Notes under the pieces: generated by a model
What the model was told of the DNA's origin: nothing
Database searches by the model: none
What the model saw: only the letters and a program-made list of their open reading frames with translations
Position numbers and translations under genes: made by a program
In this document: positions 1 through 64,000 of the stretch, piece by piece
Position numbering within the stretch: position 1 is the stretch's first letter
How the letters are laid out: each line of letters opens with the position of its first letter
NCBI GenBank assembly: GCA_964019135.1
Contig: OZ025256.1
Location: forward strand, 1,860,001 to 1,924,000
DNA length: 64,000 nucleotides
Reading direction: 5' to 3'
DNA from: Arenicola marina
Taxonomy: Eukaryota > Annelida > Polychaeta > Arenicolidae

Positions 1-859
1 GCGGTAGAGAAAAAAACGAGTAATTACTCATGCAGTGTCGATGTGGAATTTATATTGTGATGATGATAGGGCTCGTTAGGGCCTGCTTCTTAGGACTATC
101 AGTGAGAGTGGCCTAGTTATTTTATTATTTTCGCATTAATTGTGTGTTCATTCATGTTTGTATTATGTAAATAATTAATAGACCCCTACTTAGTTAAGCA
201 AAGAAAAATTTGTCACCATAACAGACCAGGTTTATTGTTTTATTTCCATTTATTTCGTATGAAGCTTATACAGCTAGGCACCAGACATTCACGGGGGACT
301 CAAACAATAGTTATTAATGATAAGGGGAAATAAATAAAAATAAAGAAAATAAATAATCTCATTTCGTAGTGGGTTTCAGAGCAACAAAATCAACGTTTGC
401 GAGTGACTACCCACACGGGTCATAATACTCAAACCAATTACTTGCAACAATTACCCAAGAGTGAATGATTTCATTAACGCGTTCAAGCAATATTACACAA
501 GGGGTTCACAAACTGCCCCGATCTCATATATAGATGCTCTTCGATTTGCCACCTCTCAGGTGAAAATGCTTCAAAGCTCACATAGAATAAAGAAGACTTG
601 TGCTGAGACAAACTCATCTCCTACTTGCCAATGCTATATATGCATATGTGAGTATCAAGGTATCAAAATCGGTCCACAAGAAAGCTTAAATCAGTCACAG
701 CAATCAACTTGATTTCACAAAAGAGACTGTAATACTCTAAAGATACATATAAGTATATTGCATACTATATGCATGTAAAGGAAATTCTAGGAAATAGTTC
801 TAATGTCTTCATATAGAATGAAATTATAAAGTTGAAATACACAAACTACAGGTATTCGT
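1..859. other. No gene recognised
   Basis: AT-rich; contains an 83-codon open frame (461-712) without a recognisable domain or splice context. Confidence 0.5.
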
Positions 860-1012
860 GATTTCTTCTGCATATTTTCGAGCTGAGCTATCTTCATTTG
901 AGCTCTGCGCTGCGCCAATTCAATTTCTGCAGCTGACATTTTAACTTCTTCTTGCCAGGGGAGATACAGGGAACGCTGGGTTGATGATGTGGTGCGGTAC
1001 TTTCCACAACTA
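860..1012 (-). CDS. Possible exon, coiled-coil-like, unknown
   Basis: A minus-strand reading gives LPWQEEVKMSAAEIELAQRR, then AQMKIAQLENMQKKS. It has the heptad and charged pattern of a coiled coil and resembles tails of transposon-encoded Myb-like proteins. There is a candidate acceptor (AGCTTAG, 1013) but no clear partner exon. Confidence 0.25.
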
Positions 1013-1392
1013 AGCTATGGACATCTTAACAAGAAAAAATACATTAATGTTAGCATTGGTAACATCACCAATAAGAATGTTAAGCCCTGATTACCGGTAA
1101 CTAAAACTACTTGAACAATTTGATATCAACCCTGATTTGACAACCATTGGGAAGCACACTGGATGATAGCTGAATCTATACACAAGCCCAAAATTAAGGG
1201 CCAGTGCTAAATAAATATGTGTCGTTCTTCACAAAAAGTAGTTGGTTACTCCATGTAGACATGGATATTTTTATAGATATTGCTCTAAATTCAGCCAAAA
1301 TAACACCTGAAGTGGAACTTTACAACAAACTTTTCAATCTTTTTGCATGCATCACGTCATAATTTTATAACAATGCGTCCTACTTATATCAA

Positions 1393-1869
1393 CAGGGTTC
1401 ATACAGGCAACGTTTCATCAAATTCAAGCCTTTTTAAGGCAAGCACCAGAAAAATTTAAGGACTTTTGAAGGACAAGTTTTACCTTCTCTGGTCTATTTT
1501 AGGCATACAAATTGCAAAACTTGGACTAAATTTTATGCATACAATCTTTGATATGTGGAAATAAGGAATGACAAAAAGGCAGTCAGTCTACGTTTATTTA
1601 TTATCAACTAACAGCATTTATTGCAGTTATAATCACTTTACTTTTATTTAATTGCTACTTATTCAATTCAGCCAGCTTTTGTTTGATTTTTTCTTGGTTC
1701 TTTGCCAGTGCCCAGTCCAGTTTGAAATCAAGCACTTTTCATTGTAACTTCCCTATTTTCAAGCAAATTCAAGTACATTGCATCGACCTCAAGGCCCATT
1801 TCTGTTTTTATGACATTTTCCAGGCATCAGTCAAAATTCAAGCACTTTTCAAGCCTGTGCGCACCCTGA
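1393..1869. mobile_element. Non-autonomous DNA transposon with CAGGGT ends
   Basis: The left end CAGGGTTCATACAGGC matches the right end read in reverse, CAGGGTGCGCACAGGC, as a terminal inverted repeat. The interior is rich in TTCAAGCA/TTTTCAAG motifs. ATCAA flanks both ends, perhaps part of a decayed target duplication. No coding capacity; hAT-like by its ends only. Confidence 0.6.
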
Positions 1870-2979
1870 TCAATTGACAACCATTGGCAGCTATGCTAAA
1901 ATCTGATAAATTGATATTATAATTATCATTATTAAGCTACTAATATAGTAATTAATTTCTACCTGACTACCGCTGTTATTGGATATGAATATATGCACTA
2001 ATATTATTCATGCATGCAATGCAACGACCTCTGTGAAGACAGAACCATCACCATTTTTCTTTGTCTTTCTAACATGATAAACATGTCAAGCTAGAAGCTA
2101 GCTAGAAAGAAGTTTGGCGCTGAAGAGAGGTAATATGGATATGATTATTCACTACTACTATTATCAAGGTATTTTTTTCAATTCATGCACAATGAATCCT
2201 TCTAATGACACCTGGTTAACAGAAACACAATCATTTAATTTGTCTGCCCCTGGTCTCTAACTTCACGCCGCCGCTTCCCCTGTCCCCCAGCAACTCCAAA
2301 TTATCATCAATTATCGCTCATAATTAATTTCATATATTTTGGGATTAACGCCATAAATCTTTATTCAGGGTAAAAATTACGTTTGCTTGTTCTTTGGGAA
2401 ATGAAAAAAATGATTTCGGGTTGCTGTTATTTCTTGTTGCTGCAGCCAAAACGCTGAACAATAGGCTGAATAGCAGCAGCCACTCGTTTCACCCGACATT
2501 GTTTTGACAGCGGGCATCCAACGCCATCCGCTTGGCGGCGATGCAGTCGCGCGATAACCATTGGGCCCGCTGAGTGTGGAGTCTTATCATAGTAAGGTCT
2601 TTAAGTTCATTAAGTCAATCTTTCGAAAAGACAGAAAAGACAAATATATCCAGATATATTGCAAACAAAATGCATAACTGGGGCAGGGACTGTCATAAGA
2701 TCGTTTTAGCAAACGTTGCATGCAGATAAGTTATATCGGGTTAAAATATACTCTACCACACCATATATATGTATTACTAGATGACGATGGAAAAAAGTCA
2801 AGATTGCACAACAAATGGTCGAATCCTTGTGATAAGTAACGTTAATGCAATAACCCAAATAATCTTAATTACGTACCTCGTTGCAGAAGAAAATTAACAA
2901 CCACGTTTGAATATCTCTATTTAAATTAAAGAGTATACTTATAGAACTTGAATTTAGTAACAATTTGTTAGCTACAACC
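1870..2979. other. No gene recognised
   Basis: Mixed AT-rich sequence; nothing with coding character seen on either strand. Confidence 0.5.
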
Positions 2980-2985
2980 TATATA

Positions 2986-3299
2986 GGGGAAGGGGGGTGA
3001 GGGGGGCAATGGCGGGGTCATGTTCCCAGATCACGACGAATAAACTTATTTATTCCCGGTCACGATAAATTGAAATGAAAACTCCTCGCATACGAAGAAA
3101 GGGCAGATACATGATACTACATTGACAATTTCCCGATTCACGGCTATATGACGATTAGTGGAAATCCTTGATCACGGCCTTCGGCTAATACCCCATTCCC
3201 AGTTCGTGAAAAAATGTTTTCCTCATTCCCAGTTCACGGTGAAATTAAAAGCCTTTTCCCGAGGAACGGAAATACCCCTTGCCCCCCCCCCCACCCCCC
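2986..3299. mobile_element. MITE with G-rich inverted ends, flanked by TATATA
   Basis: The left end GGGGAAGGGGGGTGAGGGGG matches the reverse of the right end (GGGGGGTGGGGGG). TATATA stands on both sides (2980-2985 and 3300-3305), a likely TA or TATATA target duplication. The interior has repeated CCCAGTTCACGGTGAAAT-like blocks, also partly inverted. No reading frame. Confidence 0.65.
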
Positions 3300-3859
3300 T
3301 ATATAGATCAGGACACCGTCGTTGTTGAGTTTAGCTACATACATTGTTGCTAAAATAATTACATGAGTATTGGAAGAAATTTGATTGAATTTTCGTATTT
3401 TTGAATAGTAATTGAAAAGGGATCGTTGATTTTCACAAACAGTATTTACTGTGTCTTTACCCCCATCTAGTTTAATTAGTACTAAACTACATTGGATTAC
3501 GAGTTATAGATACATTAATAGGCTAGTAGATGTCTCAGTGAAGAAGAATTGCCACAGATCCGTATGAGGGGCGGTGCGCCGCACCAAACACACAATATCA
3601 CCACAAAGAATCAAATACGTCACAACTTCGCTGAATCAGATCAGGAGTCATTCTGCCCGTTTAATAGCAAAAAAGAATGAGTTTGTACTCTGAACTGAAC
3701 TAATAAGCATATAACTGTACTACTACGCACTATTTGACACCATATTGGAATGCACTTCTTCGCGCGACATTGGTGCGTCATAACCTCAATCAGTGTCAAT
3801 GATCATTTGTTCATCCTTGGTGGTATACTTTGGGTCCCAGAGGGCCTTTTTGCACGGCG

Positions 3860-4015
3860 ACACGGCCAGTTTTGAAATCGACAGCGTGACATACATTAGG
3901 GCTGCCTTAAAATCGACATGCGACATAAGACTTTGCGACACGCGACATGGACCTCTTCTTAAAATCGACATGCGACATAAAGCTATTCTTAAAATCGGCA
4001 TACGGCATGGCGGCT
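3860..4015. repeat. Short degenerate tandem repeat
   Basis: Four units begin with TTAAAATCGACATGCGACAT or a variant (about 3872, 3906, 3958, 3988), spaced 30-52 bp. It adjoins the end of the duplicated block at 4030. Confidence 0.7.
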
Positions 4016-4157
4016 ACCCGCCTTCAGGGGCCTTATTAGTGAGCGAGAGCCAGAGTGGGTTAGATTTGTAGCGGATCGAAAGGCCTACCAATATGTCTTA
4101 ATTTGTAGGACTACCATATGGAACGCCCCTTTACAGAAGTAGACGAGTCGAACTGTT

Positions 4158-4163
4158 TTTATT
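4158..4163 (-). promoter_or_regulatory. AATAAA polyadenylation signal, candidate for gene A
   Basis: AATAAA on the minus strand about 260 bp after gene A's inferred stop. The matching place in gene B's intron (about 26.4 kb) reads AATAAG, so the hexamer may have arisen after the duplication. Confidence 0.35.
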
Positions 4164-4421
4164 CTATAGATTCGTGGCCATTCGTTTTCATTGAGCGGGA
4201 CATAGTTGTTCCTAGAAGTAATGTCTCTATTTCGGATAACTATGACCATAAACATTATCACTGATTGTGTGAATAAAGATGCATATGCATAAGCATAACA
4301 TCCGATAATAAGATCGCCTTGGGATTCTTTTAGGGTCGCTGGTCTTCCATCTTAATACTAACAGGAATTACGATCATCACCTGTCGCACCTCGACAACGA
4401 GAAGGGACCAGGTAGAAATGG

Positions 4422-4639
4422 TCATACCATATAGACTGAGAAACCGAGGTCACATGCACCTAGCACAGAAGAATAACTACCCGAACACGAATTCTTGGCC
4501 GGAGTCCAGACTCCATTGGTTGCGCACATGGATCTGGAGAAATCCAGACCATCTGCAGAGCGGGTTCTCGGACGACAGGGGACAGTTTGGACGGAGTTGA
4601 TATCAGTCTTCATGCCTTCACCATCTGGTTGACACGAAC
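4422..4639 (-). CDS. Gene A exon 9: sushi 2 and terminal tail
   Basis: Reads GSCQPDGEGMKTD, then VPCRPRTRSADG, then MCATNGVWTPAKNSCSG: four Cys and Trp. In gene B this exon ends with a donor after SCSG. Here the possible donors (TCGG|GTAGTT, CTAG|GTGCAT) have no downstream exon that I can find, and the open frame runs 19 codons past the first of them to TGA at 4424-4422. I take it as the terminal exon; the alternative is a truncated, decaying gene. Confidence 0.55.
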
Positions 4640-7600
4640 CTGGTGAAAACAAAACATGTATATGGCAGTTGACGCTGCATCTGCGGCTTGTGCTGTAGGA
4701 ATTGCACAGTTTGAAGAGCTGCATCGATATACTATGATCCATGATTCCAAAGTGCCTTCAAGTCTCGCTCACGCAATGTGATCAATACATTTCGGTGTGC
4801 CGTCAATCGTCACGTGATCGTTGTGAGAGACGGCTTATTTATCACACGCCCAGTTAACACATCCAACGGGCATACTAAGGAGCGATAATGATAGTGACTG
4901 ACATCGATTAAGCGAATGTTAGAACCAATGTTAGAAGATACCAGGAAAGTCGGTGCGAGCACAAGGTTGTTGTTATCCTGTATATCAGTTCTGGAGTGCA
5001 TACCGAATCGGATAGACAGTTGTACAACATATCAATATTCCAAGCGGAGACGCTTCCGAATGAGGGAATGCGCATTTGCTGACGACACAGCGTTGGCCGC
5101 CGATTCAGAAATGAAATGTTGGTGTTTTAGGCCACTTTTGTGCACATACAGGCTAAATTGGGCCAATGAACCTCCCGGGACGATGAAGGATGAAGGAATG
5201 AAACATGCCCCAGATTAGGTGCCCGAGCCCGGATTCGAACCCAGGACATATTGATCTGCGGTCTAGTGCGCTAACCAATACACCAGGGAGGCCCCCCGCC
5301 GATTCAGAAAGTCATTCGCAAGAACTCGTACCTCGGCTTGCAAATGCACGCGCGTTATTCGCTCTTGTTGAATGTAACTAAAAGCAGTTGAAATGAGTCA
5401 AGGGGTAATGATACTGCCAGTCACTATCCCGATTAACAAATTGTCAACCTGGGCATTGACTTCAAAGCCATATGTTCTTGGCACCCTGTTCTATGTTCTG
5501 CGATACGGGTGTAACGAGTGTATGCAAGAACAACGAATCGTTCTCTGTTGGCGTGGTCTGTGAATTTTTGGAGAATGAAGCAACAGTAGTGGAGCCAATG
5601 TCATCCCACCAGTGTTCCTGGTTGTATCAAACAAATGTATCTACGTGAGTTTTTCCGGCTTCCGTAATAAACACAGGTGTCGCTAAATGAATCGAAATAA
5701 TTGAATTTCAACTCAGTGGGCTGCATCATCTTATGTAGACGGGCCGATGCCAAACAGCATATGCAAATCGTAATTGTTCATTTCAACGATTATTGACATT
5801 TATGCCATAATTCTATTTTGGTTGATTCGATCATACTGTTAATGTTAACAAGGCCGCCACAGGCTGAACCTATTGACAACAGTGACTGACCGTGGGTACC
5901 CCTCTTTGCAGCGCCCTGGTGCCAAGACTAAGCCTGACGTGCCACTTCTGAGCACAACAATTTTCAGAGATAGTTCAGCGCTATTACGTACCTCAAGGAT
6001 TGCACTTCTAACTAGCTTTTCTGATTCTTAGCAAATTTTGTAATTTTGCCAGAATCTCTATACTTTATGATTTGGCTTAGTTACGTTGTCATGGAAACGT
6101 CAACATACTTACTTATGGAGTTATACTGATGGAAACTATTATCTAAGTAGGTGGACATAAAATGACGCCACAATTATGCCGGCTCACTTTAACTGCCAAA
6201 TCATTTTCGAAGCACGCGTTTCGTTACCTCAAAAAAAGTTACACACGGCAGCATTTGTCCCTGGGTATAATGTACAACGTCAAATAAATCGAATAATAAA
6301 AATAATAACTCCCAGCAGCGTGCGGACAAGCAAAGAAACACACAAACACACACGTTTACAAACAATACATAGCAACATACGAACAGAAGACCTTAGACAT
6401 CTGTCAGTTCCCATAATGTGATTATTTATGTCAATAGTGGCTCAATTCATACTCATTAGGCTATAAATGGCTATATATAACATCCACATTGTTGATGTGG
6501 CAATTCCAATGGGGACAGCGTAGCGGATTTTCCCAATGCCAACCTTACGCGCATGTTGCTAGGACAAATATTATTTTTCCTTCCGCCGATACGTAACTGT
6601 GCACCCTCCGGACTGCCCTAGACGTCCACTGAGATCATCATGTTAACCGTTTACATGATATACACGACCCTCAATGGCCGCCCAACGTTACCTGTGCATC
6701 CCTGGATATCAGTGACGCCCCAGGAGCCGCCGGGCAGACATATGATGGTCCGCGACACCCCGCCCTCCGGAAAACTGGTTCCGGGGACGCAGGAATTTGT
6801 TACGAATGTGTTCGCCCGCAACGAGTCGTAATCCATCCTGGTGTTAGGGACAATCGGGGGAGGGGGCCACTCGACTGAAGTGTATGTAACAACGTACAAT
6901 AAGCGCTGATTTTGCCATTCCTTAATTAACTTTAAATAGGCCAGTGAATTTATATAGGCCACAGTAACACATAGTAATAAAAGGAACTCATACTTCTTGA
7001 CTTCGTAATATTTATCCGACTATCCGGAATTTAGTATTTTATCCGTGAATTCTTATTCAATATAATTTTGCTATTTTAACATTATACTTCAGTGTCACAC
7101 TTGAAAATGTCCAACCTGCATCTTGCTCTCTGGCGGGTCCTTGAGAAAATGTTACTGTTGTCATATCAGGTGTTGTCACCGGCTGAGAACTCTGATCCTG
7201 ACCCACTGTTGTCATATCAGGTGTTGTGTCCGGCAGAGAACTCTGATGATCCTGACCCACTGTTGTCATATCAGGTGTTGTGGCCGGCAGATAACTCTGG
7301 TCATGACCTACTGTTGTCATATCAGGTGTTGTGTCCGGCAGAGAACTCTGGTCCTGACCCACTGTTGTCATATCAGGTGTTGTGGCCGACAGAGAACTCT
7401 GATCCTGACCCACTGTTGTCATATCAGGTGTTGTGGCCGACAGAGAACTTTGATCCTGACACACTGTTGTCATATTAGGTGTTGTGGCCGACAGAGAACT
7501 CTGATCCTGACCCACTGTTGTCATATCAGGTGTTGTAGCCGGCAGAGAACTCTGATCCTGACCCACTGTTGTCATATCAGGTGTTGTAGCCGGCAGAGAA

Positions 7601-10600
7601 CTCTGATCCTGACCCACTGTTGTCATATCAGGTGTTGTAGCCGGCGGAGAACTCTGATCCTGACCCACTGTTGTCATATCAGGTGTTGTTGTTCGCTGAG
7701 AACTCTGATCCTGACCCACTTTTGTCATATCAGGTGTTGTAGCCGACAGAGAACTCTGATCCTGACCCACTGTTGTCATATCAGGTGTTGTGATCGGCAG
7801 AGGACTCTGATCCTGACTCACTGTTGTCATATCAGGTGTTGTAGCCGGCAGAGAACTCTGGTCCTGACCCACTGTTGTCATATCAGGTGTTGTGACCGGC
7901 AGAGAATTCTGGTCCTGACCCACTGTTGTCATATCAGGTGTTGTGACCGGCAGAAAACTCTGATCCTGACCCACTGTTGTCATATCAGTTGTTGTGGCTG
8001 GCTGAGAACTCTGACCCACTGGAGAAGTGACATGGTAACTCATAAAACGAGACAAGAAAACTAAATCCCGCGTATTTGTGAATGATGTCTATAGAAGTAT
8101 AAATATTATTTAATTACGCTAGAGGCGCAGAACGTCATTCTAGACGGGCTTTACAATTGCTGATCAAGACACGAAGTTTTCAAGTGGATTTGCTCCTTAT
8201 CTTGCAACCTCAAACAAAGATATTTGCGGATTGTAATAAGAGAAATAATATGGGGGTTAATGACAAATGCATGGACACATGCGGGAACTTATGGTGTTCG
8301 AGGGTGGGGTGAAGATGGGGTGACTTAATGATATAGCTGACCAGCAAATCACAATAGTCTGCAAGATTCTACCATTGGATTATACGTACGGCATATATTT
8401 CTCCACGCAGAGGTATACCAGGCCGGGGGGCTCTCGATCACACCTTCGTGCAGGTGACAGTTTGATGCACCTTCGCCGTCTAGCTTGATGGCAGAACACC
8501 AAACATATTGTCGGCACTCAGCTTCACAGTCAGCTTTCGCACGCATTTCGCTGACATTGATTGCCTTTTTTTCCGCAATCGTTTCTGAGATGTCTATAAT
8601 GCCGTAGAAACAACCTAGTACGTAAAAAAAACGACACATCACGTTTTTTTCAAATGATGAGACTACTTCGTGCACTACTCTCTGCAGATTTGGAGGGGTG
8701 TGTGTGGGCGGGCGGGGGGGGGGGCGGGCTACCAGATTATGAATCTCACTGCCCGGAACATGATGTGTGGTGAGCGGGGGTGGTGGTGGTGGTGGGGGTG
8801 GGGTGGGGGGGGGGGGGTCCCAACGATAGGGTCTCAACGCTTTTAACATGTAATACGGGCAGCATTTCATATTCATTGAAAGTTAGTTTCACAGAGGTTG
8901 GATTTTGCTAAATGCAGCTTTGCGCTACTCAGCTGTTTTTCATACAATCAGCAATCTAAAACAAACAAAACATTTATACCACAATTCTACACATCTATAC
9001 GGAACGGATGAATATAAGAATATATTCTCTCAAATTGGTCACAATCAGCCGTCTGCTTTGCTTGCCTAATTGCCATTAAGTCATGGATATGACTTGGTTG
9101 CAAATACTACATTATCAGGTTATGTTGCAGTACGGCCGCACAATATCAGGCATCTTCTATCAGCAATGAATCAATTTGGTACGCCAGCACTTCCTTTGAG
9201 CCTGAACATTTCGAAAGGTGTAGTATTACCTTTGTTGCAAATATGGTCGGCGCTGAACTCCCCGCAGGTTCTGCCACCACCACGACAAGTACTGGAGGGA
9301 CAGGCTAATGTGCCATAAACGCAAACACTTGATCCATATAAGACAAATTATACAATTGATAAAACTAAATTTCTTCTTAAGTTTTAAGTGGGAGAGAATC
9401 ATAATGGAGAAGCTTTCACAGCTGTTTAATGTCAAGCTAGTCCATGTATGTATTTCCAAAAATAATAAGTAAGTATGGGAATGTATGCCTTTCTTCTTGT
9501 GTTCCGTAGTGGATCGTACAATGCCTCCTGGTAATGTCTGTGAAACCATTTAATTTTGATTACTCAGATGTAAACATGCTGCATGCGTAACTTATAAGAA
9601 ATGCAAACAACTGGGACTAAGCTGTTACTTGTTACAATCTGAAATAACATGAGGCCGGAGATGTTCGAGATTGACATGCTTACCCAGTGCGCAGTTGTTG
9701 CCAGTGGACGTCGTGTTACACCAACAGCTATAGCCGCGGTCGTACTCCCTCCTACAGGTTTGCCCCTGTTCGCACGTGTCTGTTTCGCAGGCTTCATGGG
9801 TGGTAAAGGAAGAAATTCTGAGCATGCATGCGAAATCCCAGCATGTGCCTCTTGCGGCAGCAAGCTTCATCTTGGCGGCACGGCCAAGCCAAATTTACAC
9901 GAATCCCGAAATGTCCTAAATATGCAAGAATTTCACTTGGCATCACGGTGTTGTTTTATCAACTGTATTTTTCAATCCTGCTCGCGTAGTAACTTACATT
10001 GTAAACCCTTTGGGTAAGTACGTGTGTCTGTCGCACTCATCTGTCTAATGTTTACCAATAGAGGCCTGGGTCGGTGTTTATAAAGCCTACGCCGCTGTCT
10101 GGCGGATAAAGATCATGCTCCTTTCCGTGTTTTCCGTGTTTTGCCAGAAATACAGCTGTCATATTTTCACGTTAGCTTAATTACGGCTAACTGTGCAGGG
10201 AGTATAAAAATGGGTTCAATAATATTTTTGCGTATATTCAGATAAGCGCTCGTGACAATACCGTTGAAATGCTTTGTGAAACGCCAGCCTTCCCACGAGG
10301 CACCACGCTAGCCTTCCCATGAGACACCACACCAGCCTCCCCATGAGGCACCACACCAGCGTTCCCATGAGGCACCACACCAGCCTTCCCATGAAGCACC
10401 AGGCTAGCCTTCCCATGAGGCACCACGCTAGCCTTCCCATGAGACACCACACCAGCCTCCCCATGAGGCACCACACCAGCGTTCCCATGAGGCACCACAC
10501 CAGCCTTCCCATGAGGCACCACGCCAGCCTACCCATGAGACACCACGCCAGCCTTCCCATGAGGCACCACGCTAGCCTTCCCATGAGACACCACACCAGC

Positions 10601-13600
10601 CTTCCCGTGAGACACCACACCAGCGTTCCCATGAGGCACCACACCAGCCTTCACATGAGGCCCCAAGCTAGCCTTCCCATGAAGCACCACGCCAGCCTTC
10701 CCATGAGACACCACGCCAGCCTTCCCATGAGACACCACACCAGCGTTCCCATGAGGCACCACACCAGCCTTCACATGAGGCCCCAAGCTAGCCTTCCCAT
10801 GAAGCACCACGCCAGCCTTCCCATGAGACACCACGCCAGCCTTCCCATGAGGCACCACGCTAACCTTCCCATGAGACACCACACCAGCCTTCCCGTGAGA
10901 CACCACACCAGCGTTCCCATGAGGCACCACACCAGCCTTCACATGAGGCCCCAAGCTAGCTTTCCCATGAAGCACCACGCTAGCCTTCCCATGAGACATC
11001 ACACCAGCGTTCCCATGAGGCACCACACCAGCCTTCCCATGAGGCCCCACGCTAGCCTTCCCATGATACACCACACCAGCCTTCCCGTGAGACACCACAC
11101 CAGCCTTCCCATGAGACACCACACCAGCCTTCCCATGAGGCACCACGCCAGCCTTCCCATGAGACACCACGCCAGCCTTCCCATGAGGCACCACGCTAAC
11201 CTTCCCATGAGACACCACACCAGCCTTCCCGTGAGACACCACACCAGCCTTCCCATGAGACACCACACCAGCCTTCCCATGAGGCACCACGCCAGCCTTC
11301 CCATGAGACACCACGCCAGCCTTCCCATGAGGCACCACGCTAACCTTCCCATGAGACACCACACCAGCCTTCCCGTGAGACACCACACCAGCGTTCCCAT
11401 GAGGCACCACACCAGCCTTCACATGAGGCCCCAAGCTAGCCTTCCCATGAAGCACCACGCTAGCCTTCCCATGAGACATCACACCAGCGTTCCCATGAGG
11501 CACCACACCAGCCTTCCCATGAGGCCCCACGCTAGCCTTCCCATGAGACACCACACCAGCCTTCCCGTGAGACACCACACCAGCCTTCCCATGAGACACC
11601 ACACCAGCCTTCCCGTGAGACACCACACCAGCCTTCCCATGAGGCACCACACCAGCCTTCCCATGAGGCACCACACCAGCCTTCCCATGAGGCACCACAC
11701 CAGCCTTCCCATGAGACACCACACCAGCCTTCCCATGAGACACCACGCCAGCCTTCCCATGAGGCACCACACCAGCCTTCCCATGAGACACCACACCAGC
11801 CTTCCCATGAGGCACCACACCAGCCTTCCCATGAGGCACCACACCAGCCTTCCCATGAGACACCACACCAGCCTTCCCATGAGACACCACGCCAGCCTTC
11901 CCATGAGGCACCACACCAGACTTCCCATGAGACACCACACCAGCCTTCCCGTGAGACACCACACCAGTCTTCCCATGAGGCACCACACCAGCCTTCCCAT
12001 GAGACACCACACCAGCCTTCCCGTGAGACACCACGCCAGTCTTCCCATGAGGCACCACACCATTCTTCCAATGAGGCACCACGCCAGTCTTCCCATGAGG
12101 CACCACACCAGCCTTCCCGTGAGACACCACACCAGCCTTCCCATGAGGCACCACGCCAGCCTTCCCATGAGACACCACACCAGCCTTCCCGTGAGACACC
12201 ACACCAGCCTTCCCATGAGGCACCACACCAGTCTTCCCATGAGGCACCACACCAGCGTTCCCATGAGGCACCACACCAGCCTTCCCATGAAGCACCAAGC
12301 TAGCCTTCCCATGAGGCACCACGCTAGCCTTCCCATGAGACACCACACCAGCCTCCCCATGAGGCACCACACCAGCGTTCCCATGAGGCACCACACCAGC
12401 CTTCCCATGAGGCACCACGCCAGCCTACCCATGAGACACCACGCCAGCCTTCCCATGAGGCACCACGCTAGCCTTCCCATGAGACACCACACCAGCGTTC
12501 CCATGAGGCACCACACCAGCCTTCACATGAGGCCCCAAGCTAGCCTTCCCATGAAGCACCACGCCAGCCTTCCCATGAGACACCACGCCAGCCTTCCCAT
12601 GAGGCACCACGCTAACCTTCCCATGAGACACCACACCAGCCTTCCCGTGAGACACCACACCAGCGTTCCCATGAGGCACCACATCAGCCTTCACATGAGG
12701 CCCCAAGCTAGCTTTCCCATGAAGCACCACGCTAGCCTTCCCATGAGACATCACACCAGCGTTCCCATGAGGCACCACACCAGCCTTCCCATGAGGCCCC
12801 ACGCTAGCCTTCCCATGATACACCACACCAGCCTTCCCGTGAGACACCACACAAGCCTTCCCATGAGACACCACACCAGCCTTCCCATGAGGCACCACGC
12901 CAGCCTTCCCATGAGACACCACGCCAGCCTTCCCATGAGGCACCACGCTAACCTTCCCATGAGACACCACACCAGCCTTCCCGTGAGACACCACACCAGC
13001 CTTCCCATGAGGCACCACACCAGCCTTCCCATGAGGCACCACACCAGCCTTCCCATGAGGCACCACACCAGCCTTCCCATGAGACACCACACCAGCCTTC
13101 CCATGAGACACCACGCCAGCCTTCCCATGAGGCACCACACCAGCCTTCCCATGAGACACCACACCAGCCTTCCCATGAGGCACCACACCAGCCTTCCCAT
13201 GAGGCACCACACCAGCCTTCCCATGAGACACCACACCAGCCTTCCCATGAGACACCACGCCAGCCTTCCCATGAGGCACCACACCAGACTTCCCATGAGA
13301 CACCACACCAGCCTTCCCGTGAGACACCACACCAGTCTTCCCATGAGGCACCACACCAGCCTTCCCATGAGACACCACACCAGCCTTCCCGTGAGACACC
13401 ACGCCAGCCTTCCCATGAGGCACCACACCAGTCTTCCAATGAGGCACCACGCCAGTCTTCCCATGAGGCACCACACCAGCCTTCCCGTGAGACACCACAC
13501 CAGCCTTCCCATGAGGCACCACGCCAGCCTTCCCATGAGACACCACACCAGCCTTCCCATGAGGCACCACACCAGCCTTCCCGTGAGACACCACACCAGC

Positions 13601-16600
13601 CTTCCCATGAGGCACCACACCAGTCTTCCCATGAGGCACCACGCCAGCCTTCTCATGAGGCGCCACACCAGCCTTCCCGTGAGACACCACACCAGCCTTC
13701 CCATGAGGCACCACGCCAGCCTTCCCATGAGACACCACACCAGCCTTCCCATGACGCACCACGCCAGCCTTCCCATGAGGCACCGCGGCATCCTTCGCAT
13801 TAGGAACCACACCAGCATTCTCATGAGGCACCACATGCATGAACCGCACATCCGTTTAGACATTTCATGTAATCTCATCACTTCCGTGGTGATTAATGGG
13901 CATTAGTCATGCTTACCAAGGAAATGGTAAAACCGTAAACATCGCACATTTCGCGTATATCAAGCAGTGTTTGACATGCATATATATCTATCCAGTTATG
14001 ATGTGTATACGTTGAGGACTAGCTATATTTCACACGTCATAAATCTCTTCAAATATACAATCAGTTTTCTTCTAAATGAGTAATATTGCAATTCAAACAA
14101 AATACTCATACCACAGATATGTCCACGTATATCAACATAGTAAACTTCTCTCTTAAGTTGTTCACATTCGGCCTTAGTTTGATTGATATTTTTGTCTAAT
14201 TGTCTATTAACCTTTAGTCGTGGGTATGCCTTAGGCACAGTTCGCTTAAAAATATTGCTATTCCATATATTATGAAACGAGGTTAAAGTCATTCTTTACG
14301 AAAAATGTCATGCATCCTGATTCAGTAACGAATCAACAAGTAGTAAAAAGGCAGTTCGTTTCAAAATGTGGAAATGCATACTCATGACAATATTACCTTT
14401 CTTGCAAGCATAACCACCGAGGAAATCCGTGCAGGTTCTGTTCCGTTTACAAGTCTTGGGTTCGCAGGCTTGTGTGACAGAGACAAAAAGGACGTTCAGT
14501 TCTGGGAATATATATAGATTTTATTGTTGAAATGCTGAAATAATTTTCTGAAGTCTTGATTTAATAAAGACAATTGTTTGCCCTGCAAAATCATAATAGA
14601 GATGCTTTGAGAAACATGTTCTGCTAGACTAGTTCATGTAGATGTTCTTGTGGACTACGTCATGAAACTCTATTCATTGTTTGTTGAGCCTGTGTGTCAT
14701 TTAAATTAAAGGTGGATATAGGAATGTATAGATTTCGCGGTTTACTCTGCGGCCAATCATCAACGCGTCCAAATCACGAAACGTTCTCAGTTATATTATT
14801 AAGATTAACATTAAACGTGATGTATAAGTAACTTTAAAAACATACTGAACTGGGACAAAGCCATATGTCTTTTCATTCCAAGCGACATGAGGTCATATGA
14901 TTGGTACACTTACCCCGTAGACAGGAACTTTCAGTGGACGACGAGTCGCACCAACAGATATAGTCCCAGCCGGACTCCTCCTTACATGTATATCCAACTC
15001 CACACTGGTTTTCTGAGCAAGCTGGATGGGCTATAAAGAATACAATTTTGTGAAATCATACTTAATCATGGCAACAATCTAAATACTGTCGCTAGATCAC
15101 CAGTGGCATATGTATGTAACATTCATAAAACAACCTCGGAAAAAAGCATTTACCTCTCGCGACTAGTTTCATGTTGCGGGCAAGGACTAGTCTACTCTAT
15201 TTGAAACCCCACATGCAGTAAATTCATAGATTAATTTATGAGTACTTAATCCTGAGGCAGACGAAGAAAGACCTGCTGCGTATTCATAATCCCCTCTTTT
15301 TAGCCTCACCAGGTCTTTTTAGCTTAACTTATGATTAAAAACCCTCTTCAATATTATTTTAGCACTTTCTTAATTCAGAAAAATCCGCTTCTTGGGTGAC
15401 TACTTATGCATTTTAAACCCGATAATCGACAAATCTTCCACTTAGCGCTAAGTCTACTGGCGTAGCCTTAGTGGCGATTACGATTACGGCCCCTGGGCCG
15501 GTATCCATGCACGGAACTCTGCAATCTGGATAAGGTTATCCGACGCAGATGCATAAATAGCTGGATCGTTATCGATAAACAATACTATGTTACCTGACCA
15601 AGACTGGGGGAGGTAGTCATCAATCTTAATTTTCGTCCAGGAATCACACCTCCTGAACCGTCAAGTTAACGGGTCCACGGGGCGGACAGGTGAGGGGGTG
15701 CGTATGAGTTACGAATCACACCCCCTGGACCGCGATGGCAAAGGTCTATAGGGCGGGTGGAGGTGCGTATTGGTCAGGAATCACACCACCTGACCCATTA
15801 TGTCTGGGGTCTTGGCGGCCGGTGGAGGTGCGTATGAGTCACGAAATCATACGAATGATACCCCCCGGGCCGTGATGTCATAAGTCTAGGGGATGGGTGG
15901 GGGCGACTATGGCCACCATTTCGTCGGATCAAGTAAACTACAACGTAATTTTGACGCAAACCTTCAAATTGCGAAAAAAAAGTTCTGCGCGGCAGAACGG
16001 GCAAATTAGCAAAAAGTCGCCACAACGTATAATAGCTGAGTAACAGCTAACGTCTTCCCATCATTTGACATAAAGGACACAGATGTGTATATCTTAGAGG
16101 ACCGTTAACTTGGACGGATGTTGGAAGTACTCTACGCTTTATAAGTGCGATCATGTTTTAATTAGAATGTCTGTCAACGTGTTTTTTATGTTTCGGTTAA
16201 TAACATTCTGATAGAAAAAAGGACACAGATGTAGCCTGCTTTTATAATTTTCGACCTTTTGCGTTTAAGGTTCAGGACTCATTCCCCTCCATTAGGTAGC
16301 CAATATATGATATTAATAGGATGCAATTAAACAACTGGAAACTGTGTTCGTATGCCTATGCAGGGCATACGTTTGGAATAAAAAGAATTATATTAGGATC
16401 GAGTATTTTCGAATACAGCAAACTGATGATGTAACGGCTCTGTTGTACTCTAGATTAAGATTAAGAATCCGCCTGGCTAGTAGGCCTAATACGGGCTTAA
16501 GGCCGTTTAAAACGGGTTTTTTTGTTTTTTTTGATATAAAAACTCGTAGTAACTTATAAAGTATAATTCTGTTCGACACATATGATATACTAACCTGCAT

Positions 16601-17699
16601 TGAACCGACGCAGCGTTCCTTGGGCCTAGAGCATATCATTGTGTTCCACATACCATACAGAGCTTCCGTTGATTTGGGTTAACATACTCGGATAACGTTT
16701 CTCTTTAAGGTTACTTCAGGTCAATGGAAATGTTTCCCCCTGTTTATCTATGTTATGAAGCATATCAAGAGATTATGTCCATAACTGTAGGACCCAAGGC
16801 CAAGCAATGCTATAACAGTGTTATAAGAGCTGGCTGTCCTTTGTTTTAAGCACGTTCTGCCATCTATATTTTCTGTTGGCATGGTCACTTTGTAACCCTT
16901 CTTTATCATTTGAGGTCGAGAGCGTGTGGCGCGGGGCGCATGGCGCGTGGCGTGTGGCGCGTGGCGCGTGGCAGATTTGTTGAGAACCAAATTCAATCTT
17001 CTTTTCTTGCTTTTGGGGGATTCAATGAAAACATATTAAATATTAGTTCCTCTGCCAAATTTGCGTGTATTCTATGTATTGCAAGCAAATACACACCATA
17101 TTCAACGATTCCCTATAAACGACGAAAGACAAAATTGTGATAATACTGCATTTTTGGCCTATTTATAGCCTATTGGGGTTCGAATCGAGCTTATAGAGAG
17201 GAAGTTGGTTCGGTAACATATGTTTTTTGCCCATTTATGTATTTATCATGGCGCTATAGGCTTCAGCAGCCAGTTTTGGGGGAATTCTGTAGTCCAGGTT
17301 TTCTGTGGGAGGGGGCAGGGAGGTCTTCAAAATCTTTAAAAATCACATTTTTAAGCATTTTCTAATTGACCGCCATGTTAAAGCCAATTTTACAAAATGA
17401 CTGTTTTTCTTTAAAAATGTATTATTTAAAAAAAAACATTATGCCGACAAACAGTTTTTTGATCCCCCAACGCGCTCTGTACCTTAAATCCAGTTTTTTA
17501 GTCAGTAAACGGCGTCAATCGTTCAAGATTGTGGTGAACGGTACAGCTAAACATAAAGATCTGGTTGTATTCAGAATCAAAGGTTTTAATATCAACACCA
17601 TCAAGTTGAGTAATTTATTATATTATACTTACGATTTTCCAGCATTTGGCATGACACAGAGCTGAAGATGAGCATCAGACCAGTCAGAACAGAAATCAT
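4422..17699 (-). CDS. Gene A: secreted EGF/PAN/mucin/sushi protein, 9 exons
   Basis: Predicted exons: 17699-17633, 15021-14914, 14468-14397, 9791-9684, 9304-9230, 8614-8390, 8018-7116, 6874-6692, 4639-4422. All junctions are phase 1. The lengths sum to 1959 nt, 653 codons with the stop (652 residues). Residues: signal 1-22, EGF 23-58, half-EGF 59-82, EGF 83-118, half-EGF 119-143, PAN-like 144-218, mucin 219-519, sushi 520-580, sushi 581-652. The last two domains and the mucin stalk are a diverged copy of gene B's. No membrane exon follows. The last exon reads through its ancestral donor to TGA at 4424-4422, and AATAAA lies at 4163-4158, so a secreted product is likely. The role is unknown. 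Decay of the 3' part is possible because sushi 1 lacks its first Cys. Confidence 0.65.
5112..5295 (-). mobile_element. tRNA-derived SINE with 15-bp target duplication
   Basis: The minus strand starts with a tRNA-like head: GGTGTATTGGTTAGCGC (A box) and GGGTTCGAATCC (B box), then an unrelated body of about 110 bp. CCGCCGATTCAGAAA is repeated exactly at 5097-5111 and 5296-5310, the target site duplication. The empty site is visible in the paralogous segment near 28.88 kb. A second member of the family is at about 63600-63737. Confidence 0.85.
6692..6874 (-). CDS. Gene A exon 8: sushi 1, first Cys lost
   Basis: Reads VEWPPPPIVPNTRMDYDSL, then TNSCVPGTSFPEGG, then TIICLPGGSW and QGCTG. It is a close copy of gene B 30010-30192 but has TGG (Trp) where gene B has TGC (Cys1). 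One disulphide of the sushi fold therefore cannot form and a Cys is left unpaired. Splice sites are intact (ACTTCAG; ACAG|GTAACG). Confidence 0.65.
7116..8018 (-). CDS. Gene A exon 7: mucin-like stalk, about 17 repeats
   Basis: 903 nt open, with about 17 units of 17 residues, TTPDMTTVGQDQSSLPA, each 51 bp. One unit carries an extra codon (QDHQSS) and one has a Cys (TTVCQDQ). Homologous to gene B's stalk (TTPxVTTxNQEQSSxL), but each array has been homogenised on its own. Acceptor ACTTCTCCAG, donor GCAG|GTTGGA. Confidence 0.75.
8390..8614 (-). CDS. Gene A exon 6: PAN/apple-like domain
   Basis: 75 codons: GCFYGIIDISET, then KADCEAECRQYVWCSAIKL, then NCHLHEG, then WYTSAWRNIC. Cysteine order and the ECxxxCxxYxxC-like core fit the PAN/apple fold, which mediates protein or carbohydrate contacts. 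Acceptor ACGTACTAG, donor TGCC|GTACGT, phase 1-1. A G-rich low-complexity stretch (8700-8820) lies in the intron just upstream. Confidence 0.7.
9230..9304 (-). CDS. Gene A exon 5: half EGF-like module
   Basis: 25 codons: ACPSSTCRGGGRTC, then ADHICNKG, with only four cysteines, as in exon 3. Acceptor GCACATTAG, donor AAAG|GTAATAC. Followed by the PAN-like exon. Confidence 0.65.
9684..9791 (-). CDS. Gene A exon 4: EGF-like domain 2
   Basis: 36 codons: ACETDTCEQGQTC, then GYSCWCNTTSTGNNCALG, again C-x4-C-x5-C-x8-C-x-C-x8-C. NTT is a possible N-glycosylation site. Acceptor CCCATGAAG is poor in pyrimidines directly before the AG but has a tract further up; donor CTGG|GTAAGC. Tandem duplicate of exon 2. 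Confidence 0.75.
10300..13810. repeat. 24-bp minisatellite, about 146 units, in a gene A intron
   Basis: The unit is CCCATGAGGCACCACACCAG plus CCTT, with recurrent variants (gag/gaa, acacc/acgcc/gctag, ctt/gtt). A block is duplicated at higher order: a distinctive aag-containing variant at 10391 recurs at 12287, 1896 bp apart (exactly 79 units). The plus strand is C-rich. Because 24 is divisible by 3 and the unit has few stops, several frames on both strands stay open for hundreds of codons. The array lies between EGF exons of gene A, in the intron 9792-14396. Confidence 0.95.
14110..14200 (-). pseudogene. Possible remnant of a PAN-like exon in gene A
   Basis: A minus-strand reading gives NINQTKAECEQLKREVYYV, then DIRGHIC, with a fair donor TGTG|GTATGA. 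Its position after the EGF/half-EGF pair matches the PAN exon in the second unit, and AKADCEAEC there loosely resembles TKAECEQLK here. I found no acceptor in phase 1 for this frame, so it is left out of the gene model. It may be a decayed exon or chance. Confidence 0.25.
14397..14468 (-). CDS. Gene A exon 3: half EGF-like module
   Basis: 24 codons with only the first four EGF cysteines: ACEPKTCKRNRTC, then GGYACKKG, after which the exon ends. Acceptor CACACAAG, donor AAAG|GTAATA, phase 1-1. It is paired with the full EGF upstream, as is its duplicate at 9230-9304. Confidence 0.7.
14914..15021 (-). CDS. Gene A exon 2: EGF-like domain 1
   Basis: 36 codons with the full six-Cys EGF pattern C-x4-C-x5-C-x8-C-x-C-x8-C: CSENQCGVGYTC, then YICWCDSSSTESSCLRG. 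Acceptor CATCCAG; a second acceptor (TTTATAG) nine nt upstream is also in frame. Donor CGGG|GTAAGT. It has the same length (108 nt) and cysteine spacing as 9684-9791. Confidence 0.8.
15600..15900. repeat. Degenerate tandem repeat of about 70 bp, four units, gene A intron 1
   Basis: AATCACACC starts units at 15642, 15714 and 15779, with a decayed fourth near 15845. Shared blocks are GGTGGAGGTGCGTATG and ACACCCCCTGGACC. Confidence 0.7.
15901..17632. other. Gene A intron 1, remainder
   Basis: No exon supported. Holds a short GTGGCGC-type repeat (16919-16975) and an AT-rich open frame (17366-17665) without known features. Confidence 0.5.
17633..17699 (-). CDS. Gene A exon 1: signal peptide
   Basis: ATG at 17699 begins MISVLTGLMLIFSSVSCQML, a textbook signal peptide. 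Its donor AATC|GTAAGTATAA is strong and leaves phase 1. Spliced to 15021 it gives LEN-PCSENQCG, a natural start of an EGF domain. A 16-bp minisatellite begins about 235 bp upstream. Confidence 0.75.
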
Positions 17700-17934
17700 G
17701 ACTAATCCTTCTTCCGAACCTCCCAATGAATTTATGACAGATCATCAGAGTTTTCTTATGATGTGTTGTCGTCTTATGAACCTCAGAGCGGGTCACAGCC
17801 TTAGAATAGCGCGATGATGACAGATAATGTGTTTACAGCTCACTTGGTCATGCTCTGTCGACGCCGACGTAAGAACACAATAGTCAGTAATGATCCAGCG
17901 TGTAGGTCCCACAGTTAACCGAGTAAGATTTGGT

Positions 17935-18525
17935 CCCTTGTCGATGTGGTCCGGGGACGATGTGGTGCGGGGACAATGTGGTCCGGGGTCGATGTGGTCC
18001 TTGATCGATGTGGTCCGGGTACGATGTGGTCCTAGATCGATGAGGTCCGAGGTCGATGTGGTCCGAGGTCGGTGTGGTCAGAGGTCGGGGTGGTCCGAGG
18101 TCGGTGTGGTCCGAGGTCGGTGTGGTCCGAGGTCGGTGTGGTCCGAGGTCGGTGTGGTCCGGGGACTATGTGGTCCGGGGAGGATGTGGTCCGGGACGAT
18201 GTGGTCCTAGATCGATGAGGTTCAAGGTCGATGTGGTCCGAGGTCGGTTTTGTCCGAGGTCGGTGTGGTCCGAGGTCAGTGTGGTCCGAGGTCGGTTTTG
18301 TCCGAGGTCGGTGTGGTCCGAGGTCGGTGTTGTCCGAGGTCGGTGTTGTCCGAGGTCGGTGTGGTCCGAGGTCGGTGTGGTCCGAGGTTGGTGTGGGTCG
18401 ATGTGGTCCGAGGTTGGTGTGGTCCGAGGTCGGTGTGGGTCGATGTGGTCCGAGGTTGGTGTGGTCCGAGGTCGGTGTGGGCCGAAGTTGGTGTGGGTCG
18501 ATGTGGTCCGAGGTCGATGATGTTC
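17935..18525. repeat. 16-bp minisatellite upstream of gene A
   Basis: About 36 units of GGTCCGAGGTCGGTGT and variants, including GGTCCGGGTACGATGT near its gene-proximal end. It starts about 235 bp upstream of gene A's start codon. The gene-proximal 120 bp hold the more diverse units. A related 16-bp repeat sits upstream of gene B. Confidence 0.9.
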
Positions 18526-18529
18526 TAGG

Positions 18530-20288
18530 ACGATGTGGCCCTGGGGCGATGTGGGCAAAGAACGATGTGATCGTCTAGGCACGATGTGGTCCATGGACGA
18601 TCTATCCTGGTTGGAGAAGGCCTTTGGGGCTCGTTGTGAGAGAAAACGATCTTGGTGATGTGTCGTATGCATCTTTCATAAGCTTCTGAAGTTGCATGAA
18701 CAGGGACCTCTTACCGTGCTATATATGTTCTACCTTGATTCGAAGAACTTGCTCAATATTTGAAACCTGTACCAGTTTAAACTCATTTCTACCCGAGACA
18801 GCATCTATAATCACCATTGACAGACCCTTTCATCCCGCTACCCACAAATAGCATTGCTGCAATATTGAACACTGGATACCAACAGTTATGGCACCAATAC
18901 AATTGCGAAACGATTCACCAGGTGGCGCCACTGCTCATTCACCCTGTCTGCTCTATGGGCCAAACATCGAACCGTTTAGTCCATTATGTATGGGCGAATG
19001 GGGAAGTCTTCCTTACCAAGTAATTGATGGTTTCCTTCACTGTCATGCAGTAATGTTAACTTTGTAGCCACATCTGTTTTTGTTAGTCGCCTATAGTCAT
19101 CAATCTATCTCAAGTGCCTTCGTTTAGATCCGAACCATGACTGTTTTTATGGTTGTCCCGTTGGGAGGAGCGCGCAAAAACGGTGGCGTATAACGCGACC
19201 GATCGATCCGTCCCTCCTGTTTGTATCGCCGGGATATAAATCATGAAGTAACTCTTATGGCGCCCGCTTGGCGGTGGTCCTGTGTGACACAAGGACACCG
19301 GGACAAACAACATCACAAACCCCGAGCAATGGCGTGGCTACTTCTCGGATTTTACGTTTTTCAACTTTTTACGGCAAACGTTTGCCATGGTTCGTGGAAG
19401 AAAATGCACCTTGCATAGTTGAGGCTAGCCTAGCTATTCGGTACAAGCGCGGCTCAGTGATAATACAAAGGGTAGGAGAGCTGTCCAATGAAGGATGCTG
19501 TGTGTAAGGGGCGGGGTGGGGTATTGGGTTTAGTGTGTATCGTCTGTCAGAACTTGAAGACAGCGTCTATCCGGTAGCAAGCAACCGGCTATGTTCAGAA
19601 CATGCCCGATAACTGTGAATGACCATTTACTGTTTTGCCAGAATATATATATTATTCCCTTATATAACAGTATTACAAGGCGGCCTGAAAAAAATACCGT
19701 AATGGACTTATATAAGAACTAAATTAAACGTCAGGTTGAGTTATCTCGGTCAGTCAGTTTACGACATTAAATTATAATCTTACCATATTATTTCGCTGTA
19801 TTGGTTACCACAGATCATTTTAACGGACGCTGGAGTCGCTGATAGACCCATAGAATTCTCGAAGTTATGCCAACACTGCTACATGTGCTTATTATGTGTT
19901 TTGTACGGTTTTCTCGGTGATATTACGCACAGGTAATAATGATCATGTCTCGGGGCGGGGGTTACGTGAAAACACTTTTCATATGATATGATTGCCTCAG
20001 ACACCAACAGTATTCCTTAAAATACAACGCAGCCGGCCGGTTCCCAACACTCAAACGTTGACTAGAATAAGTGCGCGTCACGCAGCTGTAGCAATAGGGC
20101 TGTATGTAACACATATGTTGTTATGGCTGACTCTAATGAATCTGTTAAACTGGTCACATATTTGTTAAAATCTTGTCGGGAAAGTATTTGTGCTAAGAAA
20201 GGTCAATTATGCTGTCAGGCATATAATTCATCTAAGTTACTGACAGTTCTAAATTGAATTGCTGTAAAATAAAATTAATTAATAAAAT
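18530..20288. other. Intergenic, no gene recognised
   Basis: Lies between gene A's upstream minisatellite and the 111-bp duplication. Short open frames only. Confidence 0.5.
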
Positions 20289-20501
20289 ATACTATTTAAT
20301 ATTGGCATAACATCTCCTTCGCGTACCCAACGCTAAATACTTACTAATACTGCTGCTGTCTGCTATAGTAACCTTGACTTGGCGTCCAAGTCCAATATTA
20401 TACTATTTAATATTGGCATAACATCTCCTTCGCGTACCCAACGCTAAATACTTACTAATACTGCTGCTGTCTGCTAGTAACCTTGACTTGGCGTCGACCT
20501 G
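20289..20501. repeat. Tandem duplication of about 111 bp, two copies
   Basis: ACTATTTAATATTGGCATAA through CCTTGACTTGGCGTC occurs at 20291 and 20402, nearly identical, with a 3-bp gap in the second copy. Confidence 0.9.
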
Positions 20502-22566
20502 ACCTAGTTACAGTTGTTGGTTGCGCGCAGTCTATCGGCGGGGGGGGGGGGGGGGGTGGGCGCTGCGCTATCGCTGGTATGTGTACCGGATGACTGTCCT
20601 CTGTCGGGAAGGGTGGGTTGTGTCGTCTCTAATCCTGGTTGCGTTGCGCGGTGGTTCCTTTCCGTAGTTGTCATGTGGATATATATTCCGGACTTCGCTG
20701 TTTGGGTGAGGGACTTAAATCTATTTCTCCAGTCGGTGTCGCGAAGTTCTTTATAGATCTGGGCTTGACTCTTGGCTATGCACAATATTCCCGCGTTTTT
20801 TGTTGCAATATTATGCAAGATACAAATTAACTTTGCCGACTTGCAGAAGGGGCAACTTGACAAAGTTGTTTCGTTTCAATATATATAGAACAATTCTGAA
20901 ATTCTGAATTAATTTTATGTGTCCGCGAGATGTTATGTAGCACCTAAGTAAGCGAGACCCCCCTCTAGTAGCGCAGAAACAAGAATGGACTCGTCCACGT
21001 TGACGCCCCAAACAACACGTAGTTCATGTAAGTCCACCAATCAGTTGAAGTCAGTCATTCGGATCAACAGATTTTGAAATGGGTCAAAACCAAAATAGAT
21101 CATGATAGGCCAAAACAACAGTGAAATGACTCGAATTTGTTATTAATAATCAACAAATAGCGTTGCGGTTTGGATATACAGGTTCAGAAAGACACGTTCT
21201 ATGCCTGAAAATCACTACCCAATGAATTATTAAATTGATAGTGGTAATATGGTCTGTACCGTGCCACACTCATATATATTTATTTATCATACCTTCGATA
21301 TCCCCCATAGCTTTCAAATAAACAGAAGCTACATTAAAAATGAGAATCCCAGTGGCTCTCGTGAAAGCGACCAGAGTTTTGATCAATCTTTAGTCTCCAA
21401 ACCAAGTATAAATCTCTAAAAAAAATCATTTGAATTTGATCAGTTTTTTTACTGATTCTTTTTGATTTGATCAACTGAATGATTACGATTCGGAATAAAG
21501 CTCAATCATATACTTAGTACTAAAATTTTTAAATATGAAACTTATGAATGCTATTGATATATTTCTCAGTATGGCGGATGCCCCTTCTCTGGCTCAACGA
21601 TAAGAGCAATCAACTCAATTGAAATGTTAGTACGTAGTAACTCAAGTCAACTAGATTATATGTAATGTACAGATAGACAAATAATAACTAGTCGATATGT
21701 TTACTACAATTTTATTACAACGTTTATGTATAATCACAAACGACATGCAGCATGCATAGGTTAAATCCTCGATAATATACTTCTTGTTAAATACATTTAG
21801 TGAATATAGTCCCACCAAGGCACATTTTAAAATTCGTATTTGTATTATATGTTATTCTGCACAGCTAATAGTGACATAAGATCTACTCCCAATATATATA
21901 TATATATCATTCAATATAATATGCGCCATGTATGAATACCACCATCGTAGTTTGTATGTCCCAACCCTTCAACCAACATGTATGTTGCAATTTGCCTAGC
22001 GTCGGTTCAGTCATTAAATACTTGTTTCTGGTTCTAAACTGTACTACATTGACGAAAAGAGACTTACAGAGTAACGGAGTACGTACGAACTATTATAACA
22101 CTGTTTTCATTCCCAAAACAAGATGGCGTAGACAATAATTCAGTCTACGCAAATATCATGACTGTAGTGAGGTCACACCTTGCACACAAAATAGATTGTG
22201 ATCTCAATACTTCGACATATGCAAACGGACGGATGTCAAATGACACATTTATCTGAATTTTCCCCCACATTTTGATCATCATTTAAATTGCCTTGACATT
22301 CAAGTTAATAAGATATCCTTGTGTCATATATAATTACCTATTTAGCAATGGAATATGAATATAACTTTACAAGTTTCTATGCACAACGATTTTTAATCAG
22401 ACTACGCAAACGGAGGATCAGTTTATCTGCAACGAGTGCACTGTCTACAATTCTACGGTACGGGAGAGATGATCCTTTGTATGATCAGGATATTACCTAT
22501 TCTAAGTGGGATGGGTAGGTATGAACATTTGAGATTATCCGGGATTCGAGGTAATTTTCTCCGTCC
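20502..22566. other. Intergenic, no gene recognised
   Basis: Contains a G run (20539-20556), a minus-strand Pro/Thr-rich open frame (20504-20863) that I cannot assign, and an AT dinucleotide run (21893-21907). Confidence 0.5.
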
Positions 22567-23150
22567 CTGTAGCATTATCCAAGGGATCCGCTGCCGTCAT
22601 ATAGCATTATCCAATGGATCAGCTGCAGTCATATAGCATTATCCAAGGGATCCGCTGCCGTCATATAGCATTATCTAAGGGATCTGCTGCCGTCATATAG
22701 CATTATCCAAGGGATCCGCTGCCGTCATATAGCATTATCCAAGGGATCCGCTGCCGTCATATAGCATTATCCAAGGGATCCGCTGCCGTCATATAGCATT
22801 ATCCAAGGGATCCGCTGCCGTCATATAGCATTATCCAAGGGATCCGCTGCCGTCATGTAGCATTATCCAAGGGATCCGCTGCCGTCATATAGCATTATCC
22901 AAGGGATCCGCTGCCGTCATATAGCATTATCCAAGGGATCCGCTGCCGTCATGTAGCATTATCCAAGGGATCCGCTGCCGTCATATAGCATTATCCAAGG
23001 GATCCGCTGCCGTCATATAGCATTATCCAAGGGATCCGCTGCAGTCATATAGCGTTATCCAAGGGATCCGCTGCCGTCATATAGCATTATCCAAGGGATC
23101 CGCTGCCGTCATATAGCATTATCCAAGGGATCCGCTGCCCTCATATAGCA
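22567..23150. repeat. 32-bp tandem repeat, about 18 copies, just 3' of gene B
   Basis: The unit is GTCATATAGCATTATCCAAG followed by GGATCCGCTGCC, repeated almost perfectly. Most copies differ at one position or none, so the array is young or homogenised. It starts about 115 bp past gene B's stop codon and therefore probably lies in its 3' UTR or immediate 3' flank. Each unit contains a GGATCC palindrome. Confidence 0.9.
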
Positions 23151-23264
23151 GTACCATGCGCTGCAGTCGCCCAAGAGCCCATCCATCCATTATCAGTCAG
23201 TTAATAAATCGGACAAGTTCTCCATGATCCTAGGTAATGGCGTTTGGGCTGCTTCTAAGGAAGA

Positions 23265-23491
23265 TCAGACAGTGGTCACTTGGTTTCGTCTCGGCCTCAT
23301 TTGCTTGTTTGGCATCTTCCTTGGCGACTTCCTACATCGACGATTCCCACACCATTGATTGCAGATTATTGGAATGTCGGAGATAATCACGAGGCCGAAA
23401 ATGGCGCCGAGGATTGCGATGGCCACGATACCGTAAACCTTCGAATTGGACGCCTCTACCGCGACAATCTCTTCCACCACATCGTTTCGCC
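23265..23491 (-). CDS. Gene B exon 16: membrane helix and cytoplasmic tail
   Basis: After an acidic juxtamembrane stretch (VVEEIVAVEAS) comes a helix of about 19 residues, VYGIVAIAILGAIFGLVII. The tail of about 38 residues is strongly basic (GNRRCRKSPRK) and contains two Cys close to the membrane. It ends NQVTTV followed by TGA at 23267-23265. The terminal T-T-V fits a class I PDZ ligand (family knowledge; binding is inferred). Acceptor CTGTTTCAG. Confidence 0.85.
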
Positions 23492-26400
23492 CTGAAACAG
23501 GAAATATACGGTTTTATGGCATGTGACATATAACATGATACTATCATCATTTATCACGTTAACAAGGACATTCAAATATTACATATTTATTTACTTCTTT
23601 GCAGCAATGTGTACTTCATGCAACTTGATTCGTGGTCGTTTTTCCCCCAGCGACTTCAGTGTATTCCTCCTGTACCTTCGCACGTCGGCATTTGCGGCGT
23701 CCAGCGACCGTCGCGACCGCACAGCAGCTCAACTGACGTCACATTTGTGTTGTCAAGGGAACAGGACACGTTGACGCGCGCGCCGTGACGTCGCGCCGAT
23801 GAGCTGATGGTGATGCCGTCCCATGTCGCGAGAGGTAGACACGTGATGACTGCGGTAGGAGAGACGAAGTAGCCAAGAATTACACACTCTAAGTTAAATA
23901 TGACATCTAAATGTGATAATACTGACATTACTGGTGTTTTACCAGAAGTGACAAGAGGAGACGCGCCTACCCTGGCAGCTCGTCGGCTGTGGAGACCACA
24001 CGCCGTCTGCTGTGCACGTGGTTGTCTTGGAGAAGACATCTCGTGTGAACCAGTGAAGTCGGACACAAGTGTATGTCACTTCACTGCGGAAGGTTGTAGA
24101 CACATCCACACTGTGCGTGGAGAGATTCACACGTGGACTTGGACCGCAGTTCACGACTGGAACGAGTTGAAATGAAACAAATTATATAACTGGAAGGTGT
24201 ACCTAAAATAATTCCAACAAATATAGATCAAGTAATGTTTAACTAAAGTGATATACAATTCTAAAGAGCCGCAATTAAAGTGTATTACCAGTTGTAACGT
24301 TGATCAAATACCCATGTATTAACACGAAGCGATGATAAAAGGCAGCTATGAATTGTTTCCTTGTAAATATCGTTCTTACCATTATGTTATTTGTTGATGA
24401 AGTATATATGTGATGAAGTTGACTACTCACGGCAACACGTCTCTAAGCTGTCCCAGAGACCTCTCTCGTTGCAGCGTGTGAGTTTGACCCGCCCCCTGTC
24501 GGCGAAGTGATACCCTGGGCTACAGACCACGTGGGCCTTCATGCCGACAGAAGTCGCTGTCGACTCTTCCACTATGTGATGATGAGAGCTGCTGAGGTTC
24601 CAGGGGCACGTTTTGGCTGTGAAATGAACGGGGTATGCGATATCACACAGCGAAATATACATTGCGGAACATCTTGATGAAACGTCTTCAGGTTATAAGA
24701 TATATCACATTGTATTGCACCACAACATGTTGTGCAAAAGACATCGTAAGGGGATGCGCCGTGGTGGGTGGATTGGAGGTCATTACCATCATCAGATATT
24801 GGGGCGGGATCATAATGGTGTCAATGGCGGAGTATGTGATATTACATAATGAAAAACATATTAGGGGGCACTTTGGTGGAACATCTTCAGGTTATAAGAT
24901 ATAACATATTGCATTGCACGACGACATGTTGTTGGAAACATATATATTCTTAGGGGATGCGAGGCTGTGGCGGTGTCATAATGGCGTCAATGGGGGCTCA
25001 TTGACATGACCCACTGCTCACCAATGCAGTTGTCGTACTGTCCCGTCTGTTTCCAGTCGACCCCGTCACAGTAATAATGGACCGGGACGCCTCTTTCTGG
25101 CAGGGCGTACCCGGGACGACACTCGTAGCGTACGGTACGACCCTTGTGCGCCGCCAAGCCGATAGCGGTGGCGTTCTTGACACTCGGTACTGGGGGACAC
25201 ATGTCATCTGTCAAACAATGAGACATTAATATTAAAAGGATCAGAAACAAAGGGGTTAACTATCTTTACGTTGATGCGCTCAGCTGAGGGACACCACATG
25301 ACCATTGACACCACATGACCACTAATGAACTATATTCCTTAGTTGGTGTAATATGCGCCTTGCATTAGCTACGGAGCATAATATAGACAGAGTATACATC
25401 AGTAGATCTGATATGAAATATAACATACTGAGAGATCAAGCGACATCAGTACATGGGATAAATTGCTTACATAGTAAATATAACCAGATCATTCAACGTA
25501 AGTACTCTAGCACCCAGTGGGGAATCGACATTGGAATACTAACTGCCTCATATACATCATATACACATATACACATATATCAAGCCACCTCAGTTCATGG
25601 CATATACAGCATATAGTGACAAAAGATCTCAGTCATCCATTCAATCGGCATGCCGATTAGATCCCGCTAGAAACCAGGACATTCGGGAAAGATGGCGGCT
25701 AATTGAAATGTAATAGATTGGTACGTACACCGGATGCAAACGGTGTGGGCACCTCAGTCATCATATATGGTACATATATATAGACAGATCAGGCGCCCAA
25801 AGTATATCAGGTACGGAAACTAACATTGAGTAGTAAAATAATGATTGAGCCAATGAGACATCAAACTGCTTCGGCATTTTCTGATATGGTATATGCATCC
25901 ACAGACCAAACCAGCTAATTAAATACCTATCTGACGAGATTTTCTTACAAACTATTAGCTTTAGAACGACTTCTCGACAGACACCTAACCTTTGCAGGAC
26001 GATATTTGGTCCGACCAAGTGCCTTGCCCCTGGCACTGTATGACCTTTGACCTGTATCCGTCCGCCATTCTGCGGTCCCCGTCACACACGTACTCCAGTA
26101 CTGTCCCGAAGGTGGCGCCACCAGTCCCGTTGTTGGAGGCGTGCTGCACGGCGGGCGGAGAGTCGCACGTGATCACTGGAAGACATAGACAATGTCTGCC
26201 TGAGTGAATTCATCCATGTGATTGCACAATAAAGATTAAAAGGAGTGCGGCACAGGCATCAGCATGATCTCACAATGCACGGCGCATACCGCCTGGCGAG
26301 AGCCAGAGTGCGTTACATGTGTAGAGGAGCGGAAAGCCCTACCGATAGTTCCTAATTCATAGGCCCCCTATGGAACGCCCCTTTTACAGAAGTAGTCGAA

Positions 26401-29400
26401 CTGTTCTTATTGTATAGATTGGTGGCCTATGTATATGGTGGTAATAAAAGAAATAAACAGAAGAAAGACATACGATCTGTAGGCTAGACGAGGTGATGCT
26501 GTCACCAAGGGACGTAAAATACCAATTCCTTCATTCATCTCCGCGTATATACGATATTAGTCATAAATAAACAATACTTAGTCTAGTTCATACTTTCAGC
26601 CCCTTATCAACAAAAAAAGAATATCCCATGGCCAATACAAAACACCAACCGTTGTTGGCTGTAGGATGCATACATCTTTAGTGTCCAATTTTATGGCTCG
26701 CTCGGAGTCGTGATTGGCCGAAGAAGACTTGTTGCTCGTTGAATTGTTGTCTTTGTTCCCAAACTTAATGTCCTTATTAGGGCCAACTATGACCACAACT
26801 ATTATCATTTATTATGTGAATAAAGTTGTACATGCAAAAGCATAGTATCAGATAGTAAGCTCGCCTTGGGTCTGTTTTATTTAAGGTCACTGGTGTTATA
26901 ATACCAACAGGAACTGCGATCATTACATCGACCACGACAATGAGAAGGGGCCAGATAGGACCCTTTGAGGGTATCAACATAATATGTAACAACGCATCGG
27001 CGCTGTCGAAGCAATATTTGTCCGACCCATCAATTGAAAGATCGAAGTTCCTGTACTTCCATCGATTGCCCCAAGGGTTGAGATATAGGGTCCGTCATGG
27101 AAGCGGACTCACCGTTACAGTCCGGGACCGAGTCGTTCCAGGATCCGGTCTCTGTACAGAACACCGTGTGGACGGTCTGCCAGGAGGGAAGGTGAAAGCC
27201 CGGATGGCAAATCACCTTCACCTCTGTACTGTACATGGCTATATTAGTGCTGAGCGTACCGTGGAGGGGCTGGCGCAGCGGCGGGCACACCTCAACTAGT
27301 GGTAATAATGAAGGGAAAACAAGTAACTGTGATAAACCAAGTGACAAGCAAGTATGACATTTTCACTACGTATGCCAAATTATTTTCAGTTCAAATTACT
27401 GAATTTCTGCCTTTGCAGTCTGCAGTCTTGTTGAGATATATTCTATTGTGGATAGCAAGAACATTTAACTTAGCTAGTGTGCGTTGTGGTCGACAAAAAT
27501 TCAAAATGCAAATGATAGCATTTATTTGCATTGCTGAAACATTTCCTCTTTTTTTCTCTTCGTTTATCTAATTTACACGTTTGCGATTTTTGTATTCCAC
27601 ATGTTGATATGTTTCTGTCTTCTAATGTATGCATATACTTATTATATAATATATCCGCATAATCATTCTGTATAATGACCTTGGCAGTCGTCGATAAAGT
27701 CCCACTCGCCATTCTCCAGGCATAACATTTCCGTTTCCGTTGTTCCATCACCAAATCGGTGCCCATGGCGACACGAGGCGACGGCATGCACTCTCTCATC
27801 AACGGGTTGTGTCAGGGCCAGGTTTGCATTATCAAACATAGGAGGAGGGCGACAATGTGAATCTGCGGATGGATGAAGATCAAATTACACATGAACAACC
27901 ATTTTAACCATCCCAATAGTGTATCTGAAATTAGTTTCTAAGATTTGCAAAGGCGGTGTATGCGTCTGTTCGCTATCTTTGTTTATGGAACATGGACCGC
28001 CTTGTATATTTCCATGCTCCTTGCTATCTGTTTTGGAATCACTGGATCAGCAGGCTAATGTTTTGTTTAATGTTTCTCATTAATATGAGGCATCGAGATG
28101 ATATTAAACTTATCTGATATTAGGCCTGACCTCGTGTTTCATTTCACCTATGTACGTACGAATCTCGGTATTTTCGGAAACGTAATTGTCACCAGTAAAA
28201 ACTGACAAAGCTAGTTCACATGCACCTGGCACAAAAGAATAATCACCAGAACACGAATTCTTGAGCGGAGTCCGAACTCCATTGGTTGCGCACGTGGATC
28301 TGGAGAAATCCAGACCCTCTGCAGAGCGAGTTCCGGGACGACAGGGGACTGCTTTGACGGAGTTGATATCAGTCGTCCTGACTTCGCCTTCTGATTGGCA
28401 GGATCCTGTTGAACACGAAGGGTTTATGGCAGTGCACGCTGCAGCTGTGGGTTCCGCTGTGTACAGTGTGCACAGTCTGAAGCTTTGCACCAACATATTA
28501 TGATCTGGGATATCAACATGCGCTCAACTCCCTTCCGTGCAATGCTATCAGTATATTGGCCTAGCTAGCAAATAGATCATTGAATCTTGGTGGGCAGCGG
28601 TTTATCACTAGCCCTCTTAATATAACTATTGAGCATCGTCAATAGTAACAATGCTGTGACTGATATATATAGATTTGATTGATATCATCAATGTCATAAA
28701 TTGGTGTGAAAGGGGCGTCGTGTGGAATATGCCAAATAAGTTGGTGTTTCCATATGGAGGGTGTTTTCTTGTAGATCAGCTCACGGTGCTGGAACATGGG
28801 TGGAAAATGGTACAACATATCAAGATTCCACACAGAAGCGCTTCAGAACGAGAGAATTCTTGTTTGCTGACGACGCAGCGCCTGTCGCCCATTCCGAAAG
28901 CCATTTACTGCCTTTCTTGGTCTCGACTTGCAAATGTGTGTGTGTTATTCGCTCTACTTACTACATGAGGTAAGAAAGTTGTAAAGAGTCAAGGGGTATA
29001 GCCATACCGCCGGTCACTATCAAGAATGGCTTTATAGAGATTGTAAACAAATTGTAACCTGGACATTCCAGTTACGGCATGTGTTCTTGGCGCCCTAGCT
29101 GTTCTGTGTCAGCGCAAATAGTGTATGCAAGAACGACACAATAGAGCAACAATGTTAGCTAAGGCCATCCATCGATTTGCCTGGCTCTTATAAAACAAAG
29201 ACATCTTCATTGGCTTCGGTAATAAGCGCAATTGTTCAAATGAATCGAAATAATTAAATTTCAACTCAATAAGCTGCATCATCTTACGCCGGCGGGCCCA
29301 TGTCAACCAACCATACAACCCGTAAATGTTGACTTAAATAATTATTGATATTGACACATCAAGCCTTTGCTGACTCGATCATGCTATTGTTATTAATAAT

Positions 29401-32400
29401 CACGCGACCATTGGTTAGGCTACAACTGGCCCTTTATAGCATCCACTTGATGTGGATGTGATTGCAGCCTGACGCGCATGTTGCTATGGCAAACATTCGT
29501 TATTCCTGCCACGGAGACGATACGTGGCTGTGTATACTCCCCTAGACTCGCTACCCACTGGTATGACGCAAGTTAAGCAGTCCAACGCATGACATACGCA
29601 TCCCCCAATGGCCGCCCAACGTTACCTCTACATCCCTGGACTCCGCTCTTCCACTGATATGACGCAAGTTAAGCAGTCCAACGCATGACATACGCATCCC
29701 CCAATGGCCGCCCAACGTTACCTCTACATCCCTGGACTCCGCTCTCCCACTGATATGACGCAAGTTAAGCAGTCCAACGCATTACATACGCATCCCCCAA
29801 TGGCCGCCCAACGTTACCTCTACATCCCTCGACTCCGCTCTCCCACTGATATGACGCAAGTTAAGCAGTCCAACGCATGACATACGCATCCCCCAATGGC
29901 CGCCCAACGTTACCTCTACATCCCTGGACTCCGCTCTCCCACTGATATGACGCAAGTTAAGCAGTCCAACGCATGACATACGCATCCCCCAATGGCCGCC
30001 CAACGTTACCTCTACAGCCACTGATGGCTGTGACGCTCCAGGAGCCGCTGGGCAGACATATGATGGTCCGGGACACCCCGCCCTCCGGAAAGCGGGTTCC
30101 GGGCACGCAGGAATACGTCAGGAAGTTGTTTGCCCGCAACGATTCGTATTCCATCCTGGTGTTAGGGACAACCGGGGAAGGGTGGCACTCGACTGAAGTG
30201 TCCGAAACAATGTACAATGAAAACAAAATGACCATGTGCAACTTATAAGTCCCTTTAATACGGTAACAATTAATGAACAAATGAGAACTCTTGCTTGATT
30301 TCCTGATTAACATTTCTTATCGTTATTCTACTATCTGCGGGCTTTATTCAGTTGGCATGCAATACAAATTCGTCAATCAATTCTCATCTACGTTGTATTG
30401 TTATTCTACGTTGTATTTCAGAGTCACACTTGGGCACTTCCAAACCTGGAGCTTGTTCGGCTATGGGGGTATCAGAAAACTCCATCCGAATGTCGCCCGG
30501 CTTCGGAGCTGTTGTCACAGATACAGACATCTGTTCACGGTTCGCTGTTCTTAGATCAAATGATGTTGAAGGATGTGATTTGTACTTATGGTCCACTGTT
30601 GTTATATCAAGAGTTCTTGCAGGCCTATAGCTCTTTTTCTCGTCGAATGTTGATATATCGTGTGTTGTTGTTGGCAAATAACTCTGGTCTTGATTGAATG
30701 TTGTTACATCAGGTGTTGTTGCAAGCAGAGAACTCTGTTCCTGGTTGAGTGTTGTGACATAAGTTGTTGTTTCAAGCAGCGAGCTTTGCTCTTGATCCAT
30801 TGTTGTTACAACAGGTGTTGTAGGCAGAGAGCTCTGTTCTTGATTCAGTGTTGTTACATCAGGTGTTGTTGCAAGCAGAGAACTCTGTTCTTGATTCAGT
30901 GTTGTTACATAAGGTGTTGTTGCAAGCTGAGAACTCTGTTCTTGATTCAGTGTTGCTACAACAGGTGTTGTTGCAAGCAGCGAACTTTGTTCTTGATCCA
31001 GTGTTGTTAAAACAGGTGTTGTAAGCGGAGAACTCTGTTCCTGGTTGAGTGTTGTTACATGAGGTGTTGTTGCAAGCTGAGAACTCTGTTCTTGATTCAG
31101 TGTTGTTACAACAGGTGTTGTAAGCAGAGAACTCTGTTCTTGATTCAGTGTTGTTACAACAGGTGTTGTAAGCAGAGAACTCTGTTCTTGATTCGATGTT
31201 GCTACAACAGGTGTTGTAAGCAGAGAACTCTGTTCTTGATTCAGTGTTGTTACAACAGGTGTTGTAAGCAGAGAACTCTGTTCTTGATTCCGTGTTGTTA
31301 CATGATGTGTTGTTGCAAGCTGAGAACTCTGTTCTTGATTCAGTGTTGTTACATCAGGTGTTGCAAGCGGAGAACTCTGTTCTTGATTCTGTGTTGTTAC
31401 ATGAGGTGTTGTTGTAAGCTGAGAACTTTGTTCTTGATTCAGTGTTGTTACACGAGGTGTTGTTGTAAGCTTAGAACTCTGTTCTTGATTCTGTGTTGTT
31501 ACATGAGGTGTTGTTGTAAGCTGAGAACTATGTTCTTGATTCTGTGTTGTTACATGAGGTGTTGTTGTAAGCTGAGAACTCTGTTCTTGATTCTGTGTTG
31601 TTACATGAGGTGTTGTTGTAAGCTGAGAACTTTGTTCTTGATTCAGTGTTGTTACATAAGGTGGTATATTAGGGGTTGTAGTCGTCAGCGAACCCTGTTC
31701 TTGCTGCGTTGTAGTTATATCCAGAGTTGCTGCAAGCATAGGTGTTGTGGCAAACATTAAATTCATTTTCGGTCCCACTGTTATTATATAGGCCTACAGT
31801 GTTGCCGAGAGATCTGTATGGCACAATGCATAGAACATCCGGGTGGAATAGCATGTATTACTAAATAGATACATAGTATGTTCAAATACTATAATTTATT
31901 TCAAATTAATAAGTCATTTTGATTCATCGCTCCACCCCCACCCTCCCCCCTCCCAAGCTCATGTAAAAGCATCATGCTTACAACAGAAGAATTAATTAAG
32001 CACGATCCCCCTTAAAGAATATACACCACACGAATGGGCGGCAACTAGCTGCCACCAGTCACTTGCCGAACGGCCAAATAACGAATATATAACGCACGAT
32101 CACCTTTCTCGCAGATGAACCGCCAGCTGGACGTGCAATCCAAATTTTGCCACCCACTGAACGTCATCATGACGCAGGCGCCAAACCCATTAGGTTCATT
32201 AGGGGCCCATGAGTGGGGAACGTAAGGAGTGTCATCCACCCAACGCCATGCCTCGGACACTATTATCATTCCGATCCAATACTCGCCAGCGCTGAAGTTA
32301 AATGTAGCCAAAGAAAACGTCATGTGACACATCGACTTGCTGGACGTATATATACGCACAATGAGGCATACAAGTACCAAACAAGCGCGCGTTACATTCG

Positions 32401-35400
32401 CTTTGTATTTGATTATGTCTTCTGTTAAATTGAGTATTATGTGTCAGTCAGCATGATTTTGCCCTTTAAAAGAAAATAGGATATTTATCAGAATTAGTTA
32501 AAGCAATATATTCTGTAATTTTTTGTGTTACCAACCTCTTCCCCATGTCAAATAAGTCTTGAATTTAAATTCTGAAAGCCTGTGGGCTATCTGGAGAGAA
32601 GCAATTTGTTTACCGGAGCAGAAGTTGGTGGCCGGCTTTATATCCCTGCGCGCCTGTTCGCTGTTCGGTATTTTGTGTGTGACGTCGACCACGGCTCGCT
32701 ATCACGTCCGCGTGATATAAATAGACCGCGCAGTTTTGTGTTGAAATTTCTGTTTTACAGACTCTCAGAGATAAAAAACATATATGCATCATAATTTTGA
32801 GATACTTTTAGTCTTGATTCTAAAATATAAAAATTCTTAGATGGCGCATGTAAGTGTATTGCTTTAATTCCCCGAAATTTAAGAAATGTTTAAATACAGC
32901 GAAGCTGTTTATGTGAGGTGGGTTTTTCTTTCTTTCGACTGCCTAACGTAAGTGGTGTTAAGTACATATCAGCACCATTTCCTTGTTATTTTGCACATAT
33001 TTTCGCACTACGCCAAAGTTATTTTACAGGTGCGGGCAACTTAGGCTCTATAACAAGAGACGGAACCACTTAGCAACAGTAGTGAGAAAGGCAAAGACGA
33101 ATATTGAACCTAAACCCCTCTGCACAAGGAAAAGAAAAATCCATCACGCGCCGTTTTAAATCATGTGTAACATATGCTTTGACCTGTCCCCACATGGCAG
33201 ATCGTCCATATGATGAATATGAAATAATAATATTAATATAACATAGTATTATAAATACTTATTTTTTAGACGCTTGCCTAATAAATTTCTGTTAATGCGG
33301 CAACAATCTCAGTAGTAATGGTAGACCCATAAGCAACAACTTTGAGAAATTCGTTTCACTGGTGTTAGGACGGTCACATTCGTCTGAACCCTCGATTAGG
33401 CGTGGAAGGAAAACTTACCTTCTGCTCGTAACAAACGTTTGCTCATTGCTGTCTCCAATGGTGACTAAGTCAGCCCCGTGGCCCAAGCAATTGTCGCGAC
33501 TGGCTGTATAACTACGTAGCTGACTGGACATATAGTAGCAATAGCCTTCGTGTTGATGCCAACCACGTCTACATGGATAGTCTGAAACAAGTTAACATAC
33601 ATTGGTATATGGTCTGATAAGTGACATGTTCAACTGTTTTAAGAGTACTCTGCTGCTATAAATACAAAATACGACCATAACTTGACTGAATTGCCATCCG
33701 TCAAGACGGAGTATTCTTTTATTTATTCGTGTAAATATGTGTTAAATACGACCATAACTTCACTGAATGGCAAATTACCAAGAGTAGTCTACTAAATTTC
33801 CTTGTAAATAGGTACTAAACACGACTATAGCTTCACTGGATATCCCTTAACCGGATTAACTTTTAATGAGGGGAATGGATCACCGTGGCGACATCTTGAG
33901 AGTACTATTTGTATGTGACCGTTGCTCCACCTTGCGGGCATTTTTTCCCAATATTAATCCAATGTAAATAACAGCAAATAACAACGAATAATAAAATAGC
34001 AGAACCTTATTCACTGTAAAATATGTAGTTCCGCGAACTACATTAATCCCGAGTTTATGAATCGTCGCTTTTCCCATCGAATCTTGAAGCGTGTCGTTAT
34101 CATTTTGTATTATAGTACGTGCATTGTATTGTTTCCGGAATGCACGTCTTACGGCAAAATGAAGTAGAGACTGTATCAGTGAGTATATACTTTGGCTTCT
34201 ATGTCATCAATGTTAAAGTGCCATCAAACCCCGATCGAATCAAATCAAACCGCAATGTTATGCTGGCACTATTTCAAACGTGTATTATCATAATTGATTG
34301 GATCGATATGAGCGAATTCCGACATAATTACAGATCCGCTTGATCATAGAACTGATTATTGCATCACAAGGGAATGTTTTGTAGATAACTTTTTTCCTCC
34401 CGTTCAATTTTTATGTTTGTGACAGATGCGTTGTTACCTTTGTGGTCGTTTTCACGTGCGTGAGAATGTTTACGTTTGTGCTTTCGACAGGGCCCACCAG
34501 TTCAGGACAGGCCCTGGCACTCGCCTTTCGACACTGAGAATTTTGAAAAAGCTACACTGGACACTGGACCCACCCCCCCCCACTTCCAGTTCCATAGTAT
34601 TTGCCCTGGATTGTTAGCTAGGTCCTGGATATATTGCGTACTAACCTATCTCTGTGTTATACTTGTCTTTCCATTATGTACTTAAGTCCGCGGCCCGAGG
34701 AAGAACTTAGTACCAGTCAGCATGAGGTAGCATTCAACAGACCGGCGATATTTATCTACAAATGCGAATTACCCCGGGATCTCTTACGTTCGATAAGTAA
34801 TGAAGCCGTATATGTATAAAAGAGCACGTTCACCATACAAACACCCTCTCACTGGTGGCCGCGCACATGTTTGTTGTATTCGGATGTTCAGCGGCTTTAT
34901 ATATACTATGCACAGTGTGCCCCCCCCCCCGCCCGGACCCACTCTATGAAAAAAAAAACATTGTCTTCGTTAGTTAAGGGTGCATTAAAAATAAATAACA
35001 AATAAATATTATGCTTATGAACGATTAATCAATTGCAGTCACCTTTCTCGCAGATACTCGGGTAGTACGAGGTGCATGGTCTATTCCGCCACCCGCCGGC
35101 CGTTATTGTGGTACAGGACCCGTACAAATCCGGCTGCCCGGGGGCCCAGAAAGTATCGCCCAGCCGTGTGCCGTCTACCCAACCCCGAATCACCGACTTC
35201 GTCAGGCCGATCCAGTTGTACTGAAAAGTTAGTCCAGTGCTGGACGGAATAAAAAGAACGGATGGCTTACCCTTGAATTACCTTTGACGTAAAGAAATAC
35301 ACCAGTGCTACAAAATAGAGAAGTACATTTGTGATTGCACATTGCCACAACAGAAAAATCTGCGCCGCAGATACCAAGCGAAGAGCAACATAATTTAGAT

Positions 35401-38400
35401 AACGCAAATTACTATACAATTACATTTCCCTACGAAAAGGAACGAGCTGCATCAGTGCCACAGCGCGACGGACTACACCAATGTTACAACGTGAATAACT
35501 ACACAGTGATTACAACGTCAAGCGGCACAGCAGTGCCACAACGCGACGGACTACACCAATGTTACAACGTGAATAACTACACAATGATTACAACGTCAAG
35601 GGCCACAGCAGTGCTACACGGCGACGGACTACACCAAAGTTACAACGTGAATAACTACACAATGATTACAACGTCAAGGGCCACAGCAGTGCTACACGGC
35701 GACGGACTACACCAATGTTACAACGTGAATAACTACACAATGATTACAACGTCAAGGGCCACAGCAGTGCTACAACGCGACGGACTACACCAATGTTACA
35801 ACGTGAATAACTACACAATGATTACAACGTCAAGGGGCACAGCAGTGCTACACGGCGACGGACTACACCAAAGTTACAACGTGAATAACTACACAATGAT
35901 TACAACGTCAAGGGGCACAGCAGTGCCACAGCGTGAAAAAGGCTTCTTTGCCGCAACTGTTCCATTGTTAAATCAAAAAGTACCGCACAATTCTATTGCA
36001 CCAGAGAAACATACACAAATCAATGCAAAACTCTTACACACTTTCGTGAAATCAAGTTAGGTGTATAACAGCATCATTTCCCCAGGGGGGGCGGGGGGGC
36101 GGGCACTCTTGTACCAATCTGGTGGGGGGGTTCCACGAGTGCCTTGATGCCTGAGAGATAGCGGATATTTGTGATGAAAAAGATACCTCTTTAGAGCGGA
36201 TATTTGAAGACTTGCCGCGAAAAATAGCCCTTCCGAGATGATTTTGGAGATAAAACGACCCGGCCGGGCGGAGTTTGGCGGTTAAAAAGGTGGGGCTCTA
36301 CCATGACCCCCCCCCCCCCCACCAAACCCAGCCATGTATTAAGCCCTGGATCACTTCCTTCTTTTCTTCTGTTCATCTTTTCTCTGCATTTTTTGTCATC
36401 TTTGCGCACAACACCAAATTTACGTTACAGGGTTTGGCAACTTAGGCTCAGTAGCAAGAGAATGACCCAATAGCATTATAGTCGGCACGGACACTATTTG
36501 CCGCCTCGTTTTCTAATTTGACACGAAATGTTTCATTGACAAGCCTAAAATCAGTTTATATTTGTCGATTTGAACCAAAGACCCAACAGAATTTGGCGTA
36601 CTCACAGTCCTGTTATCAAAAAAATTCACCTGATGCCAACATATATCACGCAAACGAAGCAGACAAGTTTCGCTATGGCCGTCGCTCTGTTTACCTTGTC
36701 ATCTGCCACGTCTGTGGGCTATAGTATTGCTGGTATTTTGGGCAGGGGGGTTAGGTTGTGTCAATGTCAAGCCGTAACTTGAATTAAGCTTACATGCGTT
36801 TATAGTTCCTCTAATATATATGAACATTGAAGCTACAAACTCATACCTTTTGCATTGCTTTTGCTTTGAGACGCTAAAATTACTGTTAGTATGGAAACTT
36901 TGCATGGGCACGTAATGCTCTGACCCCTTTTCTAGTGCCTGATATTAGACTCTTCCGTGGGCTTGCTTCTTTTAACCAATAAAAACGCAGTGATATGACC
37001 TTTACCTTACGACGTCATAAAAAGGCGGCTGTCAACACACTTTAGCCTGCTATACTTTATGCTAGAGACTATCGTGTTGTACTGTTACTAAACAAGATAC
37101 ATTTTCAAGTAAGTTGAAATCACAAGGGTCTCGTGTAATGGGGCAAATAAATACATAAATTGTGGCTGCAAATGGTGCACGGACACAAATAATTGCGAAA
37201 GCGAGGCGGCAGATATTAAAGGCGCCGACTATAGTAAGGAAAAGTCCCCGCAATTCCCTGCTTAGGCAGCTTTACAGCTGGCAAAGATGAGGATATGTTA
37301 TTCCTGTTCGAAGAGGGGTAACCTATATCCACCACGTGCCCTCCGGATAGCAAATGCAAGCATATATGTTAGATGGTCGCTATATATAGCAAAATAGTGG
37401 CGGATCGGGTGCTGAACACGGATGCAAAATATCCACCACGAAGCGTTTCAAATCATGTATAACATATGAAGTGACCGGTCCCCACACCCATCATCACAGA
37501 TCCTTAATAGCGAGCGCAAGCGAGCTCTTAAGGTAACATGCATGCATATTCAAAGTCCATTTCAAGCATAGGCTTAGGACTTTCATTTCGCGTAACAACC
37601 CCCATGAAACGTTTTCGGATTCGGAGTAAATATCAGCTGTACATGAATATATTCAAGCAAAGAGAGGTTGAAGTCTACTATGGCATGTCTTTAATAATTA
37701 AATCAGCTGCCCCACAAAATTAACGAATCAATTATTCAATGTTAACATTGGATGTATGCTTCAAATTAAAGTTAATTTATAAGCGACAGGCTAAATGTCT
37801 GTTGCCAAGCAGGGTGCTCTTTGTGACCGCCCGTCGGCTGCTGTCACAGTGAGTAGTTGTGACGTCAAAATGTCATAAACATGACGTCACAATAGGAGTT
37901 CCTAAGCAACCGAAATGATATGCAACAAGCACGTGCATGGTATCCGCCAAAGCTATTCTTTATGGCAAGCCGTAGTGAGATTAATTGTGAATATTAGTCT
38001 AGATGTATCCTCTCGGAATATCTGAATTAATAAATATACGCTCGCATTTTTTAGGTAGCACCTATCCATATTATGATTAATATGCAAAACAGATAATGTC
38101 AACATACCATAGCATAATTAATACAAACTTTTGCTTGACGTTTTTTTAATCAATGGCAAATCATTGTATGGGTCATCAAAAGATAACGAAAAGACATTAC
38201 TGCCAATGTGGATAAAATCTAAGCAGTAATGGTAGGCCTAACAAATATCTACTGGGAGCAAGCCGCGCCAGTGGTATTAGGACGGTCACATTCGTTTCAA
38301 CCATGAATTAGGCGTAGATGTAAAACTTACCTGATGCTTGTAACAAACTCTTGCTCGTTGCTGTCTTCAATGGTGACCAGGTCAGCTCCATAATGCAAGC

Positions 38401-39541
38401 AACGGTCGCGACTGGCTGTATAACTACCCGACGCTGTATCACTGGACACATAATAGCATCGGTCGCCATTGTTATACCAACCATTCTCACACGGATAATC
38501 TGAAACAAATTAACATACATTGCTAAATGATCATTGCGACGTTTCGTGCTTTATAAGTGACACCTTCAACTGTTTCAAGGGTAGTCTACTGCAAGGATAT
38601 ACTAAATACGATCATAACTTCACCGAATGGCGATTCGTCAACGATTATTTATCCGCGTAAATATGTACTAAATGCAACCATAATTTCACTGAAAGTTGAT
38701 ATGTCAAGAGTATTCCGTTAAATTTCCGTAAAAATAGTTACAAATTATTATATAAGGGTGTAAATAGGAACTAAATGCGAACATAACTTCACTGAATAAT
38801 GACCTGTCACGGGGGTCTATTATCATATCTGCATGTAAATAAGTACTAAATGCGATCTGTCAAAAGTAGTAAAGATATATTTCTGTGTACATAAATACTA
38901 AATGCCACCATAACTGAAGGGCAATCCACCAAGAATATGCAAAACAGCTAAATTATTGACACGTTTCATGACAATAGCATGATACTGTTCGTATGCATGT
39001 CAACTTTCATCGAGAACAGACGTCAGCCCGGGAAAACTGTAGGCGATGTGTGTGTATGGGTACCGGATATACTCCACGCGGCCTCAAACGCCTCTGAAAC
39101 TAATGCTATTTGCGCCTCGTTTTTCGCCATTGATATGCCTTTTGGTAGCATAAACTATTAAATAATCGAGGTGTCCTACTAAAATGGTGTTTACATTGAT
39201 ACCCTGGCATGGAAGACAATACGAGATTCGCCAGCAATCTGCTAGCTAAGGTCTAAAATCAAGGGATCAATGGTCAGCTTTTCATTAGGTGAAAACATGA
39301 TGGTGTTGGGTTTATGGTGGCGGGCGTACGAAAGACAAACGCATTTTATTCTGCATTTAAATATATAAATAAAACTCGTTTAACCGCATATTAATATACA
39401 TATTTACAATATCAGTAACGTTCTTCACTTACACTTCTATATAATGGCGACGCGCTTCTTACCTGCGTGAGACCCCGGTATCCCATATAGTACTGAGCTT
39501 ATGATCCAGATCCCGAAAGTCAAGGAGGGAAAACGAATCAT
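23265..39541 (-). CDS. Gene B: selectin-like transmembrane receptor (2 C-type lectins, mucin stalk, 9 sushi, TM), 16 exons
   Basis: Predicted type I membrane protein of 1326 residues. Exons from 5' to 3' on the minus strand: 39541-39463, 38499-38331, 35239-35043, 33581-33419, 32291-32104, 31777-30446, 30192-30010, 28405-28247, 27862-27680, 27295-27113, 26175-25990, 25207-25022, 24616-24431, 24156-23971, 23849-23676, 23491-23265. Every intron is GT-AG. All junctions are phase 1 except the two inside the lectin domains, which are phase 2. Lengths sum to 3981 nt, exactly 1327 codons. Residues: signal 1-26, lectin 1 27-148, lectin 2 149-265, mucin stalk 266-709, sushi 1-9 710-1251, membrane helix about 1270-1288, tail to 1326. 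The likely role is cell-surface carbohydrate recognition or adhesion (inference from domains). The fold order resembles selectins, but there is no EGF domain. I do not recognise a named orthologue. Exon 28405-28247 has a second in-frame donor downstream. Confidence 0.85.
23676..23849 (-). CDS. Gene B exon 15: sushi 9
   Basis: Encodes ITCLPLATWDGITISSS, then VNVSCSLDNTNVTS, then LLCGRDGRWTPQMPTCEG. Four Cys and Trp; shorter than its neighbours (58 codons). NVT is an N-glycosylation sequon. Acceptor CTACCGCAG, donor GAAG|GTACAG, phase 1-1. Last domain before the membrane exon. Confidence 0.85.
23971..24156 (-). CDS. Gene B exon 14: sushi 8
   Basis: Encodes VNCGPSPRVNLSTHS, then VTYTCVRLHWFTRDVF, then TTTCTADGVWSPQPTSCQG. 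Four Cys and Trp. Acceptor CGTTCCAG, donor CAGG|GTAGGC, phase 1-1. Confidence 0.85.
24431..24616 (-). CDS. Gene B exon 13: sushi 7
   Basis: Encodes KTCPWNLSSSHHH, then AHVVCSPGYHFADRG, then LTRCNERGLWDSLETCC. It has the four sushi cysteines, the Trp and one extra adjacent Cys at the end. Acceptor TTTCACAG, donor TGCC|GTGAGT, phase 1-1. Confidence 0.85.
25022..25207 (-). CDS. Gene B exon 12: sushi 6
   Basis: Encodes DMCPPVPSVKNATAIG, then VRYECRPGYALPERG, then VHYYCDGVDWKQTG and NCIG. Four Cys and Trp; typical RPGY loop. Acceptor TTTGACAG, donor ATTG|GTGAGC. Confidence 0.85.
25990..26175 (-). CDS. Gene B exon 11: sushi 5
   Basis: Encodes ITCDSPPAVQHASNNGTGG, then LEYVCDGDRRMADG, then VIQCQGQGTWSDQISSCKG. 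Four Cys and Trp are present. Acceptor TCTTCCAG, donor AAAG|GTTAGG, phase 1-1. It lies just outside the block duplicated into gene A. Confidence 0.85.
27113..27295 (-). CDS. Gene B exon 10: sushi 4
   Basis: Encodes VCPPLRQPLHGTLS, then VKVICHPGFHLPSW, then TVFCTETGSWNDSVPDCNG. Four Cys and the Trp are present. Acceptor ACCACTAG, donor AACG|GTGAGT, phase 1-1. It is absent from the duplicated block in gene A. Confidence 0.85.
27680..27862 (-). CDS. Gene B exon 9: sushi 3
   Basis: Encodes SHCRPPPMFDNANLAL, then AVASCRHGHRFGDG, then MLCLENGEWDFIDDCQG: four Cys plus Trp. Acceptor CATCCGCAG; the donor CAAG|GTCATT is weaker than its neighbours. This exon has no counterpart in gene A, where a deletion removed the matching segment. 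Confidence 0.75.
28247..28405 (-). CDS. Gene B exon 8: sushi 2 (conserved Trp replaced)
   Basis: Four cysteines are spaced as in a short sushi module: GSCQSEGE, then VPCRPGTRSAEG, then TCATNG and NSCSG. Where the family has Trp before the last Cys, the codon is CGG (Arg). The gene A copy keeps TGG (Trp). Acceptor TTCAACAG. Two phase-1 donors are possible: TCTG|GTGATT (used here) and CCAG|GTGCAT 24 nt further on, which would add eight residues. Confidence 0.7.
29551..30016. repeat. 96-bp tandem array carrying repeated splice donors
   Basis: Nearly five units of 96 bp run from inside sushi exon 7 of gene B into its intron. Each unit includes, on the minus strand, the exon end TGTAGAG and donor GTAACGTTGGGCGGCC. 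Donors fall at 30009, 29913, 29817, 29721 and 29625; only the first ends the full exon. Units are nearly identical, so the expansion is recent. Confidence 0.9.
30010..30192 (-). CDS. Gene B exon 7: sushi/CCP 1
   Basis: Encodes a sushi module with all four cysteines and the conserved Trp: VECHPSP, then FLTYSCVPGTRFPEGG, then TIICLPSGSW and SGCRG. Acceptor ACACTTCAG; donor AGAG|GTAACG at 30009-30008. The donor and its surroundings are repeated four more times downstream in a 96-bp array (29551-30016). The duplicate in gene A is 6692-6874. Confidence 0.8.
30446..31777 (-). CDS. Gene B exon 6: mucin-like Thr/Ser stalk, about 22 repeats
   Basis: One open exon of 1332 nt. About 22 units of 16-17 residues follow the pattern TTPxVTTxNQEQSSxL, with more diverged units at the C-terminal end. 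The composition (Thr, Ser, Pro, Gln; no Cys in the arrays) suggests an O-glycosylated extended stalk between the lectins and the sushi domains. The unit length mix of 48 and 51 bp keeps the frame. Acceptor AACAG before TGGGACC; donor CCAG|GTTTGG. The homologous exon in gene A uses the same donor position. Confidence 0.8.
32104..32291 (-). CDS. Gene B exon 5: C-type lectin 2, C-terminal half (EPN)
   Basis: Encodes GEYWIGM, then WRWVDDTPYVPHSWAPNEPN, then ACVMM, then GWQNLDCTSSWRFICEKG. EPN is the tripeptide associated with mannose-type specificity, in contrast to QPD in lectin 1. WND is replaced by WQN. Acceptor AACTTCAG, donor AAAG|GTGATC. The exon leaves phase 1 into the mucin exon. Confidence 0.85.
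32486..32830. repeat. Dispersed repeat of about 340 bp, copy 1 (lectin 2 intron)
   Basis: Direct copy of 44088-44425. Shared blocks include CTGAAAGCCTGTGGGCTATC, GAAGTTGGTGGCCGGCTTTA and AGATACTTTTAGTCTTGATT. No inverted ends or tail were seen, so it may be a segmental piece and not a transposon. Confidence 0.75.
33419..33581 (-). CDS. Gene B exon 4: C-type lectin 2, N-terminal half
   Basis: Encodes DYPCRRGWHQHEGYCYYMSS, then SYTASRDNCLGHGADLVTI and GDSNEQTFVTS. Acceptor TTTCAG, donor AG|GTAAGT, phase 1 in and phase 2 out, as in exon 2. The exon and its flanks are a tandem duplicate of 38.3-38.5 kb. Both copies have the same AT-rich degenerate repeat in the intron just upstream. Confidence 0.85.
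33640..33860. repeat. Degenerate AT-rich tandem repeat upstream of lectin 2 exon
   Basis: Three loose units of about 65 bp share AAATACGACCATAACTTCAC and TGTAAATA-type blocks. The same repeat is at 38570-38920 beside the paralogous lectin 1 exon, so it was present before the exon pair duplicated. Confidence 0.7.
35043..35239 (-). CDS. Gene B exon 3: C-type lectin 1, C-terminal half (QPD)
   Basis: Encodes TGLTFQYNWIGLTKS, then GWVDGT, then FWAPGQPDLYGSC, then GGWRNRPCTS and ICEKG. QPD is the tripeptide that in vertebrate lectins goes with galactose-type binding. The usual WND calcium motif reads WRN here, so calcium site 2 lacks its usual Asp. The acceptor is CCGTCCAG at 35240-35247. The nearer TTTTCAG (35221) would put the domain out of frame, so I rejected it. 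Donor AAAG|GTGACT. Confidence 0.85.
35450..35935. repeat. 78-bp tandem repeat, about 6 copies, in lectin 1 intron of gene B
   Basis: Units include GACGGACTACACCAATGTTA and GTGAATAACTACACAATGAT, with period 78. The plus strand stays open for 241 codons (35335-36060) because 78 is a multiple of 3. This lies inside the intron between the two halves of lectin 1, antisense to the gene, so I treat it as a non-coding minisatellite. Confidence 0.8.
36080..36355. mobile_element. MITE-like repeat with G/C-tract ends, copy 1
   Basis: Bounded by a G run (36085) and a C run (about 36307-36320). It shares AGAGCGGATATTTGAA, CCGGGCGGA and TGTATTAAG blocks with 52470-52820, in the same orientation. It lies in a gene B intron. 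Confidence 0.6.
38331..38499 (-). CDS. Gene B exon 2: C-type lectin 1, N-terminal half
   Basis: Acceptor TTTCAG, donor CAG|GTAAGT. It encodes the first half of a C-type lectin domain: DYPCENGW, then CYYVSS, then SYTASRDRC, then GADLVTIEDSNEQEFV. The first and second domain cysteines and the LVTI strand are clear. The exon leaves phase 2, completed by C from exon 3 to give Ser. It is a close paralogue of the exon at 33419-33581, including intron sequence on both sides. Confidence 0.85.
38570..38930. repeat. Degenerate AT-rich tandem repeat upstream of lectin 1 exon
   Basis: About five loose units of about 65 bp with ACTAAATGCGANCATAACTT-type cores, matching 33640-33860. It lies in the intron between signal exon and lectin 1. 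Confidence 0.7.
39463..39541 (-). CDS. Gene B exon 1: signal peptide
   Basis: ATG at 39541 opens 26 codons beginning MIRFPS, then a hydrophobic core (FGIWIISSVLYG) and a small-residue end (GSHA). The donor GCAG|GTAAGA leaves phase 1. Joined to the next exon this gives SHA followed by DYPC, a plausible signal peptidase site just before the first lectin. I chose this ATG because it is directly followed by the hydrophobic core and the phase fits exon 2 exactly. A five-copy 16-bp repeat lies 58-137 bp upstream of it. Confidence 0.8.
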
Positions 39542-39598
39542 GGCTCTCGAATTTCACTATCCAAAGAGGGTTTTCTGCTTGTTCGACATCGACAGAAG

Positions 39599-39678
39599 CC
39601 GGGTACGGTGCGGTCCGGGTACGGTGCGGTCCGGGTACGGTGCGGTCCTGGTACGGTGCGGTCCGGGTACAGTGTTGC
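39599..39678. repeat. 16-bp repeat, 5 units, upstream of gene B
   Basis: Five units of CCGGGTACGGTGCGGT with few changes, 58-137 bp upstream of gene B's ATG, in the 5' UTR or core promoter region. The unit contains GTAC and matches the gene A upstream variant GGTCCGGGTACGATGT at 14 of 16 positions when rotated. Confidence 0.85.
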
Positions 39679-39929
39679 CCTGTCACGACCTAATGGGCAC
39701 TGTGGTTTCCGGCTACAAGAAGGCAATACGGCCGCCTGGAGTCCCTTTGGCAACAGCAATGCGTCGGAACATGCCACATCCATCTTTCATGAGTCTCCGA
39801 ACGTTCATGACTAAAATATGTACCCGCTCCTATTCCTCAACCAGCGGGTGATGCTCAATATACAAAATATAGGTGTGTGTCAAGTGTGGTGCACGTCTGC
39901 TACCCGATGGAGGTGGCGGCCTAAAACAC

Positions 39930-42911
39930 CCCTGTGAGTGATACACAATTTTCTTTTCGTAGTTCGATGGATAAGACCGTAAACCAGAATGGTGGTAAAC
40001 TTATTAATCTATGCAAATCGTGTGATTTACGGATATTAAACGGTCGTGTGGGTTCTGATAATGGCGTAGGAAAGTTTACTTGTCACACCGTCCACGGTAG
40101 TAGTGTGGTAGACTATGTTCTTGCCTCTTCAAATCTGTTCCCCAGATTTAATCAGTTTGATGTGATTGATCTAGCCCAGAAAATGTCTGATCACAGCTTG
40201 CTATCATGTTCACTTGATGTCAACTACGAGCGGCGAACAGTGGTACAATTGCCTCGTCCTAAGTATGTTTGGAAGGAGGACAAAGCCGACAGATTGGTAG
40301 CAGACTTAGCCAGTATCAGGAGTACTTTAACCCGTATCGTTGATATCTCTTTTTATGTCAGACGACCGCGGAGCCGTTGATGTTGCAGTTTCTGACTTTA
40401 CTAAAGAGCTGCATAATATATCACAACCGTTACTGTCGAAGTCAAAACTGGGTTTTCAGAACAAGCGCAAGCATAATCCGAGGTTGTATGACCCTGATGT
40501 TGAAGGTAGCAGAAAGTACTTTCTTGACAAGCTTAATTCATTTAGGACACTGAATTCTGATACTAGCAGAGCTGAAATGATTGAAGCGCGGCGTAAGTTT
40601 AAGAACTCCGTAAGAACATTTCAGCGGCGTGATCAAAAAGGTAGAACTGAGAAGCTATTGCAGGCCAAATACAAGAACGCCAGAGAATACTGGAAGTTGC
40701 TCAAGGGCATGAAAAGTCATAGCCCCAGTTCTGCGACGCCTTCAACAAGTGACTTTTTTACCTATTTTAAGGCTTTGAACGACACAGATGACGATAGTAA
40801 TGAAGTGAGTGAAGATATTCAAAATGCAATAGACCAAGAATATGAAACGATATATGGCGCGTTAAATGAGACATTTGTAGAGGACGATATAATCAGGGCA
40901 GTAGAGAGTTTAAAGTTACGTAAGTCTCCTGGAGAAGACCTTCTTATAAACGAATTTTTTATCCAGGGTAAAGAAGTTTTAGCTCCTCTTTTAACCCGAT
41001 TTTTCAACAGTCTTTTGGAAAAAGGCTTATTCCCGGAAACATGGTCAGATGGATTAATTGTTCCTCTACACAAGAAAGGAAATATTGGCGACGTAAACAA
41101 CTATCGAGGTATAACATTACTAAGTTGTTTAGGCAAATTGTTCACTCGTGTCTTAAATAACCGTTTAAATCAGTGGGCCGAGGACCACCAAGTTTTAATG
41201 TAAGCGCAAGCAGGCTTTCGGAAATCCTACTCCACAATTGACCAAATATTCGTGCTCCAAGGTATTATTTCACATTTTTTGCAAAACAGAAAACGACTGT
41301 ATTGTGCTTTTATTGACCTACAGAAGGCTTCTGATACGGTAAATAGAAAAAGTCTCTGGTATAAATTGATAAAAACCGGAATTACTGGTCACCTTCTCAG
41401 TGTTATTAGAGATATGTATTCCCATGTTAAATCTAAGGTGTTAACCTCAGACGGTTCAGTTACGCAGAGTTTCGACTGTGCACTAGGTGTACGGCAATGT
41501 GAAAGTTTATCACCGTTGCTCTTCTCTCTTTATGTGAAAGATATGCAGGACTACATCTCAACACATGGAGTCCACGGTATAACTTTCGGTCATGTTCGAA
41601 TTTATTTGTTACTTTATGCCGATGACACTGTGCTGCTCAATAAGGACGCCAGTGGACTACAAGAGTCGCTGGATAGTTTTCATAGCTACTGCGTTGAATG
41701 GAAACTGACTGTAAATATTGCAAAAACAAAGGTGATGGTTTTCCGTCGAAGCGGGCGTTTACGTCGGGATGAACAGTTTAATTACGATGGATCCCCCCTT
41801 GATATTGTTTCGGAGTTTCGTTACTTAGGAGTTATTTTTAGCACATCTGGTTCGCACGCCTCTGCACAGAAGTCGCTGACAGAGCAGGCTGCGAAAGCCG
41901 TCTTTCAGATGGAACGGTACACGAGCTCATTTAGGTTAAAACCTCTTCATAAGATAGAACGTTTTGATAAACTTATTTCGCCAATCTTAAATTATGGAGC
42001 CGAGGTATGGGGCTTCCATAAGGGCATGGACGTTGAACGATTACACTTGCGTTGTCTGAAAAGAAGTCTCCGAGTCAAGACCAGTACCCCTGATGGCATT
42101 GTGCGGGGCGAAGTCGGAAGAGTGGAAATGAGATGCACCAGGCTTATCAGGATACTGAGCTATGGTTGAAAATAGTCGAACACCCAGAACGCGAGAGGTA
42201 CATCTATAAGATTTACGAAGTGTTGTACGCTGATGCGGAAACAGGCAAATCAAACTGGGTTTCTTCTGTGCGAGATATGCTTATGTCTACGGGGTTTGGT
42301 GAAGTTTGGTACTTGCAAAGCGTCGGAGACACGCGTAGCTTCAAATCATTGTTTAAACAACGTATTTACGATTGTTATTATTAGTCAACTCACTCGACTT
42401 TAAGTGAATTAACTAGAGGTAAGCAATGTATTAAGTATGGTAGCATTTCCTCACCAGCTTTCTATTTTTCTGCTGTTGAAACCGCGAACAATATGTATGC
42501 GTTAACGAAGTTCCGGCTCTTCAGTCATCGCTTGCGTTCGGAGTCTGGAAGATGGCACAAGCCCAAACCACTCCCTCATGAGCAAAGATTATGCATAACC
42601 TGTAATTTAGTAGACGACGAGTATCACTTTGTCCTTGTATGTAGGCAGCATGTTGCATTATTCGCTTTATTTCGAGATTTTACACACAACGTCCAAATAT
42701 ACAGAAGTTTTATGCACTATTGGCCAATAATAGTCCAGTTGTTTTGACCCGCCTAGCAGCGTATGTACGAGAAGCCTTTCATGAGCGACAAACCATCAGT
42801 GAACTGTAGACCATATGTCGACTCACTAATTTATTTCTATTTGTATTTGTTGTCGACACGAGGGCCTCGGGAATATTGTTGTTTTCTGAAATAAACATGC
42901 ATTATATTCAT
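39930..42911 (+). mobile_element. LINE, APE type (CR1/jockey-like), 5'-truncated and broken
   Basis: Starts inside the endonuclease domain (NGGKLINLCKSCDLRILNGR, then VVDYVLAS and SDHSLLS). Reverse transcriptase follows: NNYRGITLLSCLGKLFTRVL, FIDLQKASDTVN (motif A), LLYADDTVLL (catalytic YADD). The end has a Cys-rich tail, CNLVDDEYHFVLVC. A frameshift near 40350, an in-frame TAA near 41201 and a further frame change near 42130 break it. The 3' part ends near TGAAATAAACATGC. It lies 390 bp upstream of gene B's start, on the opposite strand. Family naming is approximate. Confidence 0.8.
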
Positions 42912-43567
42912 TTTTGTATACAAATTACAGTCTGGAGCGATAGGTTTGGTTAAATTATACATCCGGCATGGTACCTGTATACTTGGCAAATGTACAGGTC
43001 AAGTTTCATCGAGTTAAAGGTGATTTCAAAAGTGTTCGCACATTCCATATGACAGACTTCTGATCGGCCTCAAACGCCTCTGAAACTAATGCCATTTTAG
43101 ACATTTACTTGGCCAGCGATGCAGTTTGTTGCTTGCTGCTGGAATTATAATCAATAGGCCACTGCACATAAGCGCGTACGTGGCTCTTATCGTACTTAAT
43201 GGTTTTTAATCATAAATAAAAGTAATAAATATGGGAAATAATTATTCGTCTAAAACATGTTGGCGTATGGGTACATAAGATTAGTTGTAGGAAGAAACCG
43301 AGGGGCTTTTTCATGAAAAACGTGTGGTAATTCTGATTAACAGCAATTTGTTTGGTAGTTCCGATAAAGTATTCTAATTTCTATTACCGGCAAGCTACGT
43401 GGGCGGAGCTTATTGCATGTGATATGCTGCATACTATACCAGACGCAGAGAGCCAACATCGCTTAGCTTAGCAGTTAAGCAGTTTAAGCTGCAAACCGCA
43501 TGTGCATAACAAACTGGTAACAAACATAACTTTTTGCATGATATAACTCAGAAGAGGTTGAAACTAT

Positions 43568-43895
43568 ATAGGCTTCGTGGGTCGTCCCCAGGATTCGTGG
43601 GTCGTCCCCGGGATTCGTGGGTCGTCCCCGGGATTCGTGGGTCGTCCCCGGGATTCAGGGACAGTCCACAGGATTCCGGGGCCGTCCCCAGGATTCGTGG
43701 GTCGTCCCCAGGATTCGTGGGTCGTCCCCAGGATTCGTGGGTCGTCCCCAGGATTCGTGGGTCGTCCCCAGGATTCGTGGGTCGTCCCCAGGCTTCGTGG
43801 GTCGTCCCCAGGATTCGTGGGTCGTCCCCGGGATTCGGGGACAGTCCCCAGGATTCCGGGGCCGTCCCCAGGATTCGGGGGTCGCCCCCAGCCTT
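43568..43895. repeat. 20-bp minisatellite, about 16 units
   Basis: The unit GTCGTCCCCAGGATTCGTGG is close to perfect, with one longer variant (GGGACAGTCC) at two places. Reading frames through it rotate and are open by composition only. Confidence 0.9.
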
Positions 43896-44087
43896 GGGAG
43901 CCCTAGCTGTCATATGGACGTTCGAACCGGATATGTATCTTATATACACGTGTAGATGAGTCGCGATATGTATTTTCACGTGTCCACGCAGCGAACAGTG
44001 ACAACGCTCGACACCTTCCCTACAGCTTGTGTCGTACACAGACATAAAAATTAACTACAGCTACGTGACAGTGAATGTGGCCGATTT

Positions 44088-44425
44088 AAAGCAATATGTT
44101 CTGTATTTTTTATATCATCAATCTCTTCTCCATATCAAATAAGAATATTCTGTCTGGAATTTAAATCCTGAAAGCCTGTGGGCTATCCGGAAAGAAGCAA
44201 ATTTGTTCACCGGAGCAGAAGTTGGTGGCCGGCTTTATATCCCTGCGCGCCTGCTCGCGGTTCGGTATTCTGTGTGATGTCGACCGCGGCTCGCTAGGAC
44301 GTCCGCGCGCGATAAACTAGTCCGCGCAGTTTCATGTTGAAATTGTTGTCATACAGACTCAACGAGATATGAAATACATGCATCGTAATTTTTAGATACT
44401 TTTAGTCTTGATTCTAAAATGTACA
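44088..44425. repeat. Dispersed repeat of about 340 bp, copy 2 (upstream of gene B)
   Basis: See 32486-32830. A TATA-like GGCTTTATATCCCTGCGCG lies in the conserved core of both copies. Confidence 0.75.
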
Positions 44426-46072
44426 AAAGTACCTAACGCCCCGCGAGATTTCTGTCCGTTTTTTGTTGCTTTTTGACACATTTGGTATCAAGCTATCGCA
44501 ATAAGTACACTTAAGGTTCTAGATAGATCAAAGAAATAGAAATATGGACAATTTGTGTCGAAAATCGTCTAAAAAATGCAAAAAAGATCATAAAAGTAGC
44601 GTCACATTGTAGCGAGAGTAATCTCCTTTAGATCTTAATAATAAAATAATACAAACGTTCTTATCTTACTGTCGGGACCGGATGTGACGACATTATTGAA
44701 GCGATTAACCATAACATAAGGTCATCCGTTACGAACGACTTCAAGTGAATGCACCCGGTAACCCAGACCAATTCAAGGTACTTTGATGGACTATGTTTAT
44801 GGCCGGTGAGTTGGTCGCACTCAGACACGCGATGTTAATTGAATAATATATGGATAAACGGGAGGAGATCTATAAACGTAGTAATCGACTGCTTATACCA
44901 TAACCTTGGGACTGGTGTGACGCGTCTCTCAAGACCTCATTAAATATTGATAGCCATCACATACCTTGTTTGACAGCTTTTGTGTGTTCGGTCGACGTCC
45001 GCCTGATCGCAACCGTCGCTCGTCTTCTCTTCTCTCGTTCGGTCCGGTTTATTCCATGTTATATGATAAATTAATCATTGTACAATAGTACGGAATAATA
45101 GCGAGCTAAGCGAGCTTTCATTGGAATATGCACGTAAAAAAGACCGTGGACACCTGGTCGACAATACCAGTCTCTCAAACCGCTTGTCGATTGTTTGGGC
45201 TATGCCGGATTTGGGTCAACTATGATCGGCCTTAAAATTAACTTGAATTAAAATACTCTCCGTCTCGCCGGATAGCGGCACGTTAGATCAAACTGCCGAG
45301 TAGAACGTAACGCTTCACCCGCACAATTATGACACTTCGAATCAGATTTAGATGGCTGTGAGAAACAACCGAGGGCGCGAATGTTTGCGCGAATGTTTGC
45401 GTGCTGAATATGGTCATTACTTTTTAAATGTTTTTGAGTAAGTTTTAAGGTTTTCACCTTGAACATGAAATCTACTGAAAGCAAAACAATCTATTGAAAA
45501 GGCAATCTATTGAAAAAGGGAAGCCTGGTCGACAAAAAACTTTTAGAAAGTAGTTGAGAGAAATGATTAAATCTTTGGACTTCACAATGTCTTTTACATA
45601 CATTTGATCATAGAAACTTACACACTATCTATTAGCATGGGCTGAAATGGTGACATCACCGCCATGATTGCCACATTAACTCGAGAGAGGCAAAAATACA
45701 GTGCGGTCTAAAATATACCGACATGGAATCCGGCACACCAAAAATGAGTTGAAATGTGTTCAATAATCTTTAATAATTAAATTATCGAAAGTAAAAAGGT
45801 ATCGGAAAAATTCTTAAAAGCTTCATTTACACTTTACATCACAAATCAATAATGCGATTATCGGGGCCGTGCCAAATATCCCAGCCTTGCCACTCTTCAA
45901 GCAGAGGGCGCTCGGAATTTGTCTACTTCCAGGCTGGTGCTCGACCTGCAACTGACTGTTTCCGTTCTCACTGACCGTTCGCGTCCGAAATCGCTCCCCG
46001 TAAGCGGAACGCCACCTATCGGCATCGTAAATTATGAGCGTCTCCGTTTAGCATAATGACAATGACACTGAC
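44426..46072. other. Upstream of gene B, no gene recognised
   Basis: No exon, element end or repeat that I can support. Confidence 0.5.
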
Positions 46073-47940
46073 TTCTCTCATCTGAATATGGATTTGGCCC
46101 GTCGTTTATCAAATGGTTCAATATAGTATATAAAGAACCAAAGAGTTGTATTATTAACAACGGTACTATGTCTGAATGGTTTACACTAGGCAGAGGTTGT
46201 AGGCAAGGAGATCCGCTTTCTCCCTATTTATTTATATTAGCCATCGAGCCTTTAGCGATGTTCCTAAAATCGGATAGTTCTGTGAAAGGTATTACTATTA
46301 AAAAAATTGAATATATTATTGGTCAATATGCTGATGATACATTGTTGATGCTGGACGGCAGTGAGGAATCCCTAAGACGTATGTTAAAGATTATGGAGGA
46401 ATTTTATATTTGCTCGGGGTTGCGCGTGAACGTCGATAAAACAAAAGCCATTTGAATTGAGAAAAACAATTCGCGTTATGAGAGTATGTACGGATATCCC
46501 ACTGGAGTGGGGCGAGGAATTTGTTTTGTTAGGTATTCAGTTTAGTGCTAATTTGGACCAGATGATCGCTCTAAATTATGATAGGAAAATAGAAGAATTC
46601 AATAGAATTTTGAAGGTATATGGAACAAGGAAATTGTCTCTTAGGGGTAGAGTGACAGTTGTAAAATCACTGGCCTTACCAAAGCTTGTACAGTTAATGT
46701 CAGCGCTTCCAACACCAGGCCAAGCTTATATTGATCAGCTCACTAGCGCTATCCGCAAGTTTATCTGGAGAAATAAGACACCTAAGGTATCTATGAATAG
46801 AATGTGCCAAGGGATAGATTCCGGAGGTATGGGCCTCACCCATGTCCCTTCGTTTATTAAAGCACTGAAAATCGCAATGGATTAGTAGACTAGTAAACAC
46901 ATGTGGTACCTGGCAAGATTTATTTTGTGAAACGATTTGCGAAGAAAAGAACTTATGTTGGGAGGTAGACCTCCAGTCTACTAAACTTTTCTGCAAGGTC
47001 TCAGATACTAAAATACCCAATATGGAACACACATTTCTTGACAAATACTAACATTTTGTCCAGGAAGAACGAATTTTTAAGCAAGGGTTTAAAGTATATT
47101 AGAGATTTAACGAATGACAGCGGAAACTTACTACGTTGGTTTGAGTTTAAAGAAAGATACAAGGTTGACATTAATTTTGCTGATTTTTATGGTCTTATAT
47201 ATTCGTTGCCCCGCGACTGGCGACTAGCTTGTAACCAAGATGAAGCGCTTTCTAACGATAGTAGGAATAGTCGTTCAGATGAAATGCAAAAAGAAAAACG
47301 TGTCTGCCATTATGTTTATTTGAGACTAGTGCATGTACTCCCGTTTAACTGTGGTAATGAGGCCAAATGGCAAAGGTTTTTGGATTGCAGCATGTCAAAT
47401 TTAGAATGGCAACGAATTTACAAGCTTTCTTATAATTGTACGATTGATGAAAGATTAAGAAGTTTTCAGTTTGATATATTGCATAGGGTAACAGCCACAA
47501 ATGTGTTTTTGAAACGATGCAAGATTAAGGATATAGACCGTTGTACTTTCTGTAATGCCGAACCAGAGTCATTAGGGCATTTTTTCTTCGATTGTCCATG
47601 TATACAACCACTTTGGGAGAGATTGGCAACATGATTAGAGGTGGTTGCGAGAATTAATTTTGCTGCGTTATTATCAGTTAAAAATATTTCACTGGGAATG
47701 ACAGATGTTTCAAATAGTAACTTGTTAAATCATATTGTGCTCATTATTAAGAAATATATATTTGTATCAAAATGGAAAAGTACAATTCCAACTTTCCAAG
47801 GGGGCATAAATGCCATAAAATCCAAGTTTTACACGGAAAGGTATATTGCTCAGAGTCACTTCTCTCATCAGTCCCTTGCCTTGTCAGTGTCACAGTCACA
47901 TGTTTGCTTGTGAATAAAGGAGTTAATGATAGCTCACATG
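46073..47940 (+). mobile_element. LINE, L1/Tx1-like, 5'-truncated and broken
   Basis: Begins within reverse transcriptase: GRGCRQGDPLSPYLFILAIE, then GQYADDTLLML, then GLRVNVDKTKAI. The thumb and linker read LALPKLVQLMSALPTPG and IRKFIWRNKTPKVS. A C-terminal zinc-knuckle-like CTFCNAEPESLGHFFFDC is followed by PLWERL. A frame change at about 46455 and stops at about 46883 and 47632 interrupt it. The 3' end is close to TTGTGAATAAAGGAG. GRGxRQGDPLSP and the IRKFIW block are typical of the L1/Tx1 group. Confidence 0.8.
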
Positions 47941-49882
47941 TATGCCACTAACTGTTACAACTGACCGCTTTTTTAAGATGCCGGTGATGGAGGATTTTGA
48001 AGCTGACTGAGAGAAGTTGACAAGGCAGCATGTAATACAGAAGAATGTTGGAAAAGAACTAATTCTGCCCTCTTATGTCTCCCCTCCTCAAACTTTGGGT
48101 GTCTCTCCTTCCCTAACTTGTCTCGTGAAACAATGTATTCTGTCCTTGGCTGTGTGCTATTATCAGGACCCGAGGGTCTAGGTTATGTATAACTGTGTAT
48201 TTCATAATTATCCATAAATAAGAGGGCAATTAATCACTTCATTTTTGCAACACAACAAACGCTCAAATTAATTGGCACGTGTAGTATTACCATTATTTTA
48301 GTTAGCTAGGACGTCGGCTTGCCATAGCTAGGGGCTGGTTGGTCATGTGACAGACTGGTGCCCTTATCCGGAAGGACCGCCGTGTCCCCTGGGGCGCGTC
48401 TCTAGGGGACAGAGGAAAGTGTCGGATCTGACCTGCTGGTAGGTGTTCGGGAGGCCCGGACGTTTTTCGGGATCCCAAGGGATAAGATACAGGAATATAG
48501 ATAACAAGGATATAAGGACATTCCAGTTAGACGTTAGTGTTTTGTGTGCTCACTGGCCCAGAGATATACAGCACTGGGGTGCTGGGGCCTACTTAATCCA
48601 TACATAGGTACTTAATCCATACATAGGTACTTAATCCATTTTTAGAGCCCCCCCCTCCGGGTCGTAGGTTTTATAATATCCGCTCTGGTAACTTTTTCAT
48701 CGCGAATATCCACTCTCTCAGGCATCAACGCACCCGCAGAACCGCCGCCAGATTACTGTTAACCAGATAACTGTTAATAGTATTGACTGTTGTATAGAAG
48801 TGATCGCGTATACTGCGCAGTAGCTATATATAATAAAACAGTTGAATTGTACTCGGTTATAGTTAGTCCAGTTATTTCCCCACCGCACCAAAGTGTACAT
48901 CAGATAACCCAGTTATACTCTATATATTCTACATGTACTCTATCAGTCAAGGAACTTTTCTTTCCGCTTTCCGCTTATCAAGTGTTTCCAACAATTGATA
49001 ATGTTACAGATATTGGCCTATGGTTATTGGACGTTTTTGTCTCCTTCATTATATATGGGCATCAACTTTAATATTTTCAACTGTTTTGGGAAAGAACTCT
49101 CTAATACTGATAAGCTTAAAATACATTTCAGTGGTTCCTCTAAAATTAGATTCTTATAGATTTTAGATCCCCCATCCAGGGGATTTTTGTTTCAGCGACT
49201 AACTGCTTCAGTTCAACTGCTTCAAAGAACTGCTATGAAGTTCTTCTTTACTCACTGGTTCAACAAACATGCTCGGACAGTTCGCTTGCTTGATGTGGCT
49301 GCATTGTGCATGATCCTGGATATGGCTTTAACATCCTCATTTCCATGCATATTTCATTCAAGAGCTGTAGTATCCTCGGGTACCATACTTTTGCCCACTG
49401 ACAACGGGCGCCGATTTGCTGGGACAAAGTGCAGCTGAGATTCCCTTAAGCAGTCCCCGGCGGTGGCAGCCATCTTGTATAGCAAGCCCAAGCGGACATA
49501 AACGTGTATGGCAAGCCCAAGCGGGCATAAACATTCGAGTTCTTCCAACGCAAATGCCAAAACAAATGCGGCCCAGAAAAACGGTTGATCGACAAATTTA
49601 ACCCTAGTATCAGTTGGTGTAACCATTTGGTTCGTACACAGGTGAAATACATTCTCATGTACGAAGGCGGAACACATCGGTATGTACGTACACCGGATAA
49701 ATGATCCAAAAATATATTGAGCTGATAAGATTGAGCACTTATTTTGGGAAAACTAGGTGGGGTATCAGTACCTGGTAAATCTTGCAGGTTTTAGTAAAGG
49801 CTGCACAACTGTCAAGATTTCTGATATCAGTTGTGATAAGATAAGATAATCTTATAAATATGTTGTGATACTAGATGATATG
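47941..49882. other. No gene recognised
   Basis: Only small local repeats, such as a doubled GGCAAGCCCAAGCGG-like block (about 49485-49530). Confidence 0.5.
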
Positions 49883-49992
49883 CATATGGCATTGCGTCGA
49901 GTGCGAGATGGATTTATCTCAGCACAAGTCTCCAAAATTTCGGAAATGCGTGCTGAGATAAACCCATCTCGCACGAGAAGCAATGCCATATG
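49883..49992. repeat. Imperfect palindrome, 43-bp arms, 24-bp loop
   Basis: Left arm 49883-49925 begins CATATGGCATTGC and ends TTTATCTCAGCAC. Right arm 49950-49992 is its reverse complement at 39 of 43 positions. No coding content; could fold as a hairpin or be a very short inverted-repeat element. Confidence 0.85.
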
Positions 49993-52469
49993 TATTTTCT
50001 CGCTCGAATAGAACTCCAAACGTCGCCATTAATTCAACACGGAGATCTAACGATGACAATGATACTCACAACTGCACCTAAATATTTGGTCGAAATCATA
50101 ACAGTGGCGCTCAATAGCACCTGCAACTAAGTGTTGCGCGCGACGTGTTTCCTTGGAGATATGACGTCGTCAAAGTGATTACGCCTCTGCGGCGGAGATA
50201 GGTCTAACGAACATATTGTTTTGGGCAAAATGGTATCTATTTGTAAAATGAACCTTTTGTTTTCGTAAATTGTGGCTGTATTTCTATAGTTGGAGTTCAT
50301 ATGATTCAGGTCTATAGCTATTATATTGCGGCAGCAAAACAACGCACGATTGGAAAACTAAAATGGATCTTACACAGTAAGTTTCAGCGCTTACGCCGCC
50401 AAACTTCGCCACATAAACTAATTTGTCAAACTGTAACATAATATGATAAAATCTCAATTTCTGACACGTATACCGGGATGGGTTTTTCCCGGAACTGGTG
50501 TCAACATTGGCCACTGACAACAGAGTGCGAGAAAACGATATATAACGGCGTCGCGAAAAAAGGGAGGCTTTTTTTAATGTTTTGTGATAAAATAATGTTA
50601 TGTAAAGACCTTGCCATATGTAATAACATCGATTAAACATGCTGTGACACGAGACATCATTGTCTTGAGCAATTGCTACCACGCCAATACAAATTCAGCT
50701 CATGTTATTGCCGCTCATATTCCCAAACTACAATGCCCAAGTAGTAAGGGTGGAGTAGTATTCTGAGTGAATTAATCACTCTCCAATTAAATTTAAAGAG
50801 ATAAGCAAATGATGTCACGGAGAAGTCCACATCCACTTCTTATCACGTTGAGATTTTGAAACTCCCTTGTCATTGGCTTGAGCTCAACAAAAAGCAGTCA
50901 ACCATGCATACAAGCAACAGATGCCTAGGTACATCATGAAGCTCGCATGACAATCTTGTGACATAATAATTTCTCAATAGCGCTCACGGGCGAAGTTCCC
51001 ATAATTAAACAGGTCGACCCCCCGTGTGTCTAATTTGATGAATCGGTTTTCAGTGATTTCATGGAATGAACACTTATTGGAACACATGTTCACGTGTGTA
51101 TATCCAATGGACAAAACTCCGAACTGAACAATAACGTTGTACCAATGCCCGCTTTCATCTACACTCCTCTATCAACATGTTGTGATATATGGCACAGGAC
51201 ACCACATTTCCGGGTCAAAGCCATGTCCAGATTCCCGGCCAACATCCGGACTTACTCACTTCTCGACCAGCCGTCTTGTCAGGTAACTCGGTTTGCTGAA
51301 ATCATTTCGGTTTCACCCTTGTTGTTGCATACACGCTCATTGACTGCTACACAGTTCTTTTCACTGGCTTGCGTCTGGTACCACTCGTCATATCCCAAAT
51401 ATTGTATCTTGACATAGCTGGCCAGCACGGGACACTTTTCAATGAAAACGTCGTGCAATACAACAATGCTATGCGAGCAATCTGCTCACGACAGAGCACT
51501 CCCAATACGTACCAGAGGTAACTGGTCCAATTGGCAGCAATCCCTGACAGATAGAATGCACCTCAGTGATGAAGGCTTTGTAAAGTATTACTACAGTGTA
51601 GGGGAACATTATCGCTGCTGCTAACGCTTTAATTTAAACTCTTTCGAAGACAGAATTTCTGCCCAGTTTGATAAAACTTCAAGGTGATCGTTTCATCCAA
51701 TACCATCACTTACCGCTACATATAGATCACGATATGCATGCTAAATGATGTTTACAATATGTATCTAATAAAAATATTTCCCAGTTCTTACATATGTGAA
51801 ACCGACGGTATGGTGTCCTTTTTTAGGACAGTATGAATATTTGTTCAGTTTTCAACGCAGGCCCTCATAGTAAGTATGTATAAATTATTTAACTAACTAA
51901 CTAAAGACGGACACGTGCACATTCGAGTCACATGTCCTCCTTCCCATTGGTTAACACTTACGGACAATCATGTGACGGACGGACACCCGGAAAACGTCAC
52001 AGCGCAAACATATACTAGGACGTTATGACACAAGACGTGATATGCACCACAACATACCACAACATAAAGAGATCACACGCCTTGACACGCCCCGCTACTG
52101 TTTGATGACTGTTTTGGTTTATAAAGCATTCGCTACGCGGCGGTTCTTTACGAAAGTGGGTTTCTGCGTTAGCATTTGTGGACGTGTGATATTTCGAAAG
52201 AGCGGTCTCAAATTCTTATACGCTTATTTTCATGGTAGCACATATTATATATTTATTATTTAACACGACCCAAAGGCCGGACGTTAGTTTCGAGACGGCA
52301 TTTGCTTTACGCGCCGCTTCTTGCGAGGCAATTGAGGCGTACGCAGTGGTGTAGTTTCGATGATTTATTTAAACCCTAAACTCAATTAATAGCATAGTAA
52401 CATAGCTCCCTTTAAACGTAGCTTCACTTGCCTGGCAGCAGTCTTTCGCCACTGAAATCGACGGCGCCA
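49993..52469. other. No gene recognised
   Basis: Short open frames without domains; nothing further seen. Confidence 0.5.
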
Positions 52470-52820
52470 TGAAGAGATACATGGGGGGGGGGGGGGTGGT
52501 GGGCACTGTTATACGAATCTGGTGGGTGGGTGGGGGGAGGGGGGAGGGGTCCGCGGGTGCCCATTGACGCCTCTGGGAGAGGACATTTGTGATGTCAAAT
52601 ATACTCCCGAACATTTATGAAATATAAAAAAAATACCCTATAGAGCGGATATTTGAAAACTTGCGACTGGGCCCCTGAAAATGTGTTTTCATGGAGCCGG
52701 TTGCCGCGAAGAAATACCCCTCCCGGGCGGAAAAGGGGGGGGGGCTTTATCGCGGACCGTCCCTCCCACCGCCCACAGCACTGTATTAAGTACCCCCCCC
52801 CCCCCGCCCCCTTCCGGGGT
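52470..52820. mobile_element. MITE-like repeat with G/C-tract ends, copy 2
   Basis: Same family as 36080-36355: G run at 52482, then GGGCACTGTTATACGAATCT, AGAGCGGATATTTGAA and TGTATTAAGTAC, then a C run at 52793. Confidence 0.6.
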
Positions 52821-52824
52821 ACCT

Positions 52825-53460
52825 GGATGGGGATAGGTGCTAGGGTAGGGTAGATATTGGTACAGCGGTGAAAGAAACGAATGGCAATGAAAGGCGTTAG
52901 GGACTGAAGATTATGGGCATTGGGCCGGGGTGGGTGGTTATTGGTGCGGGTATTTGGATACATTTTGCTTTTTTGACATTCGTCGGAAAAGAATCTATTG
53001 TGTATAAACCAAAGTATTGCATCCTATTGGCGGTAGAATAAGTGCTCGGGTGGCGTGGATGTTGGTATGGCAAGCGGCAGAGAATGACAGGAGTTAGGGG
53101 CTGCCGATTCGGCCTTGGTGGGTGTTATTGGTTTGTGGATTTTGCATTTTTGACATTTACCGGAAAATGATTCTTTTGTATGTAAACCAAAGTGCTTCAC
53201 CTGGACTCCAGCGTCCTGTTGTCGTCAGCTGATACCCACACCGCCAATGGCGTGGTGACCTTGGCCGACCCATTTGCAGTTTGTGGGATGCCCAAGGTCA
53301 AACCTCACCGGTTGACATGGAAGCCTGACTACAGGTACCTTGTGTGACGTTATATCATCTGAATGGCTGCCCAGCGCCACGTGACATGAAGTGACCATGT
53401 TACGTACGTGGGAGCCAACATTCAGTCAGCCACGTTGCCCTGGACCCAGGAACTAATGTG
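52825..53460. repeat. Segmental duplicate A1 (partner 60960-61400)
   Basis: Shares GCTAGGGTAGGGT, ATTGGTACAG, AATGGCGTGG and GAAGCCTGACTACA-like blocks, in order, with 60990-61400. Diverged, non-coding. Confidence 0.65.
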
Positions 53461-55394
53461 AAAGATCCCTTAAGCGTTCGCAGGGTGGAATTCATAACAG
53501 ACACTAGTCATATTCTCCCACCTCTGCAAGGCGCTCGGCGCTCGTTCAAAAAATACAGCCCATAATTCTCAATGTGGTGCGGCTGCTGTAAAGTTCATAA
53601 CAGACACTTTTCATTCTCTCCTAACACTGCCCTGCGCTTATTCCAATGTACAGCGTATTACATCACCGTCATTGCCTCCGCCTGAGCAGCCATTCCCTAG
53701 CTGTCTGATGCATAGGGGCAGACAGGGTTGCTGCACTATTGATTAATGAGACCGTTGAGAGCAGGGCGCCGCCCGTGGCTGTAGTTACCGTCTGAACGGC
53801 GCGACCTTCTCCGCTGTTTTCGGTAATTCGTCTTTCGTGAAACGGGAGGTCACTCAACCGCTACCGGAATGGAAAACAATATGAAAGACCGAGCTGTGCC
53901 TACCAGACGTCTTCTTCCAGTCGAGAGCATTCATTAATATGCATAGACTATTTGAATACTTACCTTATATGGTCCCATTGGGAAAGCGGCCAGGACAGCA
54001 TGTGGCTTCTTTATGGTTCATCTAAGGAACCGGGTGGACGACCGTTCGAGGCGCCTCCCAGCGGGAGAGTATCATTATTATCAATGGTCGCCATTAAACG
54101 GACCCAGCGGACAGGACATTGTCGGCTGGATTGTAAGATTCGCACCGAAGCTCAGCCACTTATGCAGAACGATAGCTCTAGAGAACTGGGTTCTGCTCAC
54201 CAGAGATAGCGTCCATTCAGACACGGCTATCCCCAACAGAGTCGGCCGCAATACAATCCTCTCCCACAAGCTGCAGATAATCTATTCCCCATACGAGATT
54301 GTAATACATTTGCTGATTCCAATAGCCGCGGCCATATTGTTAGGTGCCACACGGTGATCATAGTTCAGTGACACATGTGACTCTGTGGCAAGCAGCGAGC
54401 CGAGGAATTTATCTTTGCGACATTGCTGGCGTCGGGGAAGTTTGCTTATAAAAGACGATAACTTTACCAACTGTATAGTTGGTCTCATGTCTATATCGGT
54501 AAGACGTAATCGTACGTGGGATCATCTGACCCAACTTGCTAAATCTGGGATCAAGCAAACAGATCAAGCCGGATGAAGGCGTGCATGAACACGGAAGGAA
54601 ACCTAACGTGAAACAATCGGGGCAAGCAAAACCACCCGAAAGCAAAAGCGTACGAATGGTAGCCTCATAATCTGCGCTCGGATAAAATACCAGACATGGA
54701 CAAACTTTATCCCCACAACGTAAAGAACACTAAAGGAAAACAAACGTGTGTATGTTGAGGCTGTGCCACCTAGACACCGAATAAAATCCTTTGGGAAAAC
54801 CACAGTTCAGCAACCTAGACACTGCAGGAAGCGGAAATGACGTAACGCTGGCTCTTAAACACAGCGGGAAAGCATAATGTGGAGGCTGAACACACAATTA
54901 TAACGCATCCCAGCAAACAAACCAAACGAAAAGTAATGTGATCCAGTTGTAGCCATGGTAGCTAAATACCAAGGGACCAGCAAACCTGGACAAACTACCA
55001 CTCTGCTACATAAACACTGAAGGAAACAATACGCGGAGAATCCGCAACAACGCTATCTAAACACAGAAAAAGAACAAGCGTGACGAACCTGTATTGCCGC
55101 AACTGAATGATCGACTTTAGATGTCACTGAAAAGAAAGCCCTCCAAGAGCTATTATGTGGGTCCGGCCGTATCTCATCACCCCCGTGACCATGGGTCAGG
55201 GTGCTGGGCAGCCGGTGGCAGAGTGGAGGGCACCGCGGGCACCGGTGAGTTATTAGCCTGGTGGCCGCGATATCATTGACTCGGCCATCGTGGCTTCCAT
55301 CCATCATGGTCGAGGTTTTACGAGCGGCTCGACCCTGGCTGCGGGGCGGGCCGGACGCTGTGTGGGGCGGTAAGCGTCTGGCTGCTTCCGAGGA
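53461..55394. other. No gene recognised; degenerate repeats
   Basis: From about 54590 to 55080, loosely repeated ACACTGAAGGAAA-like blocks recur every 65-130 bp. An open frame on the minus strand (55053-55406) has no recognisable domain. Confidence 0.45.
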
Positions 55395-55605
55395 AGGGTG
55401 GAGCAATATGGCCTATGGGAGAGGGTGAGGCTGTATGGAAGATGGACGAGGGCGTGGCAATATGGTTTGCGGGAGAGGGTGAGGCCACATGGTTGGCTGG
55501 AAAGGTGGGGCAAAATGGTTACCGAGAGAAGGTGGGGCAATATGGTTGGCGAGATCAGGTGGGGCACTATGGTTGGCGTGAGATGGTTAGGTAATATGAC
55601 TGACG
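55395..55605. repeat. Degenerate minisatellite of about 30 bp
   Basis: About seven units with GAGAAGGTGGGGCAATATGG and variants. Confidence 0.7.
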
Positions 55606-56444
55606 ACTAAGGTAAGACCTAGATGAAAGACAAAACATTGAAGCCAATGTATTCCGGAAATTGACTCGGTAACGCGAATTGTGTTCCAAGAAGCCTTAAA
55701 CGATATCCTGTTGAATCAGCAGCTGCCATTTTGTATTTTGAACCATAATCTCTACATCTATCGGCCTATCTCACTCTTTCTTTCTTACCCTATCTGTATA
55801 GCTAACCGTTTCTTTTTCCCCGCTATGTGTATCTCTTTGTCGGTCTGTGTTGCTCTTATCCTCTCTCACTGTCTTTGTATTGCTCTATCTTTCTCCGTAT
55901 GTATCTTTCTTCTTTTTTTCTATCCCCCTCTCTTGCGCTCTCTTTTGTTATTCGCTCCCATCTCTGGCGTTCTCTACCCTCTCTCTACCGGCGGCGTCTC
56001 TATTTCGTGTATGCCGACATTAACATCGACTTGCTATTGCCAAAGAAATGCGCACCTCCCTTTGAGGTAAATTGCTACCATGCTTCCACTTGCTTAACTC
56101 TTATTAAGTCACGAATGAAGTGTGTAGTTTCGTCGTAGCCTCACCTGGCCGTTGCAGTATTATTAGTTATCTTACTTAATCAAAATAAGTTTATTTAAGA
56201 GCTAGCACATTCCTCACTTTGATGTTTTTCCTTTGTGAATATATTCTCTGTGTTCTTGGCTGAGAAAATCGTTTCGAAATATTCTACTCGGTATTTATAA
56301 ACATAACGCTAATCAGTAGACGTGCGTGGGACTAGGTAAGGAAGAAGAACACCGATCCAGTTCCGGGATAAGCCCACGCAGCACGGCGACAGATACATGC
56401 ACGCTATGCTCCGCGGACTAGATGCGTATTAGTTTAGCATATGA
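55606..56444. other. No gene recognised
   Basis: A pyrimidine-rich stretch (55760-55990) gives long hydrophobic open frames by composition alone. Confidence 0.45.
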
Positions 56445-56530
56445 GATTGTCTCAGCAGCTGGGATTATCGCAGCAGGTGAGATTATCGCAGCAGGTGAGA
56501 TTATTTCATCAGGGGAGATTATCTCAGCAG
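56445..56530. repeat. 18-bp minisatellite, left part
   Basis: Units such as GATTATCGCAGCAGGTGA (18 bp), about five. Continues at 57093-57320 after the LINE fragment. Confidence 0.75.
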
Positions 56531-57092
56531 GCAAATGTTATAAATCAATGTGATATAAATGGTATAGATATCAATGTCCTCTATGCAAGGAAGGCTAAAG
56601 ATGTACCTGATTTGAAAATTGCGTAGTTTAACTATAAAATGTTGCATGATTTCGTACCAGGCATGAACAATTTAAAACGATGGCGAATACGAAAATCAGA
56701 TCAGTGCCCGTTGTGTAACACGGGACATGACATTCGGCATACGCTATTCTCTTGTAAATATGCTAAGAAACTATGGTCAGTGGTAGATACCTCCTCTGGG
56801 GCTACGTACTGTCACAATAAGCATTGTAAGCTACTTTATATATGTACTGTACCTGCAAAGAGAAGAACTGAAAAATGATGGTAATGTTACGTGTGCTCTG
56901 CGCTATATTTATGGAAAATTGAAAAGCTTAATAGACATATACAGGTTAAGCGCAAAATTGGGCCTCTTTTAGAGATCAAATCTCCAGGGATTTGTAGTGC
57001 TATGTAAATTGTATTGATTCCTTTAGAAACAATTATTTCAATATACATGTACTTAAATGTCTATGAAAATAAAGATTTTATAACTCAGACAA
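56531..57092 (+). mobile_element. LINE 3' fragment inserted in an 18-bp minisatellite
   Basis: A reading at 56639-56878 contains the reverse-transcriptase zinc-binding tail: RIRKSDQCPLCNTGHDIRHT, then LFSCKYAKKLW. The fragment ends near AATAAAGATTTTATAACTC. Units of the same minisatellite lie directly on both sides, so the fragment split the array. Confidence 0.65.
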
Positions 57093-57320
57093 TTCTCAGC
57101 AGGTGACATTATCTCAGCAGGTGGGATTATCTCAGCGGGTGACATTCTCTCAGCAGGTGGGATTATCTCAGCAGGCGACATTATCTCAGCAGGTGGGATT
57201 ATCTCAGCAGGTGACATTATCTCAGCAGGTGGGATTATGGCCGCAGATGGGTCTGTCTCAGCATATAGCTTATCTCAGCAGATGGGATATCAGCAAATGC
57301 TATTATCCTAGCAGATGAAA
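57093..57320. repeat. 18-bp minisatellite, right part
   Basis: About 12 units of GATTATCTCAGCAGGTGG and ACATTATCTCAGCAGGTG alternate, giving a 36-bp higher-order period, then decay after 57235. Confidence 0.8.
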
Positions 57321-57589
57321 TTATCTTTGCAGATGAGACTATCAGGGCGGTATAGCTCTTTCATCTCTGCTATCGCCTCCACCAAACCCTGGTTGTCATT
57401 TTATATTCTACAGACTGTCACTTTTTCATCACTGGCATGCACGTGTCAACGTATGTCGACCCCTCCTAGATTCCAGTGACGTGTTACCATGGATGCACAT
57501 TGACCGACTACTGTACGTGGTTGTGTGGTAGACGTCAACTGGCCAATTACAACACTTTCAGGTAACCCCATGTATTTGACTCCGACCAC

Positions 57590-57690
57590 AGGGGCCGGCC
57601 CAATATCTCAGTTGGTCAGAGCTCTCGCCTTCAGTGCTCTGGCCACGCCACCTGGATCAGTGGTTCGCGCCCCGCTGTGGCCATGTGTGT
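57590..57690 (+). mobile_element. tRNA-derived SINE head, plus strand
   Basis: TATCTCAGTTGGTCAGAGC resembles a tRNA A box region and GTGGTTCGCGCCCC a B box about 40 bp later. The head is followed by a body running into 57.7-57.85 kb. No target duplication was found, and the 3' end is not clear. Confidence 0.55.
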
Positions 57691-57849
57691 GTGGACGTAC
57701 AATAGATGTACAATACATGTACAAATCATGGCGTCGCTACCGGACACCAGACCCAGGACCGTCGTGACTCTCTATGACCACAACAACGGGATATCTGATG
57801 ACTTTGTTTACTACCACGGAAACAGCAGCTCAGGAAATATGAACGCCGC

Positions 57850-58870
57850 CCGTACTTTGAGCTGGTTTTAGGGCTTCCTTTCTCTCTGCTCCCTGGACTG
57901 GAATTCTCGTTCGGTGCTTACTCGGGGGGGGGGGGGGGGGGTATGAGGCGGAGGGTGGGGGGGCGGGTTATAGCGACTCACAGTGGGGCGTGACTCGGCA
58001 GCTGCCATTCAGCCTTGCGCTTAGCAGGCTATTACGGAGTCAGGACGCATGCGTTACTTCGAGATGGGCTGACGGACGTTAGTAGGCCAGTTTCACAATC
58101 AACTACGACATTGTGACCTTGACTGGATCTAGTCTGCACCCGGTACAGAAATCAAAACAAACCTCGTCGGACGTTGTCGTCTCATCACATTACCCAGCCT
58201 CACGCCCCCCACCCCCTACCCCAATACCCCTGAACCCACTCCCTCCCCCATCCACCCTCCCACAATGCACCTCGAGACATGGCTCAAATAGTAATTCGCC
58301 AGAACATTTGATACAATCCAGGCATTATATGCGCCTTGAGCATTTTGGGTTGCTGCGACTTGACAAGGTCATATATTTAACCCGTCCTCGCTGCCGCCGA
58401 ATCTCATTTTTCCGATCCTCCAACGTGCCTGCCGTGTAATCACAATCCTCTTTGATCGTCGTCGCAAGTAATTTATTCTTCCCAATACGCCCCCTCCCCC
58501 CACTCCCCCCCACTCGCCTCGCCCCGAAAAGTTTGAAATGTGATCTTACTGAACCCATCTACTAACACCAGCCTTCTTGACCTGCAAATCTTCGGAGAGG
58601 GCGCATCATGAATCAATCCAATAGCGAAAGTGTTGTTTCCACCCGGAAACCTTGCGCTCGTCCATCTATTAATCAGGAGTTCTGTGGAAACGGAAATTTG
58701 GTAGAACAGAGTCCTCCATAAGAGATAGACCCTTGGAGATGTCTTGGTGGGGGAATCCCTCGTCCCCCGTGAAGATGTATCGAGAGGAGTGCCCCGTCCC
58801 GCCCCGTGGAGATGTATCGATACCCCGCCCCCCCCCCCGCCCCCTCACGGGCGCCTCCCGTCACGCGATC
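57850..58870. repeat. Segmental duplicate B1 (partner 61560-62830)
   Basis: Order shared with the partner: GAGCTGGTT, CTCCCTGG, GGTACAGAAATCAAAACA, CACAATGCACCT, GACAAGGTCATATATTT, CTGCCGCCGAATCTCATTTT, CCATCTATTAATCAGGA. About three quarters identical by eye. No gene seen. Confidence 0.75.
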
Positions 58871-60573
58871 TGTTTAATTTTTCTCCTTCTTCCCCAGCTT
58901 CTGTTTCAATTATCTATACATGTACCACATGCTTTTTCTCCTTTTGTTTTGTCCATTAATTCCATCTATCCCCCTTGTCCCATGTGCGTTCGTTTCCCTC
59001 GTTCTCTTTTTTTGCGCCGTTTTCGGTAAGCACTATATCAGTGTTTTTTTTCCTCACTCCCTACCCATTATTCCTCTTATTTCGACCGCCTTGTATATGC
59101 GTCCTATGACACTTATTCTTTTTTTATTATTTTTCGTCGATGGTTATAACATGTATGGGAGACGATAACTAGTGCATCTCACAAACGCGATAGTGTGTCA
59201 AACGAACACACGCACATGATAATGGTTTACACTGTTATATGAGTTAAATCTTAAGTCATCGGAAGTGGTTAATGCAGTTGATTTTAAGTCAGAAATTAAG
59301 GCACAGAAACCACGCAACGTTATTTTAATATATCGACACAATGTACGTATCGACTTTATATAGGATGGATCGCAGGTTCAAGTTGCTTCGATGTACCACG
59401 TGGTCTAATATGAAGCGTGTGATAACTTTGTCACATGCTCCAAGATGGTCCCAAGACGGCAGACAAACGGATGCCAACCAGTCAGGCAGAGCTGGAGTAA
59501 CTAAAATACGGCCAACGCCATGGTAAGGTCAGAGCGAAGTGGCCTGTCTACTGGGAAGCGATTAATGACATAAGGTACTAGCGACCCCTACCGTGTGAGA
59601 GTGTATCTCCGACTAAGGTCTGACTCCAGTTTTTCTCCGCTGCGTGAATCATTGAATGAGGCGATGAAAGGTTTTAGGCGGATTTATGTTACCGGGGGCA
59701 AAGTTCTTTGACCGCATTCTGCAAACGCCAAGACAAACAACAAAGTCAAGGTCAATAAAAGACCCGCCAATGTCAATTAGCCTTGCGCGGATACGGTGTA
59801 TGTAGGTCTTCGTCCCTACTTACGAAACGGTGATGTAGGTGCCCAGAATTGGTAGGATTCCGGTCTTGATTGTGGTCGGCTAGGGGCTCAGCGATCAGTC
59901 TGGGTTCGAGACTCATGCGCATTAAGTGTCTAGCGTTGGGTAGAATAGAGTATTATCATTCCCCATGTATCAAACGCCATGGAACATAAACGCAGATGCT
60001 AATAACAACCAGGGCATGTGAATTTATATCAGAGAGTTTTCATCAGAAACGGCTTTCCCAAACAGACTACAGGTGGCAATACAATTCATTGTCAGTGATC
60101 TATTCCATAATGCGAGTATATCCCGAGCGGGATTAGCTAATTGCGATGCCCACGGTGATACTACCTGTTGCCATGGTGCTATATCACTCGGCATCTTATG
60201 TGACTCAGCGATAATCATCAAACGGATGGTTTTATCTTTGGGATTGTGGCATCGGGGGAGTGTAATAGCCCAATGGGGGCTATTATAGACTGCATCATTT
60301 GATAATTTTTTTTTTTCGCATGAAACAAGTTGGTTTTTATGAATATAGGCTGGTCGTATATCTTTGCTATTACGGGATGATGGTCGTGTTATCTAGTATA
60401 TTAGCGTTGGACCTTAAGGCGGGAAAAATCGGGTAACTGGACCCGAACCGACCCGCGGCCCCTTCAAATGACATTCGTTGCCATAATGTCATTGTGTAGA
60501 ACAATAAATCATGACGTCACGCAAAAAAAGAGAGATAAATCGGCGACTTGCTCATAAGAAAGGCTTAAGGTTT
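58871..60573. other. No gene recognised
   Basis: Pyrimidine-rich at 58880-59130; a weak B-box-like GGGTTCGAGACTC at about 59901. Otherwise nothing. Confidence 0.45.
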
Positions 60574-60900
60574 GCAGAGGTCGCACAACTAGCATAACAT
60601 CAGTAAAAAATAGGCATTGGTCAGATTGTTCTGTCGATTTGTCTCGGTGGAAGTGTCGGGACGAGTAAGGGTGGAGACCTAAGCAGAAGTCGTACAACTA
60701 GCATAAAATCTGTAAACATTAGGCATCTGCTTTATCGTTGTATCAATTTGTCTCGTTGGCATTGTGGGGATGAGTAGGGGTAGACCTCAGCAGAGGTTGT
60801 GCAACTAGCATAAAACCTGTAAAAATTAGGCATTTGTCAGATCGTTGCACCAACTTGTCACAGTGGAAGTGTGGGGATGAGTAGCGGTGGGGACAGAAGT
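60574..60900. repeat. Tandem repeat of about 108 bp, three units
   Basis: Units start with GCAGAGGTCGCACAACTAGC at 60574, 60683 and 60790, and share TTAGGCAT and TGTGGGGATGAGTAG-like blocks. Confidence 0.8.
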
Positions 60901-60959
60901 TGGGGAGTGGTAGGCTCAGGTTAGGGGTCGGGTGGGTTAGGACTGTTACCGGGGTGAAC

Positions 60960-61400
60960 ATAGGGCCCTAAGATGGGTGGGGTTTGGTAAAGGAATGTCG
61001 CTAGGAGCTAGGGTGGCATGAACATTGGTACAGGTGTGTGAAAGGCGGGTGGCGATGGGAGGGAATAGGGCTGGAGATGGCGGGCATGGGACAAGTGATG
61101 GGTGCGCATTGGTGCAGGGATGTGGAGAGAGTTTAGATTACGGACCAATGAATCTAGCGTAGAGAGTGTTTGACCAGGACTCCGCGTGCTACGGTCGTAA
61201 ACAGACACTCACACAATGGCGTGGCAACCTCGGCCGACGAGCTTGCAGCTTGTGCGACGCCAAAGGTCAACGCACACCCGTGACCTGACTACTGGGTGGC
61301 CTGACTACAAGTGGAAGCATGACTAGACTTGCGTAACGTCACGTCACATGAATGAGGGTCCGGCTCATCGTGACCATGGCATATGGGAGGTAACCAGCCC
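60960..61400. repeat. Segmental duplicate A2 (partner 52825-53460)
   Basis: See 52825-53460. Part of a larger duplicated domain with 61560-62830. Confidence 0.65.
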
Positions 61401-61559
61401 CTTGTCATTCAACTCGCGGGGTGGTGCTGTAATCTGCCGTCAATAAGCCCCACCTAGCGTGAGATTAGAACCAGTGGAAGATGTCTGAGAGAGCCTTTTC
61501 CTCACATCCTCGTTACTACTGGTGAGATCGCGATTCAAGAGATGGGAAAGCCACCCACG

Positions 61560-62830
61560 AGCCATTGTGAGCTGGTTGCAGGGTTTCCTTTGTCTCTTCT
61601 CCCTGGCCTGGACTTTTCGTTGGTGCTTACTCGTATCAGCGCCACGGGTCTGGGGGCGGGGGTGGGCAGTGGAGAAGTTACGAAGTCAGGGCACATGCGC
61701 GCGCTACCCCGAGAAGATCTGAAGGACTATAATATGCCGATTGCACCATCAATAACAACACTGTGACTATGGCAGGAACCTGTCTGCGCGCGGTACAGAA
61801 ATCAAAACAGATCGCTTCGGAGCTTCTCTTCTGATCCCAGCACCCATACCACGGACACACAGCCTATCTCTCCCCGCCCCTCTCTCAACCCCGTCCATAC
61901 CTTCACCCACAATGCACCTAGAAACATGGTTCCAATAGCAATTCACCAAAACATTCGATATAATCCAGGAATCATATGCGACCTGAGTATTTCGCGATAA
62001 CACAACCTGACAAGGTCATATATTTTCCTTGACTTCTCACTGCCGCCGAATCTCATTTTCCCGATCCTCCAGTGTGGCTGACGTGAAATCACAATCCTCT
62101 TCGATCTTCTTCGCCGCTACATGATACTGTCCGAACCTCCTCCCCTCCACCCTCCCAAATATGTACATACGACCATACTTAGGACAGAGCTACTAACTCC
62201 AGCTCTCTCCGCCCAGCGTTCGTGACCTTCAACGACCCCCGGCGCGTCCCCTCATCATCTCCATGGGTCTGGAATTTGACCCAATTTGACATTGACTTCC
62301 AAATTCAGACACTTAGAATCTGGAAAAATGACATTGACACAGATTTTGCAGAAAAAAAACTGAAGCTAAAAAGCGACATGGAACTTCGCGGAAAATCAAC
62401 ATTCGACTCTTAAAATTTCGATAAAAATCGATGCTGAATACTGGACCCCCCACCCCCCACTCCTTGCCAGACCCCTACCTCCCCGACATTCCGAGAAGGC
62501 GTATCCCCAATCAATCCAATGGCGATATTGTTGTTTCCCCCGGGCAACCTTGTGGTCGGCCATCTATTAATCAGGACTTTTGTTGCAACGGAAATCTCAT
62601 TTGAAGAGTTTCTTTGCCTCGTTTACATGCCGGCAGCGAGCGTTTGGGTGGTCATCATCCAATAACACTCTGCCAACAGCCTATCCATCAGCACTCACTA
62701 TTATCACTGGGGGACGCAGTTGGTAAATTCTAGAGTCCTCCATTACCTGGAGATGGGCCTCCTCCTTTGCCCTCTCCCTCCCATCCACCCCCACAGTCCA
62801 TCCCGTAACGCGATCTGTGCCGAATGAATG
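61560..62830. repeat. Segmental duplicate B2 (partner 57850-58870)
   Basis: See 57850-58870. In this copy the A2 and B2 blocks are close together; in the other copy they are separated by about 4.4 kb. Confidence 0.75.
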
Positions 62831-63599
62831 CAAGTGGATGGTACCATTACGATGGGCGAGTGGCCCGTTGGCATTAATCATCTAGGGAATACGGGCAAGC
62901 AATATCGATATAAATTATTATATCAGTTGATGATAGCCAGGAAGCATCCAGTTGTTATGATCATTGCATGGAACTAAGTTCACAACCAATAAGCATCTCC
63001 CTGTGGTCACGTCAACCAAATGTAGGGATAACATCAACTGTATGGATGACCCCATACTTCATTTAGGACGTGTGTAGGTGGCTCGGTATGATGCCTGGGG
63101 ATGTGTGGGAGCCTGTTCCATGTTAACGGCTGCAGTCCATGGAAAAAGAATACATATCTTTCAGGCATAAAACCTGAATGTACACCCCACCATTCGCCCT
63201 GTTGAGGCCGCCACCGTCACCCGCACCCATATTATTTCTGTCTTCCCTGCCGCTCACCCCCCCCCCCCCACCTCCCTCTCAACCCAAACGGCCGTCAGTC
63301 AATCTGAGGCCTCATTTCCGGGCGCAACCCCACATGCACCCGATAGTTTATTATTTAAGCCCTCCACCCTCCACACCATACCGGACTTTGCCCATTCTCC
63401 AGTATTATAGTCTGTTTATCGTTTAAAGGGGAAAAGAAAAAACTTTCAATGAACCTCATCGCGGAACGATTATGGTCGGCTACTTTGGGGCTTGATAATC
63501 TATTTGTTTATTCATTGGAAAGGACAACAAAAATCTCATACTGCTAGAGACGCTGTAGACACATGTTGAACTGACTTCGCAGTGAGCACGGTTGGTGAT
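62831..63599. other. No gene recognised
   Basis: A C run (63259-63270) and Pro-rich open frame by composition; nothing supportable. Confidence 0.45.
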
Positions 63600-63737
63600 T
63601 TAGGCTTTTACATTAGGCCAATGAGACCCATGGACAATGAAGATGAAAGGATAAAACGGCCCCAGACCCAGGCGGGGATTCAAGCAACGATCTGCCGCCT
63701 GTAATCGCGTAAGCTACTTGTCGGCCACGGAGGTCTC
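63600..63737 (-). mobile_element. tRNA-derived SINE, second and older copy
   Basis: Same order as the element at 5112-5295: tRNA-like head (TGGCCGACAAGTAGCTTACG; a decayed B box GCTTGAATCC), then CTGGGGC, TTTCATC and CATTGGCC blocks shared with it. No target duplication is evident and both boxes are diverged. Confidence 0.6.
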
Positions 63738-64000
63738 ACTCTATTCATTGAACAACAGTGTCAAGCCAAGCTGCAGCATATCACGTTTGGTTTACAGCCC
63801 GCGTAAAGTTTCAGCATTCGCCAAGGCATTCCTGTTCACCATTTGGGTCGGATTGCGGTGGCCTCAAATTCCAGTGTTTTCACTCACCAAGTACGGAGGA
63901 CCTGCTGGTTGTATGGCATAGTGCGTATTGGCTCAGGTTACAGCTGAGGCCCTGTCTCTCGAATCGGGCTCTATCTCACGTCATCAAATAATTTTGACAG

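Follow-up and report, generated by a model that had tools for sequence, protein, structure and literature searches.

The window (the whole stretch of DNA analysed, 64,000 nucleotides) carries on its minus strand a receptor gene, all 16 exons of which were located between 39541 and 23265 in a sequence-based model (Table 1). The joints are GT/AG, the phases match throughout, and a single open frame runs through all exons, remaining open with exon 14 ending at 23971. The encoded order is a signal peptide, two C-type lectin domains, a stalk rich in Ser and Thr, nine sushi modules, a membrane helix, and a basic tail. The architecture proposed in an earlier note on this DNA, with its matching phases, unbroken frame and PDZ-type tail, was thus reproduced with one sushi module degenerate, while the 1326 residues claimed there were not recovered. 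The model gives 1310 residues with the exon 8 donor at GTGATT, or 1317 plus stop with an alternative donor. In six loci read at this point, representing five paralogous genes (L037 and L076 are one gene), the donor lies 21 nt earlier in four of the five: GTAAGG in L023, L024, and L026, and GTGAGG in L076, corresponding to GTGATT in the window gene. In the fifth, L031, that GT is no longer present. We end exon 8 at 28247 because four of five paralogous genes use the homologous donor.

Table 1. Features located in the window
Feature	Position	Strand	Basis or remark
Exon 1: start ATG, signal peptide MIRFPSLTFGIWIISSVLYGIPGSHA	39463..39541	-	relatives 64-81% identical in 6 loci
Exon 2: C-type lectin domain 1, first half	38331..38499	-	gene model, Pfam
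Exon 3: lectin domain 1, second half (QPD loop)	35043..35239	-	gene model, Pfam
Exon 4: lectin domain 2, first half	33419..33581	-	gene model, Pfam
Exon 5: lectin domain 2, second half (EPN loop)	32104..32291	-	66% identical in L050-L053 (four paralogs)
Exon 6: mucin-like stalk with imperfect repeats of 51/99 bp	30446..31729	-	donor CAG/GTTTGG, retained in most but not all paralogs
Exon 7: sushi 1	30010..30192	-	gene model, paralogs
Exon 8: sushi-like module 2, degenerate	28247..28405, alternative end 28226	-	donor by paralog homology
Exon 9: sushi 3	27680..27862	-	gene model, paralogs
Exon 10: sushi 4	27113..27295	-	gene model, paralogs
Exon 11: sushi 5	25990..26175	-	89-100% identical to paralogs
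Exon 12: sushi 6	25022..25207	-	gene model, paralogs
Exon 13: sushi 7	24431..24616	-	gene model, paralogs
Exon 14: sushi 8	23971..24156	-	gene model, paralogs
Exon 15: sushi 9	23676..23849	-	gene model, paralogs
Exon 16: transmembrane helix, basic tail with C-terminal QVTTV (PDZ ligand of class I type), stop	23265..23491	-	
Tandem array of five 96-bp copies where intron 7 begins, repeating the exon 7 donor junction	29540..30016	-	
Partial relative, with mucin exon at 8013-7123, sushi 1 at 6872-6696, and sushi 2 at 4637-4464	4464..8013	-	

A Pfam search of the predicted protein returned Lectin_C twice (whole-protein E 1.8e-28) and sushi in eight stretches (E 5.7e-28); the ninth module, encoded by exon 8, has four Cys and lacks the Trp. 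As the earlier note had stated, no EGF domain was found at E<=1. The lectins are followed instead by the mucin-like exon (35% S+T, 7% P), and the sushi repeats by a single membrane helix, the top hydrophobic stretch of the protein (residues 1254-1272, with the signal peptide second), and a short tail without a tyrosine motif. Calcium-dependent sugar-binding C-type lectins combine an EPN or QPD loop with WND. Lectin 1 of the window has QPD with WRN and lectin 2 EPN with WQN, and because neither has the full WND partner, calcium-dependent sugar binding by either is uncertain. The predicted tail fits the class I PDZ-ligand pattern (S/T-x-hydrophobic at the C terminus). Its terminal TTV is common to L076, and T-x-[V/L] is kept with altered letters (TTV, TSV, TAV, TAL) in five of six further tails, the exception being g1810, which ends in TTG and is missing the motif. 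The two-lectin layout may not be fixed across paralogs: in g24434 a single lectin lies in the 4 kb piece read, with the upstream side outside that piece.

Paralog L076, 22 Mb away, has exons 5 to 16 (the twelve compared) in the same order as the window gene. Among paralogs, pooled dN/dS for exons 7 to 13 is 0.17-0.78, in sets that omit stop-bearing exons and matches covering <80% of an exon. By bootstrap the ratio is clearly below 1 for exons 7, 8, and 11; the ranges of exons 9, 10, 12, and 13 reach or exceed 1, and sushi exons 9 and 10, in which changes are few, have ratios close to 1. L076, L037, and L050 represent one gene, which the exon-identity, dN/dS, bootstrap, and donor sets count twice. 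At the level of sequence, the kept exon order and the dN/dS values confirm the gene model as real and beyond chance. The partial relative elsewhere in the window has Trp in place of the first Cys of sushi 1, and no adjoining lectin or sushi 3-9 was found at E<=1e-3 in the window plus 20 kb on either side.

The earlier note had implied a single gene, which genome-wide matches to its exons rule out. The tail exon, the window gene included, has 41 matches in the genome, 32 of them at E<=1e-12 and none of these 32 with a stop codon; C9 holds 29 of the 32, with 13 of these at 24.32-24.83 Mb. The window gene is therefore a member of a family of about thirty mostly clustered surface receptor genes, although near-identical copies could in part be assembly duplicates. 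Identity of paralogs to the window gene is 89-100% in exon 11, 84-92% in exon 12, 80-85% in exon 7, and 39-66% in exon 5. Some copies seem damaged, with a stop in exon 7 of L058 (g26828) and in exon 11 of L032 (both exons omitted from the dN/dS sets), a partial lectin exon in g24704 (from a short fetched piece), the exon 8 donor missing in L031, and AT instead of GT at the stalk donor of L028. Some lectin loci have no nearby tail exon (e.g., x24301, x24687, x24479, and x26843) and may encode secreted proteins or lectin-TM proteins without sushi, or be decayed; one of the genome searches scored 150 of 285 candidates.

Within this family a conserved body carries divergent heads. Body DNA (sushi 2-7, introns included) of 19 paralogs is 93.3-99.2% identical over 171 pairs, and about 76% identical to the body of the window gene. 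The lectin back halves of 17 genes have a median identity of 55%, with 103 of 136 pairs below 65%. Median pS is 0.210 in heads versus 0.049 in bodies and median pN 0.255 versus 0.026, and pS is higher in the head than in the body for 116 of 134 pairs (17 genes; g24704 was left out, as were 2 of the 136 pairs with too few sites). The bodies of g26828 and g26883 are 99.1% identical over 3,175 columns and sisters in the body tree (100/100; the window row is a long branch there), while their heads share 37 of 60 residues and the head data reject the pairing (AU p 0.008; AU groups were chosen after the FastTree trees had been inspected). Conversely, the heads of g24434 and g24645 have no synonymous difference, and their bodies differ at 12 of 242 sites. 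The difference in pS for the same gene pairs, together with the disagreement between the head tree and the body tree, shows that recombination between heads and bodies or their separate homogenisation has taken place. In g24369 compared with g24434 and with g24767, clear similarity ends ~20 bases upstream of exon 7, weak stalk matches of 66-72% lying beyond that end against g24767. One clean switch point directly upstream of sushi 1 in every pair is contradicted by g26828 and g26883, which are ~86% identical through the mucin exon and exon 7, near-identity being confined to the block of exons 8-13; therefore, breakpoints vary.

The heads keep their frame, most cysteines, and the ICEK core. Variation is highest on both sides of the loop proline, within the loop, after GW, and after WIGL, and the loop-proline triplets include EPN, QPD, KPG, KPT, EPD, RPG, and others. 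For the lectin back half, pN/pS is 1.22 in 23 heads (codon-bootstrap 0.88-1.65; P=0.11), a set from which, as for the variation profile, 9 of 32 lectin rows were dropped (both window lectins, four EPN heads that are nearly identical, one partial row, and two duplicates), and 1.47 in 14 heads (0.96-2.39; P=0.039); for the front-half exon it is 0.70 (0.49-0.94; 9 loci). Positive selection on the heads is thus only suggested, and we make no firm claim of it because the bootstrap ranges include 1.

In the host mitochondrion, AAA encodes Lys, and ten protein frames >140 codons and 21 of 22 tRNA calls lie on one strand; except for cox1, the gene names are those we presume. The gene order is of the annelid type, as given in PMC4866719 and PMC4505326. 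Annelid order and code rule out the chordate origin assumed in the earlier note, and since the host is an annelid, its idea of an “ancestral” selectin is unsupported.

Selectins consist in part of an N-terminal C-type lectin, sushi repeats, a membrane helix, and a short tail. The window protein has all of these in common with vertebrate L-, E-, and P-selectin, but it has two lectins, no EGF, and an S/T-rich stalk between lectin and sushi, and it belongs to a large, clustered family with diverged heads in an annelid. Selectins are absent from the best 60 of 92 solved structures matched by one lectin and the best 60 of 136 matched by the other. The absence of EGF, and of selectins among these best solved matches, rules out selectin orthology; “selectin-like” describes a resemblance of layout only. 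Of the traits of the vertebrate selectin family, the N-terminal lectin and the sushi-helix-tail order are present, while an EGF directly after the lectin, vertebrate descent, and, within the solved structures listed, selectins as closest lectin relatives are not. Among the matches listed for both lectins, the mannose-receptor group (PLA2R, FcRY, DEC-205, MRC2) ranks at the top, with CLEC4 types also high. That group has eight or more tandem lectins and, unlike the window gene, no known sushi body. The sushi rod has CR1 and CR2 as its best solved relatives (E 2e-86 and 2.8e-31; these E-values, like those of the lectins, are summed over repeated domains), which carry a long sushi stalk on a membrane helix and are not known to have a lectin head or mucin stalk. 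Drosophila Furrowed, an invertebrate protein, resembles the window gene in combining lectin, sushi, and membrane parts. It differs in being the product of just one gene, in having one lectin and no known mucin stalk, and in its planar polarity role. PMC5820395 sets out the selectin layout and describes Furrowed as P-selectin-like and acting in planar polarity. Botryllus fester, part of histocompatibility, is as described in the available part of PMC3549757 a sushi-bearing, membrane-anchored, diverse receptor under selection; unlike in the window family, its diversity comes for the most part from alleles and splicing of a single locus, and that part mentions no lectin. The accessible text of PMC10140915 reports large lineage-specific C-type lectin repertoires with unusual partners, including sushi, in bivalves and other invertebrates, and repertoires of varying size in Annelida; it has no mention of mucin or selectin and does not describe a fixed sushi-TM body with head-body decoupling. 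In the open-licence literature searched, no named family with the lectin-lectin-mucin-sushi-TM order was found, in line with the earlier note, which knew of none.

We favor, with moderate confidence, a reading in which these are germline-diversified, clustered lectin receptors, a conserved body carrying a fast-changing head. Many clustered copies with a constant membrane part and a variable ligand part present the pattern of a multigene variable receptor family. The sequence data above document how the exons are arranged, how large and how clustered the family is, that bodies are conserved while heads have diverged, and that the two have had separate histories. The product would be a type I membrane receptor whose body comprises the sushi rod, membrane helix, and short basic PDZ-type tail. 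The head, C-type lectins on an S/T-rich stalk, may attach to microbes, symbionts, or other cells through their glycans or proteins; stalk and rod would keep it away from the membrane, and the tail may bind PDZ scaffolds, which would position the receptor or gather it in clusters. Germline diversity would come from tandem duplication plus head-body exchange or conversion, to which selection for amino-acid change in the lectin perhaps adds. Judged from such sequence features, immune recognition is the most likely role, with somewhat better than even chances, ahead of allorecognition or gamete recognition; the heads differ as expected of receptors tracking changing targets.

Receptors with variable lectin heads that tell self, mate, or species apart, rather than microbes, would fit clustered, fast-changing heads on a constant body equally well, and sushi-bearing fester takes part in Botryllus histocompatibility according to PMC3549757; a family of about thirty genes spread over several clusters, with damaged members among them, is unlike one polymorphic locus, and we regard such a role as unlikely. 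Developmental adhesion molecules of the Furrowed or selectin layout, with recent neutral duplication and head decay, are less probable still. The lectin-sushi-TM layout, with Furrowed as the P-selectin-like planar polarity example (PMC5820395), the damaged copies, and a head pN/pS not clearly above 1 point that way, but orthologs of an adhesion gene would be expected to be few and conserved, whereas here the median difference between heads at nonsynonymous sites is 25%, with frame, most cysteines, and the ICEK core kept.

The model might also join two genes, a secreted lectin-mucin gene that terminates at the stop codon closely following the mucin exon, and an independent gene for the sushi-TM part. 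Read-through of the mucin exon meets a stop ~60 bases past the donor, the following intron is merely ~250 bases, lectin loci without a nearby tail exon exist, the L028 donor is altered, and the stalk end of L042 is different. Against this, the donor CAG/GTTTGG is kept in two further genes of the window's stalk type (L076/L050 and L053) and CAG/GTTGG in four of five loci of another stalk type (L027, L043, L044, and L077), phases agree at every joint, and an S/T-rich exon 6 match is next upstream of sushi 1 in all 12 loci (11 genes) outside the window gene with both in view. We consider such a fusion very improbable.

The favored reading of germline-diversified receptors has a more specific form that we advance tentatively, as a possible but rather doubtful extension: an annelid germline combinatorial system with body and head arrays on one chromosome, in which intron exchange near sushi 1 regrafts heads. 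Within the introns flanking sushi 1, conversion or unequal exchange would repeatedly attach different lectin-mucin heads to a homogenised sushi-TM body, and lectin heads without a body nearby would serve as donors. If true, this would provide an evolvable, perhaps individual-specific, lectin repertoire. To our knowledge, studies of invertebrate immune diversity seem to have given annelids little attention. Should expression and population data agree, the family would clearly exemplify a germline receptor repertoire diversified by separate head and body evolution, in which C-type lectins fill the role that immunoglobulin or leucine-rich domains have elsewhere. The family also shows that a layout resembling that of selectins can evolve outside chordates, probably independently.

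In the genome searched (867 Mb, 762 contigs; window at G000:C9:1860001-1924000), every one of the 16 exons proposed in the earlier note was located on the minus strand. With exon 14 ending at 23971, the spliced model is a single open frame of 1317 codons plus a stop, and all its introns begin with GT and end with AG. In four of the five paralog genes read (six loci), the second sushi exon (exon 8) is 21 nt shorter at its end, where the donor is GTAAGG or GTGAGG, and the fifth has lost the GT; at this position the window gene reads GTGATT, and with this donor, which we prefer, the predicted protein has 1310 residues. Neither model reproduces the 1326 residues first claimed. Two C-type lectins without EGF were recovered (two Pfam Lectin_C; no EGF at E≤1), as were the mucin stalk (exon 6, 35% S+T, made of imperfect repeats), the membrane helix (residues 1254-1272, the top hydrophobic segment of the model) and the PDZ-type tail (C terminus QVTTV). 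Eight of the nine proposed sushi domains are sushi stretches in Pfam, and the ninth is a degenerate module in exon 8 with four Cys and no Trp. At 29540-30016, five 96-bp tandem copies (97% matches) repeat the exon 7/intron 7 donor junction, and several near-identical candidate 5' splice sites are therefore present.

Two lines of sequence evidence, paralog collinearity and pooled dN/dS, support the predicted model as a real gene. In paralog L076, on the same chromosome and 22.5 Mb away, exons 5 to 16 keep their order at 54-95% identity and the tail ends in VTTV, as in the window gene; the piece compared starts downstream of exons 1-4. Pooled dN/dS among paralogs is 0.17-0.78 across exons 7-13, the codon-bootstrap range lying below 1 in exons 7, 8, and 11, touching 1 in exon 13, and spanning 1 in exons 9, 10, and 12. 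A permissive scan over a few bases, with one gene counted twice, finds AG and GT flanking the aligned boundaries of exons 7 and 9-13 in every paralog locus scanned (12, 19, 21, 21, 20, and 18), flanking exon 8 in 23/23 (AG) and 21/23 (GT, not at the inferred donor), and flanking exon 5 in 5/9 (AG) and 9/9 (GT). Most of the paralogs listed retain the stalk donor; L028 has AT there, and in L042 no such donor is apparent.

A genome search with the tail exon gave 41 matches. Of these, 32 (window gene included) reach E≤1e-12 and are free of internal stops; C9 carries 29, with 13 at 24.32-24.83 Mb and others near 0.01, 1.8, 5.55, 8.2-9.06, 26.8-26.9, and 33 Mb, while C3, C5, and C6 hold one copy each. 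Sushi and lectin searches, with at least 151 and at least 115 matches (150 of 285 and 150 of 193 candidates scored), found these clusters again, among others. With the low-complexity filter off, an S/T-rich mucin exon match (36-67% identity) directly precedes sushi 1 in all 12 loci with both in view, window gene excluded (L027, L028, L042-L045, L050-L053, L058, and L076), and likewise in L077. Among the matches listed, several lectin loci at C9 8.1-9.06 and 24.30-24.85 Mb have no nearby tail exon (for example 24300965, 24479292, and 24687050), and the tail exons at 8237658, 8989219, and 9060576 have no sushi nearby; such members may be secreted or lack sushi domains. At G000:C2:51736749-51745013, two sushi reading frames stay open over very long stretches (2041 and 630 codons).

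Features in and around the window gene (window coordinates)
Feature	Position	Strand	Basis
Partial relative (mucin exon, sushi 1, sushi 2)	4464-8013	-	Sequence match
24-bp minisatellite, ~148 copies, 58-59% GC, strong strand skew	10284-13835		
Tandem array directly 3' of the window gene	22570-23150		
Tandem array in intron 2	35453-35930		
Tandem array directly upstream of the start codon	39599-39674		
Reverse-transcriptase-like ORFs, LINE type	39925-42747, 46072-47634	+	By eye

The sushi parts of the partial relative are ~76% identical to the window gene, and the first Cys of its sushi 1 is replaced by Trp. At E≤1e-3, a search of the window and 20 kb on either side found neither a lectin nor sushi 3-9 next to it; a tail exon is present at C9:1832736. 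One plus-strand frame of the minisatellite is open for 1208 codons, and a stop at 41201-41203 interrupts the first LINE-type ORF set.

Paralog identity to the window gene is 89-100% in exon 11, 84-92% in exon 12, 85-88% in exon 10, 80-85% in exon 7 (78% in L077), 61-75% in exons 8-9 (short split pieces excluded), and 39-66% in exon 5. The contrast is sharper among the paralogs themselves. Over exons 8-13 and their introns, the body DNA of 19 paralogs shows 93.3-99.2% identity across 171 pairs, a comparison leaving out g1810 (66-68%), with the window gene at 76-77%; the lectin back halves of 17 paralogs have a median identity of 55% and fall below 65% in 103/136 pairs. Where both parts were read (17 genes, 134 usable pairs out of 136), the lectin back-half exon has a median pS of 0.210 and a median pN of 0.255, against 0.049 and 0.026 for exons 8-13, and head pS exceeds body pS in 116/134 pairs. 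With four EPN-head genes removed, median pS is 0.153 versus 0.053, the head being higher in 64/78 pairs. A fourfold gap in silent divergence inside a single gene points to head and body having had different histories, although a differing mutation rate or misalignment of the short lectin exon could add to it. In exon 10 (L020-L041), synonymous divergence from the window gene is unusually low (dS 0.09, versus 0.33 in exon 7 and 0.36 in exon 8), possibly a conversion tract.

Head and body trees conflict. The bodies of paralogs g26828 and g26883 are sisters (100/100; 99.1% identical), whereas their heads share 37/60 residues; head data reject the pairing (AU p 0.008) and place g26883 with g24767/g24824 (100/98), a grouping rejected in turn by body data (log-likelihood lower by 480). 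For g24612, g24767, and g24824 the bodies are near-identical, and their grouping is rejected by the head data (p 0.0076). Four 24-Mb cluster genes have the same head type as the window gene (100/100), a grouping that body data reject (p 0.006; window gene on a long branch). These p values are somewhat optimistic because the groups were picked after viewing the FastTree trees. The opposite pattern also occurs: heads with 0 synonymous differences sit on bodies with 12/242 (g24434/g24645) and 7/245 (g8631/g8786) such differences. Breakpoints vary between pairs, one head-type boundary lying ~20 bases upstream of exon 7, while in g26828/g26883 divergence extends through exon 7 into intron 7. With a stop in exon 7, g26828 may be a pseudogene.

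A core (WIGL, WxW, DGT, FWA, CVIM, ICEK) hardly varies among the 23 distinct lectin back halves compared; entropy is highest right after WIGL, on both sides of the loop proline, in the following loop, and after GW. Loop motifs include EPN and QPD, which are sugar-type motifs, and QPK, KPG, KPT, KPD, EPD, EPT, RPD, RPG, and TPG. The window lectins carry WRN or WQN in place of the WND partner, and the ligand may therefore be something other than a sugar. By region, head pN/pS goes from 1.04 ahead of the loop to 1.42 within it and to 1.33 and 1.37 after it; the whole back-half exon gives 1.22 (0.88-1.65) when 23 heads are used and 1.47 (0.96-2.39) with 14 genes, and the front-half exon 0.70. These ratios are only suggestive of positive selection. 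Six further paralog tails end in TTV, TTV, TSV, TTG, TAV, and TAL; that five of six keep S/T-x-hydrophobic despite letter changes favors a working, predicted PDZ ligand. The window gene tail has no tyrosine.

Contig C762 (15,942 bases) is the mitochondrion. Its order from frames and tRNAs, frames other than cox1 being named by eye, is cox1-N-cox2-D-(atp8)-Y-G-cox3-Q-nad6-cob-W-atp6-H-nad5-F-E-P-T-(nad4L)-nad4-C-M-(rrnS)-V-(rrnL)-L-A-S-L-nad1-I-K-(nad3)-S-nad2, the bracketed genes being presumed to fill gaps; we take this order to be Lumbricus-type. All ten frames longer than 140 codons share one strand with 21 of the 22 tRNA calls; the odd one out is a second Val call, itself doubtful, and the contig gave no call for an Arg tRNA. 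With AAA as Lys, cox1 reads STNHKDIGT, which we take to be the expected motif and which speaks against the echinoderm code. According to PMC4866719, Clitellata, Siboglinidae, Nereididae, Alvinellidae, Terebellidae, and other groups have the protein-gene order in common, and it agrees with the ground pattern of Pleistoannelida; according to PMC4505326, all annelid mitochondrial genes studied are on one strand. From gene order, strand pattern, and code, the host is taken as an annelid.

The window gene is similar to selectins in layout, but membership fails on EGF, on descent, and on the nearest relatives (solved structures, among the matches listed). Among the open-licence papers listed, none was found to describe an annelid family of this kind. 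The family would work like other variable receptor families. It is most economically explained as surface lectin receptors that form a germline repertoire, in which exchangeable heads would be carried on a shared, scaffold-anchored stalk; allorecognition and gamete recognition are live rivals as roles for it, and we prefer a putative role in immune or symbiont recognition.
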